From: Ruania albidiflava DSM 18029 | GTDB lineage: Bacteria > Actinomycetota > Actinomycetes > Actinomycetales > Beutenbergiaceae | Direction of reading: 5' to 3' | NCBI RefSeq assembly: GCF_000421225.1 | Contig: NZ_ATWL01000015.1 | Coordinates: forward strand, 1-64,000 | DNA length: 64,000 nucleotides | Shown here: positions 1 to 64,000 of the stretch, one piece after another | Layout: each line of letters starts with the position of its first letter | Numbering within the stretch: position 1 is the first letter of the stretch | Made by a program: the position numbers and the translations under genes | The notes under the pieces: generated by a model | The model's database searches: none | What the model was told of the DNA's origin: nothing | Seen by the model: only the letters and a program-made list of their open reading frames with translations

Positions 1-191
1 AATTTCCGCAGCACCGTGCCCTTCGGGATGCCTTCGCCGCCGCAGGAGCGGCACCAGGGATCATCCTCACGGACTCGGCACTGAAGCACTGCTCTCTCAG
101 GTTCGAGGTGCTGGCCGGTGACGGTCAGGCCGAGCGCGTCGACCATGCAGAAGGTGTCGAGATCCGGGGCGGTGAACGTAGGCTGGGACAT
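1..191 (-). CDS. ISL3-family transposase, N-terminal part (runs off left edge)
   Basis: An open frame starts at ATG 191-189 and runs through the window edge without a stop, giving 63 codons. The protein begins MSQPTFTAPDLDTFCMVDAL and contains a WCRSCGGEG Cys pair. This matches the usual N-terminus of actinobacterial ISL3 transposases, which carry a zinc-finger-like segment before the DDE domain. The catalytic domain lies outside the window, so it is unknown whether the enzyme is intact. The assignment rests on the N-terminal pattern and the ISL3-like terminus upstream. Confidence 0.65.
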   Translation of the reverse strand, partial: MSQPTFTAPDLDTFCMVDALGLTVTGQHLEPERAVLQCRVREDDPWCRSCGGEGIPKGTVLRK

Positions 192-241
192 GTCGAGGTC
201 TTTCGGATGGGCTGTGTGGTAACTCCCATCGTCGGAAGGCC
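1..241 (-). mobile_element. Left-truncated ISL3-type insertion sequence
   Basis: The window opens inside an insertion sequence. It comprises the 5' part of an ISL3-like transposase gene and about 50 bp of upstream DNA. Read on the minus strand, the terminus looks like GGCCTTCCGACGATGGGAG, which has the GG-CTTCC character of ISL3 inverted repeats. The outer boundary near 238-241 is inferred, because the other end and any target-site duplication lie outside the window. The element borders a region full of gene fragments, which fits transposition-linked decay. Confidence 0.6.
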
Positions 242-500
242 TCGACCTCTATCCAGACACCGCCACGCCCAGACCACTGGGACCTGTCTCTACACCCTCA
301 TCTGCGAAGAGCCGGTAAACGAGCCGGCCCACCGGTGTGTGATGACCTGCTGGAGCGCGACCAATCGTAGTGACGCGTAATACTCTCCTGGGTCCGGAAC
401 TGCACAGCACATTCGTCCCAAGCAGGATCACAACTCCGTCCCAGAAAGCTGCTCAGCGCACAGAAGCGTCTCTTCTTCGCATCACGGTTTTCTGACCTGG
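242..500. other. Gene-free stretch with a possible second IS end
   Basis: I see no convincing gene here. Minus-strand positions 312-285 read GGCTCTTCGCAGATGAGGGT. This resembles a second GG-CTCTTC-type IS terminus close to the one at 241, and could be the trace of another ISL3 or related element. The rest, up to the stop of the hydrolase gene at 501, holds no recognisable structure. Confidence 0.3.
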
Positions 501-1352
501 TCATTCGATGAGGGCATCGAGAGCGTTGAGGACCTGGCTTGGCTGATCATTGACGATGAAGTGCGAACAGTCTGGAACCAGCGTGGACTTCACTATCGGG
601 TTGAGTCGTTCCGCGGTTCGCAGAGCTCGGGCCGGGTTGTGAACGACAGTCTGCTCGGCAATGAGTTGCTGTGTCGGCATCGATAGCCGCCGGAGTTCAG
701 GTGCGGAGAGACGCGTGGCTTCTGGTGCTCGGAGCCGGAAGGTCAGCATCCCTTTGGTAGCCAGGTCGACCAGATCGCGTTGGGCGGGGCGTTCCTTGCC
801 CAGCCAGCGGAAGAGGCTACTGATGTTGCGCGTGGTCGGGGCCAGGAACGGAGGGATGCAACGCAGCAACCATGTCGCGGTGAATGGTGCGAAGACCTGA
901 GCGGGGTCGAGCAGGGTGAGGGAACTGACTCTACCGGGGTGCTCTGTGGCGAAGCGTGCCGCGAGCCAGCCGCCGAAGGAGTGGCCGCAGAGATGAGCAG
1001 CCTCGATACCCAGGGCGTCCAATGTCTCCCGGAGCCAGATCGTGTAATGAGACCGCTTCCGCAACGGTGCGCCATCGTTACTGCTCAAGCCCGGCTCGCA
1101 GATGGTATCGATGGCGCAAATCCGATATCGGTTCGCCAGCTCTGTGATGATGGGCGCCCAGGTCGCACTCGGTGTGTATCGTCCGTGCAGCAGAACCAGA
1201 ACGGGCGCATCTGGTGAGCCGGTGGCCAGGGCAACAGTGCGACCGTAGCGTCCGGTGACCTCCAATCGCTCGTACTCCGGCCAGCCCCGGAGCATCGCCT
1301 CGTACGCGACGAGATACTGCTCGCGTGCCTGCGCGTCAACGAACTCAGACAT
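501..1352 (-). CDS. alpha/beta-fold hydrolase
   Basis: A 283-residue alpha/beta hydrolase of unknown substrate. It shows an early LLHGR oxyanion-loop segment, the nucleophile elbow GHSFGG (Ser is the nucleophile) and a C-terminal CSHF that supplies the catalytic His. The acid is probably in the AEQTVVHNPARA segment, as in related hydrolases with an E-x-x-x-x-x-P loop. The start at 1352 is chosen over upstream ATGs because an AGGAGG ribosome site lies 9 nt before it and the upstream codons overlap that site. No signal peptide is visible, so it is likely cytoplasmic. It lies in a decayed accessory patch, just downstream of a fragment of what may be another hydrolase. Confidence 0.8.
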   Translation of the reverse strand: MSEFVDAQAREQYLVAYEAMLRGWPEYERLEVTGRYGRTVALATGSPDAPVLVLLHGRYTPSATWAPIITELANRYRICAIDTICEPGLSSNDGAPLRKRSHYTIWLRETLDALGIEAAHLCGHSFGGWLAARFATEHPGRVSSLTLLDPAQVFAPFTATWLLRCIPPFLAPTTRNISSLFRWLGKERPAQRDLVDLATKGMLTFRLRAPEATRLSAPELRRLSMPTQQLIAEQTVVHNPARALRTAERLNPIVKSTLVPDCSHFIVNDQPSQVLNALDALIE

Positions 1353-1384
1353 GCGCTGCTGCCTCCTCATAGGTGGGACTCTCC

Positions 1385-1495
1385 TCACTCCTCGCTGAGA
1401 AATCCCGCGAGCATCTCGTTGAAGGCCTCGGGCCGTCGGAATCCGATATCGGCATCTCGCGCTCTCCCTCGGAATCGAACCGGCACGTCCACGTT
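1385..1495 (-). pseudogene. C-terminal fragment of a second hydrolase-like protein
   Basis: This minus-strand frame ends GFRRPEAFNEMLAGFLSEE, which resembles the last helix of alpha/beta hydrolases (RPEAFN..L..FL). Upstream of it the frame loses any family resemblance, and no N-terminal half is present. It sits 33 bp before the intact hydrolase start at 1352, so it is probably the remnant of a paralogue or an upstream operon gene. The assignment is tentative because only about 30 residues carry signal. Confidence 0.35.
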
Positions 1496-1554
1496 ATCCC
1501 TGCTTCTGCACGGCCTGACCAGTCGAACATGGTGCCCCGTCCGGCGATGATCCG

Positions 1555-1866
1555 TCCAGGCCGAATTCCCAGCTCTGTCGATCCTGATCGGCACCTCGCA
1601 GCTGCTCGGACTGTCGTTTCTCGTCTACCTTGTGCTCAAGGCCCAGTACCGGCTGGTTCCGTATGCGTTCGCTGTGATCTGCTCGATGCCGTTCGTTCTG
1701 TAATACGTGGCGCTACCAGACACCGCTCTATAGCGTCGTGGCGCTGCTCGTCTCCCTCAGCGCGACCGCCACCATGCTCGCGACGCCTGACAAGCGGGAG
1801 CGCGCGGCGCCCACAGGAATCTGCGTTCTCCAGGACGGAGGCGCACATACGACCGGCCCCGCATGA
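1555..1866 (+). pseudogene. Frameshifted membrane-protein remnant
   Basis: Two consecutive reading frames give hydrophobic protein-like sequence. The frame through 1563 gives LGLSFLVYLVLKAQYRLVPY and stops at TAA 1701. A shift of +1 at about 1705 gives WRYQTPLYSVVALLVSLSAT and runs on to TGA 1864-1866. Together they look like two or three membrane helices of one small integral membrane protein broken by a frameshift, and no start codon survives in frame. The family is not recognised. An intact, unrelated small membrane gene follows 30 bp later. Confidence 0.4.
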
Positions 1867-1896
1867 TCAGAGATTGCGGTTAAGAACGGAGGGACC

Positions 1897-2328
1897 ATGA
1901 CTGCACGCAGATCAGACAGCACGTCGTCGCCAGTCGGAAGCAGGGCGTATGTCGGCCCCGGCCTGCTCGCGGTGTGCGTACTGCATATCATCGTCGGGGT
2001 GGCCGATGCGGGACCGATGCTGGTCGATGCCGCTGCTGAAGGCTGGTCTGGCGCGTTCACCGGTGAGGACGCCCAGGTGTTGTGGTTCTTGATGACCGGA
2101 GCCGTCGGCGTTGTCGCTGGACTGGCGATCACGTTCATCGAGCTATCCGGTCGACTGCCATGGATGATCAGTATCGCGCTACTGCTCGTAGCAGGAATCG
2201 GGGTGAGCATGGCCCCGGCATCGGGCTTCGTGCTCGTCCTGGCCGTAGCCGTTCTCGCCTTGGCACGCTCCTGGCACACCACCCGCCACTCAACCACGGA
2301 GAGATCCAAGACGTTCCCAAGCCGATGA
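1897..2328 (+). CDS. Small integral membrane protein (DUF6463-like)
   Basis: A 143-residue protein with about four hydrophobic segments: roughly residues 23-40, 62-82, 89-104 and 109-122. The tail is basic and Ser/Thr-rich. The ATG is preceded by GGAGGG at good spacing. Size, the GLLAVCVLHIIVG first helix and the four-helix layout resemble DUF6463-type membrane proteins of actinobacteria, whose function is unknown. No neighbour suggests a role, because flanking genes are fragments. Confidence 0.55.
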   Translation: MTARRSDSTSSPVGSRAYVGPGLLAVCVLHIIVGVADAGPMLVDAAAEGWSGAFTGEDAQVLWFLMTGAVGVVAGLAITFIELSGRLPWMISIALLLVAGIGVSMAPASGFVLVLAVAVLALARSWHTTRHSTTERSKTFPSR

Positions 2329-2360
2329 TAATCGGCCCAGGACGCCTGTAGTAAGAGGCC

Positions 2361-2565
2361 ATGAGCACGTTCACTCCTCGTCGCGGTTTGCGCACAGTGA
2401 CCACGATCCTGTTCACCGGCGTACTCGCCTTCTCATCCCCGGTCGCCGCAACGGCTGTGCCCCGCGAGGATGAGCACGACCTACGGGAACGCATCGAAAC
2501 ACTGGTCGATGAGCATCTCGGCACGCCCCCGGTGTCATGGTTGCCGTGGTCGACGCCGAAGGCCA
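2361..2565 (+). pseudogene. Truncated secreted beta-lactamase-like protein
   Basis: The start at 2361 has an AAGAGG ribosome site and encodes a clear signal peptide ending SSPVAATA at about residue 31. After residue 53 the frame loses sense. Adding one C in the C-run at 2526-2530 restores GTPPGVMVAVVDAEGQSF, the entry strand of serine beta-lactamase/transpeptidase-type domains. Near 2565 the match ends and nothing of the SxxK domain follows. I infer a secreted serine hydrolase killed by a 1-nt deletion and a 3' truncation. The family call rests on a short segment. Confidence 0.45.
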
Positions 2566-2646
2566 GTCGTTCGCCGTTCCCTCGGCCATCGCGCGCGCCA
2601 GGATCACGCAGCCCAGCAGCAGGATGCGCCGGTCTCGCCACACTGG
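2563..2646 (-). pseudogene. Fragment of an MFS transporter
   Basis: Read on the minus strand, this stretch gives WRDRRILLLGCVILARAMAE followed by GTANDW. This resembles the conserved AEGxANDWL helix of one subfamily of MFS sugar/drug transporters. The frame breaks immediately after the Trp, and no other MFS helices are found around it. It abuts, in opposite orientation, the truncated beta-lactamase-like gene, so a rearrangement breakpoint near 2565 is likely. The fragment is short and could be coincidental. Confidence 0.35.
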
Positions 2647-2867
2647 CACGCACGAGACCGCACCGGCCGCAGCAGCCGGTCCCCCACCCCTGCGGCGGCC
2701 GAGCCAGCGGGCACAGGGCATTGCGCCGCCGAAGAGCTGCGGACATGAGGGAGGGCCGCTCGAGACAGAGATGGGCGGCCGGGCCCGCTTACGCATCTAC
2801 CCGGTAGGCAGGGCCACGAGGGTGCAGCGGCGCACCCGGCCCCTCCCCGGTCGACCTGTGCCGGAGC

Positions 2868-3803
2868 TCAGGCCTCGTCCTCACGCACCGACTCCAGCAG
2901 CCGGGCACCGGGTGCGGGCCCGGTGACTACCTCCACGTGGTCGGCCACCCGGGCGGTACGGAGGGTCTCGGCGATCTCCACCGCGGTCGGGTGGTCCGGG
3001 GCGAGCGCGGCCACTGTAGGTCCGGAGCCGGCGACGAGGGAGGCCAGCGCTGGACTGTCCGCCAGCACCTGCTGCACCTGCTGCACCGCCGGGGCGAGGT
3101 TCCCAGCGGCATCATCCAGGTCGTTGCCCAGCACCTCGGCCAGCCGGTGCGGATCTCCGGAGATCAGCGCGGCCATCACCGCGTCGTCGATGTGCGGGAC
3201 CGGCTCCGGGTCGGGGTGCAGCCGGTCCCATTCGGTGAACACCTCACCGGTGGACAAGCCCTGGGCGCGGATTCCCAGCACCCAGTGGTAGCAGCCGCGC
3301 GCCAGCGCCGGGGTGAGCCTGTCCCCGCGGCCGAGTGCCACAGCGGTACCGCCGGTGAGCGCGAACGGCACGTCGGCACCGAGCTCGGCGGCCAGGTGGC
3401 CCAGCTCCTCCCGGGCGAGCCCGGTCTGCCAGAGCAGGTCGCAGGCGAGCAGCGCAGCGGCAGCGTCGGCCGAGCCACCGGCCATACCACCACCGACCGG
3501 GACCCGTTTGGTGATCTGCAGGTGCACTCCGGTGCTGGTGCCGGAGGCTTCGGCGAGCAGGCGGGCGGCACGGCAGGCGAGGTTCGTCTCGTCGTCCGCG
3601 ACCCGGTCGGCCCACGGTCCAGTGGTGCTGACGGTGATCTCCTCGGCGGGGGTGGCGACCACGTCCTCGTGCAACGAGACCGCCTGGTACACGGTCGCCA
3701 GCTGGTGGTCGCCGTCCGCGCCGGCGGGTCCGACGCGCAGCACCAGGGTGAGCATGCCCGGGGCGCGCACGTGCACGGCTGGCAGCATGACACTGGTGTT
3801 CAT
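2868..3803 (-). CDS. ispE: 4-diphosphocytidyl-2-C-methyl-D-erythritol kinase, active-site variant
   Basis: A GHMP kinase of the non-mevalonate isoprenoid pathway, which phosphorylates CDP-methylerythritol. The length of 311 residues is normal. The ATP-binding motif [15 protein letters not shown] is at 102-116, the catalytic Asp is in LGADVPF (Asp144, equivalent to E. coli Asp141), and a C-terminal GSGPTVAAL loop is present. The family's N-terminal PAK/GK-NL motif is altered: it reads APGMLTLVL, so the catalytic Lys (E. coli Lys10) is Met17. The usual GYH is GDH (residues 31-33). ATG overlaps the rsmA stop by 4 nt (ATGA), the classical rsmA-ispE coupling. Identity by synteny and motifs is firm; activity is open. 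Confidence 0.9.
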
Positions 3804-4687
3804 CGGGAGACCTCTCGGGCCCGGTTACGAGCCGCAGCCAGCGCAGCGAACTGGGTGATGTCCAGCCGCTCCCCCCGGGTGCTCGGGTCGATCCCGGCGG
3901 CACGGGCGACCTGCTCGGCCTGCTGCGGCGACCCGGCCCACGTGGCCAGCGCGGCGCGCAACGTCTTGCGCCGCTGGGCGAACGCAGCGTCGATGCAGGC
4001 GAACACCTCCGCGCGGGAGGCCGTAGTGGTCGGTGGGTCGCGGCGCACCATCCGCACCAGCGCGGAGTCCACGTTCGGCACCGGCCAGAAGATGCTCCGG
4101 GAGATGGTGCCCGCCCGGGTAGCCGAGGCGTACCAGGCGGCCTTCGCGGAAGGTACGCCGTAGGTGCGCGACCCGGGCGGGGCGGCGAGCCGGTCGGCCA
4201 CCTCGGCCTGCACCATCACCAGCACCTCGGCCAGGCTCGGTTGACGCTCGAGGAAGGTCAGCAGCACCGGGACGGCCACGTTGTAGGGCAGGTTGGCCAC
4301 CAGCCGGGTGGGTGTGGCCGGGAGCTCGTGGACGCTGAGTGCGTCCGCGGCGATCACGGTCAGCCTCGCGGCGTCCTCGGGTGCGCGCTCGGCCACCGTC
4401 TGGCCAAGTGCACCGGCGAGCACCGGATCGATCTCCACGGCGAGCACGTGCGCCCCTGCCTCGAGCAGCCCGAGCGTGAGGGAGCCCAGGCCTGGTCCCA
4501 CCTCGACCACTGTGTCTCCCGCCTGCACGCCGGCGGTGCGGACAATCCGGCGTACTGTGCCCGGGTCGATGACGAAGTTCTGCCCGAGGGTCTTGGTGGG
4601 CCGGATCCCGAGACGCTCCGCGAGCGCGCGCACGCTGGAGGCGGTCAGCAGCCGGGGGGCTGCGGGCGCGGGGTCGGGAGGGCTCAC
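3800..4687 (-). CDS. rsmA: 16S rRNA dimethyladenosine transferase
   Basis: This is the KsgA methyltransferase that dimethylates A1518 and A1519 of 16S rRNA during 30S maturation, using SAM. It has 295 residues with a GTG start. The TLGQNF motif is at 33-38, the SAM-binding [10 protein letters not shown] at 62-71, the acidic EID at 85-87, and the catalytic NLPYN at 132-136. The C-terminal RRKTLR segment is also typical. It lies between rpf upstream and ispE, which overlaps its stop. This is the order seen in mycobacteria and most actinobacteria. Confidence 0.95.
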
Positions 4688-4787
4688 GTCGATGAGCCTA
4701 GAGGATCATCGCGCCAAGGCTCGGGAGTACTGCTTGAGGACGCGACCGGGCCGCACACCCGAGCGCTCGCGATGGTGGGTGCTGTAC

Positions 4788-6308
4788 TCAGAGCAGCCCG
4801 AGCTGGGCAGCGCAGGCGGGCCACTGGCCCCAGCCGCTCTGCGCCTGCAGTGCCTGTGCACGCTGGGTCTGCTCGGCCGCGGACGCCTCGCTGGGCAGAC
4901 CAGAGCCGCCCATCGCCTGCCAGGTCGGCAGCGAGAACTGGTACAGGCCGTAGTATCCGTTGCCCGTGTTCGTGGTCGGATCTCCGCCGGACTCGCACTC
5001 GGCGAGCTCGGCCCAGACGCCACTGCCGGCACCAGAGCTCCCGCCGGATCCTCCTGTGTCGTCAGAGCCACCGGAGTTCTCTGAGTCGCCAGAGTCATCG
5101 GAACCACCCGAGTCACCCGAGCTGCTGGACCCACCCGAGCTGCTGGACCCACCCGAGCTGCTGGTGCTCTCCTCGGGGGCCGGCTCCGGCTCGGGGGCGG
5201 GACGCTCAGCGGTGCCGACCTCCACCACGCGGTCCACCGGATCGGTGGTGACCTCGTCGGAGAGCTCCTTGCTGTCCACCACCTCACCGTCGACGAGGTG
5301 GTCCCGGTAGGTGATGGTGCGCTCACCGTCACGGCCCTCCTGGACCACTCGGGACTGGTCGTCGTAGAGCTCGTCGGTCTCGCGCTGCACGCTGTCGTGC
5401 TCGACCACCCGGGTCTCGGTCCGGGTCTCGGTGGTGTGCCGAACCACGGTGACCACCGGTGCGCCGTCCTCGCCCATCGTGACGTTGACCTCGTCCTGGT
5501 TGCCCAGGGTGATCTCCGCCTTGACCAGCACCTGCTGGAGGGTGGCGCTGCCGTCGATGTCGATGGACCGCTCCTCGTCGTCGACCACGATCGTCACCGC
5601 ACCATCGGTGATCAGCGGGAGGTCGAGCTCCGTGCGCCCGTCGCTGGACCGCGAGGCTTCCAGCGAGGCGTCTCGGCCGCTGCTGATCAGCTGGGTGAGT
5701 GCTTCCTCGGCCGTCAGTGCGGTCGTCCAGACCAGCTGCTGCTCACCGTCGGTGGTGATGGTGATCTGGTCGCCGGTGCGCACCACGACGTCGGCACCGT
5801 CGCTGAGCGCCTCGTCGGCACCAGGGACCACGGCGTCGTGGGGGCCGATCTCGATGCCGGCCTCGTCCAGGAGGCCGTCGACCGACCCGGCGAACGTGCT
5901 GAAGGTGTAGGTCTCGCCGTCCAGGTCGATGTCCACGGTCTTGTGCGCGGCAGCGACCGCTACCCCGGAACCGGCCAGTACCAGCACCGTGGCAGCAGCG
6001 GCCCCGAGCAGCACCCGACGCCGGCCCCGACGAGCAGACGGGCCGGTCTCCGCCGCCGCGACTCCGGCAGCGTCGGCCGTGTCCGTCTCCTCCGCCGGCT
6101 CAGCCTCGTCGGCGGGGACCGCACCCAGGTCGAGCTGGGCGGTCTCCTCAGCGGGCTCGGACCGCTCGCCCGCAGCGGCAGCCGTAGCGTCCGGGGCAGC
6201 GCCGGTCGTGCTCGGCTGGTCGGTCACGTCCGGTGCCTCGTGCGCCGGTTCGGCGGCCTCGTCGGTCGTGGGCACATCAGGGCGGCGGAAACGGTCGAAG
6301 AATGACAC
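4788..6308 (-). CDS. rpfB: Resuscitation-promoting factor RpfB-type cell-wall hydrolase
   Basis: A peptidoglycan-cleaving muralytic protein that promotes regrowth. I take GTG 6308 as the start (506 residues). ATG 6365 is an alternative, and neither has a ribosome site. A longer frame from TTG 6419 would place the start upstream of the candidate MtrA box and is unlikely. Domains: acidic N-terminal tail, membrane anchor about 99-121, three DUF348 repeats, a G5 domain, a Ser/Gly-rich linker, and a C-terminal Rpf domain with catalytic Glu in LAECESGG. GYYGLYQFS and WPAC, the second disulfide Cys, follow. Downstream rsmA-ispE matches the mycobacterial rpfB locus. Confidence 0.9.
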   Translation of the reverse strand: MSFFDRFRRPDVPTTDEAAEPAHEAPDVTDQPSTTGAAPDATAAAAGERSEPAEETAQLDLGAVPADEAEPAEETDTADAAGVAAAETGPSARRGRRRVLLGAAAATVLVLAGSGVAVAAAHKTVDIDLDGETYTFSTFAGSVDGLLDEAGIEIGPHDAVVPGADEALSDGADVVVRTGDQITITTDGEQQLVWTTALTAEEALTQLISSGRDASLEASRSSDGRTELDLPLITDGAVTIVVDDEERSIDIDGSATLQQVLVKAEITLGNQDEVNVTMGEDGAPVVTVVRHTTETRTETRVVEHDSVQRETDELYDDQSRVVQEGRDGERTITYRDHLVDGEVVDSKELSDEVTTDPVDRVVEVGTAERPAPEPEPAPEESTSSSGGSSSSGGSSSSGDSGGSDDSGDSENSGGSDDTGGSGGSSGAGSGVWAELAECESGGDPTTNTGNGYYGLYQFSLPTWQAMGGSGLPSEASAAEQTQRAQALQAQSGWGQWPACAAQLGLL

Positions 6309-6391
6309 AGGCGGAGGGTTTCTGTGTGGGGAACTGGGATGCTCGCTCCGGTCGGCCACGTCCATGCAGCCACACCGGCGGACGTTCGACT

Positions 6392-6407
6392 GTAACCAGA
6401 TCGTTAT
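6392..6407 (-). promoter_or_regulatory. Candidate MtrA box upstream of rpfB
   Basis: On the minus strand it reads ATAAC-N6-GTTAC, two 5-mers 11 bp apart. This is the direct-repeat layout of MtrA sites that govern rpf and other wall hydrolase genes in actinobacteria. The same spacing occurs before the second transglycosylase gene at 7785. The site is 84 bp upstream of the chosen GTG. Regulation by MtrA is inferred from motif and target type. Confidence 0.5.
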
Positions 6408-6525
6408 CTTCCAGGTCAACCGGATCGGCAGAAGATGTGACGACCGGCACAGCCGGGCGACCCGTCAGACCAAGGCAACGTACGCCGTCGGCAATGAACT
6501 CCTATAGCGGCGGCGGTGTCCCGCA

Positions 6526-6558
6526 CGGTGTGCCGGCCCACCCAGGACCGGCACACCG
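6526..6558 (-). terminator. Hairpin terminator after the transglycosylase gene
   Basis: CGGTGTGCCGG at 6526-6536 pairs perfectly with 6548-6558 around an 11-nt loop. It lies 12 nt past the stop at 6570. There is no U-tract, as is usual for intrinsic-like terminators in high-GC actinobacteria. Confidence 0.65.
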
Positions 6559-6569
6559 CACCGGCGGGA

Positions 6570-7727
6570 TCAGTACCAGCCGACGGACTGGGAGTGGCCC
6601 CAGGCGCCGCACGGGGTGCCGTACCGGCCGGAGATGTAGTTCAGGCCCCAGGTGATCTGGGTAGCCGGGTTGGTCCGCCAGTCAGAGCCGGCGGAGGCCA
6701 TCTTCGACCCGGGCAGCGACTGCGGGATGCCGTAGGCACCGGAGGAGGGGTTCTGCGCGTGCGGATTCCAGTTGCTCTCCCGCTCCCAGAGCGCGTTCAG
6801 GCAGGTCCACTGGTCCGAGCCCCAGCCGCGGGCGGCGAGCAGCTCCTGCGCGATCGAGCGCGGGTCGGTGCCCGAGTAGTCGCCGGACGGGGTGCTCTCC
6901 GAGCTGTCGTCGGAAGAGCTGGACGAGCTCGAGGAGCTCGAGGAGCCGGAGGAGTCAGACGAGCTCGAGGAGCTGGACGAGCTGGAGCTGTTCGAGCTGC
7001 TCTGGGACGGTGGCGGCGCGGTACCGACCAGCACCACCTCGTCGACCGGCTCGGACACCAGGATCTCGGCCTGCACCTCGCGGGAGACCTCCTCACCATC
7101 GCGGTACTCCGCGGTGTAGGCGATCACCCGGGAGCCGTCCTGCCCTTCGGTCTCCACCCGCTCGGTGCCGCGGGTGAGGGACGAGGTCTCCCGGCGAACC
7201 GTGTCGTGCTCGAGGGTCTCGGTCTCGGTGCCGTACTGCGTACCGACGCGCTCGATCGAGATGTCCGCGCCTTCGGTGGGCCGGCTGTTCATCTCCACCG
7301 ACACGTTGTCCTCCAGGCCCACGACGATGCCGTTCTCGATGAGAGCGTCGGCCACCGTCTCGGCGTTGGACTCGATGTCGTAGGTCTTGCCGTCCACTGT
7401 GGCCTGGAACTGCACGGTCGGACCGGCTTCGTCCAGCAGCCCGGCCGGGTCGCGGCCGTCCTGCCCGCTGCGGGAGGCTTGGTCCCACAGCTCGGTGCGG
7501 CCGGCCAGGTAGGCTCGCGCGTCCTCGGCGGAGGCGGCGAACGGGTCGGTAGCGTCGGTGGCGCCGGAGTCGGAGTCGGTACCCGGCTGGTTCGCGGCGA
7601 ACGCCAGCGAGCCGGCCAGGACCACTGCGAGCCCCCCGGCGCCGATCGCACGTCGCAGCGGGCGGGGCAGGGCAGTGGTCACGGGCGCGTCGGCGCGGTG
7701 GCGCGACGTGGCTTTGTCAACGGGCAC
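6570..7727 (-). CDS. Secreted G5-domain lytic transglycosylase
   Basis: A 385-residue secreted wall hydrolase with a GTG start. It has a hydrophobic signal/anchor at about 27-45, one DUF348 unit (about 105-145), a G5 domain (about 150-235), a nearly pure Ser linker (about 240-280), and a C-terminal transglycosylase domain of the actinobacterial SLT-like type. The catalytic Glu is probably in WERESNWNP, followed by GAYGIPQSLPGSKMAS and GLNYISGRYGTPCGAW. It is paralogous in layout to the adjacent RpfB but carries a different catalytic domain. It has its own upstream MtrA-like box and downstream hairpin, so it is probably transcribed separately from rpfB. Confidence 0.85.
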   Translation of the reverse strand: MPVDKATSRHRADAPVTTALPRPLRRAIGAGGLAVVLAGSLAFAANQPGTDSDSGATDATDPFAASAEDARAYLAGRTELWDQASRSGQDGRDPAGLLDEAGPTVQFQATVDGKTYDIESNAETVADALIENGIVVGLEDNVSVEMNSRPTEGADISIERVGTQYGTETETLEHDTVRRETSSLTRGTERVETEGQDGSRVIAYTAEYRDGEEVSREVQAEILVSEPVDEVVLVGTAPPPSQSSSNSSSSSSSSSSSDSSGSSSSSSSSSSSDDSSESTPSGDYSGTDPRSIAQELLAARGWGSDQWTCLNALWERESNWNPHAQNPSSGAYGIPQSLPGSKMASAGSDWRTNPATQITWGLNYISGRYGTPCGAWGHSQSVGWY

Positions 7728-7784
7728 GGGGAGGGGTCCTGTTCTTGCTACGTCAAACCCGGGAGGGACGGGCCAGAAGCGACC

Positions 7785-7800
7785 GTAACCGATTTGTGAC
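7785..7800 (-). promoter_or_regulatory. Candidate MtrA box upstream of the transglycosylase gene
   Basis: The minus strand reads GTCAC-N6-GTTAC, 58 bp before the GTG start. Half-sites and spacing equal those at 6392-6407. Recurrence in front of two wall-hydrolase genes of the same locus supports a shared regulator, most likely the MtrAB system, which is not encoded here. The rest of 7728-7935 is leader DNA with no gene seen. Confidence 0.55.
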
Positions 7801-7935
7801 CTGAATTTCCAGTACCGGGCCGGAGCTGTGGACGGCGAGTCCCCCGCGGCAGTGGCCTCGATGTCGAAATTCGACCCGGGTTCGATACCCAGAGCGCCTC
7901 GCGGGCTTGCGGACCAGCCGGTCGGGTGCTCGGGG

Positions 7936-8841
7936 TCACCAGGGGCCGTAGAGCCGTTCGGCGTTGCCGTCGACGGCGGAGCAGACCGTGCTCAGGTCCT
8001 CTCCCCTGGTCTCGGCCAGCGCCCGCACAGTCGCAGCAGCCACGTACGGAGCGTTCGGCTGGCCGCGCCAGGGGTGCGGGGTCAGGTAGGGCGCATCGGT
8101 CTCGACCAGCAGCTGGCTCAGCGGCACCTCGAGGGCTGCCCGGCGCAGCTCCGCCGCGTTCCGGAACGTGACCGTACCGGCGAAGGAGAGGTAGTAGCCG
8201 CGGCGGACGCACTCCCGGGCCATCTCGACATCCCCGGAGAAGCAGTGCAGCACCGTCACCTCTGGGGCGCCGTCGGCGGCGAGCACCTCGAGCACCTCCT
8301 GGTGCGCCTCCCGGTCGTGGATCTGCAGCGGCAGATCGAGCTCCTTGGCCAGGGCGATGTGCGCGCGGAACGATTCCCGCTGCACGGCCCGGCCGGCCGG
8401 CCCGGCACGGAAGTGGTCCAGTCCGGTCTCCCCCACGGTCCGCACCCGCGGGTGCCGGACCAGCTCCGCAACCTGTGCGATCGCCTCGTCCAGGTGGACC
8501 TGGTGCCGAGGTGCCGGGTGGGGTTCCAGCCCGTCCGGGGCTACCTCGCGCACGCCCGCGTGCAGCACGGCCTCGTTCGGGTGGAGAGCCACGCCGGCGA
8601 GCACCTGCGGGTGCTCGGTGGCCATGGTCACGCTCACCGGCGCAGAGTCGAGGTCGCAACCGATCTGCACGATCGCCCGTACCCCTACACCTGCGGCCTT
8701 CGCCAGGTGACCGGCGGTACCAGGGTCGGCCACGCCGTCGGGCAGGACCGGTGCGATTGACTCCAGGTGGGTGTGGTTGTCCACCACCGGAGCGGGCAGT
8801 GCCTCGATGCCCTCGGGGAAGTCGCGGCTCCGGCGGGCCAT
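7936..8841 (-). CDS. tatD: TatD-family metal-dependent hydrolase/deoxyribonuclease
   Basis: A TIM-barrel amidohydrolase-fold nuclease of 301 residues. Metal ligands appear as VDNHTHLE (residues 20-27), GETGLDHF, HCFSGD and ETDAPYLTP, the standard four TatD signatures. The ATG at 8841 shares a base with the metG stop (TGATG), which fixes the start. A longer frame upstream is only metG read out of frame. metG-tatD-rpf is a conserved actinobacterial order. The biological role is probably DNA repair or quality control. Confidence 0.93.
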   Translation of the reverse strand: MARRSRDFPEGIEALPAPVVDNHTHLESIAPVLPDGVADPGTAGHLAKAAGVGVRAIVQIGCDLDSAPVSVTMATEHPQVLAGVALHPNEAVLHAGVREVAPDGLEPHPAPRHQVHLDEAIAQVAELVRHPRVRTVGETGLDHFRAGPAGRAVQRESFRAHIALAKELDLPLQIHDREAHQEVLEVLAADGAPEVTVLHCFSGDVEMARECVRRGYYLSFAGTVTFRNAAELRRAALEVPLSQLLVETDAPYLTPHPWRGQPNAPYVAAATVRALAETRGEDLSTVCSAVDGNAERLYGPW

Positions 8842-10628
8842 CAGGCCTTCGCCCGCAGTCGGTCCAGCTCCTCCTCCACCACGGACTCGTCCAGCTTGGT
8901 GAACACCGGGGTCGGCTTTCCGACCGGGGTGCCGACCGTCAGCGGTCGGGACTCCCAGGCCGGGACGTCGGAGTAGTCGCCGGTGATCACCGGGTAGTGC
9001 CGGGACTCGTCGTCCAGGTCGGTGACCTCCTCGATCCGGGGCTGCGGGGCGAACTCGCCGCTGCCGCCGAGCGCCTCGTGCACCTGCTGGGCGGAGTGCG
9101 GCAGGAACGGGGCGAGCAGTGTGTTGCAGTCGCTGACCGCCTGGGTCACCGTGTGCAGCACGGTGGCGAGCCGGTCGGGGTCGGACTTCAGCTTCCACGG
9201 CTGGGTCTCGGACAGGTAGCGGTTGACGTCCGCGACGGTGTGCATCGCCGCTGCGATGGCCCCGCGCTGGCGGTTGGTCTGGATCTGCGCGCCCACCTCC
9301 GCGAACGCACCTGAGGTGGTGGCCAGCACCTGGCGGTCCACCTCCAGCAGCTCTCCAGGGGCGGGGATCTGGCCGAAGTTCTTGTGCACCATGGTGGCGG
9401 TGCGGTTGACCAGGTTGCCCCAGCCGGCGACCAGCTCGTCGTTGGTGCGCCGCACGAAGGACTCCCAGGTGAAGTCCACGTCGTGGTTCTCCGGACCGGC
9501 GGCGGCCACGTAGTAGCGGAATGCGTCCGTCTGGTACCGGGCGAGCATGTCCCGCACGTAGATCACCAGTCCGCGGGAGGAGGAGAACTTGCGGCCCTCC
9601 ACGTTCAGGAACTCGCTGGAGACCACCTCGGTGGGCAGCTGCAGCTCCCCGTAGGGGCCTGCACTGCCGCCCTTGGCGCCGCGGCCGTCGTAGGCGAGCA
9701 GCTCAGCAGGCCAGATCTGGGAATGGAAGGTGATGTTGTCCTTGCCCATGAAGTAGTACGAGCGGGCGTCGGCGCTGTTCCACCAGGCCCGCCAGGCCTC
9801 CACATCACCGGTGCGGCGGGCCCACTCGATGCTGGCGGACAGGTAGCCGATCACCGCGTCGAACCACACGTACAGCCGCTTGTTCGGGTTCTCCTGCCAG
9901 CCGGGCAGCGGGATCGGGATGCCCCAGTCGATGTCCCGGGTCATCGCGCGCGGGCGCACGTCGGCGAGCAGGTTGCGGCTGAAGTTCAGCACGTTCGGGC
10001 GCCAGCCGTCCCGGGTCTCCAGCCACGCGGCCAGCGCATCCACCAGGGCGGGCAGGTCGAGGAAGAAGTGGTTGGACTCCACGAACTTCGGGGTCTCGCC
10101 GTTGATCCGGCTGTGCGGGTTCTTCAGGTCGATCGGGTCGAGCTGGTTGCCGCAGCTGTCGCACTGGTCGCCGCGGGCACCGTCGTAGCCGCAGATCGGG
10201 CAGGTGCCCTCGATGAACCGGTCCGGCAGGGTGCGGCCGGTGGACGGGGAGATCGCGCCCATCGTGGTCTGCTCGACCATGTATCCGTTGGCGTGCACGG
10301 TACGGAACATCTCCTGCACCACGGCGTAGTGGTTACCGGTGGTGGTGCGGGTGAACAGGTCGTAGGACAGGCCCAGGGACGTCAGGTCCTCCACGATCAC
10401 CCGGTTGTACCGGTCCGCCAGCTCCTGCGGGGGAACCCCCTCCTGCTCGGCCTGCACCAGGATCGGGGTGCCGTGCTCGTCGGTGCCGGAGACCATCAGC
10501 ACCTCGTGACCGGCCATCCGCATGTGCCGGCTGAACACGTCGGAGGGCACGCCGAAGCCGGCGACATGGCCGATGTGCCGCGGACCGTTGGTATAGGGCC
10601 AGGCCACGGCGGACAGGATGTGGGTCAT
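8841..10628 (-). CDS. metG: Methionyl-tRNA synthetase
   Basis: Class I aminoacyl-tRNA synthetase that charges tRNA-Met, 595 residues. HIGH motif in [11 protein letters not shown] (residues 16-20), zinc-binding knuckle [23 protein letters not shown]-like loop KFSSSRG. The anticodon-binding domain is present. The C-terminal tRNA-binding extension found in some MetRS is absent, as is usual in actinobacteria. ATG 10628 is preceded by TACGAT at 7 nt, implying a leaderless message, and further upstream codons lie before that element. tatD is coupled downstream. Confidence 0.96.
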
Positions 10629-10635
10629 ACCGACG

Positions 10636-10641
10636 ATCGTA
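10636..10641 (-). promoter_or_regulatory. Predicted -10 of leaderless metG transcript
   Basis: TACGAT lies 7 nt before the metG ATG, the spacing at which transcription starts on the A of the start codon. No ribosome site exists. The same arrangement recurs at five other genes here. Confidence 0.5.
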
Positions 10642-10718
10642 ATGGCAGCAGAGGCGGGCTCTGGTCGTCGTCCTGTTCCTCGATCGCACGCTACGCGCAC
10701 GCTGTGCCCGTGGCGGTT

Positions 10719-11108
10719 CTAGCGGGCCAGGTCGATATCCGTCTGCGTGAAGTCTTCGCCCTTGAACAGCAGCGGCACCGCGCGCATCTTGGCCAAGGCA
10801 TAGGAGAAGCAGTCGCCGAAGTTCAGGCCAGCAGGGTGTCTGCCCTTGCCGAACCTGCGCCACGCTGCGTGAGCTACCCACGCCAGCTCGGTATCGGCCG
10901 GGACGACTTCCACACGGGCGCGATCCAGCAGCCGGCGCAGGTCCTCGACCGCGTCGGGCCCCTGCCTCGTCTCGACCACCAGCGCGGCCTCGGTCACGCT
11001 CACCGCGCTCACCACACACGGTTCCCGGGCGATGATGGCCGCGAATCGCTCCAGCTCTGCCTCGCCAAGGATGATCGCCACGAGAGCAGAGGTGTCGACG
11101 GCGATCAC
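10719..11108 (-). CDS. vapC: VapC-type PIN-domain toxin ribonuclease
   Basis: The toxin of a type II toxin-antitoxin pair, 129 residues, GTG start overlapping the antitoxin stop by 4 nt (GTGA). The PIN acidic residues are visible: Asp5 in AVDTSAL, Glu40 in SVTEAAL, and Asp98 in LNFGDCFSYALA. LLFKGEDF precedes the final conserved Asp, as in the Rv0624-like VapC group. It would cleave tRNA or rRNA when unbound; the target cannot be read from sequence. It separates metG from a folate-like operon and may be a mobile insertion. Confidence 0.92.
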   Translation of the reverse strand: MIAVDTSALVAIILGEAELERFAAIIAREPCVVSAVSVTEAALVVETRQGPDAVEDLRRLLDRARVEVVPADTELAWVAHAAWRRFGKGRHPAGLNFGDCFSYALAKMRAVPLLFKGEDFTQTDIDLAR

Positions 11109-11353
11109 GCAGGGATCCCCCGGCCGTCGTAGCCAACGATCTCCTCGGCGCTGCGCTCGTCCAGCGTGGGCCGGCGCCGGCCCCGTTCACCGATGGCGAC
11201 CAGGTCCGCATAGACGAGGTCGACCTTCGGCGCCGTGCGGGCGAGCCGTTCCTGCAACGCGGCCTTGAGCGCCGCTGTGATCGACGTGCCCATCCGGTCG
11301 GCCAGCTCCCGAGCCAGCCGGTCAGTCTCCGGATCTTTGATGTTCAACGCCAT
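11105..11353 (-). CDS. vapB: VapB-type antitoxin
   Basis: An 82-residue antitoxin of the Rv0623-like family. The N-terminal MALNIKDPETDRLARELA ribbon-helix-helix-like DNA-binding segment is followed by a helical linker and a toxin-wrapping tail containing ERGRRRPTLDERSAEEIVGY. It is the first gene of vapBC, with no ribosome site. The start lies immediately after an inverted repeat that probably serves as the autoregulatory operator. Confidence 0.92.
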   Translation of the reverse strand: MALNIKDPETDRLARELADRMGTSITAALKAALQERLARTAPKVDLVYADLVAIGERGRRRPTLDERSAEEIVGYDGRGIPA

Positions 11354-11354
11354 A

Positions 11355-11384
11355 GAGGAAGAATATCATCCACCGTTCTTCCTC
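11355..11384 (-). promoter_or_regulatory. vapBC operator (perfect inverted repeat)
   Basis: GAGGAAGAA at 11355-11363 is perfectly inverted at 11376-11384 across 12 bp. A further CTTCCTC half-site lies at 11390-11396. The left arm ends 2 bp from the vapB start. The -10-like GATATT at 11362-11367 lies inside it. Bound VapBC would therefore block transcription. Confidence 0.6.
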
Positions 11385-11394
11385 AGCCTCTTCC

Positions 11395-12111
11395 TCAGCG
11401 TTGGTACCGCAGCATCACCATGTCGTCGGCGTGCAGCAGACCGGTCAGCCGCATCGTGGAGTGCACCGGTGGGGCGTCCCGGGTGATCCGGATCGCGTCC
11501 CCACCTTCGAGCACGGGGCTGATCGTCAGGCACAGCTCGTCCAGCACCCCAGCACCGACCAGCGAGCCGAGCAGGTGCGGGCCGCCCTCGGTGAGCATCT
11601 GCGGCAGGCCCCGCTCGATCAGCGCGAGGCGCATCGCCGCCGGGTCCACCTCCTGCTCACCGCACACCACGACCTCGGCGACCTCGGCGAGCCGGGTGCG
11701 CTGCGCCGTCGGCGATCCCGCGTGGGTGAGCACCACCGGGACCACGGGGGCCTCGGTGAACACCGGTGAGGTGGGGTCCAGGTCGAGCTGGCCGGAGACG
11801 ATCGCGAACACCGGGTGGTCGCTGAGTCCCTGGGCGCGGCGCCAGGCGACGTCAGCCTCGTCCAGCCGCATACCGCCGTACCCCTCGGCGCGCACGGTCC
11901 CGGCGCCGACGATGACCACGTCGGCGAGCCGGCGCAGCAGGTCGAACACCTGCTTGTCCGCCGGACCGTTCAGGCCGCCGGACAGCCCCTGGTGGGTGGC
12001 GGCGCCGTCGAGCGAAGAGATCATGTTCGCCCGCAGGTGCGGCCGGGAGCGGTCGAGCACCTGGTAGGTGGCGAGCAGCACGGCCTCCTCGGACGCGGGC
12101 TGGCCGGTCAC
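11395..12111 (-). CDS. RibD-C/Rv2671-like pyrimidine (dihydrofolate-type) reductase
   Basis: A 238-residue NADPH-dependent reductase of the RibD C-terminal fold without the deaminase domain. LRANMISSLDGAAT at the N-terminus, VIVGAGTVRAEGY in the nucleotide-binding region, LTEGGPHLLGSL and LDELCLTISPVLEGG closely follow the pattern of M. tuberculosis Rv2671. That protein has dihydrofolate reductase activity and can bypass loss of DfrA. GTG 12111 overlaps the folP2 stop by 4 nt, which fixes the start and implies a joint role. The product could equally act in riboflavin biosynthesis, but coupling to a folP homologue favours pterin chemistry. Confidence 0.8.
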   Translation of the reverse strand: MTGQPASEEAVLLATYQVLDRSRPHLRANMISSLDGAATHQGLSGGLNGPADKQVFDLLRRLADVVIVGAGTVRAEGYGGMRLDEADVAWRRAQGLSDHPVFAIVSGQLDLDPTSPVFTEAPVVPVVLTHAGSPTAQRTRLAEVAEVVVCGEQEVDPAAMRLALIERGLPQMLTEGGPHLLGSLVGAGVLDELCLTISPVLEGGDAIRITRDAPPVHSTMRLTGLLHADDMVMLRYQR

Positions 12112-12998
12112 AGGTTGTGCCTCATGAACGCCGGCTCGCGCAGCCCGAGCACGGCTTCGGTCATCCGGACCGCGTCCACTGTGGCAGCCACCTCGTGGGC
12201 GCGCACGATCCGGGCTCCGCGTTCGACGCACAGGGCGGTGGCGGCGAGCGTGCCGGACAACCGGTCGGAGCGGTCCCGATCCAGGGTCTCCCCGACGAAG
12301 TCCTTGTTCGACAGTGCCACCAGGGTGGGCGGGCCGATGCTGGTGATCTCCGCCAGCCGACGCACCAGCTCCAGCGAGTGGGCGGTGTTCTTGTTCAGGT
12401 CGTGGCCGGGGTCGATGATGATCGCCTCCTCGGGCACTCCAGCATCTAGCGCGCGCTGCATCTGGGCGGTCAGGAAGTCGGCGACCTCGGCGACCACGTC
12501 GGTGTACTGCGGGCGGTGCAGGTGCCGGTGCGGGGCAGCGACCGAGTGCGCGATCACCACCGCGGCCCCGGTCTCGGCGACCACCTCGGCCATCCCGTCG
12601 GTCCGCAGCCCGGTGGTGTCGTTGACCACGTCAGCCCCGGCGAGCACGCAGGCCCGGGCCACCTCGGGGCGCTGGGTGTCCACGGAGATCACCACGTCGC
12701 TGGCGGCACGGACCGCCTCGATCACCCCGAGCACCCGGTCCAGCTCCTCGGCGGGGCTCACTTCCTCGGCGTCCGGGGAGAACGCCATCCCGCCGATGTC
12801 CACCCAGTCGGCGCCCTCGGCCACGGCCCGCAGTGCGGCCTGCACCGCTGCCTGCAGCTCGAAGGTGCGGCCGTCGTCGTAGAAGGAGTCCGGGGTGCGG
12901 TTCACGATCGCCATCACCGCGACCCGGTGGGCGAAGTCGAACTCGCGTGACCCGATCCGCCGTGGCGCCAGCTGGGCCACGGCTGCCGGGGCGGGCAT
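12108..12998 (-). CDS. folP2: FolP2-type dihydropteroate synthase homologue
   Basis: A 296-residue TIM-barrel pterin-binding protein. MAIVNRTPDSFYDDG matches the pterin-binding loop 1. Loop 2, which in true DHPS reads DIGGEST-RPG, is DIGGMAFSPDAEEVS here. ALSNKDFVGETL and the long acidic loop follow the mycobacterial FolP2 pattern (Rv1207), reported to lack DHPS activity. ATG 12998 shares a base with the stop of the SDR gene (TGATG). The downstream reductase is also coupled. It may bind pterin or act on a related substrate; folate synthesis by this copy is doubtful. Confidence 0.85.
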   Translation of the reverse strand: MPAPAAVAQLAPRRIGSREFDFAHRVAVMAIVNRTPDSFYDDGRTFELQAAVQAALRAVAEGADWVDIGGMAFSPDAEEVSPAEELDRVLGVIEAVRAASDVVISVDTQRPEVARACVLAGADVVNDTTGLRTDGMAEVVAETGAAVVIAHSVAAPHRHLHRPQYTDVVAEVADFLTAQMQRALDAGVPEEAIIIDPGHDLNKNTAHSLELVRRLAEITSIGPPTLVALSNKDFVGETLDRDRSDRLSGTLAATALCVERGARIVRAHEVAATVDAVRMTEAVLGLREPAFMRHNL

Positions 12999-13768
12999 CA
13001 GTCCCGGCCCTTCGACTTCACCCCGGCGGCCAGGCGGCGCAGCAGCGGGCGGGGCAGCAGCCGGGAGACGGTGGCGATGGTGGTGTACAGCGTCCCGGGC
13101 ACGCTGAGCACCTTCCCGCGGGCCAGGTCGCGCAGCGAGGTGGCCACCAGGTGGTCGACGTCCACGTACATCCAGCCCGGGGTGCGGTCCATGTCGATGC
13201 CTGCGGTGCGGTGGAAGGAGGTGCGTACGAAGCCCGGACACAGCACCTGCACCCGGATCCCGGTGCCGGCCAGGTCGGTGGCCAGCCCTTCGGTGAAGTT
13301 CACCACCCAGGCTTTCGAGGCGGAGTAGGTGGTGCCGCGGCCGGGCAGCAGGGCGGCGACCGAGGCCACGTTGACGATCGCACCGGACCCGCGAGCGAGC
13401 ATGCCCGGCAGGGCGGCGTGGGTGAGGCGCAGCACGGCCTCGACGTTCACCCGCAACTGGTGGGCCAGGTCGTCGATCTCGGCATCGGCGAGCTCCTGGC
13501 CCACGGACAGGCCGGCGTTGTTCACCAGCGTGTGCACGTCCCCGACGGCCAGCCGGTCAGTGACCGTGGCGATCCCGGCCCCGCTGCCCAGGTCCGCAGG
13601 CAGCACCTGCACCTGCGCTGCCCCCATCGCGCGGCACTCGGCGGCCACCTGCTCCAACCGATCGGCGCTGCGGGCCACGAGCACCAGGTCCAAGCCCTTC
13701 TGGGCCAGGTGGCGCGCGAAGGTCAGTCCGATGCCGGAGGAGGCTCCGGTGACGAGTGCGGTCGGCAT
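12998..13768 (-). CDS. Short-chain dehydrogenase/reductase
   Basis: A classical SDR of 256 residues. The cofactor motif TGASSGIG is at 7-14, LVNNAGLS in the middle, and the catalytic Ser in NVASVAALL with YSASK as the Tyr/Lys pair. It probably uses NADP(H), since LVARS with Arg follows the second beta strand. The C-terminal extension of about 50 residues (LLPRPLLRRLAAGVK) resembles SDRs active on lipids. It leads a three-gene coupled operon with folP2 and the Rv2671-like reductase. A TAGCCT element 6 nt before ATG suggests a leaderless start. Confidence 0.88.
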   Translation of the reverse strand: MPTALVTGASSGIGLTFARHLAQKGLDLVLVARSADRLEQVAAECRAMGAAQVQVLPADLGSGAGIATVTDRLAVGDVHTLVNNAGLSVGQELADAEIDDLAHQLRVNVEAVLRLTHAALPGMLARGSGAIVNVASVAALLPGRGTTYSASKAWVVNFTEGLATDLAGTGIRVQVLCPGFVRTSFHRTAGIDMDRTPGWMYVDVDHLVATSLRDLARGKVLSVPGTLYTTIATVSRLLPRPLLRRLAAGVKSKGRD

Positions 13769-13774
13769 GGCTTC

Positions 13775-13780
13775 AGGCTA
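13775..13780 (-). promoter_or_regulatory. Predicted -10 for the SDR-folP2-reductase operon
   Basis: TAGCCT is 6 nt before the SDR ATG with no ribosome site, the leaderless pattern also seen at metG and fdhA. Divergent pncA begins about 110 bp away. Confidence 0.45.
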
Positions 13781-13887
13781 GTTGGCTACAGTGCCGAGCG
13801 GGTGGTCAACGGCGGAGCGGCGTACTGCCCGGGGACCTCGTCGTGCCACCCCTGGTCACCCGGGACCGAGCGTGGGATGGTGGCGGT

Positions 13888-14463
13888 ATGGCTACTCGTG
13901 CACTGCTGGTGGTCGATGTCCAACCCACGTTCTGCGAAGGTGGCGCCCTCGGCGTCGACGGAGGGAACGCCGTCGCCGGACGGATCGCCACCTACGCGGC
14001 CCGCCACCGGGACGACTATGCGCTGGTGGTGACCACGCAGGACTGGCACATCGATCCCGGCGACCACTTCTCCGACACCCCGGACTTCGTGGACTCCTGG
14101 CCACCGCACGGCATCGCTGGAACGGCGGAGGCCGAGCTGCACCCGGCGCTGGCGGAGCTGGCACCGGATGCGTCGGTGAAGAAGGGAGCCTATGCGGCGG
14201 CCTACTCGGGATTCGAGGGCAAGGACGACGGCGGCGCCACCTTGGCCCAGATCCTCACCTCTGCGCAGGTCACCGAGGTGGACGTGGTGGGCATCGCCGA
14301 GTCGCACTGCGTGAAGCAGACCGCGCTGGACGCGCTGGGTGAGGGCCTGCGCGTGCGGGTGCTGCAGGACCTGACCGTGCCGGTCAGCGAGGACCAGGGC
14401 GTCACCGCGCGGGAGGAGATGGCCGCGGCCGGGGTGCAGCTGGTCGACTCCGCGCAGTCCTGA
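13888..14463 (+). CDS. pncA: Nicotinamidase (isochorismatase fold)
   Basis: Hydrolyses nicotinamide to nicotinate in NAD salvage. The product has 191 residues. The catalytic triad is visible: Asp10 in VVDVQ, Lys98/99 in SVKKGAY and Cys141 in ESHCVKQT. The metal site is Asp52, His54 and His60 in TQDWHIDPGDHF, with His74 nearby. The ATG at 13888 is preferred to longer frames because homologous sequence begins there; the upstream ribosome site is weak. It is divergent from the SDR operon and single-gene by spacing. Confidence 0.92.
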   Translation: MATRALLVVDVQPTFCEGGALGVDGGNAVAGRIATYAARHRDDYALVVTTQDWHIDPGDHFSDTPDFVDSWPPHGIAGTAEAELHPALAELAPDASVKKGAYAAAYSGFEGKDDGGATLAQILTSAQVTEVDVVGIAESHCVKQTALDALGEGLRVRVLQDLTVPVSEDQGVTAREEMAAAGVQLVDSAQS

Positions 14464-14480
14464 GACGCTCGGTCGACCCG

Positions 14481-14486
14481 TAGACT
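14481..14486 (+). promoter_or_regulatory. Predicted -10 of the membrane-protein gene at 14495
   Basis: TAGACT lies 8 nt before the GTG start at 14495, with no ribosome site between, again the leaderless pattern. Confidence 0.4.
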
Positions 14487-14494
14487 GCGCAGGC

Positions 14495-15133
14495 GTGACC
14501 AGCCCGACCTTCCCCACCCGCCGAGCAGGCTCCTCCGGGTTCGGCCCGCCAGCTCCCGAGCCGGACGGGTACTCCGCCGCGCGCGCGATCGAGGCCAACC
14601 CGGGTCCGGCGCTGCACCACGGGGCCGCCGACGCCCTTGCCGATCCTGGTCCGACTCGGCGGCTGACCTCGGCGTGGCTGACCTACCCGGTGGGCTACGG
14701 GCTGCTCGGTGCGGTGCTCGGGATGCTGGTGATGCTGACCACCGACAGCGCCTCCCCGGTGGTCACCATGTTCGCCGGCACCGGGTTCGCGGTGCTCGCC
14801 CTAGGTGTCTACGGCGCGATCCTCGCCGGGCTGCAACGACTGCTCCGCCGAGCGGGCCGGGTCGCTCCGGAGGGCATCGGCAAGCTGATCACGTTCCTCG
14901 GCACGATCGTGTTCGCCGGCCTGGCCTTCGTCACCTGCCTGCTGCTGAGGATCGACCCGTGGCTGCTCACCGTGGCGGCGGTCTTCGCCGGGGTGCTCGC
15001 GGTGCGGTTCGGGCAGTGGTTGGTCGGTCTTCTCACCGCGCGCCATGCGCTCACGGTCGGCTCTCTGACGGTGTGCGCAGTGCTGGTGGTGGTCTCGTTC
15101 GCGATGCTGCCAGCGACGGTGGCCGCGGCCTGA
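14495..15133 (+). CDS. Four-helix integral membrane protein, unknown function
   Basis: A 212-residue protein with a GTG start. The first 60 residues are Pro/Ala-rich and soluble. Membrane segments follow at about 67-84, 91-113, 132-152 and 155-172, with a last one near 185-205. A basic GLQRLLRRAGRV loop follows the second helix, consistent with a cytoplasmic side. No family is recognised. Neighbours pncA upstream and convergent rsmI give no functional hint. Confidence 0.75.
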   Translation: MTSPTFPTRRAGSSGFGPPAPEPDGYSAARAIEANPGPALHHGAADALADPGPTRRLTSAWLTYPVGYGLLGAVLGMLVMLTTDSASPVVTMFAGTGFAVLALGVYGAILAGLQRLLRRAGRVAPEGIGKLITFLGTIVFAGLAFVTCLLLRIDPWLLTVAAVFAGVLAVRFGQWLVGLLTARHALTVGSLTVCAVLVVVSFAMLPATVAAA

Positions 15134-15177
15134 CCGGCGGCCCGGTGGGCGGCCCAGCCGGCAGCCCGGTGGGCGGC
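15134..15177. repeat. Tandem GC hairpins between convergent genes
   Basis: Two copies of a 20-mer with one mismatch, at 15134-15153 and 15158-15177, each contain GCCC-GGT-GGGC, a self-complementary mini-hairpin. They lie directly after the stop of the membrane-protein gene and before the rsmI stop at 15218, so a bidirectional termination role is likely. Confidence 0.4.
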
Positions 15178-15217
15178 ACCGTCCGTGGCGGGCGGCAAGC
15201 GGCACTGGGTCTCGGGC

Positions 15218-16060
15218 TCAGCGGGCGCGTAGCGCGGCCTCGTACAGCTCCCGGCGACTCACCCTGTGAACGGCGGCCAGCTCTGCGGTGACGTCCTTGA
15301 GCCGCTCCCCGGCCTCGGTACGGCGGAGCACCTCGGCGAGCAGGTCCTGCGGGTCGGCCGGGTCCGGGGCAGCGCCGGCGACCACGATGCTCAGCTCGCC
15401 GCGAACCTGGTCGCTGGCCCACTCGGCCAGCGCGGCGAGCGGTCCGCGGCGAACCTCCTCGTAGGTCTTCGTCAGCTCCCGGCACACCGCTGCTGCCCGG
15501 TCCGGCCCGAACGCACCGGCCATCGCCTGCAGCGTGGCGGCGATCCGGTGCGGGGACTCGAAGAAGATCATCGTGCGCTGCTCGGTGGCCAGCGTGGCCA
15601 GCGCCCGGTCCCGCTCACCGGGCTTGCGCGGCGGGAACCCCTCGAAGCAGAACCGGTCGCTGGGCAGCCCGGAGAGCGCCAGGGCGGTCAGCGCGGCGCT
15701 CGGGCCGGGAGCGGCGGTGACGCGCACCCCTGCCTCGGCGGCGGCGCGCACCAGCCGAAAACCGGGGTCGGAGACCGCAGGCATGCCGGCATCGGTGACC
15801 ACCAGCACGGTGCCACCCTCGCTGGCCGCCTGCAGCACCGTCTCGGTGCGGGCGTGCTCGTTGTGCTCGTGGTAGCTCAGCACCCGCGCGCTGAGCTGCA
15901 CGCCGAGGCGGCTGGCCAGGGCGCGCAGCCGGCGGGTGTCCTCGGCGGCGATCAGGTCCGCCTCACCGAGCAGGCGCACCAGCCGCGCCGAGGCGTCCTC
16001 GACATCGCCGATCGGGGTGGCGGCCAGCACGATCACACCGCCGGTGGCGGCCCCGGTCAC
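15218..16060 (-). CDS. rsmI: 16S rRNA (cytidine-1402-2'-O)-methyltransferase
   Basis: RsmI methylates the ribose of C1402 in the decoding centre. The product has 280 residues. The tetrapyrrole-methylase fold starts with VIVLAATPIGDVEDAS. ED-TR (AAEDTRR), the cofactor segment VLVVTDAGMPAVSDPG and a GLPSDRFCFEGFPPRK segment are typical. GTG 16060 overlaps the tdk stop (GTGA), which fixes the start. A longer frame continues inside tdk and is rejected. The pmt gene beyond tdk is an expected neighbour of rsmI in actinobacteria, where it is divergent. Confidence 0.94.
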   Translation of the reverse strand: MTGAATGGVIVLAATPIGDVEDASARLVRLLGEADLIAAEDTRRLRALASRLGVQLSARVLSYHEHNEHARTETVLQAASEGGTVLVVTDAGMPAVSDPGFRLVRAAAEAGVRVTAAPGPSAALTALALSGLPSDRFCFEGFPPRKPGERDRALATLATEQRTMIFFESPHRIAATLQAMAGAFGPDRAAAVCRELTKTYEEVRRGPLAALAEWASDQVRGELSIVVAGAAPDPADPQDLLAEVLRRTEAGERLKDVTAELAAVHRVSRRELYEAALRAR

Positions 16061-16689
16061 GTCGCCTTCTCCCGCTCGTGCCGGTAGCAGCTGCCGCACA
16101 AGGACTCGTAGCTGATCACGTCCTCACCGTCGATGGCCACCACGTCGCCGGCGAACACGAAGGTGCCGCCCACGCGGCGGCAGTTGAACTCCGCCTGGGA
16201 GCCACACCGGCACATCGTGGGCAGCTTGTCGAAGTTGTCGGCCAGCTCGAACAACCGGCGGGAACCGGGGAACACCTGGGTACGGAAGTCGGTGCGCAGT
16301 CCGTAGCAGATCACGCTGATCTGGTCGTCCTTGGCGAGCTCGAAGAGCTGGTCGATCTGCTCCTCGGTGAGGAACTGCGCCTCGTCCACCAGCACGCAGG
16401 CGATGGGCGCCACCTCACCCTCAGCCGGGTCCCACAGCCCTGTGAACGCTCCGGTGCCCTCCTGCGCCTGCAGCGTCAGGGCACGCAGGTCGTCGCTGGG
16501 GTGGGCAAGGACGTCCACCGGCCGGGACGCTCCGCCCCGAGCGACGACCGCGTCGCTGGACTTGGTGTCCGTGGCAGGTTTGATCACCAGGATCCGCAGG
16601 CCCCGCTCCTGGTAGTTGTAGGCCGTCTTGATCAGCGTGTCGGACTTGCCGCTGTTCATGGCGCCGTACTTGAAATGAAGCTTCGCCAC
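16057..16689 (-). CDS. tdk: Thymidine kinase (type II)
   Basis: Phosphorylates thymidine in nucleotide salvage. The product has 210 residues. The Walker A motif GAMNSGKS is at 9-16, the DEAQFL Walker B and the lasso-domain zinc Cys (CRCGSQAEFNCRR and CGSCYRHE) are present. GTG 16689 has GGAGG 6 nt upstream. An ATG nearby is out of frame, so GTG is the start. The rsmI start is coupled to its stop. Salvage kinase and rRNA methylase have no obvious common pathway. Confidence 0.93.
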   Translation of the reverse strand: MAKLHFKYGAMNSGKSDTLIKTAYNYQERGLRILVIKPATDTKSSDAVVARGGASRPVDVLAHPSDDLRALTLQAQEGTGAFTGLWDPAEGEVAPIACVLVDEAQFLTEEQIDQLFELAKDDQISVICYGLRTDFRTQVFPGSRRLFELADNFDKLPTMCRCGSQAEFNCRRVGGTFVFAGDVVAIDGEDVISYESLCGSCYRHEREKAT

Positions 16690-16762
16690 GCCATCCTCCA
16701 GGTCGTCCAGGGCCCAGTGCAGTGTAGCCGCGTAGCCGGCCCGCACCCGGGCCGGCCCGACC

Positions 16763-16768
16763 TACACT
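16763..16768 (+). promoter_or_regulatory. Predicted -10 of leaderless pmt
   Basis: TACACT sits 7 nt before the GTG of pmt with no ribosome site between. It lies in the 86-bp gap divergent from tdk. Confidence 0.45.
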
Positions 16769-16775
16769 GGCGGGC

Positions 16776-18557
16776 GTGAGAGCAGAGGGCGCGCAGGAGG
16801 GGGCGCGCGAAGGCGACCCCACGGCGTCGGCTCCCACTCTGGCCGGCTCGATCACCAGGACCACGGCCGAGGTTCCTGGCTCGTCCGGCACGGCAACCGC
16901 CCGGCATGCTGCTCCGGTGCCGAACCGGTGGCACCAGCTGCAGGCGCTGGTGCGCCGGCCGCCGCTGCCCGGCACGCACACCGCTGCCGAGATCCGCACC
17001 TCGCTCGAGGACCGGCTGCTGCCCCCGGTGCCCGGCTCCCGGCTGTGGGGCTGGATCGGTGCGCTGCTGGTGACGGCGGTCGCCGGCGTGCTCCGGCTGG
17101 TGCACCTGGAGCGCCCGGACCGGTTGGTCTTCGACGAGACCTACTACGTCAAGCAGGCCTACTCCCTGCTCACCCTGGGCTACGAAGGAACCTGGAACGA
17201 GGAACCGGACGAACGTTTCGCCGCCGGGGACTTCTCCGACCTGAACACCGACGCCGACTACGTGGTGCACCCCAGCGTGGGCAAGTGGATGATCGCGATC
17301 GGGATGCGGCTGCTCGGCCCGGAGAACCCGTGGGGCTGGCGGATCAGCGCCGCCGTGGTCGGCACGCTCTCGGTGCTGCTGCTCGCTCGGATCGCGCGGC
17401 GGCTGTTCTCCTCGAGCCTGTTCGGGTGCACTGCTGCGCTGCTGCTGGCCGTCGACGGGGAGCACATCGTCCTCTCCCGCATCTCCATCCTGGACATCTT
17501 CCTGCAGTTCTGGGTGCTCGCCGCGTTCGGAGCGCTGCTGCTGGACCGGCAGTGGCACCGGCGGCACCTGGCCGCCCGTGCTGCCACAGAGCTGGCCGCA
17601 CGGGGCAGCTACGGCGACCCGTGGGGGCCGAAGGCCGGGCTACGCCCGTGGTTGCTGGTGGCCGGGGTGTGCCTGGGGCTGGCCAGCGGGGTGAAGTGGT
17701 CCGGGGTCTACGCCCTCGCGGTGTTCGGGATCGTGGCGGTGGTCTGGTCGGTGACAGCCCGCCGGGAGCTGTCGGTGCGGTTGTGGTCCGGGGCCGGGCT
17801 GGTGCGCGACGGGGTGCGCTCGTTCCTGGTGCTGGTGCCCACTGCGGCGGTGGTCTACGTGCTCACCTGGCTGCCGTGGTGGCTGAACCCGGGCTCCTAC
17901 TACCGGCACTGGGCCAGCGACGTGAACGCCGTCGCCGAGCACCCGCAACGCCCCTGGCTGCCGGACTGGCTGAACTCCTGGTGGGAGTACCACCTGAAGA
18001 TGTGGCACTTCCACAACAACCTGACCTCTGAGCACACCTATATGTCCCACCCGGCCGGCTGGCTGGTCCAGTGGCGGCCCACGTCCTTCGCGTGGCGGGA
18101 CGTGGAGGACGGCACGTCCATGGACCTGTGCGGCGCGAGCCGGTGCGTCGGGGCGATCACCTCGCTGGGCAACCCGGTGCTGTGGTGGGGCGGGGCGCTG
18201 GCGCTGCTGCTCGTTGTCTGGCTGGCGGTGCGGCACCGAGACTGGCGCGCCTGGGCCATCCTGGGTGGGTACGCGGCGACGTACCTGCCCTGGTTCGCCT
18301 ACACCGAGCGCACCATCTTCACCTTCTACACCGTGGCGCTGGCACCGTTCGTGGCGCTCGCACTGACGGTCGCTCTGGCCACCCTGGTCGGCAGTCCCAG
18401 CTGGCCGTTACGAGAACGCCGACCAGGGATCTGGACGGCGGCGGGCATCGTGGTGCTCGCCGTGCTGGTGGGCGCGTTCTACTGGCCGATCTGGTCCAAC
18501 CAGTGGGTGCCGTACTGGTTCTGGCGCCTGCACATGCTGCTGCCCAGCTGGATCTGA
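16776..18557 (+). CDS. pmt: Polyprenol-phosphate-mannose protein O-mannosyltransferase
   Basis: A GT39 membrane glycosyltransferase that moves mannose from polyprenol phosphate to secreted proteins at the membrane. The product has 593 residues with an N-terminal cytoplasmic tail of about 90 residues and then some 11 membrane helices. The first external loop carries the catalytic acidic pair in LVFDETYYVKQ. VHPSVGKWMIAIG and GWRISAAV are also characteristic. The C-terminal YTERTIFTFYTVAL helix is conserved in actinobacterial Pmt. GTG start with a leaderless promoter. Divergent from tdk-rsmI, as at the mycobacterial Rv1002c locus. Confidence 0.92.
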   Translation: MRAEGAQEGAREGDPTASAPTLAGSITRTTAEVPGSSGTATARHAAPVPNRWHQLQALVRRPPLPGTHTAAEIRTSLEDRLLPPVPGSRLWGWIGALLVTAVAGVLRLVHLERPDRLVFDETYYVKQAYSLLTLGYEGTWNEEPDERFAAGDFSDLNTDADYVVHPSVGKWMIAIGMRLLGPENPWGWRISAAVVGTLSVLLLARIARRLFSSSLFGCTAALLLAVDGEHIVLSRISILDIFLQFWVLAAFGALLLDRQWHRRHLAARAATELAARGSYGDPWGPKAGLRPWLLVAGVCLGLASGVKWSGVYALAVFGIVAVVWSVTARRELSVRLWSGAGLVRDGVRSFLVLVPTAAVVYVLTWLPWWLNPGSYYRHWASDVNAVAEHPQRPWLPDWLNSWWEYHLKMWHFHNNLTSEHTYMSHPAGWLVQWRPTSFAWRDVEDGTSMDLCGASRCVGAITSLGNPVLWWGGALALLLVVWLAVRHRDWRAWAILGGYAATYLPWFAYTERTIFTFYTVALAPFVALALTVALATLVGSPSWPLRERRPGIWTAAGIVVLAVLVGAFYWPIWSNQWVPYWFWRLHMLLPSWI

Positions 18558-18603
18558 GCGGCACTGCGCCACCCCCGTCCCCATCACGCCCCAGAGACAA
18601 AGC

Positions 18604-18646
18604 TGCTCGTCGATCTGGCCACCGGCTGTGGCCAGATCGACGAGCA
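18604..18646. terminator. 19-bp perfect hairpin between convergent genes
   Basis: TGCTCGTCGATCTGGCCAC at 18604-18622 is exactly complementary to 18628-18646 around the loop CGGCT. It lies 47 bp after pmt and 57 bp after the convergent aldo/keto reductase. There is no T-tract on either side. It is most likely a bidirectional terminator. Nothing else is seen in 18558-18702. Confidence 0.7.
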
Positions 18647-18702
18647 CGTTCAGGTTTGGGGGACCGCTCGGGGCCGGGCGGGCCGCCCTCAGCCCCGCAG
18701 GA

Positions 18703-19563
18703 TCACGTGTCGGCGAACTCCGGCAGACCGAAGTGTGCAGTGGACGGGTCGCCGCCGTAGCGGGTGCCGTTGTCCAAGGCGGCGATCTGCTCCAGGTCCG
18801 CATCGGAGAGGGTCACCGAGGTGGCGTTGAAGTTCTCCGCGATCCGGGAGGGCGTCACCGACTTGGGGATCACCACGTTGCCGATCTGCAGGTGCCACGC
18901 GAGCACCACCTGCGCGGCCGTGGCCCCGTGCCGCTCAGCGATCTGGGTCAGCACCGGGTCGTCGAGCAGCCCCTTCCCGGAGCCGAGCGGCGACCAGGCC
19001 TCGGTGAGCGTGCCGTGCGAAGCGTTCAGCTCCCGCATCTCGGCCTGCTGCAGGTAGGGGTGCACCTCGATCTGGTTGAGCACCGGCACCACACCGGTCT
19101 CGTCGATGATGCGCTCCAGCTCGGTGCGGTGGAAGTTGGAGACACCGATCGAGCGCACCCGGCCGGACTCGGCGAGGGTGGCGAACGCCTTCCAGGTGTC
19201 CAGGTACCGGTCCGCACGCGGGCAGGCCCAGTGGATCAGGTACAGGTCGAGGGTCTCCAGGCCGAGCTTCTCCATGGAGACGTCGAACGCCTTCAGGGTG
19301 GAGTCGTAGCCCTGGTCGACGTTCCACAGCTTGGTCGTGATGAACAGGTCCTCACGCGGCACACCGGACGCGGCGATCGCGCGGCCGACGCCGCTCTCGT
19401 TACCGTACACGGCTGCCGTGTCCACGAGCCGGTAGCCGACCCGGAGGGCCTCCTCGGTGGCGACCTGCGCCTGGTCGTCCGGGACCTGCCAGACGCCGAA
19501 ACCGAGCTGGGGAATCTCATTGCCGTCGCGCATCGCGACGCTGGGAATGGTCGTATCAGTCAC
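18703..19563 (-). CDS. Aldo/keto reductase (2,5-diketo-gluconate reductase-like)
   Basis: A 286-residue NADPH-dependent carbonyl reductase. The catalytic tetrad is visible: Asp and Tyr in LVDTAAVYGNE, Lys in TKLWN, and His in YLIHWACP. It also has SIGVSNF and the C-terminal cofactor segment IPKSVTPSRI-EN. These place it in the AKR5 group with DkgA-like reductases. The start is probably GTG 19563 (VTDTTIP); GTG 19572 is also possible. ATG further inside would remove the first strand. Substrate unknown. Confidence 0.9.
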   Translation of the reverse strand: MTDTTIPSVAMRDGNEIPQLGFGVWQVPDDQAQVATEEALRVGYRLVDTAAVYGNESGVGRAIAASGVPREDLFITTKLWNVDQGYDSTLKAFDVSMEKLGLETLDLYLIHWACPRADRYLDTWKAFATLAESGRVRSIGVSNFHRTELERIIDETGVVPVLNQIEVHPYLQQAEMRELNASHGTLTEAWSPLGSGKGLLDDPVLTQIAERHGATAAQVVLAWHLQIGNVVIPKSVTPSRIAENFNATSVTLSDADLEQIAALDNGTRYGGDPSTAHFGLPEFADT

Positions 19564-19715
19564 GACTGTCACCGTAACAACAAGTGCACCACCGTGCAGG
19601 CACCGCCCGCCGGTGCGGTCACGCACCACAGGCACCGGAGCGGTCCTTCGCGGCGCTGCGGAGGCTGGTCGCCGGTGGGCGGCGTAGAGTCGGCCCACCC
19701 GGCCGAGGAGGACCG

Positions 19716-20153
19716 ATGTCCCTGACCCTGCACACCACGATCGAGGCCCGCGGCCCCGCCGCCGCGATCGTGCTCACCGACGACCAGGTCGCCACCCTCG
19801 GTGTCGGCAAGGCCGGTCCGGTGACCGTGACCATCGCGGGCACCACCGCCCGCCTCCGGCTGGCCCGGATGGGTGGGGAGAACATGATCGGGATGAGCAA
19901 GGCGGTCCGCGCCCAGCTCAGCGTCCAAGCCGGCGACCAGGTGGAGGCGCAGATCGCGCCGGACCTGGCCGAACGCACTGTGGACATACCGCCCGAGCTG
20001 ACCGCTGCGCTCGAGGAGGCAGGTCTGACCGAGGCGTTCGGCGCGTGGTCCTACAGCCGGCGCAAGGAGGCGGCCCGCGGCGTCGCCGAGGCGAAGGCGG
20101 CCGAGACCAAGGCCCGGCGGGTGGTCAAGGTGCTCGAGGCGCTCCAGTCCTGA
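19716..20153 (+). CDS. DUF1905/YdeI-OmpD-associated family protein
   Basis: A 145-residue cytoplasmic protein. The first 95 residues form the DUF1905 beta-barrel-like domain (GPVTVTIAGTTARLRLARMG then GDQVEAQIAPD). The C-terminal IPPELTAALEEAGLTEAFGAWSYSRRKEAA is the YdeI/OmpD-associated segment, with E-A-F-x-x-x-S-xx-R-xKE-xx-xxxxxAK. The function is unknown; in other bacteria the family is linked to bacteriocin or stress protection. ATG 19716 has GAGGAGG upstream, and longer frames are not supported. It is followed by a strong hairpin. Confidence 0.85.
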   Translation: MSLTLHTTIEARGPAAAIVLTDDQVATLGVGKAGPVTVTIAGTTARLRLARMGGENMIGMSKAVRAQLSVQAGDQVEAQIAPDLAERTVDIPPELTAALEEAGLTEAFGAWSYSRRKEAARGVAEAKAAETKARRVVKVLEALQS

Positions 20154-20168
20154 GCCGCCGGCAGCAAT

Positions 20169-20208
20169 GTCACGAGGATCCGGGCACGGGTGCCCGGATC
20201 CTCGTGAC
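20169..20208. terminator. 19-bp perfect hairpin terminator
   Basis: GTCACGAGGATCCGGGCAC at 20169-20187 pairs fully with 20190-20208 around two G (in practice a 4-nt loop). It is placed between the YdeI-like gene and the convergent GH20 gene, with no T-tract, and is probably bidirectional. Confidence 0.75.
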
Positions 20209-20256
20209 GCTGGTGATGACAAGCGCCCTCGCCGGGAGAGACGGCGCCGGCTGCGC

Positions 20257-21687
20257 TCAGAGGACCTGCTCGCTGCGGTGGTAGGCCAGGCCCTGGGCGT
20301 CCCACAGCGGTGCGTGCTCCCGCAGCCGCGGGACGAACGCCTCCCAGTCGCGCTGTTCTTGCGCTGTCCAGCTCACCTCGGCGACCGCGGCCAGCCGGGG
20401 CAGGAGCATGGTGAACAGGTCGTCCTCGGTGACGATCGTCTCGGTCCACACCGCGGCCTCTATCCCCCGCACCGCCTCGGCCGGCACCCCGTCCAGGTAG
20501 GCCTGCGGATCCCAGTCGTAGGAGTCCCGCACCTCCACGTACCCGGCCCAGTGCAGCCCGAGCGGGAAACCCTCGTAGTACTGCATGTCCAGGTAGACCC
20601 GGTTACCGGGGCTGAGCACCACCTGTGCACCGGCCCGCGCCGCCTCGACCACCGGCGCAGGGTCCACGCCCGAGTCCCACAGCTGCACCACCGCCCCCGC
20701 CGGCAGCGGGGCAGCCGCGGCCTCCCCCCACATCATCGGAGTCTTGCCGGTGCGCTGCACCGCGTCGGCCAGGTGCTGGACGAACGCCACGTACTCCTCC
20801 CGCGGCATCGTGTGCACCTCGTCCCCACCGGCGTGCAGGTACGGGCCGTTGACGAGGGGAGCCAGGTGGCCCAGCACGTCGTCGATGAACGGTGCGGTGG
20901 CCGGGTTGTCCAGGGCCAGCTTGGAGAACCCCACCTCGATACCCCGGTAGGCCTCGGCAGGCTCTCCGGTCTCGGTGAGGGCACCGATCGCGTGCTGGGC
21001 GGCGTTCACGTGGCCGGGCATGTCGATCTCCGGCACCACGAGGATGCCCCGGGCGTCGGCGTAGGCGACCAGGTCGCGGAACTCCTCGGTGCTCAGGTAG
21101 CCACCGGGCCCCTCCCCCACCTGGGTGGCGCCGGAGATCTCGGTCAGCTCGGGGCGGCCCGGCACCTCGATGCGCCAGCCCTGGTCGTCGGACAGGTGCA
21201 GGTGCAGCACGTTCAGCTTGTAGGCGGCCATCAGGTCGATGACCTTCGTCAGCGTCGACGGGCCGAAGAAGTGCCGGGAGATGTCCACCATCAGCCCGCG
21301 GTGCGCGAACCGGGGGCTGTCCTCGATCTCCACACCGGGCACCTGTCCGGGAGCTGCCTGCGGCAGGTCCAGGTCACGCAGCTGGACGAGCGTAGCCAAC
21401 CCGCGCAGCAGACCGAGCCGGCCCCCGGCGAGCTCTACGCGACCATCACCCGCCCGCAGCACGTACGCTTCGCCGTCGCTGTCCTGCTCCGCCAGCACGA
21501 CGACGGAAGGCGAGGTGCTCTGGTCCGCCACCGGGGCGTCGTCATCGCGGGTGGGCAGGTCCAGCATGGCGGCGGCCACCGCCACCAGCTCCTGCGGTGC
21601 GAGCAGCTGCGTGCTGGCGTCCAGCGTGGTCGGGGCGCCGCCGCGGGTGCTGATCGTGGCGGGCAGGGGCACGAGCGGGAACGTCAC
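20257..21687 (-). CDS. Beta-N-acetylhexosaminidase (GH20)
   Basis: Removes terminal GlcNAc or GalNAc. The product has 476 residues with an N-terminal GH20b domain (about 1-115) and then the barrel. Signatures are RGLMVDISRHFF, LNVLHLHLSDDQGWRIE, EIDMPGH and the catalytic Asp-Glu pair in HAGGDEVH; WGEAA and WTE follow. No signal peptide is visible, so it acts on imported oligosaccharides. GTG 21687 has AAGGAG upstream. A secreted propeller protein lies upstream on the same strand 68 bp away, and a LacI regulator is divergent from that, suggesting one glycan-use locus. Confidence 0.93.
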   Translation of the reverse strand: MTFPLVPLPATISTRGGAPTTLDASTQLLAPQELVAVAAAMLDLPTRDDDAPVADQSTSPSVVVLAEQDSDGEAYVLRAGDGRVELAGGRLGLLRGLATLVQLRDLDLPQAAPGQVPGVEIEDSPRFAHRGLMVDISRHFFGPSTLTKVIDLMAAYKLNVLHLHLSDDQGWRIEVPGRPELTEISGATQVGEGPGGYLSTEEFRDLVAYADARGILVVPEIDMPGHVNAAQHAIGALTETGEPAEAYRGIEVGFSKLALDNPATAPFIDDVLGHLAPLVNGPYLHAGGDEVHTMPREEYVAFVQHLADAVQRTGKTPMMWGEAAAAPLPAGAVVQLWDSGVDPAPVVEAARAGAQVVLSPGNRVYLDMQYYEGFPLGLHWAGYVEVRDSYDWDPQAYLDGVPAEAVRGIEAAVWTETIVTEDDLFTMLLPRLAAVAEVSWTAQEQRDWEAFVPRLREHAPLWDAQGLAYHRSEQVL

Positions 21688-21755
21688 GGGGGCGTCTCCT
21701 TCCGGCAGGCCGGGCTGGTCCTCGTCACGCTACCGCCTGTGCCCCTGCCTGCCGG

Positions 21756-24032
21756 TCAGTCGCGCACGGTCACCGTGAGCGGCTCGCTGCTGGTGCTGCC
21801 AGCATCGTTGGCGAGCTCGATCACGTAGACGTGCTCGCCGGGCGCCCGGCCGGTCAGCGCCACCTCGACGTGCTGGGCACGCGGGGTCGAGGCCTGCAGG
21901 CGACCGTCGGCCACCTGCTCACCGTCCTCGTAGAGCACCCAGCGGTCGGCGTCGGTGCCCCACCACATGTCCGCCGTGATCCGGTAGTCACCGTCGTGGT
22001 CGTCGTTGTCGTGGCTCAGGTGCGCGACGCCGGGTTCGGCATCGGTGACCCGCACCAGCAGCGGCTCGGTGGTGCTGGAGCCCTGCGAGTTCCGCAGCAC
22101 CGCCGTGTAGGTGTACTCGCCGTTGGCCCGGCCCTGCACCGGGAACGTGACCGACTGTGCCGTCGGCCCGGCGGCGACCAGGTCCTCCACCGCGACCAGG
22201 GCACCGTTCTCGTAGAGCTCGACCCGGCTGGCGTTGGCGCCCCACCACAGGTTCATCCGCACCTCGTAGCTGCCGTCGTGCAGACCGGTGGCCCACCCGC
22301 TGGTCGAGGAGAGGACGCCCCGCGCTGGAGGTGCCGTCTCCTCGTCCGCCGGCAACGGCTCCGCGGCCTGCTGGCAGGTGGTGTAGGCATCGGCGCCCGG
22401 GGAGAAGCGGACCCAGTCGAAGCTGGCCGAGATCTCGGCCGCCACGGTGGTGCCGCGGAAGGCGTAGGGGCCCACGTGGGTGAATCCGGCCTCGGCCGCG
22501 TCGATGTCGCGGCCGTACCGGGTGAACGTCTGGCCGTCGTAGGAGACGCTGGCCCGGATGGTGTCACCGTCGCTGGTGTAGCGCAGCCAGATCGTGGTGG
22601 TGCCCTCGATCTCCGGCGCGGCGGAGTCCTGCCGGTTCTGCCCGCCGCGGTGGTACACCAGCTCCACGGTCGGGCCGGGGGTGGCCCGGCCGAGGTCGAG
22701 CTTGGCGTAGTGGGTGTCGTCGGCATAGAGCAGCAGACCGGCCTGCTGGAACTTCTGCGTCGCGTCGATGGTGACCCGCGTGGTGACCTGCCAGGGCCCG
22801 TTCGGCAGCTCCTGCTGCAGCAGCGGCGCGGCCGCCACACCACCGGTGTAGGTGGGCACCACGAGCTGACCACCAGCCACCTGATGGCGTGCGGCCTCCG
22901 CACGGACCACGCGGTCCCAGACGTCCGTCGGCGCACCGCCCTCGAACTCGTCGCTGCCGTCGGCAGCACACTGCGCGAACACCGGATTCTCCGGGTCCTC
23001 GGGGAAGTCGCCGAACGGGGGCGGCATGATCACGTCCGCGCCTTCCTTGGCCCAGGCGATGGTGGCGCCCAGGCGGTCGCCGGACTCGTAGAACATGTAC
23101 ATCTCACCGTGGTCGGTGACGATCTCCGGTGCCGCGATGCGGCCCACGTCGTCGCCGAGGCCGCTGGCGCTGTGCAGCAGGATGGGCTCCTCGCCGACCT
23201 CGCGCAGGCTGGCGTCGATGGTGCGGGCGTAGACGTTGCCGCTGGAGGCGTGGTAGATCACGTAGAGCTGGTCGTTCCACTCCCAGAGGTCGCCGCCGGA
23301 GACGTTCTTGCCCTCCTCGTCACCGGGTGCCACCACGTAGTCCGGGTCCACCTGCCAGGTGCGCCCGTCCACCGACTCGGCCAGCCGGATCCGGCGGATG
23401 TCGTCGCGCTCGTTGCCCATGTAGAACATGGCGTAGGCGTACCCAGAGTCCGGGTCCGGGTGCTCGAAGACCCGTGCATAGCTGGTCTCGGTCACCTCCG
23501 GGCCGCCCATGGCATTGTCGACCGCGATCCCGCCGTAGTCGAAGGTGATGCCGTCATCGGTCTCCGCCCAGCGGGTCTGGGCATTGCTGCCGTGGAAGTA
23601 GAGGAACATCCGGTCGGCCTCGGTGTTCCAGATCGCATCGGGGCTGGAGACGTGCGGCACCGCGTAGTACGGGTCCCACTCGTTGGTGATCAGCGGGTTC
23701 TCGGCGTACTCGGTCCACGGACCCTCGAGGCTGTCGGCGTACATCAGGGAGATGCCGCCCGGGTTGTCGTGCGGCGCGTAGTAGAGGTACCACTCGCCCA
23801 GCGGGTCCTCGAAGTAGGCACCGGCGTGGAAGATGCTCGGGAAGATGAATTCATCCGTCGGGTTGTAGATCATCTCGTCCTTGATGGTGATCACCCCCTG
23901 GTACCCGAACACGGGCCAGTCCGCCGGCGGCGGCGCGGTGTCTGCCTGGGTGGGAGCCGCGAGGGCCACCATCCCGGCCAGCACCGTCAGCGTGGCGGGC
24001 AGCCGCCTGCGCAGGCGCGATGCGATCGTCAT
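21756..24032 (-). CDS. Secreted multidomain GH43-like protein with chitinase-type Ig repeats
   Basis: A 758-residue secreted protein. The signal peptide is at about 1-30 (AGMVALAAPTQA). Residues 40-350 form a five-bladed propeller resembling GH43 and related hydrolases, for example YLYYAPHDNPGGISLMYADS and MFLYFHGSN. Residues about 370-560 look like the concanavalin-type C2 domain of beta-xylosidases (GPWQVTTRVTIDA). Two C-terminal repeats of about 85 residues share HDGxYxxxxxxWWGxxAxxxxLYExG and resemble chitinase A N-terminal Ig-like domains. The glycan target is unknown; the neighbouring GH20 suggests an amino-sugar polymer. It probably belongs to one operon with GH20 under the divergent LacI protein. 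Confidence 0.8.
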   Translation of the reverse strand: MTIASRLRRRLPATLTVLAGMVALAAPTQADTAPPPADWPVFGYQGVITIKDEMIYNPTDEFIFPSIFHAGAYFEDPLGEWYLYYAPHDNPGGISLMYADSLEGPWTEYAENPLITNEWDPYYAVPHVSSPDAIWNTEADRMFLYFHGSNAQTRWAETDDGITFDYGGIAVDNAMGGPEVTETSYARVFEHPDPDSGYAYAMFYMGNERDDIRRIRLAESVDGRTWQVDPDYVVAPGDEEGKNVSGGDLWEWNDQLYVIYHASSGNVYARTIDASLREVGEEPILLHSASGLGDDVGRIAAPEIVTDHGEMYMFYESGDRLGATIAWAKEGADVIMPPPFGDFPEDPENPVFAQCAADGSDEFEGGAPTDVWDRVVRAEAARHQVAGGQLVVPTYTGGVAAAPLLQQELPNGPWQVTTRVTIDATQKFQQAGLLLYADDTHYAKLDLGRATPGPTVELVYHRGGQNRQDSAAPEIEGTTTIWLRYTSDGDTIRASVSYDGQTFTRYGRDIDAAEAGFTHVGPYAFRGTTVAAEISASFDWVRFSPGADAYTTCQQAAEPLPADEETAPPARGVLSSTSGWATGLHDGSYEVRMNLWWGANASRVELYENGALVAVEDLVAAGPTAQSVTFPVQGRANGEYTYTAVLRNSQGSSTTEPLLVRVTDAEPGVAHLSHDNDDHDGDYRITADMWWGTDADRWVLYEDGEQVADGRLQASTPRAQHVEVALTGRAPGEHVYVIELANDAGSTSSEPLTVTVRD

Positions 24033-24120
24033 CGATCCGTCTCCTTCTCCTCCGGGAGGGACCGGACGTTCCGCGCCAGCGCCGGTGGCGGCGAGGCCGG
24101 GACGTTCCGGTTCCCACCGT

Positions 24121-24171
24121 TGCTCATACGGATTAGCATGGGAACGCCCGTGATGCTAATGCGCATGAGCA
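24121..24171. promoter_or_regulatory. Paired LacI-type operators between glycan gene and lacI
   Basis: Arms of 19 bp (24121-24139 and 24153-24171) match 17/19 as an inverted repeat across 13 bp. Within them are two 16-bp palindromes, GCTCATACGGATTAGC (24122-24137) and GCTAATGCGCATGAGC (24155-24170). Their centres are 33 bp apart, about three helix turns. A further TGCTCAT lies at 24190-24196. They are placed between the divergent starts and most likely bound by the adjacent LacI protein. Confidence 0.7.
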
Positions 24172-24212
24172 GGCCGGGCTAGTAATAACTGCTCATAGGG
24201 GCGGCAGCACCG

Positions 24213-25301
24213 ATGACGATGCGAGGAGGCAGGGTGCGACGACAGGACGCGCCACGGGTGCGGATCACCCAGCGGCAGGTCGCCGAGCTGGCCGGGGTGA
24301 GCCAGTCCACCGTCTCGCTCGTGGTCAACGGCAAGGCCGACGCACGCAGCCGGATCCCCCGTGCCACCCGGGAGCGGGTGCTGCGAGTACTGCGTGAGGC
24401 GGAGTACGTGGCCGACCCCGCGGCCCGCAGGCTCGCCGGCGGGATGAACCGCCTGGTCGGGGTGTTCACCTACGAACCCGCCTTCCCGGCCGCCAGCCGC
24501 GACTTCTATGCAGCCCTGCTCACCGGCATCGAGCACCAGGCCGAGCAGCTCGGCTATGACCTGCTGATGTTCACCTCAGCACCGGTGACCCACGGCCGCC
24601 GCCAGCTCTTCCACCCGGCGAACCGGTTGCGCCTGGCCGACGGCTGCCTCCTCCTCGGCCTGGAGATGGACGATGCGGACCTGGAGCGACTAGCCACGTC
24701 TGGTCTGCCGTTCGTGGCCGTCGGGCGGCGAGAGACGCCAGGTGTCCCGTACGTGGCGGCGGACTATGCGGGCGCGACCGCCGAGCTGGTCGGCCAGGCC
24801 TGGGATCTGGGACACCGTCGGTTCGCGATGATCCATCGGGACAGCTCCGGTGAGTCGGTACAGGACCGCCTGCGTGGTCTCATCGATGAGCTCTCCCGGC
24901 GGGACCGCGGCGCTCTGGGCACGGCGGTGATCGAGGCGGCCAGCACGACCGGCCTGGAGAAGGAGTGGCGGCGGGTGCGCCGCGCCGGGGCGAGCGTGGT
25001 CTTCGTGGAGTCCCCCGAGCATGCGTTGGTGGTCCTCGACCTCGCTCGCCGGGACGGCGTCTGCGTACCGGACGAGCTGTCCTTGGTCACCCTCGGCGAC
25101 CCCGCACGCGCCACGCCGGTGGAGCTGACCAGGATCGTGCCGCCACGCACCCGCCTCGGCGCGGAGGCGCTGAGCCTGCTCGGACAGATCCTCGATCCGC
25201 AGGTGCACCTGTCCACCGACGAGCTGCGGGTCACCCTGCCGTGCGCGATCGCGCCGGGCGCCACCCTCGCAGGCCCTGCCGACGAGCGGCCAGCGACGTA
25301 G
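24213..25301 (+). CDS. LacI-family transcriptional regulator
   Basis: A 362-residue repressor-type regulator. The helix-turn-helix and hinge are at about 17-75 (RQVAELAGVSQSTVSLVVNG, then AARRLAGG). The periplasmic-binding-protein-like effector domain follows, with GVFTYEPAF, GHRRFAMIHRD and IVPPRTRLGAEAL. The effector is presumably an oligosaccharide released by the adjacent glycosidases. It is divergent from the secreted hydrolase gene with two palindromic operators in between, so it likely controls that operon and itself. ATG 24213 is chosen; GTG 24234 is a possible shorter start. Confidence 0.92.
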   Translation: MTMRGGRVRRQDAPRVRITQRQVAELAGVSQSTVSLVVNGKADARSRIPRATRERVLRVLREAEYVADPAARRLAGGMNRLVGVFTYEPAFPAASRDFYAALLTGIEHQAEQLGYDLLMFTSAPVTHGRRQLFHPANRLRLADGCLLLGLEMDDADLERLATSGLPFVAVGRRETPGVPYVAADYAGATAELVGQAWDLGHRRFAMIHRDSSGESVQDRLRGLIDELSRRDRGALGTAVIEAASTTGLEKEWRRVRRAGASVVFVESPEHALVVLDLARRDGVCVPDELSLVTLGDPARATPVELTRIVPPRTRLGAEALSLLGQILDPQVHLSTDELRVTLPCAIAPGATLAGPADERPAT

Positions 25302-25304
25302 GCT
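25299..25304 (+). promoter_or_regulatory. Predicted -10 of the hydroquinone-reductase-like gene
   Basis: TAGGCT overlaps the lacI stop region and lies 7 nt before ATG 25312, the leaderless spacing. No ribosome site precedes this start. Confidence 0.4.
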
Positions 25305-25311
25305 GGCGGCC

Positions 25312-26331
25312 ATGGCTGAGAGTGGCACGTATGTAGAGCCCGGGCAGGAGTACACTCGGGACACCCGGTACATCGAGACCAGGATCACCACCGACGGCCG
25401 GGACGGCTACCCGGTCGAGCCGGGCCGGTACCGGCTGATCGCCGCGCGCGCCTGCCCGTGGGCGAACCGGGCGATCATCGTGCGCCGGCTGCTCGGCCTG
25501 GAGGACGCGATCTCCATGGGGCTGGCCGGCCCCACCCATGATGCGCGGTCCTGGACCTTCGACCTGGACCCTGGTGGTGTGGACCCGGTCCTGGGTATCG
25601 AGCGGCTGCAGGAGGCCTACTTCACCCGGGTGCCGAACTACCCGCGCGGGATCACCGTGCCGGCGATCGTGGACGTGCCCACCGGGGCGGTGGTCACCAA
25701 CGACTTCGCGCAGATCACCCTGGACTTCTCCACCGAGTGGACCCAGTTCCACCGCGACGGCGCACCAGACCTCTACCCGGACCACCTGCGGGCAGAGATC
25801 GACGAGGTGGCCGAGCTGGTCTACCAGGACGTGAACAACGGGGTGTACCGGTGCGGGTTCGCCGGCTCCCAGCGCGCCTACGACCGCGCGTACGACCAGC
25901 TGTTCGCGCGGCTGGACTGGCTCAGCGACCGGCTCTCCGACCAGCGCTACCTGGTCGGGGACACCATCACCGAGGCAGACGTGCGGCTGTTCACCACGCT
26001 GGCCCGCTTCGATGCGGTGTACCACGGGCACTTCAAGTGCAACCGGACCAAGCTGAGCGAGATGCCAGTGCTGTGGGCCTATGCCCGGGACCTGTTCACC
26101 ACCCCCGGCTTCGGCGACACTGTGGACTTCGCCCAGATCAAGGAGCACTACTACGTGGTGCACCAGGACGTGAACCCCAGCCAGATCGTGCCCAAGGGCC
26201 CGGACCTGACGAGCTGGCTCACGCCCCACCACCGGGACCAGCTCGGCGGCCGCCCCTTCGGCGACGGCACCCCGCCAGGTCCGGTGCGCGCCGGTGAGCA
26301 GGTGCCGGCGGAGGCGACGCCGCTGCGTTGA
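25312..26331 (+). CDS. Glutathionyl-hydroquinone reductase-like (GST Xi/ECM4 family)
   Basis: A 339-residue enzyme of the omega/Xi GST class. The active-site Cys is in ARACPWANRAIIVRRLLGL (CPWA motif). The C-terminal helical domain has VYRCGFAGSQRAYDRAYDQL, YLVGDTITEADVRLFTTLARFD and YHGHFKCN. The family reduces glutathionyl-hydroquinones by transferring the thiol to the enzyme Cys. Actinobacteria normally use mycothiol, so the physiological thiol adduct is probably different. It is the first gene downstream of lacI but on its own promoter. Confidence 0.9.
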   Translation: MAESGTYVEPGQEYTRDTRYIETRITTDGRDGYPVEPGRYRLIAARACPWANRAIIVRRLLGLEDAISMGLAGPTHDARSWTFDLDPGGVDPVLGIERLQEAYFTRVPNYPRGITVPAIVDVPTGAVVTNDFAQITLDFSTEWTQFHRDGAPDLYPDHLRAEIDEVAELVYQDVNNGVYRCGFAGSQRAYDRAYDQLFARLDWLSDRLSDQRYLVGDTITEADVRLFTTLARFDAVYHGHFKCNRTKLSEMPVLWAYARDLFTTPGFGDTVDFAQIKEHYYVVHQDVNPSQIVPKGPDLTSWLTPHHRDQLGGRPFGDGTPPGPVRAGEQVPAEATPLR

Positions 26332-26400
26332 GCCGGTGCCGGCGTTCCGCTGATCGGGCCACCGGGCTGGACGGTGCGGACACCGCTCAGGCTGTGCTGG

Positions 26401-26517
26401 TCACCGGCAGTGGCAGCGCTCCTGCTCGGGCACGCCCGTAAGGGCTTCCTCGATGTGCTCGCCACATCCCTCCCAGGTGGGTTTGCGGCAGGTCGGGCAG
26501 GTCACTCGTCGACACAT
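26401..26517 (-). CDS. 38-residue Cys-rich microprotein
   Basis: A small gene with ATG 26517, a GAGGAGA ribosome site 5 nt before it, and stop TGA at 26401-26403. The 38-residue product starts MCRRVTCPTCRKPTWEGCGE and has Cys2, Cys7, Cys10, Cys18, Cys35 and Cys37, with C-P-T-C and C-H-C pairs able to bind zinc. The motif CxxCxKPTWxGCGxHxExAL recurs, to my knowledge, in short uncharacterised actinobacterial proteins. It stands alone between the hydroquinone reductase and an MFS gene. Function unknown. Confidence 0.8.
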   Translation of the reverse strand: MCRRVTCPTCRKPTWEGCGEHIEEALTGVPEQERCHCR

Positions 26518-26575
26518 GGGTCTCTCCTCAGCTCGGAACCGCCGGCGAGTCTATCGCCTGGCCCCATCACCACGC

Positions 26576-26625
26576 GGGTGCACCTATGATCGTGATTCCA
26601 GCGGATCGCAACCATAGGTGCACCC
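26576..26625. repeat. 13-bp perfect inverted repeat
   Basis: GGGTGCACCTATG at 26576-26588 is exactly inverted at 26613-26625 across 24 bp. It lies 13 bp after the MFS stop and 59 bp upstream of the microprotein start. It could terminate MFS transcription or be an operator for the microprotein gene. GGTGCACC is itself palindromic, so each arm is a potential dimer site. Confidence 0.55.
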
Positions 26626-26637
26626 TCGCGGGACTGC

Positions 26638-27864
26638 TCACACGGCGGTCCGGGTCGCGTCCGCCTCAGCGGCCACATCCCGCCGCCGGCCCAGCAGCAG
26701 CACTCCCCCGCAGCAGGCCAGCACGAGCGCAGCCAGCAGGAGCAGGATCCGGTAGTCCAGCACTGCGACCAGTGCGGCACCAGCCCCGGTGGAGATCAGC
26801 TGCGGCACGTTGAGCGCCAGGTTGGTGGCCGCTGCGGTCCGGCCCTGCAGCCGTGGCGGGGTGAGCCGCTGCCTGGTGGTCACCAGGGCCACCACCATCC
26901 ACGGGATGCCCATACCGCCGGCGAACAACGCCACGACCACCAACGGCAGCAGCGCGGGGCCGAGCACGTCCGCCGCGCAGGCGAGCGCCACCACGGCGAG
27001 GATCGCCAGGCTGATGCCGACCGCCCGCTGCGGACCGAACCGGCGCAGCACCCGGGCCGAGGTCACCCCGCCCAGGATCGAACCAGCTCCCTGGATGCTC
27101 ATCAGCACCCCGAAGAACGCCGGCGTCATGCCGAGTCCTTGGTCGACCACCTCGAAGATCACCGTGTCGAACAGCCCGACGACGCCGAATGCCAGCGCTG
27201 TGACCGTCACGATCAGCCAGAGCACCGGCACGGAGCGCAGGTGCCGGAACCCGGCGATCGTCTGCTCCCAGAACGCGGTCTCCTCCCGTTCCGGCTCGGA
27301 CTCCTCGGCGCGCACTGTGGCCAGGACGAGAGCGGTGGCCACCAGCAGCACCGCGACCCCGAGGCCGAGGGCGCGCCCGCCCCAGAGCACGTAGAGCCCG
27401 GCGCCAAACATCGGGGTGAGGATGCGCAGCCCCTGGTCGATGGTGGACAGCATCGCGTTCGCCTCGTCCAGCTGCTCGTCGGGGAGCAGGTCGCGCAGCA
27501 GCCCGGACAGCGCGGACCCGTTCAGGATGCCGAGCCCGCCGTAGACGACGGTGACCGCATACAGCAGCCAGATCATCGACGCATCGGTGACCAGGAACAG
27601 CGAGGCGGCTGCCGCAGCGGCGATCAGGTTCGCGCACACCATGAGCGACCGGCGGTGCACCCGGTCCACGAGCAGCCCCAGCACGGGGACGGCGAGCGTC
27701 GGCAGTCCGAGGGCGAAGAACACCAGCCCGGCGGCCGAGGAGCTGCCGGTGAGGTCTTTCGCCCAGATCGCCAGGGTGAGGTAGAGGGCGGAGTCCGCCA
27801 GGTTGCCGATGGTCCAACCGCCCAGGAGCCGGCGAAAGATGCGGTGCTGGAGCAAGGTCTTCAT
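26638..27864 (-). CDS. MFS transporter (MFS_3, exporter-like)
   Basis: A 12-helix major facilitator protein of 408 residues. It begins MKTLLQHRIFRRLLGGWTIG. LVDRVHRRSLMV is the loop 2-3 motif (normally GxLaDRxxRR). The second half has LGGVTSARVLRRFGPQRAVG and MGIPWMVVALVTTRQRLTPP, characteristic of the MFS_3 multidrug/siderophore export group. ATG overlaps the ArsR stop (ATGA), so the two are cotranscribed and the pump is likely controlled by that repressor. The substrate is unknown. Confidence 0.88.
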   Translation of the reverse strand: MKTLLQHRIFRRLLGGWTIGNLADSALYLTLAIWAKDLTGSSSAAGLVFFALGLPTLAVPVLGLLVDRVHRRSLMVCANLIAAAAAASLFLVTDASMIWLLYAVTVVYGGLGILNGSALSGLLRDLLPDEQLDEANAMLSTIDQGLRILTPMFGAGLYVLWGGRALGLGVAVLLVATALVLATVRAEESEPEREETAFWEQTIAGFRHLRSVPVLWLIVTVTALAFGVVGLFDTVIFEVVDQGLGMTPAFFGVLMSIQGAGSILGGVTSARVLRRFGPQRAVGISLAILAVVALACAADVLGPALLPLVVVALFAGGMGIPWMVVALVTTRQRLTPPRLQGRTAAATNLALNVPQLISTGAGAALVAVLDYRILLLLAALVLACCGGVLLLGRRRDVAAEADATRTAV

Positions 27865-28445
27865 CGATCTGCCTCGTTCTCGTCGTCTCGCTCCGACGCC
27901 GACTCGACCAGGTAGGTGGTCGTGTACAGCCGGACCGGTCGGCCGGCTGCCGGGCGCTGGTCCACGTGGTCCCAGCGCTGCACGTACTCGTCGACCAGGT
28001 CGGAGATCCGGTCGGTGATCTCGCGGGCCTCGTCCGGGGTGAGGTAGAGCGTCGCGCCGGTGGTGCCCAGCGCTCCGCGCCACTCGGGCGGGTTGCTTCG
28101 GGCGGCGGCCTGCCGGATGCGTTCGAACTCCCACTCCCGGAAGGAGCTGTCCAGAGCAGTGGCGGCACCGGCGAGCTCCTCGTCGTCCTTGGCGGACTCG
28201 TCCCAGTGCTGCCGGATGTCCAGCACGCGCCAGGGGCGCTGCCTGCCGGTGCTACCGGGCACCCGCTCGATGAATCCCGCCTCGGCGAGCCTGCGCAGGT
28301 GGAACGAGCAGTTCGACGGCGTGCTCCCCACCAGCGGGGCCAGCTCACTTGCGGTAGCGCTCCCCTCGATCGCGAGCCGCTCGAACAGCTCGATCCGCAA
28401 CGGGTGGGCCAGGGCACGCATCGCGCGGGCATCGGTGAGCTTCAT
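27861..28445 (-). CDS. ArsR-like winged-helix transcriptional regulator
   Basis: A 194-residue regulator with a helix-turn-helix of the HTH_20/ArsR type: ARAMRALAHPLRIELFERLA then SELAPLVGSTPSNCSFHLRRLAEAGFIERV. The C-terminal 110 residues contain YLTPDEAREITDRISDLVDEYVQR, seen in many actinobacterial MFS-linked regulators; no metal-binding Cys motif is present. ATG 28445 is preferred over GTG 28493 because the DNA between them carries an inverted repeat that looks like the operator. It is coupled to the MFS pump downstream. Confidence 0.88.
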   Translation of the reverse strand: MKLTDARAMRALAHPLRIELFERLAIEGSATASELAPLVGSTPSNCSFHLRRLAEAGFIERVPGSTGRQRPWRVLDIRQHWDESAKDDEELAGAATALDSSFREWEFERIRQAAARSNPPEWRGALGTTGATLYLTPDEAREITDRISDLVDEYVQRWDHVDQRPAAGRPVRLYTTTYLVESASERDDENEADR

Positions 28446-28463
28446 GGCACCGACCGTAGACCT

Positions 28464-28477
28464 GAAAGCATTCTTTC
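28464..28477 (-). promoter_or_regulatory. Candidate operator of the ArsR-MFS operon
   Basis: GAAAG-CATT-CTTTC is an inverted repeat 18 bp upstream of the regulator ATG. A related CTTTC follows at 28488-28492. The location fits autorepression. Confidence 0.45.
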
Positions 28478-28556
28478 GCAAGAGATCTTTCACGATTTGG
28501 GTGCGTCTGGTCGGGCACCACCGCCAGCGCGAGCGACACGCCGGCGCAAGCGCAGG

Positions 28557-29441
28557 TCAGCGGCCGAGCACCTCGGCGAGAAACTCCGCCGCCGCTGGCG
28601 CCAGCCGACCGGGCCGACGCCAGATCGCATGCAGCGTCCGGCGCAGGTCCACGTCCGCCAGCTCCACCTCGACCAACCGCCGGTCCCGTAGCTCGGCTGC
28701 GACCGCGAGCTCGCTGAGCACCGCTGGGTAACCGCCGGAGGCGACCTCGACCTTGACCGCGGCGTTCGAGTCCAGCTCCAAGGCTGGCTGCACCGGCGCG
28801 CCGAGCGCACGGCTGAGCGCCTCCCGGGTGCCCGATCCGTCCTCGCGGGAGGCGAGCGACAGGCCGAGCAGCTCCTGCTGACCGAGCGGCCGGCGGCGCC
28901 GTGCTAGCGGGTGCCCGGGACCGACCACGAGAGTCAGCCGGTCCGCCCCGACCTTGCGCCGGGCCAGGTCGCTGGGCACCACCGGGGTCTCGATGAAGCC
29001 GAGGTCGATCTCCCGGGCGCGCAGCGCGGCGATCACATCACGGGAGTTCATCACCTGCAGCCGCACGGCATGGTCTGCGCGGGCGCGGCGGTGCGCCGCC
29101 AGCCACGCGGGCATCAGGTACTCCCCCACGGTCTGGCTCGCCGCGATGCTCAGCCGCACCTCGCGCCTGGTGGCCAGCGCACGGGAACCGGTGAGCAGCA
29201 CGTCGGCGGCCTCCACCACGGTGCGCGCCCAGTCGGTGACCGCCCGGCCGTCAGCAGTCAGCTCCGCCCCTCGGGTGCGCCGGTCGAGCAGCTCCAGTCC
29301 GAGGCGGCGCTCCAGGTCCTTCATCCGGGCGCTGGCCGAGGGCTGGCTGATCTGGGCCTCGCGCGCTCCGGCGGAGATGCTGCCGTGCTCGGCGACGGCG
29401 ACCAGCAGACGCAGGCCCTCCAGGGTGACGTCGGCGCTCAC
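28557..29441 (-). CDS. LysR-family transcriptional regulator
   Basis: A 294-residue LTTR with a GTG start. The helix-turn-helix is at about 6-65 (LRLLVAVAEHGSISAGAREA then SQPSASARMKDLERRLGLEL). The two-lobe effector domain contains LSIAASQTVGEYLMPAWL, which resembles CysB/YeiE-type regulators that sense sulfur compounds or small acids. It is divergent from a YeiH-type transporter gene 100 bp away, the arrangement seen for yeiE-yeiH in enterobacteria, so it probably activates that gene. Confidence 0.92.
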   Translation of the reverse strand: MSADVTLEGLRLLVAVAEHGSISAGAREAQISQPSASARMKDLERRLGLELLDRRTRGAELTADGRAVTDWARTVVEAADVLLTGSRALATRREVRLSIAASQTVGEYLMPAWLAAHRRARADHAVRLQVMNSRDVIAALRAREIDLGFIETPVVPSDLARRKVGADRLTLVVGPGHPLARRRRPLGQQELLGLSLASREDGSGTREALSRALGAPVQPALELDSNAAVKVEVASGGYPAVLSELAVAAELRDRRLVEVELADVDLRRTLHAIWRRPGRLAPAAAEFLAEVLGR

Positions 29442-29468
29442 CGGAGCCTCCCGGTCGATCCGCTATCC

Positions 29469-29483
29469 ATAGGTTCAGCCTAT
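29469..29483. promoter_or_regulatory. Candidate LysR binding site
   Basis: ATAGG-TTCAG-CCTAT is a 15-bp inverted repeat of the T-N11-A size, located between the divergent LysR and YeiH starts. Adjacent CTAT (29463-29466) and TAGG (29484-29487) segments could widen the footprint. Confidence 0.5.
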
Positions 29484-29541
29484 AGGCATACTCAGAACTG
29501 GTAGGTACCGGACGGCAGGGGACGTTGCCACCATCGAAGAC

Positions 29542-30630
29542 GTGCCACTCCAGACCGACACTTCCACCACACCCGCCAGCACCACGGCCACCACCCGCCG
29601 GCCCAGCTCCGGCGCCGTCGCCGGACTCGCCCTGACCGTGGCGCTGGCCGCCTTGGCCACTGTGGCCGGCAGCTATGCCCCGGTGATCGGCGCCCCGGTG
29701 ATCGGCGTGCTCACCGGCGTGCTGGTGGCCGCGGTCGCGGGCTCGAGGCGGCGCAGCGCATGGGCTGCCGGCCTGCCCATCGCCAGCACGTGGGGGCTGC
29801 AGGTGGCGGTGGTGCTGCTCGGCGTACAGCTGAGCCTGCGCGAGGTGGCCGCTGCGGGCATGGCCTCGCTGCCGGTGATGCTCGGCACCTTGAGCGCCTG
29901 CCTGGTGGCTGCCGCGCTGCTCGGCCGCGTGCTGCGCGTGCAGCGCGACCTGCGCACTCTCATCGGCGTGGGCACGGCGATCTGCGGCGCCTCGGCGATC
30001 GCGGCGGTGACCCCGATCCTGCGCCCGAAGGCCGGCACAGTCGCCTATGCGATGTCCACGATCTTCGCCTTCAACGTGGCCGCCGTGCTGGTCTTCCCAG
30101 CACTCGGCCACCTGCTCGGGATGAGCCCGGAAGCGTTCGGCATCTTCGCCGGCACCGCGGTGAACGACACCTCCTCGGTGGTCGCCGCAGCAGCGGCGTT
30201 CGGAGACGGTGCGGCACACACGGCGATCGTCGTCAAGCTCACCCGCACACTGGCGATCATCCCGATCTGCCTGGGCCTGACCTGGCTGGTGGCTCGGCGC
30301 GAAGCCCGGGCACGCACAGCGGCGGATGAGACCGCTGAGCACGGTGAGTCCCGCCGTCGCCCGCTGTGGCGACTGGTGCCCTGGTTCCTGGTCGGCTTCG
30401 TGCTGGTGACCACGGCGAACTCGCTCGGCTGGATCCCGTCCGTGGCCCAGGACGGCCTCGGGGCCCTGTCCACGTTCTTGATCACGACGGCGTTGGTTGC
30501 CATCGGCCTGTCCACGGACCTTCCCGCGCTGCGCCGGGCGGGGGCCCGCCCGCTGCTGCTGGGCGGTCTGCTCTGGGTGGTGGTCGCGGGCACCAGCCTG
30601 GGCCTGCAGGGCCTCACCGGGACGCTCTGA
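29542..30630 (+). CDS. YeiH/UPF0324-family membrane transporter
   Basis: A 362-residue polytopic membrane protein with about ten helices. It carries the UPF0324 signatures GLQVAVVLLGVQLSLREV, IGVGTAICGASAIAAVTPI, FAGTAVNDTSSVVAAA and VVKLTRTLAIIPICLGL. The family is annotated as putative sulfate or related anion exporters, without firm proof. GTG 29542 is the start; an ATG further in would remove only the soluble tail. It is divergent from a LysR regulator, with the candidate operator in between. Confidence 0.9.
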   Translation: MPLQTDTSTTPASTTATTRRPSSGAVAGLALTVALAALATVAGSYAPVIGAPVIGVLTGVLVAAVAGSRRRSAWAAGLPIASTWGLQVAVVLLGVQLSLREVAAAGMASLPVMLGTLSACLVAAALLGRVLRVQRDLRTLIGVGTAICGASAIAAVTPILRPKAGTVAYAMSTIFAFNVAAVLVFPALGHLLGMSPEAFGIFAGTAVNDTSSVVAAAAAFGDGAAHTAIVVKLTRTLAIIPICLGLTWLVARREARARTAADETAEHGESRRRPLWRLVPWFLVGFVLVTTANSLGWIPSVAQDGLGALSTFLITTALVAIGLSTDLPALRRAGARPLLLGGLLWVVVAGTSLGLQGLTGTL

Positions 30631-30648
30631 CCCCTCCGGCGCCGCACA

Positions 30649-31107
30649 TCAGCCTTCGACCTTCCCGCCGGCACGGTGGTGTGCGGCGCGAGCGAGTGCC
30701 TGCACTCCCTGGGCGAGAGCCTGCAGATCGGCCAGCTGCATGCGCTCCATCACGTCCCGGCCGATCCGCCACCCTGCTTCGTGCACGCTGGCGACCATCC
30801 GGTCACCTTCGTCGGTGAGCGCGACGAGGCGCACCCGCCGGTCCCGGGCATCGGTGCTGCGGGTGAGCATGCCTCGGTCTGCGAGCCGGTCAACCATGCC
30901 GGAGACGGTCGGGGTGGAGACGGCGAGCTCGTCGGCGAGCGCGTGGCTGCTGGTGGGCCCGTCGCGGTGCAGCACGACCATCAGCTTGAGCTGCTGCATG
31001 GTCAGCGTGGCGTCGAACAGCTCGGAGAGATCCTCGCGCAGCAGCATCCGTGAGGCCTGCTCGTGCGCGGTGAGCACCTGTTCGACGAGTCGTTGTCGCT
31101 GATCCAC
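30649..31107 (-). CDS. MarR-family transcriptional regulator
   Basis: A 152-residue winged-helix dimer. LTMQQLKLMVVLHRDGPTSS leads to the recognition helix ELAVSTPTVSGMVDRLADRG, and the wing reads RSTDARDRRVRLVALT. GTG start at 31107. It is divergent from an RND efflux gene by 82 bp with a palindrome in between, so it most likely represses the pump and itself until a ligand binds. Confidence 0.92.
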   Translation of the reverse strand: MDQRQRLVEQVLTAHEQASRMLLREDLSELFDATLTMQQLKLMVVLHRDGPTSSHALADELAVSTPTVSGMVDRLADRGMLTRSTDARDRRVRLVALTDEGDRMVASVHEAGWRIGRDVMERMQLADLQALAQGVQALARAAHHRAGGKVEG

Positions 31108-31128
31108 CCGTGATACCTTCGCCTGGCA

Positions 31129-31139
31129 CTAATCATTAG
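31129..31139. promoter_or_regulatory. Candidate MarR operator
   Basis: CTAAT-C-ATTAG is a perfect 11-bp palindrome midway between the divergent marR and RND starts. Further TACTAAC sequence follows at 31144-31150. It stands out as AT-rich in GC-rich DNA. Confidence 0.55.
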
Positions 31140-31189
31140 CCTGCTACTAACGAACTTGCGTTGCAGACTATCCCACATCCGGAGCCTCG

Positions 31190-34100
31190 ATGTCCGCACT
31201 CGCCCGCTTCAGCCTGGCCAACCGCGCACTGGTGGCGCTCGCCACCCTGATGGCCGTCGTCGCCGGGCTGTGGTCCACCACAGCGCTGAAGCAGGAGCTG
31301 ATGCCCTCGCTGAACCTGCCGGTCGTGGCAGCAGTGACCAGCTACCCGGGCGCCTCACCTGAGGTGGTCGAGCAGCAGGTGACCGACAGCGTGGAGCAGG
31401 CGGCGGGGGCCGTCACCGGCCTGGAGACCACCAGCTCGACCTCGAGCGCGAACATGTCCGTGGTGATGCTCGAGCTGGAGTACGGCACGGACGTGACCAA
31501 TGCGCAGCAGGAGTTCCAGGCCGCGATCAGCCGGCTGTCCAGCATGCTGCCGGAGGATGCCGACACGCAGGTGATCAGCGGCGGTGTGGACGACCTGCCC
31601 GTGATCCAGCTGTCGGCGGCTGCCACCGACGACCCGGATGCGGCCATCGAGGTGCTGCGCACGGTGGTCATCCCGGAGATCGAGCGTATCGACGGCGTTC
31701 GCGACATCCAGCTCACCGGCGTACGGGACCAGCAGGTCACCATCGACGTAGACCTGGCTGCGATGGCGGCTGCCGGGATCACCCCGGACGCGGTGCAGGG
31801 AGCGTTGCAGGCCAATGGTGCGGTGGTCCCCGGTGGGGAGATCACCGAGGACGAGCGCACCATGTCGGTGCAGACCGGCACCGAACTGACCTCGGCGCAG
31901 GACGTGGCAGCGGTGCCGATCCCCACCGAGACCGGCCCGGTACCGCTGTCCGACATCGCCGATGTCTCCGCCGAGCGGGTCGCGCCCACCTCCTTCACCC
32001 GTACCGACGGGCAGGACTCGTTCGGCATCGCCGTGACGAAGACCCCGGACGGCAACACTGTGGAGATCTCCGAGACGGTGCAGGACCGGCTCGCCGACTT
32101 CGAGGCGGCCCTGGGTGACGGCGGATCGATCACCGTGGTCTTTGACCAGGCCCCGTTCATCGAGCAGTCCGTGGAGGACCTGACGGTGGAGGGCCTGCTC
32201 GGCCTGGTCTTCGCTGTGCTGATCATCCTGCTGTTCCTGCGCAAGATCCGCCCCACCACGGTGACCGCGCTGTCCATCCCGCTGTCCCTGCTGATAGCGC
32301 TGATCGGGTTGAAGGTGGTCGGCTTCTCGCTGAACCTGTTCACCCTCGCGGCGCTGACCGTCTCCATCGGTCGAGTGGTGGACGACTCGATCGTGGTGAT
32401 CGAGAACATCAGCCGTCACCTGAGCTACGGCAAGACCCGGGTGCGGGCCATCCTGGACGCGGTGCGAGAGGTGGCCGGGGCGATCACTGCCTCCACAGTG
32501 GCGACCGCTGCGGTGTTCGTGCCGATGGGGCTGGTCGGCGGCATGGTCGGTGAGCTGTTCCGGCCGTTCGCCTTCACCATCGCGCTGGCGCTGCTGGCCT
32601 CCCTGCTGGTGGCGCTGACGATCGTGCCGACGCTGGCGTACTGGTTCGTGCGCGCACCCGCCGGTGGTCCGGTGACGCAGGAGGCACAGGCTGAGGCGGA
32701 GGAGAAGGAGCGGCGCACGCTGCTGCAGCGTTCCTACCTGCGGATGCTGCGCGGGGCGCTGGCCCGCCCGTGGGTGGCGATCGTGATCGCGGTCGTCGTG
32801 ATGGCCGGGACAGCGGGCATGGCCACTCAGCTGAAGACCGACTTCATCGGGGACACTGGCGAGAACACGCTGAGCGTGAGCCAGGAGCTGCCGGCAGGCA
32901 CCTCTTTGGAGGCCGCCAGCGAGGCTGCTGCCCAGGTGGAGGAGGTCATCGCCGACCTGCCCGGTGTGGAGACGTACCAGGTCACCGGTGGTTCCGGGGA
33001 CAGCTCGATGGCGTTCTTCGGCAGCAGCGGGTCCACCACGTTCTCGATCACCCTGGACATGGACGCCGATGCTGCCGCGGCAGAGGACCAGCTGCGCACC
33101 GAGCTGGACCACCTCACCGACGCCGGCACCCTGACCGTGGCCACGGGGATGTCCGCTGGCTTCATGAGCGGGCTGGAGGTGATCGTCTCCGGAAGCGACG
33201 GGGACGAGGTGGACGCAGCCTCGCAGGACGTGCTCGCTGCAGTGCAGGACGTCGAAGGCGCTACTGATGTCACCTCGAACCTGGCCGCTGAGCTGCCCAC
33301 GGTCACCGTGGACGTGGACCGGGAGGCGGCGGCCGCCCTCGGCCTGACCGAGGCGCAGGTCGGGCAGACGGTCGCCTCTGCCCTGCGAGGGACCACGGTG
33401 GGGAGCCTGAACACGGACACCGGCCGCGAGGACGTCGTGATGCACGTCGGCGAGGTTCCGGCCGACCAGGCGGAGATCGAGGCGCTGGAGCTGACCGGAC
33501 CGGCCGGCGGCGTGCCGCTGTCGCAGGTGGCCGAGGTGTCCGTGGTGGACCAGCCGGTGGAGATCACCCGCGCCGACGGTCTGCGCAGCGTGACGATCAG
33601 CGCCACTGCTACCGCCGAGGACCTGGGGGCGGTGACCGCGGACCTGCAGTCGGCACTCGACGAGGTGGATCTGCCCGCTGGGGTGAACGCCGAGATCGGT
33701 GGCGTCAGCGCGGACCAGGAGGAGGCATTCGGCCAGCTGGGTCTGGCACTGCTGGCCTCCATCCTGATCGTCTACCTGGTGATGGTCGCGACGTTCAACT
33801 CGCTCGTCCAGCCGTTGATCCTGCTGGTGTCGGTACCGTTCGCGGCGACCGGCGCGGTGGCCCTGCTGCTCGCCACCGGCACGCCGCTCGGGGTGGCAGC
33901 TCTGATCGGTGCACTCATGCTGGTCGGCGTGGTGGTGACGAACGCCATCGTGCTCATCGACCTGATCAACCAGTACCGGACTCAGGGCATGGCGCTGCGG
34001 GAGGCGATCGCCGAAGGTGGCCGGCACCGGCTCCGCCCGATCCTGATGACTGCTGCGGCCACGATCGGGGCACTCATCCCGATGGCGATCGGGCTCACTG

Positions 34101-34342
34101 GCGGGAGCGCGTTCATCTCCCAACCGCTGGCGTTGGTGGTGATCGGCGGTCTGGTCACGTCCACATTCCTCACCTTGCTGCTGGTGCCGGTGCTCTACCT
34201 CCTCGTCGAGCGCCGCGGGGAGAAGCGCCAGCTCCGTCAGACGGGCGCCGGTGAGGGCGACGGCGATTCGGCCACGGAGCGTACCGACTCCACCAACGGC
34301 CAGGTGGTCGGCGCCACCAGCGGCCGGCACGCTGCCCGCTGA
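31190..34342 (+). CDS. RND-superfamily efflux transporter (HAE-type)
   Basis: A 1050-residue proton-driven RND pump. It starts with SLANRALVALATLMAVVAGLW as helix 1 and has two large extracellular loops, each followed by a six-helix block. VDDSIVVIENISRHL in helix 4 contains the proton-relay Asp pair. GVVVTNAIVLIDLINQYR and GRHRLRPILMTAAATIGALIPMA are hallmarks of AcrB/HAE1. No membrane-fusion partner or outer channel is encoded nearby, as expected for a Gram-positive. The acidic C-terminal tail is soluble. Probably controlled by the divergent MarR. Confidence 0.92.
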   Translation: MSALARFSLANRALVALATLMAVVAGLWSTTALKQELMPSLNLPVVAAVTSYPGASPEVVEQQVTDSVEQAAGAVTGLETTSSTSSANMSVVMLELEYGTDVTNAQQEFQAAISRLSSMLPEDADTQVISGGVDDLPVIQLSAAATDDPDAAIEVLRTVVIPEIERIDGVRDIQLTGVRDQQVTIDVDLAAMAAAGITPDAVQGALQANGAVVPGGEITEDERTMSVQTGTELTSAQDVAAVPIPTETGPVPLSDIADVSAERVAPTSFTRTDGQDSFGIAVTKTPDGNTVEISETVQDRLADFEAALGDGGSITVVFDQAPFIEQSVEDLTVEGLLGLVFAVLIILLFLRKIRPTTVTALSIPLSLLIALIGLKVVGFSLNLFTLAALTVSIGRVVDDSIVVIENISRHLSYGKTRVRAILDAVREVAGAITASTVATAAVFVPMGLVGGMVGELFRPFAFTIALALLASLLVALTIVPTLAYWFVRAPAGGPVTQEAQAEAEEKERRTLLQRSYLRMLRGALARPWVAIVIAVVVMAGTAGMATQLKTDFIGDTGENTLSVSQELPAGTSLEAASEAAAQVEEVIADLPGVETYQVTGGSGDSSMAFFGSSGSTTFSITLDMDADAAAAEDQLRTELDHLTDAGTLTVATGMSAGFMSGLEVIVSGSDGDEVDAASQDVLAAVQDVEGATDVTSNLAAELPTVTVDVDREAAAALGLTEAQVGQTVASALRGTTVGSLNTDTGREDVVMHVGEVPADQAEIEALELTGPAGGVPLSQVAEVSVVDQPVEITRADGLRSVTISATATAEDLGAVTADLQSALDEVDLPAGVNAEIGGVSADQEEAFGQLGLALLASILIVYLVMVATFNSLVQPLILLVSVPFAATGAVALLLATGTPLGVAALIGALMLVGVVVTNAIVLIDLINQYRTQGMALREAIAEGGRHRLRPILMTAAATIGALIPMAIGLTGGSAFISQPLALVVIGGLVTSTFLTLLLVPVLYLLVERRGEKRQLRQTGAGEGDGDSATERTDSTNGQVVGATSGRHAAR

Positions 34343-34349
34343 CCCGCGC

Positions 34350-35243
34350 TCACTGGTCGCAGGTGAGCCCGCTGGTGAGCGCCTCCAGGTTGGTGGTCAT
34401 CGCAGTCAGGTAGTCGCCCTGCGCCGGCGGGCTCTCCAGCGGGTCGAGCACGGCAGTCCCTACGCCGAGCTCCTCGGCCAGCTGCTGGGTGACGCGTGGG
34501 GAGGCGAGCGTCTCGAAGTACAGCGTGCGCACGTCGTTGCCCCGGACCACCTCGCCCACCTCGCGCACCCGCGCAGGCGAGGGCTCCACCTCCGGGTCGA
34601 TCCCGGCGATGCCCTCCTGGCGCAGGCCGTAGCGCTCGGCCAGATAGCCGAACGCTTCGTGCGAGGTGATCAGCACCGCGCCCTGGCAGGTCTGTAGCTC
34701 CTCGGCGTAGGACCGGTCGAGCGCCTCCAGGGCGGCTACCAGCTGGTCCGCTCTCTCGGCGTAGCCGGGCGCATTCTCCGGGTCAGCTGCAGCGAGCTGG
34801 TCGGCCACAGCATCGGCGACCGGCTCCAGCAGGGTCGGATCGAGCCAGAAGTGCGGGTCGCCGGCAGCCAACGGCGAGGCGGCGCCGGCGCCGGCGAGAC
34901 CAGCTGCCTCGACCGCGTCGATCACGTCAGCCGGCGGTTGGGTGGCGATCGCGTCGTCGACTGCGGCCTGCAGCCCGGAGCTGTACACCACCAGGTCCGC
35001 CTGGCTGAGCTGGACGATCTGGGCCGGGGCGAGCTCCAGGCTGTGCGGGTCGCTGCCGGCCGGGGTCAGGCTCCGCACCTGGGCGTCAGCCCCGCCCACC
35101 CGTTCGGACACGAAGACCAACGGGTAGAACGAAGCGAGAACGGTAGGACCGCCGTCGGACTCCTGCTCCGCGGAGCACGCTGCCAGGCCGAGCAGACCGG
35201 CGACCGCCAGGAGGGCGGCCGCCGGCCGGAGTCGGTCAGTCAT
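34350..35243 (-). CDS. aztC: Zinc/manganese ABC transporter substrate-binding lipoprotein (AztC/ZnuA-like)
   Basis: A 297-residue cluster A-I metal-binding lipoprotein. The lipobox LGLAAC puts the lipid on Cys23. Likely ligands are His in AGSDPHSLEL, His in GDPHFWLDP, His in ITSHEAFGYL and an acidic residue near YFETLASP. The His-rich flexible loop of ZnuA is absent, as in AztC. The ATG overlaps the end of aztD by 8 nt, so the two are translated together. No permease or ATPase gene follows; the convergent RND gene ends 7 bp away. Confidence 0.88.
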   Translation of the reverse strand: MTDRLRPAAALLAVAGLLGLAACSAEQESDGGPTVLASFYPLVFVSERVGGADAQVRSLTPAGSDPHSLELAPAQIVQLSQADLVVYSSGLQAAVDDAIATQPPADVIDAVEAAGLAGAGAASPLAAGDPHFWLDPTLLEPVADAVADQLAAADPENAPGYAERADQLVAALEALDRSYAEELQTCQGAVLITSHEAFGYLAERYGLRQEGIAGIDPEVEPSPARVREVGEVVRGNDVRTLYFETLASPRVTQQLAEELGVGTAVLDPLESPPAQGDYLTAMTTNLEALTSGLTCDQ

Positions 35244-36576
35244 CGTGACCATGCTCCTCGTGCTCGTGTTCCTCGTGAGCGTGGTCGTCCTCCTCGCTCA
35301 CGGCCTCGGCGTCGCCGCTGACGGTGATCAGCTCGTTCGGCACCACGGTCAGCTCGGTCTCGTTCCACACCTCACCGCTGGCCAGGTCGACGGCGTAGAT
35401 CGCCTGGGCCTCCGGGTCACTGACGTAGGCGGTCCCGTCCGCGACCGCGATCGTCGGGCGGGGCTGCTGCCACTCCTCGGGTTCTTCCCAGGCGTCGATC
35501 ACCGGGATGGATCGCTCCAGCTGACCGGCTTCTGGATCGATGACGTGGATAGCGCCATCTGTGCCGAGCACGAGCGCCTCGCCGTCATCACCGCGGGCCA
35601 GCGAGCGGAAGGAGTAGGAGGAGGGCAGACCCACCAGCGTGATCTCTGCGGTGCGGGTGTCGATCAGAGAGACCGTCATGGGGCGCTCCAGCTCAGCACC
35701 AGCGTCGCTCTTGTAGTCACCGAGCACGATCGGAGAGTCGGACGAGGCAGCCTGGTTACCGACCCGGCCATAGGTATCCGGGCTAGCCGCATGCTCGATC
35801 TGACCCTCGTGGTAGATCAGAGCACCGTCTTCGCACCCAGTCACCACGGCGTCCTCAGCGGCGGCCTCGGCCCCGTGCACACCGGGGCACTGGTCCGAGG
35901 CGGCGATCTCGTTGTCCTCGACATCGAGCACCCCGATGCCGGAGCGCGCCTCCTCGGTGCCCACGGTGACCACCAGCGTGCCGTCGGCCAGGGCGACGGC
36001 CACGCCGTGGTGCGCGGACGGCGCCGTGTACTCGCGCAGCACGGACTCCTCTGGCCCGGTCGCGACCTCGGTGGCGTCCAGCACCGTCGCGGTGCCGGTA
36101 CCGTCGTCGAAGAGAGCGACCTTGCCGTCGTGAGCCACCACGTGCCCCGGGGTCTGGGCCGGGTAGGTGATGTCGGTGAGCACGGGGTCGGCAGTGTAGT
36201 AGTGCGAGTGATCACCGTGCGGAACGGCCCAGGACCCGGCGTCGAGCACCTGAAAGCCCTCGGCTGTGGAGACCAGCGCGTGTCGGCCGTCGCCAGCGGC
36301 GTTCAGGCGTAGGAAGCCCTCGGCGGGCAGGTCGCCGACGACCTCAAGAGTGGTGGCGTCGAGAACCTCGATCCCGCCGTCGTAGCTGAGCACGAGCCGC
36401 GGGGTGACGGCGGCGACCTCGGTGCCCTCGGTTGACGGCGGCCCGTCGTCGGCAGGACTCGACGCGCCGCCCGGGGGCGGTTCGGGCTCAGCGGTCGAAC
36501 AGGCCGTGAGGACGAGCGGCACAGCGGCGAACAGTGCGATGAGTGCACGGCGGTCGGCGCGCGATTGTGTAGTCAT
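35236..36576 (-). CDS. aztD: AztD-like zinc metallochaperone lipoprotein
   Basis: A 446-residue secreted lipoprotein (lipobox VLTACS, Cys26) that folds as a beta-propeller of repeats such as LVLSYDGGIEVLDATTLEVV and FQVLDAGSW. HGDHSHYYTADPVL and the His/Glu-rich tail (HAHEEHEHEEHGHDD) are zinc-binding. Known AztD hands zinc to AztC outside the membrane. The gene precedes and overlaps aztC. A hairpin covers the ribosome-site position, and a possible Zur box lies further upstream, so expression is probably zinc-repressed. Confidence 0.9.
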   Translation of the reverse strand: MTTQSRADRRALIALFAAVPLVLTACSTAEPEPPPGGASSPADDGPPSTEGTEVAAVTPRLVLSYDGGIEVLDATTLEVVGDLPAEGFLRLNAAGDGRHALVSTAEGFQVLDAGSWAVPHGDHSHYYTADPVLTDITYPAQTPGHVVAHDGKVALFDDGTGTATVLDATEVATGPEESVLREYTAPSAHHGVAVALADGTLVVTVGTEEARSGIGVLDVEDNEIAASDQCPGVHGAEAAAEDAVVTGCEDGALIYHEGQIEHAASPDTYGRVGNQAASSDSPIVLGDYKSDAGAELERPMTVSLIDTRTAEITLVGLPSSYSFRSLARGDDGEALVLGTDGAIHVIDPEAGQLERSIPVIDAWEEPEEWQQPRPTIAVADGTAYVSDPEAQAIYAVDLASGEVWNETELTVVPNELITVSGDAEAVSEEDDHAHEEHEHEEHGHDD

Positions 36577-36584
36577 CAGCGGTC

Positions 36585-36606
36585 GGACCGGCAGTCTGGC
36601 CGGTCC
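36585..36606 (-). promoter_or_regulatory. Hairpin just before the aztD start
   Basis: GGACCGGC pairs with GCCGGTCC around six bases, ending 8 nt from the ATG at 36576. It occupies the place where a ribosome site would be; none is visible. It could dampen translation or be read through from a leader. Function is inferred only. Confidence 0.4.
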
Positions 36607-36639
36607 ACTCCTTTCGATCGGTTGCTCGCACCCTAACAG

Positions 36640-36660
36640 TAATGCGTCTCATTCTCATTA
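36640..36660 (-). promoter_or_regulatory. Candidate Zur operator
   Basis: TAATG-N11-CATTA, with an AT-rich core GAGAATGAGA on the minus strand, resembles zinc-uptake-regulator boxes (TAATGA..ATCATTA type). It sits 63 bp upstream of aztD, whose product family is zinc-linked. The match is imperfect. Confidence 0.4.
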
Positions 36661-36771
36661 TCGATGCGAGTGGGCCCGGAGACAGCGACCCGCCGACGCG
36701 GCGACGGCGCCTGAACGAGATTGGCGACAAGGCCCGGCCGGCTCGGACCTAGCAGCAGCGCTGCCAGTGTG

Positions 36772-36796
36772 TATCATTTAGACAAGTGCCACTTGT
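36772..36796 (+). promoter_or_regulatory. Promoter and palindromic operator of the OsmC gene
   Basis: TATCAT (36772-36777) is a plausible -10. Immediately after it lies ACAAGTG-C-CACTTGT (36782-36796), a perfect 15-bp palindrome covering the expected transcription start. This suggests repression by a dimeric redox-type regulator not encoded here. Confidence 0.55.
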
Positions 36797-36811
36797 ACAA
36801 ACTGAGAGGAC

Positions 36812-37258
36812 ATGAGCATCGCCGTTCGGAGCACGAAGACCACCTGGGAAGGCCCGCTGGCCAGCGGTACCGGCACGTTCAGCGACAGCAGCAGCGGGGT
36901 ACTGGACAGCCAGACCGTCACCTGGGCAGCCCGCACCGAGGCACCCGGCGGCAAGACCAGCCCCGAGGAGCTCGCCGCTGCGGCACACTCCTCGTGCTAC
37001 TCGATGGCCCTCTCCCTCACTCTCGGAGAGAACAAGACCCCGGCAGACCGGGTCAGCGTCGAAGCGGCAGTGACCCTGGACGAGGTCGACGGTGTCCCGA
37101 CGGTGACCACCTCTGCACTCACCGTGCGGGCGGTCGTGCCCGGCCTGGACGAGGCAGGGTTCGCCAAGGTGGTCGAGGACGCGTCCGCGCTCTGCCCGAT
37201 CTCGCGACTCTTCGCCGGCGCCACGATCACCGTGGATGCCGCGCTCGAGACGACCTGA
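36812..37258 (+). CDS. osmC: OsmC-family peroxiredoxin (OsmC subgroup)
   Basis: A thiol peroxidase of 148 residues acting on organic hydroperoxides. The two catalytic Cys are in AAAHSSCYSMALS and SALCPISRLF. The GGKTSPEELAAAAHSSCY pattern is the OsmC rather than Ohr subgroup. AGAGGA precedes the ATG. The likely reductant is lipoyl or mycothiol-linked. The upstream palindrome suggests stress-responsive control. It is divergent from the zinc locus and followed by a hemerythrin gene 76 bp later. Confidence 0.9.
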   Translation: MSIAVRSTKTTWEGPLASGTGTFSDSSSGVLDSQTVTWAARTEAPGGKTSPEELAAAAHSSCYSMALSLTLGENKTPADRVSVEAAVTLDEVDGVPTVTTSALTVRAVVPGLDEAGFAKVVEDASALCPISRLFAGATITVDAALETT

Positions 37259-37334
37259 CCTGCACCAGGCCGACGCTGCGGCACCGGGATCCAGGACGCG
37301 TCCCGGTGCCGCAGCCCTACCCGGGGAGCCCGCC

Positions 37335-37862
37335 ATGACCGAGACCGCCAACGACCAGCCGAGCTCAGTGGCCGACGCCCTCACCCGCGAGCACCGGGAG
37401 ATCGACGCCGGCATCGAGGCCTTCGTCGCCAGCATGGGCGCCAGCGCCGGCGGCCCGGCCGGCACTGTGTCCGAGTGGGCCGCTCCCCTGCTGGTCGCGA
37501 TGACTGCACTGCGCCGGCACATCTACCTCGAAGAAGAGTTCGTCTTCCCGCCGATCCGTGACGGCGGCCTGGTGATGGCGATCATGGTGATGCTCCGCGA
37601 GCACGGCGAGCTCTGGCGGGCGATGGACGAGCTCAGCGATCTGCTGGAGACCGGGGCCGACGACCCCGGCCGGCACGAGGAGCTGGTGCAGCGCTGCTCC
37701 GCCATGCTCGACCTGCTGGAGGCGCACAACAGCAAGGAAGAGCCGATCATCTATACCCGCGCGGACGCCGACCTGCCGGCCGAGTCGCGCGCCGAGCTGC
37801 AGGAGTTCCTGCGCCGGGGCAGGATGCCCGACGGCTGGGTGTGCGAGCGCGCCAGTCGATGA
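37335..37862 (+). CDS. Hemerythrin-domain (HHE) protein
   Basis: A 175-residue four-helix HHE protein likely to bind a di-iron centre for O2 or NO sensing or storage. Candidate ligands are His in TREHREID, His/Glu in LRRHIYLEEEFVFP, His in LREHGELWRAM and His/Glu in AHNSKEEPIIY. ATG 37335 has GGGGAG upstream, and a longer frame is not supported. It is downstream of osmC on the same strand, so joint stress-related expression is plausible. Confidence 0.88.
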   Translation: MTETANDQPSSVADALTREHREIDAGIEAFVASMGASAGGPAGTVSEWAAPLLVAMTALRRHIYLEEEFVFPPIRDGGLVMAIMVMLREHGELWRAMDELSDLLETGADDPGRHEELVQRCSAMLDLLEAHNSKEEPIIYTRADADLPAESRAELQEFLRRGRMPDGWVCERASR

Positions 37863-37870
37863 GCCGGCCC

Positions 37871-38584
37871 TCAGGCTCCTTTCGCACCCTTGGGGTCGGT
37901 CCGGAGGTGGTCGCCGGTCATCTCCTCGACCCGTGCCATCTGCACCCGGTCCTCGCGGGCAGCAGCGAGCACGTCCGCGATGATCGCATCGGCGGACTCT
38001 GAGCTGACTCCGACCGCCTCCAGCGCCAGCTGGGTGAACTGTAGCCGCGGCCGGTCGGCCGCGCGTGGGAAGAACCGGGTGGTCATCCAGGTACCACCGA
38101 GCACAGCGATGAAGAACTCTGCGGCATCGGTCAGGGGCACGTCCAAGGAACACCGCTCCACCTCGACCATCGCCTCCAGGTGCGCCCGCACGCGCCGGAC
38201 CCAGTCGGCCATCGGCTCCGCGAGCACCTCTCGCGGCACCGAGGGGTCTGCGAACAGGGACAACGCAGCGGTGGTCACGACATCGGTACCGGCGAAGTGC
38301 CCGACGTTGGACACGAACGCCACGCAGGCGCGCGCCGGACTGTGCCCGAAGATCTCCACTGCTGCCGCATCGGAGGCAGCAAGCGTCTCCCGGAGCCGCC
38401 CGACCAGAGCTGCCAGGATGCGGTCCTTCGTCGGAAAGTGGTAGGCGAGCGCCCCCTTGGTCAGGCCGAGCCGACCGGCGATCCCGGAGAGCGAGGCCCC
38501 CACATAGCCGTGCTCGATCACCTCCCGGGCAGCCGCCTCGAGGATCACCTCACGAGTGTGTCCCGCCGTCGCGCGATCAGCCAT
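37871..38584 (-). CDS. TetR-family regulator
   Basis: A 237-residue regulator. The helix-turn-helix is REVIEHGYVGASLSGIAGRL then TKGALAYHFPTKDRILAALV. The ligand domain is longer than usual, with ADWVRRVRAHLEAMV and FFIAVLGGTWMTTRFFP; this layout recalls gamma-butyrolactone-receptor-like TetRs, but the match is loose. ATG 38584 is used; an upstream frame would cover the intergenic palindrome. It is divergent from the MmgE/PrpD gene and is a candidate regulator of it. Confidence 0.85.
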   Translation of the reverse strand: MADRATAGHTREVILEAAAREVIEHGYVGASLSGIAGRLGLTKGALAYHFPTKDRILAALVGRLRETLAASDAAAVEIFGHSPARACVAFVSNVGHFAGTDVVTTAALSLFADPSVPREVLAEPMADWVRRVRAHLEAMVEVERCSLDVPLTDAAEFFIAVLGGTWMTTRFFPRAADRPRLQFTQLALEAVGVSSESADAIIADVLAAAREDRVQMARVEEMTGDHLRTDPKGAKGA

Positions 38585-38671
38585 GCAGGTGAGGATAGCC
38601 CTCCTCGCTGACCGCCGGTAGACAGGCACATCCGTCCGCACCCGCACCGACGACATCTTTACCCATGCAAA

Positions 38672-38689
38672 TATCTTGACATCGAGATA
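38672..38689. promoter_or_regulatory. Imperfect 18-bp palindrome upstream of prpD
   Basis: TATCTTGACATCGAGATA matches its complement at 14 of 18 positions. It lies between the divergent TetR and prpD starts, within an AT-rich promoter-like stretch, and is the best candidate operator there. Confidence 0.5.
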
Positions 38690-38775
38690 CTTTCGTCGCA
38701 TAGTGACGGTAAGGCATACCTCAGTCGGAGCGCGGGCCAGCAGATCCGCCGGCCGCGCAGAAGGGAGCCATCACA

Positions 38776-40152
38776 ATGGCAGAGGTGCACAAGCTGGCAG
38801 ACTTCGTCGCGAAGGCCAGCATCGATCAGCTCAGCAGCGAGGCACTGGACCAGCTCAAGATCCGCGTGCTGGACACCCTGGGGGTAGCGATCGGCGCGCT
38901 CGACGCACAGCCGATGGTCGCGATCCGCGGTCTGCTGGAGGACCTGGGCGGAACGCCGCAGGCCACGCTGATCGGCGGCGGGAAGACCTCCCCCGAACGC
39001 GCGGCGTTCTTCAACAGCGGCCTGTCCCGCTATCTGGACTTCATGGACTCCTACCTCGCCAAGGGGGAGACCAACCACCCCTCGGACAACTTCGGCGCGG
39101 TGCTCGCTGCCGCCGAGCAGACCGGCGCCAGCGGGGCCGAGCTGCTCAGCGCCCTGGCAGTGGCCTACCAGGTGCACACCCGCCTCTCCGATGTCGCACC
39201 CGTGCGGGCCAAAGGGTTCGACCACACTACCCAGGGTGCCTATGCGGCCGCAGCCAGCGCCGCCAAGGCGTTGGGCCTGCCCGCGGACCAGATCGCCCAC
39301 GCGATCGCCATCTCCGGTACCGCGAACAACGCGCTGCGGGTCACCCGCACCGGGTCGCTGAGCAACTGGAAGGGGCTCGCCTATCCGCAGGTGGCCAAGG
39401 AAGGTACGTTCGCCGCGCTGCTGGCCAGCCGCGGCATCACTGGTCCGGCGGAGGTGTTCGAGGGCAACAAGGGGTTCAAGGACTCGATCGCCGGGCCGTT
39501 CCAGATCGACTGGTCGGGCGAGGACCTGGAGCGGGTGCGGCGCACCATCCTCAAGAAGTACAACGCCGAGATCCACTCCCAGTCCGCGTTGGAGGCGGCC
39601 CTGGAGATCCGCGCACGGGACGGCTTCCGCCCCGAGGCGATCGAGTCGGTGCACCTGAAGACCTTTGACGTGGCCTACTCGATCATCGGCGGCGGCGAGG
39701 AGGGCGACAAGCGCACGATCCGCACCAAGGAGGAGGCCGACCACTCCCTGCCGTGGATGCTGGCGGTCACCCTCCTGGACGGTGAGCTCAACCCCGCCCA
39801 GTACGCCCCAGAGCGCGTGGTCGCCGACGATGTGCAAGCCTTGATGACGAAGGTGACCATCACTCCGGACGACGGCTTCTCCGACCGCTTCCCGGACGAG
39901 ATGCCCGCCGAGGTGGAGATCACCCTCACCGACGGCACGACCTTCCGGGCCACCCACAACGACTACGAGGGGTTCCATACCCACCCCGCCGGATGGGACG
40001 TCGTCGAGGACAAGTTCACCCGACTGACCGGGCCGTTCGCCGACGAATCGCTGCGGGAGGAGATCACCCACCTGGTGCGCACCCTCGAGGAGCAGCCGAC
40101 CTCGGCACTGACCGACGCGCTCGCCCGCGTGGCCATCACCCGCACCGACTGA
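38776..40152 (+). CDS. MmgE/PrpD-family protein
   Basis: A 458-residue protein of the family that includes 2-methylcitrate dehydratase, cis-aconitate decarboxylase and iminodisuccinate epimerase. Typical segments are LDTLGVAIGALDAQ, NSGLSRYLDFMDSYLAKGET, HPSDNFGAVLAAAEQ, YQVHTRLSD and KGFDHTTQGAYAAAASAAKALG. The C-terminal lid includes FSDRFPDEMPAEVEITLTDG. GAAGGGAG precedes the ATG. Which reaction it performs cannot be told; no methylcitrate synthase or lyase is near. A ComA-like gene follows 122 bp later, and an importer after that. Confidence 0.88.
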   Translation: MAEVHKLADFVAKASIDQLSSEALDQLKIRVLDTLGVAIGALDAQPMVAIRGLLEDLGGTPQATLIGGGKTSPERAAFFNSGLSRYLDFMDSYLAKGETNHPSDNFGAVLAAAEQTGASGAELLSALAVAYQVHTRLSDVAPVRAKGFDHTTQGAYAAAASAAKALGLPADQIAHAIAISGTANNALRVTRTGSLSNWKGLAYPQVAKEGTFAALLASRGITGPAEVFEGNKGFKDSIAGPFQIDWSGEDLERVRRTILKKYNAEIHSQSALEAALEIRARDGFRPEAIESVHLKTFDVAYSIIGGGEEGDKRTIRTKEEADHSLPWMLAVTLLDGELNPAQYAPERVVADDVQALMTKVTITPDDGFSDRFPDEMPAEVEITLTDGTTFRATHNDYEGFHTHPAGWDVVEDKFTRLTGPFADESLREEITHLVRTLEEQPTSALTDALARVAITRTD

Positions 40153-40192
40153 GCGATCGCCACCCGGGCGACCCCACCATCCAGCACCCGGA

Positions 40193-40211
40193 GGGTAGAC
40201 GCGGTCTACCC
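40193..40211. promoter_or_regulatory. Perfect palindrome between prpD and comA-like genes
   Basis: GGGTAGAC-GCG-GTCTACCC is an 8-bp perfect inverted repeat 63 bp upstream of the comA-like start. Its GTAGAC half-site resembles the GCAGAC half-sites at 41147 and 41219, so it could be an operator of the same regulator. It might instead be an intra-operon hairpin. Confidence 0.5.
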
Positions 40212-40274
40212 GGCCGGCACCGACACCACCCACCGACACGGCGGGAGGAGAACACAGAAGAAGGAGGCTCAACC

Positions 40275-41114
40275 ATGAGCACCACACCGCACGACGTCTC
40301 GTTCAACTTCGTCCCGCGCGCCTACCGTCCGGTCAAGCCGCGCACGTTCGGGATGACCGAGATCCGCGCCCCCTACTACAGCACGTTCGGTACCCGGCAC
40401 CTGCAGGACGTCTTCGACGTGGCCGGGCCGTGGGTCGATGGCATCAAGTGGGCCGGCGGCTCGTTCGCGCTGCTACCCACCGAGCAGGTGCGCAAGTTCA
40501 GCGACATCGCGCACGAGCACGATGCCTACGTCTCCTCTGGCGGCTGGATCGAGACCGTGCTGCGCTACGGGGACGAGGCGGTCGATGCCTACCTGAAGGA
40601 GGCCAAGGAGGTCGGCTTCGACGTCATCGAGATCTCCACCGGGTTCATCATGCTGTCCACCTCCGGGCTGGAGCGGCTGGTGGAGAAGGTGGTCGCGGCC
40701 GGGCTGAAGGCCAAGCCGGAGCTCGGTATCCAGATCGGCTCCGGCGGCGACTCCGGCGAGGCCGAGCTGGCCGCGGAGAGCAAGAAGGACATCGGCGACC
40801 TGGTGGACCGCGGCAAGCGGGCGCTGGACGCCGGTGCGTCGATCATCATGATCGAGTCCGAGGGGATCACCGAGAACGTCACCGAGTGGAACACCGGTGC
40901 CGCCGCCTCGGTCATCAACGGCCTGGGCCTGGAGAACGTGATGTTCGAAGCCGCCGACGGGCCCGTGTTCGAGTGGTACATCAAGAACTACGGCAACGAG
41001 GTGAACCTGTTCGTGGACCACAGCCAGATCCTGCAGCTGGAGGGGCTGCGGCAGAACCTGTGGGGGAACAAGTCCACCTGGGGCCGGGTGATCAACCCCG
41101 CGCCGCGCAACTGA
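40275..41114 (+). CDS. ComA-like (phosphosulfolactate synthase) family protein
   Basis: A 279-residue TIM-barrel protein. Landmark segments are AGPWVDGIKWAGGSFALLP, VSSGGWIETVL, GFDVIEISTGFIML, DAGASIIMIESEGITEN and FVDHSQILQLEGLRQNLWG. These follow the ComA family, whose archaeal members add sulfite to phosphoenolpyruvate in coenzyme M synthesis and whose bacterial and plant homologues are mostly uncharacterised. ATG 40275 has AAGGAGG 7 nt upstream. No other coenzyme M genes are here. The pairing with PrpD suggests a different acid or sulfonate substrate. Confidence 0.82.
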   Translation: MSTTPHDVSFNFVPRAYRPVKPRTFGMTEIRAPYYSTFGTRHLQDVFDVAGPWVDGIKWAGGSFALLPTEQVRKFSDIAHEHDAYVSSGGWIETVLRYGDEAVDAYLKEAKEVGFDVIEISTGFIMLSTSGLERLVEKVVAAGLKAKPELGIQIGSGGDSGEAELAAESKKDIGDLVDRGKRALDAGASIIMIESEGITENVTEWNTGAAASVINGLGLENVMFEAADGPVFEWYIKNYGNEVNLFVDHSQILQLEGLRQNLWGNKSTWGRVINPAPRN

Positions 41115-41146
41115 GGATCGGGACGCCTCCCCCCCCCCCACACACA

Positions 41147-41162
41147 GCAGACGATCGTCTGC
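41147..41162. promoter_or_regulatory. 16-bp perfect palindrome, copy 1
   Basis: GCAGACGATCGTCTGC is fully self-complementary. An identical copy lies at 41219-41234, 72 bp away, both preceded by CA and followed by A. A run of 11 C ends 8 bp before it. It is likely an operator for the importer genes or a site flanking the comA end. Confidence 0.65.
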
Positions 41163-41218
41163 ACCACGAATCGGCACCTGCGGTCCCCCAGAACGTGCCG
41201 CAGATTCCGAATCGACCA

Positions 41219-41234
41219 GCAGACGATCGTCTGC
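41219..41234. promoter_or_regulatory. 16-bp perfect palindrome, copy 2
   Basis: Second copy of GCAGACGATCGTCTGC, 176 bp upstream of the substrate-binding gene. The spacing of 72 bp (about seven turns) puts both copies on the same DNA face. Between them CGGCAC (41172-41177) and GTGCCG (41195-41200) form a hairpin that may terminate comA transcription. The rest of 41115-41409 shows no gene. Confidence 0.65.
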
Positions 41235-41409
41235 ATCATTGCCGACGGCGGAGCTCCCCGGGCAGGTCCGCTCACCAGTCCGGGCCTCACCTCGGCGCCC
41301 GCGTGTCTCACCCAGGTAACAGTTCCGCCCGCCGTGGCGCGAACTCAGCGCACTGCTACTACCGTGAACGGGCGGCCGCCCGGCCGCGCGCCCACTACCG
41401 GAGACCACG

Positions 41410-42345
41410 ATGCGCACTTCCGCCCGTAGACGAGGACTGGCCGCTCTGACGGCAGCGGCCCTGACCACCCTGGCCTTGGCGGCCTGCTCCCCCGAGGACC
41501 CTGCCGACGAGGGTGGCGGTGACGACGAGGACGCCTACACCTCGATCGTGAGCTCCGGCCCGGTCGCTAACGACGCCGTTGTCGAGGCGAACGAGTGGGC
41601 CAGCGCGGTCCGCGAGGCCGGTGTGCTGACCGTCGGCGGCACGGAGACCTCCGAGCTGTTCTCCCTGCTCGACCCGACCACCGGCGAGACCCGCGGCTTC
41701 GACGCCGGCATCCAGCAGATGCTCAGCCAGTACATCCTCGGGGAGGTGAACGTCGACCTGCAGCAGGTCACCACGGACACCCGGGAGCAGGTGCTGGAGT
41801 CGAACACTGTGGACACGGTGATCGCGACCTACTCGATCACCCCGGAACGCGCCGAGCGGATCGCCTTCGCCGGGCCGTACTACAGCTCCCAGGCGGGCAT
41901 CCTGGTCGCTGCGGACAACACCGACATCACCAGCCTGGACGACCTGGCCGGCAAGAAGGTGGCGACGCAGGCCAGCTCCACCGGGGTCAGCCTGCTGGAG
42001 GAGGAGGCGCCCGAGGCGGAGATCGTGGCGCTGCCCGACCACGCACAGTGCCTAGCCGCAGTGCAGCAGGGCAACGCGGACGCCTATGTGATCGACCAGA
42101 CGCTGCTGATGAACGCCGTGGTCGCCAACGACGACGTGCAGATCGTCGGTGAGCCGTTCGGCCCGGAGGACAAGTACGGCATCGGCGTGAACAAGGACTC
42201 CGACGCGGTCGACTTCATCAACACCTTCCTCACCGAGATCGAGGACGGCGGCCAGTGGGCCGACCTGTGGCAGCTGACCATCGGCGACCGCGCGGACATC
42301 GCCGAGGTGCCCACCCCACCGACCCCGGGCGACACCGGGCTGTGA
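41410..42345 (+). CDS. Amino-acid-type ABC transporter substrate-binding lipoprotein
   Basis: A 311-residue family 3 solute-binding protein. The lipobox LALAACS puts the lipid at Cys26, followed by an acidic Gly/Asp-rich tether. The binding domain contains LTVGGTETSELFSLLDPTTG, YSITPERAERIAFAGPYY, LAGKKVATQASSTG and YGIGVNKDSD, the pattern of GluB-like glutamate/aspartate-binding proteins. The position after PrpD-ComA and the palindromes upstream hint that the ligand may be a dicarboxylic or amino acid used by those enzymes. Two permease genes follow. Confidence 0.9.
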   Translation: MRTSARRRGLAALTAAALTTLALAACSPEDPADEGGGDDEDAYTSIVSSGPVANDAVVEANEWASAVREAGVLTVGGTETSELFSLLDPTTGETRGFDAGIQQMLSQYILGEVNVDLQQVTTDTREQVLESNTVDTVIATYSITPERAERIAFAGPYYSSQAGILVAADNTDITSLDDLAGKKVATQASSTGVSLLEEEAPEAEIVALPDHAQCLAAVQQGNADAYVIDQTLLMNAVVANDDVQIVGEPFGPEDKYGIGVNKDSDAVDFINTFLTEIEDGGQWADLWQLTIGDRADIAEVPTPPTPGDTGL

Positions 42346-42413
42346 CCTACCTCGGAGCGGGGCGCCGGCCGGTGCCCCGCTCCGATGCTCGCTGACGTCT
42401 GCAAGGAGGCCAC

Positions 42414-43061
42414 ATGGGGGTGCTCTTCCCCGGCTACCTACCCGAGCTGCTCTCCGGGCTCTGGGTGACGGTGCAGATCACCGGCGTCTCGTTCGTCGGC
42501 GCGCTGGTGTTCGGCACGCTGCTGGCGACCTGCCGGATCAGCCCGATCCCGCCGCTGCGGGTGGCGGCGAGCGTGTACGTGGAGATCTTCCGGAACGTGC
42601 CGCTGGTCGCCCTGGTGGTGCTCACCGTGTACGGACTGCCGGAGATCGGGTTGAACCCGGGCTTCCTGCCCGGCGTGATGCTGGCGACCACGGCAGTGGG
42701 GTCGGCGTTCGCCTGCGAGACGCTGCGCACCGGGGCGAACGCGGTGGGCGCGGGCCAGATCGAGGCGGCCCGGTCGATCGGGCTGACGTTCTCCGGGATC
42801 ATGCGTGAGGTGGTGGTCCCCCAGGCCGCGCGCAGCGTGATCGGTCCGATGGTGACGCTGTTCATCGGCATCCTGCTCAGCTCCTCGATGGCGGCCGTGG
42901 TGGGTCAGGCCGACCTGACCTACACCGCGTCGCTGATCAACAACAAGGAGGCGCTCGGGCTGATCACGTTCGCGGTGGCGGCAGCGGCCTACGCGGCGAT
43001 CTCGCTGGGGGCGGCGGGTGTGGGTGCCGCCGCGGAGAAGAAGTTCCGGGTGCTCCGATGA
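42414..43061 (+). CDS. ABC transporter permease, first subunit
   Basis: A 215-residue HisM/GluC-type permease with about five helices. The ATPase-contact EAA loop is EAARSIGLTFSGIMREVVVPQA. IFRNVPLVALVVLTVYGLPE is the usual Pro-rich segment. AAGGAGG precedes the ATG. It forms a heterodimer with the next permease. The GluC-like pattern agrees with the substrate-binding protein. Confidence 0.92.
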   Translation: MGVLFPGYLPELLSGLWVTVQITGVSFVGALVFGTLLATCRISPIPPLRVAASVYVEIFRNVPLVALVVLTVYGLPEIGLNPGFLPGVMLATTAVGSAFACETLRTGANAVGAGQIEAARSIGLTFSGIMREVVVPQAARSVIGPMVTLFIGILLSSSMAAVVGQADLTYTASLINNKEALGLITFAVAAAAYAAISLGAAGVGAAAEKKFRVLR

Positions 43062-43092
43062 TGGCGCCGGTGCTCGCGAGGGAGGGTCGCTG

Positions 43093-43944
43093 ATGGACGC
43101 GCACGCGATGTTCGACACCGCCGGGCCGCGCGCCCAGCGGTGGATCCGCATCATCACCGTGCTCAGTGTGCTGGGCATCCTCGGCCTGTTCGCGCTGGCC
43201 TACTACCGGTTCTACGCCTCCGGGGCGTTGGCGCCGTCGACGTGGCTGACGTTCACCGAGCCGGGCACGATCCGCTACCTGGGCACAGCACTGAAGAACA
43301 CGATGCTCGCTGCGGCAGCGGCCGGGGCGATGGCGCTGCCGCTGGGGCTGCTGCTCGCGCTGGGCCGGCTGTCCAGGAAGATCCTGCCGCTGCGCTGGCT
43401 GTGCACCGGCATCATCGAGCTGTTCCGCGCGATCCCGGTGCTGCTGGTTATCTACGTGTTCATGTTCGCGCTGCCCGCCTACGGCATCGAGACCGGCACG
43501 TTCACCAAGCTGGTCGTCCCGATCACGTTGTGCGCGGCCGCGACGTTGGCCGAGGTGTTCCGCGCCGGGGTGCTCGCCCTGCCCCGCGGGCAGACCGAGG
43601 CGGGGCTGTCGATCGGGCTGACCGACGGGCAGACGTTCCGGACCATCGTGCTCCCCCAGGCGCTGCGGATCGTGATCCCGGCGCTGGTCGCCCAGGCGGT
43701 GATCGTGGTCAAGGACACCGCGTTCGGGTATGTGGTCTCCTATGCCGAGCTGCTGCAGAGCGGCCGGGTGCTGATCGCGAACACCGGCGACCTGGTGCAG
43801 ACCTACCTGGTGGTCACGATCATCTACATCCTGGTGAACGTGCTGATCTCCTGGGCTGCGCGGGCGCTGGACCGGCGGATGGGACGTACCGGCGCCCGGC
43901 GGATGTCGCTGGCTGCCCCGAACCGGATGGGCGGGATCGCCTGA
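43093..43944 (+). CDS. ABC transporter permease, second subunit
   Basis: A 283-residue GluD-type permease. The N-terminus is long and cytoplasmic, with helices from about residue 20 on. IELFRAIPVLLVIYVFMFALP and the EAA loop TEAGLSIGLTDGQTFRTIVLPQA are visible. ATG 43093 has GAGGGAGGG upstream. After this gene an ATPase gene would be expected on the same strand; instead only an unrelated ATPase fragment on the opposite strand follows. The ATPase must come from elsewhere, or the importer is not functional. Confidence 0.92.
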   Translation: MDAHAMFDTAGPRAQRWIRIITVLSVLGILGLFALAYYRFYASGALAPSTWLTFTEPGTIRYLGTALKNTMLAAAAAGAMALPLGLLLALGRLSRKILPLRWLCTGIIELFRAIPVLLVIYVFMFALPAYGIETGTFTKLVVPITLCAAATLAEVFRAGVLALPRGQTEAGLSIGLTDGQTFRTIVLPQALRIVIPALVAQAVIVVKDTAFGYVVSYAELLQSGRVLIANTGDLVQTYLVVTIIYILVNVLISWAARALDRRMGRTGARRMSLAAPNRMGGIA

Positions 43945-43956
43945 CCGCCATCTGAG

Positions 43957-44091
43957 GGACTTGCCCGCCCCAGAGGGTCCCATCACCGCCACCACCTCAC
44001 CGGCGTCGATGGCCACTGCCACGTCCGTGAGCACAGGGTCGGCGCCGTAGGCGTGCCCCAGGCGGCTGACACCGCTCGCATCCGCTGCCAT
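43957..44091 (-). pseudogene. ABC ATPase N-terminal remnant cut after Walker A
   Basis: The minus frame from ATG 44091 reads as an ABC ATPase N-terminus: RLGHAYGADPVLTDVAVAID, then GEVVAVMGPSGAGKS. The Walker A Ser should be followed by TLL; instead the match ends at once and the frame runs into the antisense of the permease. About 45 of some 230 residues remain. The style (VAID-GEVVAVMGPSGAGKS) is closer to LolD/MacB-type exporters than to the GluA of importers. It looks like a deletion scar at the end of the importer operon. Confidence 0.7.
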
Positions 44092-44192
44092 CGAGGCAGT
44101 TTTCCGCCACGGAGGCACCTTGCCGCCGGCGCCGCCGTCACTCCGCGCCGCGAACCTGCCTCCGTCCGTGCGCAGCGCTGTGCTACCGGGGT

Positions 44193-44786
44193 TCAGGAGC
44201 GATGGGTGGTCAGCAGGAAGCCGGGCATGCGCAGTTCCTCGCCCCGCCACCGCGCATGCACCTCGATGTCCTCGACGGCGGTACTCACCCAGTCCGGGTC
44301 ACCGAACCGTGCCCGCAGGGTCGTCTCGGTCTCACCCCAGCCCTGGTCGGCCTCGAGCGAGATGGCCAGCACCGCCACCAGCGCACCCGGTGGGCAGATC
44401 GCGGCCAGCCCGGCGACGTAGGCGGCCTGGGCGTCGGCATCCAGGGAGTGCAGCAGCCCGGAGTCCAGCACAGTGCGCGGACGGATGCCCAGGTCTGCGA
44501 CGTGGGCAGCGTCGGCCACCTGGAGCTCCGCGTCCAGCCCCTCAGCGGCGGCCCGGGCCCGGGCCCGGTCGACCGCCGGGGCGGACAGGTCGAACCCGGT
44601 CACGCTGTGGCCGCGCCCGGCGAGCAGCAGTGCCAGGGTGCCGGTGCCGCAGCCAGCGTCCAGCACCGGGTCGGCGATCTCGGCGCGGTCCAGGAACGCC
44701 AGCAGCGCTGGCTGGACTTCCCCGAGGTCCCACGGGGGTGGCTCCTCGGCGGAGTACATCGCATCCCAGTCGTGGTCCTGCGCCAT
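44193..44786 (-). CDS. Class I SAM-dependent methyltransferase
   Basis: A 197-residue Rossmann methyltransferase. Motif I is VLDAGCGTGTLALLLAGRGH, motif II SVTGFDLSAPAVDRARA, and VLDSGLLHSL is the post-motif II strand. It starts with MAQDHDWDAMYSAEEPPPWD, a layout common in small actinobacterial thiol/metalloid-like methyltransferases such as TehB or TPMT relatives. Substrate unknown. ATG 44786 is preferred; further upstream Met codons give no homologous sequence. It is divergent from fdhA. Confidence 0.87.
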   Translation of the reverse strand: MAQDHDWDAMYSAEEPPPWDLGEVQPALLAFLDRAEIADPVLDAGCGTGTLALLLAGRGHSVTGFDLSAPAVDRARARAAAEGLDAELQVADAAHVADLGIRPRTVLDSGLLHSLDADAQAAYVAGLAAICPPGALVAVLAISLEADQGWGETETTLRARFGDPDWVSTAVEDIEVHARWRGEELRMPGFLLTTHRS

Positions 44787-44960
44787 GGCGACCACTCTTC
44801 CACCACAGCTCCCCGTACGCCCGGTGAGCTCCGCCGTCATCGGCACCCCGACCGACACGGCGAGCCGGCTACGCCCGGCGCGCTGGTGGGGCCGCTCGGT
44901 GGTGCCCCCAGCCGGCGGCGCGCGCCGACCTTTGCGAGTGTGGGATCGACTGGTCGTGCC

Positions 44961-44966
44961 TATAGT
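44961..44966 (+). promoter_or_regulatory. Predicted -10 of leaderless fdhA
   Basis: TATAGT is 6 nt upstream of ATG 44973, with no ribosome site, so translation likely starts on the 5' end of the transcript. No clear -35 is visible; TTGCGA at 44932 is too far away. Confidence 0.5.
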
Positions 44967-44972
44967 GGCGCC

Positions 44973-47900
44973 ATGGCACGACGGAGTCCGCTGGAATGGC
45001 CGGTGGTCCGTCAGCTGCGCTCCGGTGATGTGTTCGGGCGCGGTCCGGCGGTCACCTCCCCGACCACCCGTGCGACCACGTCACGCAATGCCACGGCTGA
45101 CCGGATGGTGCAGAGCGTGTGCCCCTATTGCGCTGTGGGCTGTGGGCAGCGGATCTTCGTCAAGGACGAGAAGGTCATCGGCATCGAGGGTGACCCGGAC
45201 TCGCCGATCTCCCGTGGCCGGCTGTGCCCGAAGGGTGCGGCTAGCGAGCAGCTGGTGAACGCGCCGGGCCGGCAGACGAAGGTGCTCTACCGCCCGCCCG
45301 GTGCCCGCGACTGGCAGCCTCTGGACCCGGACACCGCGATGGACATGATCGCCGACCGGTTCCTCGCCTCCCGGCGGCGCACCTGGCAGGACACCGACTC
45401 CCAGGGCCGGGTGCTGCGCCGCACCATGGGCATCGCCTCCCTCGGCGGCGCCACGCTGGACAACGAGGAGAACTACCTCATCAAGAAGCTGTTCACCGCC
45501 GCCGGAGCGATCCAGATCGAGAACCAGGCGCGGATATGACACTCCTCCACGGTTCCCGGTCTGGGAACCTCGTACGGGCGCGGTGGCGCCACGCAGTACC
45601 TGCAGGACCTGGCCAACTCTGACTGCATCGTGATCCAGGGCTCGAACATGGCCGAGTGCCACCCGGTGGGTTTCCAGTGGGTCACCGAGGCCCGGGCGCG
45701 CGGGGCGAAAGTCATCCATGTGGACCCCCGGTTCACCCGCACCACGGCGCTGGCAGACAAGCACCTGCCGATCCGCGCAGGGTCGGACGTGGTGCTCATC
45801 GGCGCACTGATCAACTACGTGCTGGCAAACGAGAAGTACTTCCACGACTACGTGGTGGCCTACACCAATGCCGCCACGCTCGTCGGTGAGGGGTTCCAGG
45901 ACACGGAGGACACCGGCGGGCTGTTCTCCGGGTTCGACCCGGAGACCGGCCAGTACGACCCGTCCAGCTGGGCCTACGCCGAGGCTGAGGGCGGGGCGTC
46001 CGCGCCGGACCGGCACCACGAGCACGGCCAGACCGCTTCCGGGCGGGCCGCCGGGGACACCCACGGCAGCGGCGGTCCTCCGCTGGAGACGGCGCAGGTG
46101 GAGCGGGACGAGACGCTCACCCACCCGCGCAGCGTGTTCCAGATCGTCAAGAAGCACTATGCCCGGTACACCCCTCAGATGGTGGAGCAAGCCTGCGGCA
46201 TCAGCGCCGCAGACTTCGACTACCTGGCCCGGGCGGTCACCGAGAACTCCGGCCGGGAGCGCACCACCGCGTTCGTGTACGCAGTGGGATGGACCCAGCA
46301 CACCCTGGGCGCGCAGTTCATCCGGGCCGCCGCCGTCCTGCAGCTGCTGCTCGGGAACGTCGGTCGCCCCGGAGGCGGGATCATGGCGCTGCGCGGGCAC
46401 GCCAGCATCCAGGGCTCCACAGACATCCCCACGCTGTTCAACCTGCTGCCCGGCTACCTGCCGATGCCCACCGCTGACCAGCACGACGACCTGGACACCT
46501 ACCTGCATGCGATCGCGTCGAAGGAGCAGAAGGGTTTCTGGGCGAACGCGGACGCCTACACCATCAGCCTGCTCAAGGCCTGGTGGGGGCCGGCCGCGCA
46601 CGCGGAGAACGACTGGGCGTTCCACTACCTGCCCAAGCTCACCGGCCCGCACGGCACCTACCAGACGGTGATGTCCATGCTGGAGGACGAGGTGGAGGGA
46701 TACTTCCTCCTCGGACAGAACCCGGCGGTCGGGTCGGCGAACGGGCGGATGCAGCGGATAGGCATGGCCCACCTGAAGTGGCTGGTGGTGCGCGACCTGC
46801 AGATGATCGAGTCCGCCACGTTCTGGAAGGACGGACCGGAGATCGCCACCGGTGAGCTGCGCACCGAGGACATCGACACCGAGGTGTTCTTCATGCCGGC
46901 CGCCAGCCACGTGGAGAAAGCGGGCTCGTTCACCCAGACCCAACGGTTGCTGCAGTGGCGGCACCAGGCGGTGGACCCGCCAGGCGAGTGCATGAGCGAC
47001 CTGCAGTTCTTCTACGAGCTGGGCAAACGCATCCGGGCCAGGCTGATCGGCTCCACCGACGAGCGGGACCGGCCGCTGCTGGACCTGACCTGGAACTACC
47101 CGGAGCTGGCAGGCGGTGAACCGGACCCGGAGGCGGTGCTGGCCGAGATCAACGGGCGCTACCTGAGCGGGGACAAGGCCGGTGAGCCGCTGGCCTCCTA
47201 CACCGAGCTGACCGCGGACGGGTCCACCGAGGCCGGCTGCTGGATCTACACCGGCGTGTACGCCGACGGGGTGAACCAGGCCGCCCGGCGCAAACCCGGC
47301 GCCGAGCAGTCGCAGACCGCACTGGAGTGGGGCTGGGCCTGGCCGTCCAACCGGCGCATCCTGTACAACCGCGCCTCGGCAGACCTGGACGGCAAGCCGT
47401 GGAGCGAGCGGAAGAAGCACATCTGGTGGGACGCCGAGCAGGGCTCCTGGACCGGCCTGGACGTGCCCGACTTCGTGGCCGACCGTGCCCCGGCTGCCCG
47501 GCCGGGTCCGGATGCCGGCGGCCCGGACGCACTCGCCGGGGACGACCCGTTCGTGATGCAGGCCGACGGCAAGGGCTGGTTGTTCGCCCCACGCGGGCTG
47601 GTGGACGGGCCGCTGCCCACCCACTACGAGCCGCAGGAGTCGCCGGTGGCCAACCCGCTGTACCCGCAGCAGCAGAACCCGGCCCGGCTCACCTATCCGC
47701 GCCGGGACAACCTGTCCGCACCGAGCGCCGGGGCACCGGGCAGCGAGGTGTACCCGTACGTGTTCACCACCTACCGGCTCACCGAGCACCACACCGCGGG
47801 CGGGATGAGCCGTTGGCTGCCGTACCTGTCCGAGCTGCAGCCGGAGATGTTCTGCGAGGTCTCCCCCGAGCTGGCCGCCGAGCGCGGGCTGACCGAGTAC

Positions 47901-48308
47901 GGGTGGGCCACGATCGTCTCCGCCCGCGCCGCGATCGAGGCCCGCGTGCTGGTCACCGAACGGGTGCGCCCACTGGACCTGGGCGGGCGGACCGTGCACC
48001 AGGTGGGTCTGCCCTACCACTGGGGGGTGGGCAGCGATGCCGGGGTGACCGGGGACGCGGCGAACGATCTGCTCGGAGTCACCCTGGACCCGAACGTGCT
48101 CATCCAGGAGTCGAAGGCCGGTTCCTGCGACATCCAGCCCGGCCGACGCCCGCACGGGCAGGCGCTGCTCGACCTGGTGGCCAGCTACCAGCAGCGTGCC
48201 GGGCTCGCTGCGGAGACCGGCAACGCCCATCTCACCGATCCCGACCGGGAGCAGGTGGTGCCCACCCCGGCCGAGGACGACCCGGAGCAGGAAGGGTGGC
48301 AGCCGTGA
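44973..48308 (+). CDS. fdhA: Selenocysteine-containing formate dehydrogenase, alpha subunit
   Basis: Oxidises formate to CO2 at a bis-MGD Mo/W centre. The gene must be read through TGA at 45537-45539 as Sec189. The flanking protein is IENQARI-U-HSSTVPGLGTSYGRGG, matching E. coli FdnG around its Sec. A SECIS hairpin follows. The total is 1111 residues. The N-terminal [4Fe-4S] ligands are Cys50, Cys53, Cys57 and Cys85. VGRPGGGIMALRGHASIQGS and the C-terminal molydopterin-binding domain (VFTTYRLTEHHTAGGMSRW) are present. There is no Tat signal: the N-terminus MARRSPLEWPVVRQ lacks the twin-Arg-hydrophobic pattern, so it probably faces the cytoplasm. fdhB and fdhC follow. Confidence 0.95.
45537..45569 (+). 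promoter_or_regulatory. UGA Sec codon and SECIS element of fdhA
   Basis: The in-frame TGA (45537-45539) is followed, 11 nt later, by a 7-bp stem GGTTCCC/GGGAACC (45551-45557 with 45563-45569). It closes the loop GGTCT. The GGUC/U loop is the base-specific SelB contact of bacterial SECIS elements, and E. coli fdhF has the same GGUCU. This makes recoding rather than termination or frameshift the natural reading. Confidence 0.93.
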
Positions 48309-48384
48309 GCCGCCTCCCGCCCGCAGCCTTGGTAGTGGCGTGGCCCTGGACGATGCTCTCGGGCCTCGCAGAGAGGAGGAGCTG

Positions 48385-49512
48385 ATGGGCCAGCTGTTCG
48401 GTCCGACCAACCCTGCCGTCGACGCGGGGTGGCAGCACACCCACCCGCGCAAGGGGTTCTTCACCGACACCTCCGTCTGCATCGGCTGCAAGGCCTGCGA
48501 GGTGGCCTGCAAGGAGTGGAACCACGTCCCCAGCGACCCGGACCCGCAGCTGCTCGGGTCCTCCTACGACAACACCGGCGGGCTCGGTGCGAACACCTGG
48601 CGGCACGTGGCGTTCGTGGAGCAGGACGCCGAGCGGATCGCCCGGGCGCGGCGCAGCGGGCGGGCGCTGGTGGACCTGGGCATGCCGAGCGTGGGGCCGC
48701 CGCCGGGGCGGGGCACAGCCGGGGCCAGCGCTCCCGGTGGCGGCGCCGATGGCTCTGCAGCGGGCGGCGCCGGTGGCTCTACAGGTGGCGCCGATGACTA
48801 CGGCGGCCTGCACGACGCCGCCCGCCTCGGCCCACCGGTCTCCACCGGAGTTCCGGGGGACGGCCCCATCGACACCACTCCCCCGGACACCCCGGAGTTC
48901 CGGTGGCTGATGTCCTCGGACGTGTGCAAGCACTGCACGCACGCCGGCTGCCTGGACGCCTGCCCCACCGGCGCCCTGTTCCGCACCGAGTTCGGCAGCG
49001 TGGTGGTCCAGGACGACGTGTGCAACGGCTGCGGCACCTGCGTGGCCGCCTGCCCGTTCGGGGTGATCGAACGCCGCTCGGACGGCACCGCCGCCCCCGG
49101 TGAGCGCGGGCCGCAGCAGGGCCCCACCCGGGAGGGTGGCATCGCGCAGAAGTGCACCCTGTGCTACGACCGGCTCACCGACGGCCAGCAGCCGGCCTGC
49201 GCGCAGACCTGCCCCACCGAGTCGATCAGGTTCGGCAACCATGAGGAGCTGGTGGCCACGGCGCGGGAGCGGGTCGCCGAGCTGCACGCCCGCGGGATGA
49301 CCGAGGCCCGGCTGTACGGTGCGAACCAGAACGACGGCGTGGGCGGCACCGGGTCGGTGTTCCTGCTGCTGGATGAACCGGAGACCTACGGGCTGCCGCC
49401 GGACCCGCGGGTGCCCACTGCGGACCTGCCGCAGATGTTCTCCCGCGCCGGCTGGGCCGCCGCCGGGATGCTGGCCACGGCAGCGCTGGCGTTCCTGGGG
49501 AGGCGCCGGTGA
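48385..49512 (+). CDS. fdhB: Formate dehydrogenase iron-sulfur subunit
   Basis: The electron-transfer subunit FdnH-like, 375 residues. It holds four ferredoxin-type cluster motifs: CIGCKACEVACKEWN, CKHCTHAGCLDACPTGAL, CNGCGTCVAACPFGV, and CTLCYDRLTDGQQPAC with CAQTCPTES. A single C-terminal helix (AAAGMLATAALAFLGRRR) anchors it to the membrane. Residues about 110-150 form a Gly/Ala/Ser-rich insertion absent from standard FdnH. GAGGAGG precedes ATG 48385. Its stop overlaps the fdhC start. Confidence 0.92.
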   Translation: MGQLFGPTNPAVDAGWQHTHPRKGFFTDTSVCIGCKACEVACKEWNHVPSDPDPQLLGSSYDNTGGLGANTWRHVAFVEQDAERIARARRSGRALVDLGMPSVGPPPGRGTAGASAPGGGADGSAAGGAGGSTGGADDYGGLHDAARLGPPVSTGVPGDGPIDTTPPDTPEFRWLMSSDVCKHCTHAGCLDACPTGALFRTEFGSVVVQDDVCNGCGTCVAACPFGVIERRSDGTAAPGERGPQQGPTREGGIAQKCTLCYDRLTDGQQPACAQTCPTESIRFGNHEELVATARERVAELHARGMTEARLYGANQNDGVGGTGSVFLLLDEPETYGLPPDPRVPTADLPQMFSRAGWAAAGMLATAALAFLGRRR

Positions 49513-50600
49513 GCACCTCGGGGTTCGACAGCTACCGTCCGCCGGAGCCTGCCGGTCGCCGCCGACGCAAGGGCCGCCGCCGCGCCGGACCGTCTCGCGG
49601 CGGCGGCGACGGGTCCCGGGAGATGCCGGTGGTGCCGGACGCCGAGTTCGGCTCCTACTACGGCCGCCCGGTGGTGAAGGCGCCGCCCTGGGAGACCGAT
49701 GTGGCCGCCTACCTGTTCCTCGGTGGGCTGGCCGCCGGGTCCGGGCTGCTCGCCGCAGGGGCGCAGCTGACCGGCCGGGAGGCGCTGCGCCGCAGCACCC
49801 GGCTGGCGGCGATCACCGCGGCGGGGCTCGGTGCCGGTGCACTGGTGCGGGACCTGGGCCGCCCGGAACGGTTCCTGAACATGCTCCGCACGGTGAAGCT
49901 GACCTCGCCGATGAGCGTGGGGTCGTGGATCCTGGCGGGGTTCAGCACCTGCGCCGGAGTGGCCGCTGCCGACGAGGTGGACCGCGCCACCGGCTCGCGG
50001 CTGCCGCTGGGCCGGTTGCGGGGGCTGCTGCGCGGCGCCGGTTCCGCGGCTGGCCTGGGCGCCGGGATGCTGGCTCCCCCGTTGGCGGCCTACACCGCGG
50101 TGCTGCTCTCCGACACCGCCGTGCCCACCTGGAACGAGGCCCGGGAGGAGCTGCCGTTCGTGTTCGTCTCCTCGGCGAGCCTGGCCGCGGGCGGACTGGC
50201 GATGATGACCACCCCGGTGGCGCAGGCAGGCCCGGCGCGGGTGCTGGCGGTGGTCGGCGCTGCCGGGGACCTGGTCGCCACCGAGGTGCTGGAGCGCCGG
50301 ATGGACGAGACTGTGGTGGAGACCTTGTACCAGGGCCGCCCGGGCAGGTACCTGCAGGTGAGCAAGGTGCTGGTCGCCGCCGGCGGGGTGGGCGCGCTGC
50401 TGGCGGGCCGGTGGCGCGCGGCCGGGGCGCTCTCCGGGGCCGCGCTGCTGACCGCCTCAGCGCTCACCCGGCTCGGCTACTTCGAGGCGGGCCTGACCTC
50501 GGCGAAGGACCCGAAGTACACGGTGGAGCCGCAGAAGCGCCGGCTGGCCGAGCGGCGCCGGCGCGGCATCACCGACGACTCGATCACCACCGTCGAGTAG
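49509..50600 (+). CDS. fdhC: NrfD-type membrane subunit of formate dehydrogenase
   Basis: A 363-residue polysulfide reductase/NrfD-family quinone-interacting membrane protein with some eight helices. GTG 49509 overlaps the fdhB stop (GTGA). A basic N-terminal tail (RRRRKGRRRAG) precedes ETDVAAYLFLGGLAAGSGLL. RDLGRPERFLNMLRTVKLTSPMSVGSW is the family's central signature. No haem-ligand His pattern of FdnI-type cytochrome b is present. It would pass formate electrons to menaquinone. A large hairpin follows. Confidence 0.9.
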   Translation: MSTSGFDSYRPPEPAGRRRRKGRRRAGPSRGGGDGSREMPVVPDAEFGSYYGRPVVKAPPWETDVAAYLFLGGLAAGSGLLAAGAQLTGREALRRSTRLAAITAAGLGAGALVRDLGRPERFLNMLRTVKLTSPMSVGSWILAGFSTCAGVAAADEVDRATGSRLPLGRLRGLLRGAGSAAGLGAGMLAPPLAAYTAVLLSDTAVPTWNEAREELPFVFVSSASLAAGGLAMMTTPVAQAGPARVLAVVGAAGDLVATEVLERRMDETVVETLYQGRPGRYLQVSKVLVAAGGVGALLAGRWRAAGALSGAALLTASALTRLGYFEAGLTSAKDPKYTVEPQKRRLAERRRRGITDDSITTVE

Positions 50601-50619
50601 TTCCAGGGGCCCCACCCGT

Positions 50620-50681
50620 TCGCCAACGCTCTACTGTGCGGCGTGAATCGGTCCAGCAGCCGCAAAGGAGAGCGTTGGCGA
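50620..50681. terminator. Two-tier hairpin between fdhC and selD
   Basis: TCGCCAACGCTCT at 50620-50632 is perfectly complementary to 50669-50681. Inside it, TGCGGC (50637-50642) pairs with GCCGCA (50659-50664). It lies between convergent fdhC and selD and probably ends both transcripts. Confidence 0.7.
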
Positions 50682-50713
50682 TGGGCAGGGCGGGCGGGCT
50701 GGTGGGGTGGGGC

Positions 50714-51730
50714 TCAGCGGACCTGGATGCCGGTTCCGGCCACGGTGTGCCCGATCACCGGGTGCCCGGGCAGCTCCCCGACCACCAGCAGCCCGCCGGA
50801 GGTCTGGGCGTCGGCGAGCAGCACCAGGTCCTCCTCGGTGATACCGATCCCGGTGGTCAGGTGCGGGCGCACCCAGTCCAGGTTGCGGCGGCTGCCACCG
50901 GGCACGAACCCGTCGGCGAGCGCGGTCAGCGCGTCGGCGAGCACCGGCACTGCGGCCCGCTCGACCACCGCCCCCACCCCGGAGGCCCGGCACAGCTTGT
51001 GCAGGTGCCCGAGCAGCCCGAAACCAGTCACATCGGTTGCTGCTCTGAGCCCCAGGTCGACGGCGGTCGTTGCGGCGCCAGCGTTCAGCCGGGTCATCGA
51101 GGTGGTCGCCTCGGCGAAGATCTGCCCGGTGGCCTTGTGCCGGTTGTTCAGGATGCCCACCCCGATCGGCTTGGTCAGGGTCAGCGGCAGGTCCGGCTCG
51201 GCAGCGTCGATACGCAGCAGCTTGTCCGGGTGGGCCACTCCGGTGACGGCCATACCGTACTTGGGCTCCGGATCGTCGATGGAGTGCCCGCCGATCACCG
51301 GGCAGCCCGCCTGGGTGGCGATGTCCAGCCCGCCGCGCAGCACCTCGGTCATCAGCTCCAGCGGCAGCCGCTCCCGGGGCCAGCCGAGCAGGTTGATCGC
51401 CACCACCGGGGTGCCACCCATGGCGTAGACGTCCGAGAGCGCGTTGGCGGCGGCGATCCGGCCCCAGTCGTAGGCATCATCGACCACCGGGGTGAAGAAG
51501 TCGGCGGTGGAGAGCACCGCGAGGTCCTCGCGCACCAGCACAGCGGCTGCGTCGTCGCCGTCGTCCAGGCCCACCAGCACCCGGGCGTCGGTCCCGCCGA
51601 CCTGACCGGTGAGTGTGCTGACCGCGTCCTCCAGCTCCCCCGGCGGGATCTTGCACGCGCACCCACCACCGTGGGCGAAAGAGGTCAGCCGTGGCTGGTC
51701 CAGATCGTCCCGCACCGCTGCTGCCACCAT
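50714..51730 (-). CDS. selD: Selenide, water dikinase (selenophosphate synthetase)
   Basis: Makes selenophosphate, the selenium donor for Sec-tRNA, from selenide and ATP. The product has 338 residues. The active-site loop is GGGCACKI with Cys24 and Lys27, so it is the Cys and not the Sec form. LSTADFFTPVVDDAYDWGRIAAANALSDVYAMGG, GGHSIDDPEPKYG and the C-terminal Gly-rich GGLLVVG segment are typical. GTG 51733 directly before ATG 51730 is an equally possible start. It is convergent with fdhC and shares the selenium island with tRNA-Sec, selA and selB. Confidence 0.95.
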   Translation of the reverse strand: MVAAAVRDDLDQPRLTSFAHGGGCACKIPPGELEDAVSTLTGQVGGTDARVLVGLDDGDDAAAVLVREDLAVLSTADFFTPVVDDAYDWGRIAAANALSDVYAMGGTPVVAINLLGWPRERLPLELMTEVLRGGLDIATQAGCPVIGGHSIDDPEPKYGMAVTGVAHPDKLLRIDAAEPDLPLTLTKPIGVGILNNRHKATGQIFAEATTSMTRLNAGAATTAVDLGLRAATDVTGFGLLGHLHKLCRASGVGAVVERAAVPVLADALTALADGFVPGGSRRNLDWVRPHLTTGIGITEEDLVLLADAQTSGGLLVVGELPGHPVIGHTVAGTGIQVR

Positions 51731-51739
51731 CACGCGAGT

Positions 51740-52294
51740 CTAGCCAAGCAGGGCTCGTGCAGCAGTGGTGAGCTGCTGGAGATCGGTCTCGGTCATCGGC
51801 TCTCCGGTGATGCCACGGCGGTGCAACAGCGTCCCGACCACCAGGTCCACGATCAGCAACGCCCGGGCGGTCGGTACCGCCAGCGCCTGCTCCAGGCCGC
51901 GGCGGTACGGCTCCTGCAGCTGCGTCCGCAGCAGCCGGCGCAGGTCGGGGTCACTGACAGCCTCGGCGAACACCCCGGCGAACGCCGCGGCGACGCCCGG
52001 CAGCGCGACCCGGTCAGCTCCCCAGCGCACCAGGGCCGCCAGGTTCTGCCTCGGCTCGCCGGCCACCGGCGGCAGCGGCCCGAATGCGGACACCAGCGCG
52101 GCGGTCACCAGCGTCCCCTTGGACGACCAGCGGCGGTAGATCGTGGTCTTCGCAGTACCGGCGGCTGCAGCGATCCGATCCAGGGTGGCACCGGCGTACC
52201 CGAGCTCGTGCACCGTTCGCAGTGTGGCGGCGAGCACCGCAGGGTCGACGTCGACGCGGGGGCGGCCGGGGCTCCGGTGCGGCTCGGCTGTCAT
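51740..52294 (-). CDS. TetR-family regulator
   Basis: A 184-residue regulator with RTVHELGYAGATLDRIAAAAG then AKTTIYRRWSSKGTLVTAAL as the helix-turn-helix. The C-terminal dimer/ligand domain is short and of the TetR_C_16-like type. It is divergent from an alpha/beta hydrolase gene with a 30-bp palindrome in between, so it likely represses that gene and itself. It lies 6 nt upstream of selD on the same strand, so selD may be partly transcribed with it. Confidence 0.9.
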   Translation of the reverse strand: MTAEPHRSPGRPRVDVDPAVLAATLRTVHELGYAGATLDRIAAAAGTAKTTIYRRWSSKGTLVTAALVSAFGPLPPVAGEPRQNLAALVRWGADRVALPGVAAAFAGVFAEAVSDPDLRRLLRTQLQEPYRRGLEQALAVPTARALLIVDLVVGTLLHRRGITGEPMTETDLQQLTTAARALLG

Positions 52295-52315
52295 ATCGCC
52301 AGCCTACCCGCTTGT

Positions 52316-52345
52316 GCTACCGTCAGTATCGAAACTGTAGGTAGC
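52316..52345. promoter_or_regulatory. 30-bp palindromic operator of the TetR-hydrolase pair
   Basis: GCTACC-gt-CAGT-atcgaa-ACTG-ta-GGTAGC pairs at 12 of 15 positions. It sits midway between the divergent starts (22 and 20 bp away). The direct repeat GTATCGAAAC/GTAGCGAAAC partly overlaps it. Confidence 0.7.
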
Positions 52346-52364
52346 GAAACCTGGAGGAGCGCTC

Positions 52365-53315
52365 GTGTCCCGTGCTGCCCATCCGCCGCTGGGTGTGCGA
52401 CTCGTCTACGGGCTGCGCCCGCAGCCGGACTTTGCCGCACTCTCCGACGAGGAGCTTGCCGAGCTCGGCCGGGCCCAGAACGAGGTGGTGACCTCTCCGG
52501 CGGCTCGGCTGATCACCGGATGTCCTGCGCTGGGCAGCCGGGTGACATGGACGACGGTGGCCCTGACCGACCGGCAGATCCCGGTCCGGGTGCACCGTCC
52601 CCGTCGCAGCGGCACCGGCCCCCTTCCCCTGGTGCTGCACGTGCACGGCGGTGGCTACAGCGGCACCGCTGTACAGTGCGACTGGCTGACCAGCCACCTC
52701 GCCGCGCGCCTGCCCGCTGTCGTGGTCTCAGTAGAGCACCGCCTCCTCGGCCCGGGGGTCTCGATGGCGGCAGCGGCCGATGATGTCCTCAGCACACTGG
52801 TACAGGTGCGGCAGCACGCCTCCACCTGGGGGGTGGACCCGGACCGCGTCGCACTGGTAGGTGAGAGCGCCGGCGGCACGATGACCGCACTGGCCGCAGA
52901 GCGCTCGCCGTGGCTGCGCGCTCAGGTGCTGGTCAACCCGTGCCTGGACCTCACCGCCGCTGCACTGGACTACCCCTCGATGACCGAGCATGCGCACACG
53001 CCGACGATCAGTGCGGCCGAGGTCCAGCGGTTCTGCCGGCTGGCCGCACCCGCGGGAACGGATGCCCGCGCGGTGTCACCACTGACCCGCGCGGAGACTG
53101 CCACACTCCCCAGCACGTTGCTGGTGGTGCCAGCACTGGATCCGTTGGCCGACCAGGCCCGCACCTACGCCGCTCGCGTGCGGCCTACCCAGACCCCCGT
53201 GCGGCTGCTGGAGATCGAGCGAGCAGGGCATGCGTTCCTGAGCATGCCGCATCTGGTGCCCTCGGCCTACCGGGCACGGCGAGCGATCTGTTCCTTCCTG
53301 CACGCAGCGCTCTGA
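52365..53315 (+). CDS. Alpha/beta hydrolase of the HSL (hormone-sensitive lipase) family
   Basis: A 316-residue esterase-type enzyme. The oxyanion motif HVHGGGYSGT, the nucleophile elbow VGESAGGTM, the acid in LLVVPALDPLADQ and the catalytic His in IERAGHAFLSMP are visible. GTG start with CTGGAGGAG upstream. The substrate is unknown; small acyl esters are usual. It is probably induced through the divergent TetR. It separates selD from tRNA-Sec and has no known selenium role. Confidence 0.9.
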   Translation: MSRAAHPPLGVRLVYGLRPQPDFAALSDEELAELGRAQNEVVTSPAARLITGCPALGSRVTWTTVALTDRQIPVRVHRPRRSGTGPLPLVLHVHGGGYSGTAVQCDWLTSHLAARLPAVVVSVEHRLLGPGVSMAAAADDVLSTLVQVRQHASTWGVDPDRVALVGESAGGTMTALAAERSPWLRAQVLVNPCLDLTAAALDYPSMTEHAHTPTISAAEVQRFCRLAAPAGTDARAVSPLTRAETATLPSTLLVVPALDPLADQARTYAARVRPTQTPVRLLEIERAGHAFLSMPHLVPSAYRARRAICSFLHAAL

Positions 53316-53347
53316 CCGAGCTGGCCGCTGCTAGGCTCGCCGCGCAA

Positions 53348-53443
53348 GGAGGCGTCTGGGTTCCTGGTGGGCCCCCCGGTCTTCAACACCGGTGAGACCG
53401 AGCACCTCGGTCTGGCGGGTTCGATTCCCGTCCGCCTCCGCCA
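53348..53443 (+). tRNA. selC: tRNA-Sec (anticodon UCA)
   Basis: A 96-nt tRNA with encoded CCA. The 5' acceptor GGAGGCG pairs with CGCCTCC (53433-53439), followed by G and CCA. The anticodon stem is CCGGT/ACCGG with loop CTTCAAC, giving UCA at 53383-53385. A long variable arm (AGACCGAG/CTCGGTCT) and the T-loop GTTCGATTC are present. The eighth acceptor pair (U53355 with C53432) is a mismatch, while a sixth T-stem pair can form, so the 13-bp total may be split 7+6 instead of 8+5. It lies 18 bp before selA. Confidence 0.93.
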
Positions 53444-53461
53444 CGTGCGAAGGAGGTGCCG

Positions 53462-54859
53462 GTGACCGAGCCAGTCGACCGCGGCGGCCCCAGCCACGGT
53501 GGCACCCCCGAGGTACCGGGCACGGCCGCCGCCGACCCGCGCCGCCGCATCCCGCGTACCGACCATCTGCTTGCGCTGCCCGAGGTGACCGCCGCGGCGC
53601 AGCGGCTCAGCGCACCGACCGTCCGCGACCTGGCCCGCGCCGCACAGGACCGGGCCCGCCGCGGCGAGATCCTGCCGGAGGAGGTGCCGGCCGCCCTCCG
53701 GGAGGCACTCACCCACCGGCGCGCCACCGCGCTCACCCCGGTGCTGAACGCCACCGGCGTGGTGGTGCACACCAACCTGGGCCGCGCCCCGCTGTCCGCC
53801 GCCGCCACCGAGGCGCTCATCGCCGCGGCGGGGTACGTGGACGTGGAGCTCGACCTGGACACCGGCGTGCGGTCCCGGCGCGGCCGCGCCACCCGGGCCG
53901 CCGTGCTGGCCGCCTGCCCGGCCGCCGAGGACGCCCTGGTGGTGAACAACGGCGCCGCAGCGCTGGTGCTGGCGACCACGGCGCTGGCGGCGGGCCGGGA
54001 GGTGGTGGTCAGCCGCGGTGAGCTGATCGAGATCGGTGCCGGCTTCCGGCTGCCGGACCTGATCGCCTCGACCGGTGCCCGGCTGCGGGAAGTAGGCACG
54101 ACCAACCGCACGCACCTGACCGACTACACCTGCGCCGTCGGCCCGGAGACCGGCTGCCTGCTCAAGGTGCACCCGAGCAACTTCCGCGTGCACGGGTTCA
54201 CCGCCGAGGCGACCCTGGCCGAGCTGCGCACGCTGGCCGACGAGCACCGTCTGCCGCTGGTGGCCGACCTGGGATCCGGTCTGCTCGCCCCGGACCCCGC
54301 ACTGCCGGACGAACCGGATGCGGCCTCGGCACTGGCGGCCGGTGCCGACCTGGTGGTCGCCAGCGGGGACAAGCTGCTCGGCGGGCCGCAGGCGGGGCTG
54401 CTGCTCGGCCGGGCGGAGGTCATCGAGCACCTGGCGCGGCACCCGTTGGCCCGGGCGGTGCGGGCGGACAAGCTGGCCCTGGCGGCGCTGGAGGCCACCC
54501 TGGTGGCAGGCCGGGTGCCGGTGGTCGAGTTCCTGCACGCGGACCCGGAGGTGTTGCGGTCCCGGGTGGAGCGTCTCGCGGCAGCCGTCGACGGCGGAGC
54601 ACAGGTGGCGGTGGTCCCGCACCAGGGCAGGGTCGGGGGTGGGGGTGGGCCGGGTGTGCCGTTGCCTGGCTGGGCCCTGCGGCTCCCGGAGTGTGCGGCA
54701 CGCGCGTTGCGGCTCGGGGATCCTGCGGTGCTCGCGCGGGTGCACGACGGCGCCTGCCTGCTGGACCTGCGCTGTGTGCCGGAGACCGAGGACGAACAGG
54801 TGGCGGCCGCGGTGCGGCGGGCGCTGCACCCGGCCCTGTCCCCGTTGGAACACCCTTAG
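53462..54859 (+). CDS. selA: L-seryl-tRNA(Sec) selenium transferase
   Basis: A PLP enzyme converting Ser-tRNA(Sec) to Sec-tRNA(Sec) with selenophosphate. The product has 465 residues. The N-terminal RRRIPRTDHLLALPEV, NATGVVVHTNLGRAPLS, VVNNGAAALVLATTALA, EIGAGFRLPDLIASTGA and VADLGSGLL are typical. The PLP Lys is Lys304 in SGDKLLGGPQAGLL. GTG 53462 has AAGGAGG 5 nt upstream. A GTG six bases earlier overlaps that site and is rejected. tRNA-Sec precedes and selB follows. Confidence 0.95.
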   Translation: MTEPVDRGGPSHGGTPEVPGTAAADPRRRIPRTDHLLALPEVTAAAQRLSAPTVRDLARAAQDRARRGEILPEEVPAALREALTHRRATALTPVLNATGVVVHTNLGRAPLSAAATEALIAAAGYVDVELDLDTGVRSRRGRATRAAVLAACPAAEDALVVNNGAAALVLATTALAAGREVVVSRGELIEIGAGFRLPDLIASTGARLREVGTTNRTHLTDYTCAVGPETGCLLKVHPSNFRVHGFTAEATLAELRTLADEHRLPLVADLGSGLLAPDPALPDEPDAASALAAGADLVVASGDKLLGGPQAGLLLGRAEVIEHLARHPLARAVRADKLALAALEATLVAGRVPVVEFLHADPEVLRSRVERLAAAVDGGAQVAVVPHQGRVGGGGGPGVPLPGWALRLPECAARALRLGDPAVLARVHDGACLLDLRCVPETEDEQVAAAVRRALHPALSPLEHP

Positions 54860-54915
54860 CGCATTCGAACCTGGCTACAAAGGGGTTCGAATGCGCCACG
54901 CTGGTTCGAATGCGC
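54859..54915 (+). repeat. One-against-two inverted repeats between selA and selB
   Basis: GCGCATTCGAACC (54859-54871, starting on the last base of the selA stop) is perfectly complementary to two identical copies of GGTTCGAATGCGC, at 54884-54896 and 54903-54915. Only one hairpin can form at a time. It may be an attenuator or processing site controlling selB, or a remnant of a repeat element. TTCGAA is the common core. Confidence 0.7.
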
Positions 54916-54942
54916 GACCCGGGGAGGACTGGAGGCCGAACA

Positions 54943-56766
54943 GTGGCGAGCTTCGTGGTGGCGACCGCCGGGCACGTGGACCACGGCAAGTCCGCGCTGG
55001 TGCGGGCGCTGACCGGGATCGAGCCGGACCGCCTCGCCGAGGAACGCCGCCGCGGGTTGACCGTGGACCTCGGGTTCGCCTGGACCGAGCTGGTGCCCGG
55101 CTGCGACGCGGCGTTCGTGGACGTCCCCGGGCACGAACGGTTCCTCGGGAACATGCTCGCCGGGCTGGGGCCGGCGCCGGTGGTGTGCTTCGTGGTGGCC
55201 GCGGACGAGGGGTGGCAGGAGCAGTCCAGCGACCACCGGGACGCGGTGGCAGCGCTGGGTATCGACACCGGTGTGCTGGTGCTCAGCCGCGCCGACCGGG
55301 CCGATGCTGCCCGCGTGGCGGAGGTGGTCGCGCGGGCGCGGGAGGAGCTGGCCGGGACCGGGCTGGCGGATGCGCCCGCGGTGGTGACCTCGGCGGTGAC
55401 CGGTGCGGGGCTCGACCGGCTCCGGGAGGCGCTCGCCGGGGTGCTGTCCGGGGCGCCGGCGCCGGACCCGGGCGCGCGCGTGCGTTTGTGGGTGGACCGG
55501 TCGTTCACGATCGCTGGGGCCGGCACTGTGGTGACCGGCACCCTGGCCGCGGGCACCGTGCGCACCGGTGACCGGCTGACCGTGGCCGGCGTCCCAGACT
55601 CGGTAGCGGTACGCGGGCTGCAGAGCCGGGGCGAGGCGTGCGAGCTCATCGGGCCGACGAACCGGGTGGCGGTCAATCTGCGCGGCGTGGAACCGCAGCT
55701 GGTGGCACGGGGCTCGGCGCTGCTCACCCCGGATGCCTGGCCGGAGACGACGGTGGTGGACGTGCGCCGGTGCACCGGCGAGGCGTTCGGCAGCTCGTCC
55801 GGGCACGTGAACGTGCACGTGGGCACTGCGGCGCTCGCCGGGCGGTTGCGCCCGCTGGACGGCGAGCACGCCCGGATCACGCTGTCTCACCCGGCACCGG
55901 TGGTGCTCGGGGACCGCCTGGTGCTGCGCTCTGCCGGGAGCCGGCGGGTGCGGGCGGGCGTGGTGGTGCTGGACGCCGACCCGCCGGTGCTGTCCCGGCG
56001 GGGTGATGGCCGGCGGCGGGCTGCGGTGCTCGACGCCCGGCAGTCGCCGGCACCGGGAGGCCCGGCGGCAGCGGCGGATCTGGTCGCCGAGGCGGCCCGG
56101 CGTGGTGCCGTGCGGGTGGAGCAGCTGGTGCGGCTCGGGCTGGTGCCCGCGCGCGCGGTGGCACCTCCGGCGGGGGTGGTGGCGGCCGGCGACTGGTGGG
56201 TGGCTGAAGGGGCCCTGGAGCAGTGGGGGGCACAGTTGGCCGAGCTGGTGGCCCAGGTGCACCGGCGCGACCCGGTGGCCGCCGGCCTGTCCAGTGGTGC
56301 AGCCGTGGCTGCGCTGGGGCTGCCCGCCGCGGAGCTGCTGGCCGAGGTGGCGCAGGCCGCAGGCGTCGAGGAGCACGACGGGCACCTGGCAGAACCCGGG
56401 CACCGCCACGATCTCGGCCCGGCGGAAGAGGCAGTGGCCGCGCTGGAGGCCCGGCTGCGGGCAACCCCGTTCCAGGCACCGGAGAGCGCCGACCTGCTCG
56501 CACTGGCTCTGGGACCGCGGCAGCTGGCCGCCGCCGAGCGCGCCGGACGGTTGCTGCGCCTGCCCGGTGAGGTGGTGCTGCTACCCGATGCCCCGGCGCG
56601 GGCGATGCGCGAGCTGGCGGGGCTGCCGCAGCCGTTCACCGCGGCCGAGGCGAAGGCGGCCTTGGGCACCACTCGCCGGGTGGTCATCCCGCTGCTGGAG
56701 CACCTGGACGCCCGCGGCTGGACCCGCCGACGTGACCCGGTGCATCGCGAGGTCGTGCGCGGCTGA
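54943..56766 (+). CDS. selB: Selenocysteine-specific elongation factor
   Basis: Brings Sec-tRNA to the ribosome at UGA when bound to a SECIS. The product has 607 residues. G1 is GHVDHGKS (10-17), switch I RRRGLTVDLGFAW, G3 DVPGHERFLGNML, G4 LSRADRADA. The EF-Tu-like beta-barrel domains follow, then about 200 residues of winged-helix repeats (LRATPFQAPESADLLALALG, TAAEAKAALGTTRRVVIPLL) that bind the SECIS. GTG 54943 has GGAGG upstream. A longer frame inside selA is rejected. A hairpin follows the stop. Confidence 0.95.
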   Translation: MASFVVATAGHVDHGKSALVRALTGIEPDRLAEERRRGLTVDLGFAWTELVPGCDAAFVDVPGHERFLGNMLAGLGPAPVVCFVVAADEGWQEQSSDHRDAVAALGIDTGVLVLSRADRADAARVAEVVARAREELAGTGLADAPAVVTSAVTGAGLDRLREALAGVLSGAPAPDPGARVRLWVDRSFTIAGAGTVVTGTLAAGTVRTGDRLTVAGVPDSVAVRGLQSRGEACELIGPTNRVAVNLRGVEPQLVARGSALLTPDAWPETTVVDVRRCTGEAFGSSSGHVNVHVGTAALAGRLRPLDGEHARITLSHPAPVVLGDRLVLRSAGSRRVRAGVVVLDADPPVLSRRGDGRRRAAVLDARQSPAPGGPAAAADLVAEAARRGAVRVEQLVRLGLVPARAVAPPAGVVAAGDWWVAEGALEQWGAQLAELVAQVHRRDPVAAGLSSGAAVAALGLPAAELLAEVAQAAGVEEHDGHLAEPGHRHDLGPAEEAVAALEARLRATPFQAPESADLLALALGPRQLAAAERAGRLLRLPGEVVLLPDAPARAMRELAGLPQPFTAAEAKAALGTTRRVVIPLLEHLDARGWTRRRDPVHREVVRG

Positions 56767-56779
56767 CCTGACCCGTCGC

Positions 56780-56831
56780 GCTCGCGTGGAAGGTTGCTGC
56801 TGTCATAGCACCACCAACCGTCCACGCGAGC
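56780..56831 (+). terminator. Hairpin terminator after selB
   Basis: GCTCGCGTGGA (56780-56790) pairs with TCCACGCGAGC (56821-56831). GGTTG (56792-56796) pairs with CAACC (56815-56819) after a single mismatch, giving a 17-position stem with an 18-nt loop. It is located 13 bp after the selB stop. Confidence 0.7.
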
Positions 56832-56892
56832 TCGCATCCAGCGCCCTAGGTTGCTAGTATGCCGTCTAAGTAGCGAGGCGAAGGGTGGAGCG

Positions 56893-58326
56893 ATGGCGGA
56901 CGGTCCTGGCGACGGGGCGGTGCAGGGCTCTCGCCGCGCGCTCCTGCTGGCGCTGTCGTTGATCTCGGTCGAGTTCCTCGCCGGGATGCAGAGCTACCTG
57001 TCCCAGACGGTGCTGCCGTTGGCGGCAACCGAGCTGCACGGCCAGTCCCTCTACGGTCCCGTGAACGCTGCAGCGCAGGCCCCGATGTTCTTCATGCTGC
57101 CCCTCGGTGCGTGGCTGCTGTCCCGGTACCGGGTCGGGCACCTGATGCTGGTGTTCACCGTGGTGACCGTTGCCGGTGCCACGCTGTGCGCGGCCGCCTC
57201 CTCGATGCCGGTGTTCCTCCTCGGCACCGCAGTGCGTGCGATCGCGTCCGGGGCGCTCGCGACCGTGAGCATGGGAGCGATCAGCCGCGGCCTGCCGGAG
57301 CGGTACCGACAGCTGGTCCTGGCGGGCATGTCCGGCATCTGGGTGCTGTCCTCCGTCCTCGGGCCAGGCTATGCAGCCGGGGCGGCCGCGCTGGTCGGGT
57401 GGCGGTGGGCGATGGTGCTCTACCTCCCGCTGCTGCTGCTCAGCCGGACGATGATCGCCCGGCACATGCCCGAACGTGCCGAGCAGAAGGCCGAGGAGCC
57501 GGTGCCGTGGCGTTGGTCGTGCCTCCTGGCGCTCGGCGCCGTCCTGCTCGCCGCGCCCGCGGGTCGGTGGTCCGCCGCGGCCGTGGTGGCCGGAGCCATC
57601 CTGATGCTGGGCTCAGCGGTGCGGCTGCTGCCCACCGGAACGCTGCGCGCGCGGGCGGGCCGGCGGGCCGGCCTCGCAGCGCTGCTGGTCGTCGCCGCGG
57701 TCTACTTCGGTGCCACGATGGTGCTGTCGGTCGTGGCTCACGACGGGTTCGGCCTCGCTACCGGTCAGTTCGGCTTCATCATCGCTGCCCCGGGGCTGCT
57801 GTGGGCCCTCGCCGGCCTGTGGACGGGCTCGCATCCGGCGCTGGACAGCATCCCGTTCCGCCGCCGTGCCGTACCTGCAGGGGTGGCGATGACCCTCGGC
57901 ATCCTGGTGCTCGGCGGCACCACGCTGCTGGCCGAGAGCGCGACATCGGCGTTCGTCGGTCTGGTGGTCGGGGCGGGCCTGGCCGGTGTGGCGATGGGGT
58001 CGATGTATCCGGACCTGCTCGGCCGGTGCCTGCGGACGCCGGCCGTCGATGACGGGATCTCGCAGGACCAGATGGCGGCCGCCCTGGTGCTCACGGAGTC
58101 GGTGGGCATGGCCGTGGCGACCACTGCCGCCTACTCCTGGCTCGGCACCGGCTGGGGCGTCGTCGACGGTCCCCTGCAGCGGTCCCAGATCCTCTATCTG
58201 GCGCTGGCGGCGCTGTGCCTGGTCATGGTCCAGCGGTTGTGGGCGGCAGCGCGTGCGGGCACCGGCGCGCGGGATGCCGTTCTCACGGCCGGTGGAGCAC
58301 AGCGGCCAGCGCGCGGGCGGCGGTGA
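56893..58326 (+). CDS. MFS transporter
   Basis: A major facilitator of 477 residues with 14 hydrophobic segments. It starts with ALLLALSLISVEFLAGMQSY. LPLGAWLLSRYRVGHLMLVF is the loop 2-3 region, and GALATVSMGAISRGLPERYR is consistent with a DHA2-like drug/proton antiporter. ATG 56893 is preferred, with GGTGGAG upstream. TAGTAT at 56855-56860 is a possible -10. Substrate unknown. Its 3' end overlaps the convergent LLM gene by 44 bp. Confidence 0.85.
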   Translation: MADGPGDGAVQGSRRALLLALSLISVEFLAGMQSYLSQTVLPLAATELHGQSLYGPVNAAAQAPMFFMLPLGAWLLSRYRVGHLMLVFTVVTVAGATLCAAASSMPVFLLGTAVRAIASGALATVSMGAISRGLPERYRQLVLAGMSGIWVLSSVLGPGYAAGAAALVGWRWAMVLYLPLLLLSRTMIARHMPERAEQKAEEPVPWRWSCLLALGAVLLAAPAGRWSAAAVVAGAILMLGSAVRLLPTGTLRARAGRRAGLAALLVVAAVYFGATMVLSVVAHDGFGLATGQFGFIIAAPGLLWALAGLWTGSHPALDSIPFRRRAVPAGVAMTLGILVLGGTTLLAESATSAFVGLVVGAGLAGVAMGSMYPDLLGRCLRTPAVDDGISQDQMAAALVLTESVGMAVATTAAYSWLGTGWGVVDGPLQRSQILYLALAALCLVMVQRLWAAARAGTGARDAVLTAGGAQRPARGRR

Positions 58327-59107
58327 GCAGGTCCTCGTCCAGGACCTGGATCGCCACATGGTCGGCGCCGGCGTCCAGGTGCTCCGCGAGCGCCGCGGCC
58401 ACCACCGCCGGTTCCCCGTGAGCCACGAGCGCGTCGACCAAGGCGTCGCTGCCGCCGCCGGCGAGGTCCTCCTCGGTGAAACCGAGCCGCCGCAGGTTGG
58501 CGCGGTAGTTGCGCATCTGCAGATACCGGCTGACCACGGGGCGGGCTGTTTCCCTGGCGACGGACGGGTCGGTCTGGAGCAGCACCTTGTGCTCCGGAGC
58601 CAGCAACGCTCCGGCGCCCATCACCTCCCGTGCGGTCGACGAGTGCTCCGGGGGCACCAGGTAGGGGTGCGCACCCGCGGCACGCTCCGCAGCCAGCCCC
58701 AGGACCCGTGGCCCCAGGGCAGCCAGCACGCGCCGGTCGGCGGGCACACCGTCGGCATCCAACCGGTCCAGGTACGCCACCATCGTGGCCAGCGGGCTGC
58801 GGTATTCGGCTGTCGCCTCCCGGTGCCCGATGCCCAGCCCGAGCAGGAACCGGCCCGGGTGCAGCTCCTCCAGACGATGGAACCAGGTGGCGGCTTCGTC
58901 GGCCGAGACCTGCCACATGTTGATGATGCCGGTGGCCACCACGAGGGTCTCGGTGGCATCGAGCAGCGGTTCGATGGCTGCCAGCTCCCCCGGGCTGCCG
59001 CCGACCCAGACGGCGCCGTAGCCGAGACGTTCTGCCTCGCGGGCCAGCTCGGTGGTGGCCCGGTCAGGGCGGGCCCAGATTCCGTAGCGACCGAGTTCTG
59101 CAGCCAT
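58283..59107 (-). CDS. LLM-class (F420-type) flavin oxidoreductase
   Basis: A 274-residue luciferase-like TIM-barrel enzyme. RYGIWARPDRATTELAREAE, LGYGAVWVGGSPGELAA, VVATGIINMWQVSADEAATW, HPGRFLLGLGIGHREATAEY and GAHPYLVPPEHSSTAREVMG are typical of the TIGR03620-like actinobacterial group, which generally uses F420 rather than FMN. Substrate unknown. ATG 59107 is used; the longer frame has no family resemblance. It is downstream of the UvrA-like gene on the same strand. Confidence 0.88.
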   Translation of the reverse strand: MAAELGRYGIWARPDRATTELAREAERLGYGAVWVGGSPGELAAIEPLLDATETLVVATGIINMWQVSADEAATWFHRLEELHPGRFLLGLGIGHREATAEYRSPLATMVAYLDRLDADGVPADRRVLAALGPRVLGLAAERAAGAHPYLVPPEHSSTAREVMGAGALLAPEHKVLLQTDPSVARETARPVVSRYLQMRNYRANLRRLGFTEEDLAGGGSDALVDALVAHGEPAVVAAALAEHLDAGADHVAIQVLDEDLLTAARALAAVLHRP

Positions 59108-59162
59108 ACCCGCCACAACCGGCCGCAGGCCCCGGTCATTCCCGGAGCGAGCACCCAGGATC

Positions 59163-61685
59163 TCAGCGCGCGGGCACGTTGGCCAGGTGCTGCGCCAGGT
59201 AGCGCCCGGTGCTGCTCCGCTGGTCGCCGATGAGCTGCTCCGGGGTCCCGGTGGCGACGATCCGGCCGCCATCGGCCCCGCCACCCGGGCCCAGATCGAT
59301 GATGTGGTCCGCGTTGGCGATCACGTCGAGGTCGTGCTCGATCACCACCACGGTGCCGTCCTGGTCCAGGAGCCGCTGCAGGACGCCGAGCAGCACCCGC
59401 ACGTCCAACGGGTGCAGACCGACCGTAGGTTCGTCGAACACGAACAGGGAGTGCTGCTGCCGGCGGCCCAGCTCGGAGATGAGCTTCAGGCGCTGCGCCT
59501 CCCCGCCGGACAGGGTCGGGGTGGCCTCGCCGAGAGTCAGGTACCCGAGGCCGACGTCACCCAGCGCGTCCAGCCGGGTGCGCACCTTGGGCAGGTCACC
59601 GACATGTTCGACAGCCTCCGACACCGTCATCGCCAGCAGATCAGGCAGCGAGAGCGCACCCGTGCCCGCTGCCGACGGGCGACGGTGGTCGGCCGCAGCG
59701 GGCCCGTACCGCAGACCGTTGCAGTCCGGGCAGACCAGGTCCACGTCCGGCAGGAACTGCACGTCCAGGGTGATCTGCCCGGTGCCCTCGCAGCGCGGGC
59801 AGCGCAGCGACCCGGTGTTGTAGGAGAAGTCACCGGCGCCAAGGTTGGCGGCGCGGGCGGAGTCCAACCGGGCGTAGGTGCGGCGCAGCTGGTCGAGCAC
59901 ACCGGAGTAGGTGGCCACCGTGGAGCGGACGTTGATGCCGATCGGGGTGGCGTCCACCACGTTCACCCGCCCGATCCCGCCTCGGTCCACCCCGGTGACG
60001 TGCGCTGGCACGGAGGCTGCGCCGTCATCGGTGAGAGCCGGCACGAGACTGTCCAGCACGAGCGTGGTCTTCCCGGACCCGGACACGCCGGTGACCACGG
60101 TGAGCCGGCCTCGAGGGATGGCCACGTCCAGGGCGTGCACGGTGTGCACCGGTGCGGTCTGCAGCCGGATGGCCCCTCGGTCGAACGTCTCCTCGGCCCG
60201 GGCCGGGGTGCGCACCAGGACCTGCTCGCGGCCGTTGAGGAAGCCGGCGATGAGCGAGGCGTCGTTGCCGTCCAGGTCCGCGGGGGTTCCGGTGGCCACG
60301 ATGGTGCCGCCGTCCCGGCCGGAGCCGGGGCCCACCTCGATCAGGTGGTCCGCGCGGCGCAGCACCATCGGGTCGTGATCGACCAGCACCACCGAGTTCC
60401 CTTCGGCCAGCAGGTCCTCGATGACCCCCTGCAGGCCGGTGATGTTCGACGGGTGCAGTCCGATCGAAGGTTCGTCCAGGACGTAGAGCACGCCGGTGGT
60501 CTCGTTGCGCACCGCCCGGGCCAGCTGCACCCGCTGCCGCTCCCCGGTGGACAGGCTCGAGCCGGCCCGGTCCAGGGCGAGGTAGCCCAGGCCCAGGTCG
60601 AGCAGCCGACGGGCCGTGGCCTGCAGCGTGCGGACGAGCACGTCGGCCATCGGGCGCAGCTCGCGCGGGAGCGTTCCGGGCACTGTCTGGGCCCAGGTGC
60701 TGAGGTCCGTCAGGGTCATCGCGGTGACATCGGCGAGGTTCAGCCGGTCGATCTGCGGCGCCCGGGCCGCCGGGGAGAGCCGGGTGCCGTGACAGCTGGG
60801 GCAGGTGTGCTCGGTGAGGAAGCGGCTCACACGAGCCAACCGCCGACCATCGGTGGCCCGGCGCAGCTCCTCTGTCACGGTCAGGCGTGCGTTGCGAAAG
60901 GTGAAGTCGAGCTCGTGCAGCCCCTTCTTCGAGGTGACCGTGATGTGCTTCTTCTCCTCCGGCCCAGCCAGGACGACCTGCTTCTCCTCCTCGGTCAGCT
61001 CCCGCCAGGGCACGTCGGTGCGCACGCCGAGCTCACGAGCGATCTGCGGTTGCACGTTGAACCCGAACATCTGCCACGGGATCACCGTGCCCTCCTCCAG
61101 GCTCAGGCCCGGGTCCCGGATCAGCGTCGCATCGTCCACCTCCCGCACGGTGCCGGTGCCCTGGCAGGTGGGGCAGGCCCCGCCGGAGTTGAAGGCGAGG
61201 TCCTCCGCACCGGGTGCGAAGAAGGTGGCACCGCACTCGGGGCAGCGGATCGGCTCCTCTGCGGCGACCTTCAGCGTCGGCTCGTTCCGGTGGCCGTTCG
61301 GGCACTGGTGTGCGGCCAGCCGGGAGAACATCAACCGCACCACGTTCAACAGCTCGGTGGCGGTGCCGAACGTGGACCGCACCCCCGGCACCCCCGGCCG
61401 CTGCCGGAGCGCGAGCGCCGCTGGGACGTGTCGCACCCGGTCCACCGCGGCCCGGGGCGCCTGTGCCATCCGGCGGCGGGTGTAGGTGGACAGCGCCTCG
61501 ATGTACCGGCGCGAGCCCTCGGCGTACAGCACGCCCATCGCCAGCGACGACTTGCCCGACCCGGAGACACCGGCGAGGGCCACCAGCGCGCCGAGCGGGA
61601 CGTCCACGTCCACGTTCTTCAGGTTGTGCACGCGCGCGCCGCGCACCTGGATCACGGCGGGCTGCTCGTGGCGGTCGGCGTCCAT
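59163..61685 (-). CDS. UvrA-like excinuclease ATPase (UvrA2-type)
   Basis: An 840-residue tandem ABC ATPase of the UvrA family, about 100 residues shorter than housekeeping UvrA. Walker A motifs are GVSGSGKSSLA (first) and GVSGSGKTTLV (second). ABC signatures are SSLSTGERQRVQLAR and PTLSGGEAQRLKLIS. Zinc Cys sets CPECGATFF, CPTCQGTG, CPSCHGTR, CPRCEGTG and CPDCNG are present. The UvrB-interacting region is reduced, as in UvrA2/DrrC-like proteins linked to drug resistance or DNA protection. ATG 61685 has GGAGG upstream. It neighbours the MFS gene across LLM. Confidence 0.88.
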   Translation of the reverse strand: MDADRHEQPAVIQVRGARVHNLKNVDVDVPLGALVALAGVSGSGKSSLAMGVLYAEGSRRYIEALSTYTRRRMAQAPRAAVDRVRHVPAALALRQRPGVPGVRSTFGTATELLNVVRLMFSRLAAHQCPNGHRNEPTLKVAAEEPIRCPECGATFFAPGAEDLAFNSGGACPTCQGTGTVREVDDATLIRDPGLSLEEGTVIPWQMFGFNVQPQIARELGVRTDVPWRELTEEEKQVVLAGPEEKKHITVTSKKGLHELDFTFRNARLTVTEELRRATDGRRLARVSRFLTEHTCPSCHGTRLSPAARAPQIDRLNLADVTAMTLTDLSTWAQTVPGTLPRELRPMADVLVRTLQATARRLLDLGLGYLALDRAGSSLSTGERQRVQLARAVRNETTGVLYVLDEPSIGLHPSNITGLQGVIEDLLAEGNSVVLVDHDPMVLRRADHLIEVGPGSGRDGGTIVATGTPADLDGNDASLIAGFLNGREQVLVRTPARAEETFDRGAIRLQTAPVHTVHALDVAIPRGRLTVVTGVSGSGKTTLVLDSLVPALTDDGAASVPAHVTGVDRGGIGRVNVVDATPIGINVRSTVATYSGVLDQLRRTYARLDSARAANLGAGDFSYNTGSLRCPRCEGTGQITLDVQFLPDVDLVCPDCNGLRYGPAAADHRRPSAAGTGALSLPDLLAMTVSEAVEHVGDLPKVRTRLDALGDVGLGYLTLGEATPTLSGGEAQRLKLISELGRRQQHSLFVFDEPTVGLHPLDVRVLLGVLQRLLDQDGTVVVIEHDLDVIANADHIIDLGPGGGADGGRIVATGTPEQLIGDQRSSTGRYLAQHLANVPAR

Positions 61686-61748
61686 CGTGCGGTCCTCCAG
61701 GCGGGTGAGCGGCGAGCTGCTGACCAACCTACGCCCCGGTGAACCGGG

Positions 61749-62597
61749 CTACGCCGGGGACGCTGCGCCGTCGACGCGTTCGGGGTGGGCGTAGATGTTC
61801 ATCGACTCCCCGCGCAGGAAACCGACCAGGGTGAGGCCCGCCTCCTCGGCCAGGTCGACCGCGAGCGAGGACGCCGCCGAGACCGCGGTCAGTACCGGGA
61901 TGCCTGCCATCACCGCCTTCTGCGCGAGCTCGAAGCTGGCCCGGCCGGAGACCTGCAGCACCGTCCCGGTCAGCGGCAGGTCGTTGTTCAGCAGCGCCCA
62001 GCCGACCACCTTGTCCACCGCGTTGTGCCGCCCGACGTCCTCGCGGAGCACCAGCAGCTCACCGGTGGCCGCCTCGAACAGGCCCGCGGCGTGCAGGCCT
62101 CCGGTCTTGTCGAACACGGCCTGGTGATCGCGCAGCGTCTCCGGCAGGGTGGCCAGCAGTGCGGGGGTGACCCGGGTGGTGTCGGCGGCCACGTCGTAGG
62201 CGGAGACGGTGCGCACCGCCTCGATGCTGCGCTTGCCGCACAGGCCGCAGGAGCTGGTGGTGTAGAACGCGCGCGCTGCTTCCGGTGGGGGCGGGGCGAT
62301 ACCGGGCGCCAGGGCGATGTCGAGCACGTTGTAGGTGTTCTCCCCACCGCCGGTCCCCGGACCGCCGCAGTGGATCGCGGTGTGGAAGTGCTCCCCGCGG
62401 GCGACGATGCCCTCAGAGACGAGGAAACCGGCCGCCAGCTCCACGTCCTGCCCCGGGGTGCGCATAGTGACCGCGAGCGGCTCCCCGGAGACCCGGATCT
62501 CCAGCGGCTCCTCCACTGCGAGGGTGTCCTGACGACGGCGCGGCTCGTGATCGACGGTGACCCTCACCACCGTGCGGCGCGTGGTGATGCGACCCAT
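61749..62597 (-). CDS. fdhD: Formate dehydrogenase accessory sulfurtransferase
   Basis: FdhD moves sulfur from a desulfurase to the Mo-bisMGD cofactor, needed for active formate dehydrogenase. The product has 282 residues. The mobile Cys loop is TTSSCGLCGKRSIEA; EEPLEIRVSGEPLAVTMRTP, FDKTGGLHAAGLF, LREDVGRHNAVDKVVGWAL and VSGRASFELAQKAVMAGIP are the family signatures. ATG 62597 is chosen by homology. It lies 13 kb from fdhA but directly divergent from another molybdoenzyme gene, so it may serve both. Confidence 0.95.
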   Translation of the reverse strand: MGRITTRRTVVRVTVDHEPRRRQDTLAVEEPLEIRVSGEPLAVTMRTPGQDVELAAGFLVSEGIVARGEHFHTAIHCGGPGTGGGENTYNVLDIALAPGIAPPPPEAARAFYTTSSCGLCGKRSIEAVRTVSAYDVAADTTRVTPALLATLPETLRDHQAVFDKTGGLHAAGLFEAATGELLVLREDVGRHNAVDKVVGWALLNNDLPLTGTVLQVSGRASFELAQKAVMAGIPVLTAVSAASSLAVDLAEEAGLTLVGFLRGESMNIYAHPERVDGAASPA

Positions 62598-62657
62598 GGC
62601 AGCGACGGTACACCGGCCTTGACAGCCCGGACAGCCCAGCAGGAGGCTCGTCGCACG

Positions 62658-64000
62658 ATGACACGACGCACCCGGACCGCCAGCCACTGGGGTTCCTACT
62701 GGGTCACCACCGACGGCGGTGAGGTCACCGGGGTCGAACCGGTCGCCCAGGACCCCTCCCCTTCGGCGATCGGGGACAACTTCCGCGGCACGCTGCGCGG
62801 GCGGACCCGGATCACCCGGCCCGCGGTGCGCGAGGGTTGGTTGCGAGACGGTCCCGGCGCCCCCGGCCGGGGCAGCGACGGCTACGTGGAGGTCGCCTGG
62901 GAGAAGGCGATCGCGCTGGTCGCCGGGGAGATCGATCGGGTGCGCTCCGCGCACGGCAACAGCGCCATCTACGGCAGCTCCTACGGCTGGGGCAGTGCCG
63001 GACGGTTCCACCACGCCCAGTCCCAGCTGCACCGGTTCCTGAACACGGTGGGGGGCTACACCCGGTCGGTGACGAACTACTCCTTCGCGGCCGAGGCGGT
63101 GCTGCTCCCCCACGTGGTCGGCGACCGGGACTGGCTGGTGCAACGTGCCCCCCGCTGGTCCCAGGTGGAGACCGACGGCCAGTACGTGCTCGCCTTCGGC
63201 GGCCTGCCGCGCAGCACCGCTCAGGTGAGCTCCGGCGGCGTAGGTGCGCACGTGAGCACCGACTGGCAGGTGCGATGTGCCCGCGCCGGGGTGCAGTTCA
63301 CCATCGTGACCCCCAGCCGCACAGACTCCAGCGCTGACCTGGCCGCCGAGTGGCTGCCGGCCCGGCCCGGCACCGATGTGGCCCTGATGCTCGGCCTGTG
63401 CCACGAGCTGCTGGTCACTGGCCGCTACGACCGGGACTTCCTCGAGCGCTGCTGCACCGGCTTCGAGCAGGTGCGCGCCTACCTGCTCGGCGAGCAGGAC
63501 GGGGCGGCGAAGACCGCGGCCTGGGCGGCGGAGATCTGTGACCTGCCCGAAGCCGCGATCCGGCAGATCGCCGACCGGATCGCCACGATGCGCACCCTGG
63601 TGACGGTCACCTGGTCGATGCAGCGCCAGCAGCACGGAGAGATGAGCTACTGGGCGGCGATCACCCTGGCCGCGATGAGCGGCTCGATGGGCCGCCCGGG
63701 CGGCGGCTTCAGTCCCGGGGTGTCCTCGATGCACAGCGCGCACGTGTACCGCACCGTCTCTGCGCTGGCGGCGCTGCCGCAGGGGCAGAACCCGGTGCCG
63801 GACTTCATCCCGGTCGCCCGGCTCAACGACATGCTCCTGCACCCGGGGGAAGAGTTCGACTTCGACGGCGGCCGGTACCGCTACCCGGAGATCCGGCTGG
63901 TCTACTGGGCCGGCGGCAACCCGTTCCACCACCACCAGGACCTGAACACGCTGCTGCGCGCCTGGCGGGCACCGGACACCGTGGTGGTGCACGAGCCGTA
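62658..64000 (+). CDS. Molybdopterin oxidoreductase of the DMSO/TMAO/biotin-sulfoxide reductase type (5' part)
   Basis: An open frame from ATG 62658 runs through the window edge (447 codons). Typical segments are ASHWGSYWVTTDGGEVTGV at the start and IYGSSYGWGSAGRFHHAQSQ, where Ser is the expected Mo ligand of the DMSO reductase group. Then come LHRFLNTVGGYTRSVTNYSF, VTWSMQRQQHGEMSYWAAIT and VYWAGGNPFHHHQDLN. There is no N-terminal Cys cluster and no signal peptide, which favours a cytoplasmic BisC-like enzyme reducing biotin or methionine sulfoxide. AGGAGG lies 11 nt upstream. It is divergent from fdhD by 60 bp. Confidence 0.9.
   Translation, partial: MTRRTRTASHWGSYWVTTDGGEVTGVEPVAQDPSPSAIGDNFRGTLRGRTRITRPAVREGWLRDGPGAPGRGSDGYVEVAWEKAIALVAGEIDRVRSAHGNSAIYGSSYGWGSAGRFHHAQSQLHRFLNTVGGYTRSVTNYSFAAEAVLLPHVVGDRDWLVQRAPRWSQVETDGQYVLAFGGLPRSTAQVSSGGVGAHVSTDWQVRCARAGVQFTIVTPSRTDSSADLAAEWLPARPGTDVALMLGLCHELLVTGRYDRDFLERCCTGFEQVRAYLLGEQDGAAKTAAWAAEICDLPEAAIRQIADRIATMRTLVTVTWSMQRQQHGEMSYWAAITLAAMSGSMGRPGGGFSPGVSSMHSAHVYRTVSALAALPQGQNPVPDFIPVARLNDMLLHPGEEFDFDGGRYRYPEIRLVYWAGGNPFHHHQDLNTLLRAWRAPDTVVVHEP

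Follow-up and report, generated by a model that had tools for sequence, protein, structure and literature searches.

Organization of a selenocysteine formate dehydrogenase cassette in Ruania albidiflava DSM 18029 and its occurrence in relatives

Closest described systems and gene content

Excerpts of the study of Actinomycetospora chiangmaiensis (PMC7176365) report measured selenium-dependent formate removal in an organism with clusters of this kind. Its Sec-FDH1 system resembles the locus described here in having a membrane-bound FdhABC with selenocysteine (Sec) and selA and selB listed alongside, but in those excerpts SelD is listed outside the Sec-FDH1 cluster and there are three formate dehydrogenase (FDH) systems, whereas here there is one FDH of the NF041513 family, with selD inside the block. 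Corynebacterium aurimucosum, according to parts of PMC2830990, likewise has a UGA-containing fdnG (fdnG-fdxH) and selD, selC, selA and selB in a single region, a likeness for which gene order was not compared base by base. The selA-selB-selC genes with fdhA of Pseudomonadales, ascribed to horizontal gene transfer in the excerpted text of PMC1794560, are similar in that FdhA is the sole selenoprotein and is encoded near the machinery, but they belong to another phylum, and the same text does not name selD as part of that operon. The plasmid pYA7-1a of Arthrobacter sp. YA7-1 (NZ_CP110115.1) holds the entire block with identical gene order, UGA and SECIS and an FdhA 79.2% identical, but is typed as conjugative by PLSDB, has the block flanked by an integrase and an adjoining Tn3 transposase, and lacks the TetR-hydrolase insert found here.

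The locus lies in a stretch of 64,000 nucleotides of R. albidiflava DSM 18029 (the window; contig NZ_ATWL01000015.1) and is almost certainly a chromosomal copy of the Sec formate dehydrogenase cassette common in actinobacteria. The arrangement was confirmed; it is already familiar from related bacteria and thus mostly ordinary. Downstream of fdhA are fdhB (48385..49512, + strand), encoding a 4Fe-4S subunit with a C-terminal hydrophobic stretch (PF13247 above cut-off; TIGR01582, 167 bits, below the cut-off of 334.7), and fdhC (49509..50600, + strand), encoding an NrfD-type membrane anchor (PF03916, 59 bits, cut-off 25.8). The selenophosphate synthetase gene selD (50714..51730, - strand; TIGR00476, 376 bits) starts at ATG 51730, with GTG 51733 likewise in frame, and its product has Cys rather than Sec (motif GGCACK). 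It is followed by selC (53348..53443, + strand), the gene of tRNA-Sec(UCA) detected by ARAGORN and Rfam (72.8 bits); selA (53456..54859, + strand; TIGR00474, 432.5 bits), encoding L-seryl-tRNA(Sec) selenium transferase from GTG 53456 or possibly GTG 53462; and selB (54943..56766, + strand), encoding the Sec-specific elongation factor (TIGR00475, 285.3 bits; winged helix PF09107) from GTG 54943, which is preceded by GGAGG, with ATG 54910 also in frame. The window also has fdhD (61749..62600, - strand), for the formate dehydrogenase accessory sulfurtransferase, for which the genome gave a single match at E <= 1e-20. Curated cut-offs were exceeded by fdhA, selD, selA, selB, selC and fdhD. The Sec-decoding set (selA, selB, selD and tRNA-Sec) is therefore complete within the block; the initial annotation had placed all four genes near fdhA and had read the locus as a formate dehydrogenase that depends on Sec, encoded beside the genes for Sec decoding, and the profile, ARAGORN and Rfam searches bear out both statements.

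Predicted decoding of the fdhA UGA codon

The fdhA gene (44973..48308, + strand), encoding a molybdopterin formate dehydrogenase alpha subunit with Sec189, is open from ATG 44973 through 48308 apart from a single in-frame UGA (45537-45539, codon 189). The initial annotation of this UGA proved exact to the base: NF041513 matches the read-through product with 1895.6 bits (cut-off 1400), and Fe4S4 and molybdopterin domains are found by profile search. In the fetched fdhA loci, 113 sites were matched (90 stretches of 120 bases are distinct, as some genes were fetched twice); every one has TGA and none Cys, with a site pattern that could also have matched Cys codons. A Cys-type fdhA, which the initial annotation had named as a refuting observation, was thus sought in these loci and none was found.

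A 7-bp hairpin with loop GGUCU (45551..45569, + strand; 45551-45557 paired with 45563-45569) follows the UGA after an 11-nt spacer, precisely as first annotated. Its predicted folding energy is uninformative (z -0.59; 50 of 200 shuffles of the 54-nt stretch are equally stable), which is the one point in favor of reading UGA 45537 as a true stop, in a decayed gene or through sequencing error, with the hairpin there by chance. Comparison of 87 distinct fdhA genes, including that of the window, argues strongly the other way. The stem pairs form in 606 of 609 cases (shuffle maximum 603), and at the positions that form stem and loop the genes keep synonymous codons that are uncommon elsewhere: GTT at codon +5 in 84 of 87 genes (4.9% of Val codons elsewhere), GGT or AGT at codon +7 in all 87, and GGA at codon +9 in 77. 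With the codon bias across the stem, the invariant TGA and the complete sel machinery, a true stop is so improbable as to be practically negligible. Among 25 distinct hairpin rows, 98.3% of cells pair and the covariation score is 0.181 (shuffled, 0.115; none of 500 shuffles as high); two pairs show double changes, 16 of 500 shuffles gave at least that many, 156 of 500 gave at least as many kinds of pair, and four of seven rows scarcely vary. The RNAalifold consensus (codons -6 to +15) does not lengthen the hairpin by pairing it to codons further upstream. The hairpin at 45551-45569 is, on this comparative evidence, a real SECIS under constraint at the RNA level, because stem pairs and uncommon codons are kept across fdhA genes; folding energy does not show it.

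When a covariance model of the fdhA SECIS was used to score 150 of 5269 first-look candidates, a single genomic site reached E <= 1. PF00384 has four matches in the genome, among which an in-frame TGA occurs in fdhA only. Within the limits of these two screens, the earlier proposal of a single selenoprotein target is supported.

The system proposed here takes its chemistry, SelB-SECIS contact, electron path and topology from known families, and fits them to genes, a UGA codon, a constrained SECIS and a pattern of co-occurrence that are observed directly. SelD would supply selenophosphate, and SelA would convert the Ser-tRNA(Sec) of selC to Sec-tRNA(Sec); SelB-GTP would bear the latter while its winged-helix end gripped the SECIS 11 nt behind UGA 45537, so that the ribosome would put Sec189 at the metal site of FdhA. 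FdhD would mature the FdhA cofactor, and formate electrons would reach the membrane by way of FdhB (4Fe-4S) and FdhC (NrfD anchor). The enzyme probably burns formate using selenocysteine, to judge from the formate oxidation of its family. A hydrophobic signal stretch after the N-terminal RR is absent from the FdhA sequence, and residues 3-4, RR here, are RW in the congener G003 and so are not conserved there; the active site therefore probably faces the cytoplasm.

The selD-selC gap

The selD-selC gap holds a divergent pair of inserted genes, tetR (51740..52294, - strand), for a TetR-family regulator identified by profile search and locus comparison, and an alpha/beta hydrolase gene of the hormone-sensitive-lipase type (52365..53315, + strand; PF07859, 127.5 bits; the listed NCBIfam matches all under cut-off). 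Between them is a near-palindrome, CAGTATCGAAACTG (52324..52337), which may be a TetR operator. The pair sits between -10-like elements of both sel promoters: TAGACT, 6 nt upstream of the selD ATG (51737..51742, - strand), the TAG of which doubles as the tetR stop codon, and TAGGCT after TGC, an extended -10-like element upstream of selC (53332..53337, + strand). In G003 and G007, TAGGGT occurs at equal distance from selD and the selC element is identical; 35 of 90 loci have TGnTAnnnT no more than 45 nt from selC. A further -10-like hexamer, TATAGT (44961..44966, + strand), lies 6 nt upstream of the fdhA ATG and may be a leaderless-type promoter. A sigma-70 promoter scan of 50500-57000 found no promoter, so the -10-like elements rest on their position and on three genomes.

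The pair was described at first as having no obvious selenium role, and comparison with 99 other loci agrees: the hydrolase has no match at E <= 1e-8, tetR has only two (33%, in L060 and L072), both outside the selD-selC gap, and a conserved association of the pair with sel genes is absent. Most likely, the two genes are passengers that inserted between the divergent sel promoters. The overlap of the selD -10 with the tetR stop, the mere 32 bp from the hydrolase stop to selC, the lack of terminator-like sites in a scan of 50500-57000 and the near-palindrome in the divergent gap would all suit a pair that now regulates the sel genes, with tetR and selD on one transcript and read-through from the hydrolase feeding selC-selA-selB. 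This is unlikely, however, given that both sel -10-like elements are kept at the edges of the insert, that the hydrolase is unmatched in the other loci, and that the same gap in G007 holds different cargo (a PIN-domain gene and a Phd/YefM-like gene).

The selA-selB junction has a clade-specific hairpin, recognized by sequence comparison (54859..54915, + strand), of which the left arm (54859-54871) can pair with 54884-54896 or with the identical 54903-54915. A broader and rather doubtful speculation is that the selD-selC gap tolerates the insertion of small regulated modules (the TetR-hydrolase pair here, the PIN/Phd-like pair in G007), that the insertion here ties the Sec machinery to the ligand of TetR through tetR-selD in one direction and hydrolase-selC-selA-selB in the other, and that the junction hairpin sets SelB relative to SelA. 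If true, a genetic-code expansion cassette, which in Arthrobacter can be passed on by a conjugative plasmid, would here be controlled by an unrelated small molecule.

Distribution, age and mobility

The order fdhABC-selD-selC-selA-selB is complete in 45 of the 80 nearest fdhA loci, and 18 others have the same genes in a different order. That the block comes and goes as a whole, as initially suggested, holds for the most part, though with exceptions. Among 59 genomes, 40 lack tRNA-Sec, selA, selD and NF041513-type fdhA altogether, as do 20 of the 24 of the family, the parts being held by G000, G003, G007 (fdhA interrupted by a contig end, its start seen) and G009. Among the exceptions, G027 and G033 possess sel genes but no NF041513-type fdhA; parts of the block are displaced in G039, G045 and G047; the fdhA of L107 has no sel gene closer than 10 kb; and in the two mycobacterial loci tested (L044 and L046), the fdhA is mycobacterial whereas the adjoining selD and selA belong to a different lineage. 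The left methyltransferase gene is present in the non-carriers G004 and G005, with neighbours unlike those of the window, so a clean empty site was not found. Within the family, a UGA-free gene of the FdhF/YdeP type (TIGR01701) is absent from all four carriers and present in 16 of the 20 non-carriers (Fisher p 0.007, uncorrected for kinship).

Recent arrival of the block in this genome as a mobile island would fit its presence on pYA7-1a between integrase and transposase and on a Tsukamurella plasmid (typed as non-mobilizable), its absence from five of eight members of the genus, and the horizontal transfer of selenium traits into Arthrobacter reported in excerpts of PMC5029168. It is nevertheless improbable. 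The three carriers in the genus form one clade on the rpoB tree (100/100) and share the left methyltransferase and the type of fdhD; FdhA groups with that of G009, of the same family (95/94; selD plus selA give 88/89, under the starred threshold); no integrase or transposase was found among the 18 proteins family-searched; the block genes have a GC content of 0.70-0.77 (window, 0.708); and megablast found no match in phages. Thus, the block is probably at least as old as the three-carrier clade.

The literature search, at the level of titles and the beginnings of abstracts, found no paper mentioning a conjugative plasmid with the whole cassette; such a plasmid is a direct vehicle for transfers earlier inferred from trees. 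The locus is a compact cassette for a 21st amino acid, the presence of which differs among close relatives, with sister genomes having instead the UGA-free FdhF/YdeP-type gene.

Selenocysteine codon and SECIS hairpin of fdhA

The fdhA frame extends from the ATG at 44973 to 48308 with a single in-frame TGA at 45537 (codon 189), and its translation through that TGA scores 1895.6 bits against the actinobacterial formate dehydrogenase model NF041513 (cut-off 1400), with Fe4S4 and molybdopterin domains present, in keeping with the proposal of the initial annotation that fdhA would require UGA readthrough (Sec189). The FdhA N-terminus has an RR pair of the twin-arginine kind, which is not conserved. 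Downstream lie fdhB, fdhC, selD (minus strand), selC, selA and selB, and fdhD occupies 61749-62600. TGA is found at all 113 matched sites in the fetched loci (90 distinct stretches, some genes having been fetched twice), and a Cys version at none of the 113, under a search pattern that admitted Cys.

The SECIS hairpin (45551..45569), 19 nt long, starts 11 nt 3' of the UGA, and its loop and spacing are presumably like those of the E. coli fdhF element. The folding energy of the 54-nt stretch containing it is not unusual (50 of 200 shuffles were equally good). The hairpin claimed at this distance is corroborated by its stem pairs across 87 distinct genes, the window's included, of which 606 of 609 are formed (0 of 1000 shuffles reach that), and by fixed uncommon codons. 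A covariation set was drawn from 28 selected sites, which give 25 distinct rows: 98.3% of its cells are paired, double changes amount to 5 cells in 2 pairs, and none of 500 shuffles equalled its covariation score, but the number of double-changed pairs was reached by 16 of 500 shuffles and that of pair types by 156 of 500.

Codon usage was compared in 87 distinct genes out of 94, the window's included, with synonymous usage elsewhere in the same genes as reference. The biggest departures are at codons -1 and +5 relative to the Sec UGA, with smaller-ranked ones at +7 and +9, on a scale with a background mean of -0.01 (sd 0.32), taken from the 221 positions beyond the -6 to +12 interval. In 86 of 87 genes codon -1 (45534-45536 in the window) reads ATT or ATA, ATC being 90% of Ile codons elsewhere, and codon +5 is GTT in 84 of 87 genes versus 4.9% elsewhere. 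Codons +5, +7 and +9 fall in the stem and loop; codon -1 is outside the hairpin and may therefore follow a 5' context rule of its own. Among the background positions, codons +19 and +20 are also low on the scale, uncommon CAA and then TCA/ACA being enriched 55-60 nt past the UGA, beyond the hairpin.

A covariance model built from the 28 selected sites, with 150 candidates scored per genome, matched one site apiece (E below 1e-9) in the window's own genome (G000), in the genus member G003 and in the family carrier G009; being fdhA-trained, it would be escaped by divergent SECIS elements. No match better than E 0.33 was found in five non-carriers or in the third genus carrier, G007, whose fdhA is broken off at a contig end (gene start at the end of locus L165). 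Only fdhA, among four PF00384 matches in G000, has an in-frame TGA, and the earlier claim of a single Sec target holds within this scope.

Gene order and insertions

In the 80 nearest named fdhA loci, the full order fdhABC-selD(-)-selC-selA-selB occurs 45 times and another, selB-selA-selC-selD beside fdhABC, 18 times; one locus stops after selA, one has selC reversed, and 15 show fewer genes, mostly on short contigs, among them L107, in which sel genes are absent from the 10 kb on each side of fdhA. Two loci of the second order (L044 and L046) have FdhA among mycobacteria but selD and selA in a distant lineage, and the Sec machinery seems to have been exchanged beneath a retained target gene. 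In Janibacter melonis (L111:19373) selC is on the strand opposite to selA and selB, and in L130 (genome G030) selC is separated from selA by a gene stretch of about 5 kb, part of which resembles arsenic resistance by eye.

The selD-selC gap of the window, 1615 bp, is the second largest of 90 loci, window included (median about 95 bp; a locus whose selD lies on the opposite strand was excluded). It holds the TetR-hydrolase pair, to which no obvious selenium role had been ascribed, a view that fits the finding that the hydrolase was matched in none of 99 other loci. The tetR stop TAG forms part of TAGACT, 6 nt upstream of the selD ATG, TGC-TAGGCT is retained 10 nt upstream of selC, and similar elements precede selD and selC in G003 and G007; CAGTATCGAAACTG (52324..52337) is located between tetR and the hydrolase gene. 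In G007 the same gap (L131:5450-6180) is occupied by a gene with a PIN domain and by one that is Phd/YefM-like but scores below its cut-off, another insertion at the same spot. The simplest reading of the TetR-hydrolase pair is a passenger; a bold one is regulatory capture of the sel genes.

Immediately 3' of selA, a stem of 13-15 bp is found in the window (54859-54915), in G003 (L122:8768-8805) and on one G007 contig (L132:4308-4345). Its energy in the window has a z of -2.76 (2 of 200 shuffles equally good), one base pair has undergone a compensatory change (C-G in the window and in G003, G-C in G007), and the window has two identical right arms, with either of which the left arm can pair. 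Stems of at least 10 bp occur at 4 of the 80 junctions, the fourth (L127) being unrelated, and the arm has no other occurrence in 194 fetched loci (L011 and L015 repeat the same two loci). This hairpin might serve as an attenuator, processing site or terminator. It is absent from the second G007 copy (L133); L132 and L133, short contigs of one assembly, carry two differing selB copies, each close to an LLM oxidoreductase gene, and reflect either duplication or strain mixture.

On the right flank, a UvrA-like protein (59163-61727) under the TIGR00630 cut-off is perhaps a paralogue, and a similar gene lies together with an LLM gene on the G007 contig C245. Divergent from fdhD, a BisC/TorA-family molybdoenzyme frame runs from 62658 to 64000 and on (L194); it looks frame-shifted or truncated, since the match ends at profile position 476 of 772 while the frame continues.

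Distribution and mobility of the block

Among 59 genomes, own included, tRNA-Sec (threshold chosen at 60 bits or more, family cut-off 47, matches of 47-52 bits discarded) was found in 19, selD in the same 19, selA in 18, SelB above cut-off in 16 (G009 and G033 score below it) and NF041513-type fdhA in 16, with one TGA in each. The suggestion that the trait is gained or lost as a unit is largely upheld, though not strictly: 40 of 59 genomes lack tRNA-Sec, selA, selD and fdhA together, and none has fdhA without tRNA-Sec and selD, but sel genes occur without this fdhA in G027 and G033, and parts lie apart in others, with fdhA on other contigs (G036, G038) or 26 kb from selD (G047), selA on a separate contig (G039), or selA and selB 11 kb apart (G045). 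G053, an assembly of 1060 contigs, is missing selA and selB.

Tblastn of FdhA against PLSDB gave 145 records. The closest, pYA7-1a (130 kb, conjugative, MOBP, MPF_T), carries the block including selC and SECIS, with an integrase and a Tn3 transposase on opposite flanks, and a Tsukamurella plasmid typed as non-mobilizable likewise holds it; no integrase or transposase was present among 18 family-searched proteins near the window's block. Published work covers selA-selB-selC clusters that include fdhA, together with their horizontal transfer (PMC1794560), transfers in Actinobacteria in which Arthrobacter is a recipient, along with the proximity of sel genes and fdhA (PMC5029168), a C. aurimucosum case (PMC2830990), selenium-dependent formate removal (PMC7176365) and Streptomyces incarnatus with FDH-O and selABCD (PMC4498112).

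TIGR01701, the FdhF/YdeP-type family, occurs in 16 of 20 non-carriers of the family versus none of 4 carriers; G008, G013, G016 and G022 are without both it and the Sec block. In the five non-carrier genus members, fdhD, whose product is 57-58% identical to the window's FdhD, adjoins a UGA-free FdhF/YdeP-type gene. In the rpoB tree (23 of 24 family genomes), the carriers G000, G003 and G007 fall together in a single clade (100/100) and G009 is separate, giving two changes in all; the window and G003 group with G009 in the FdhA tree (95/94) and in the selD+selA tree (88/89). The distribution of carriers in the family reflects either one ancestral presence followed by losses or two gains.
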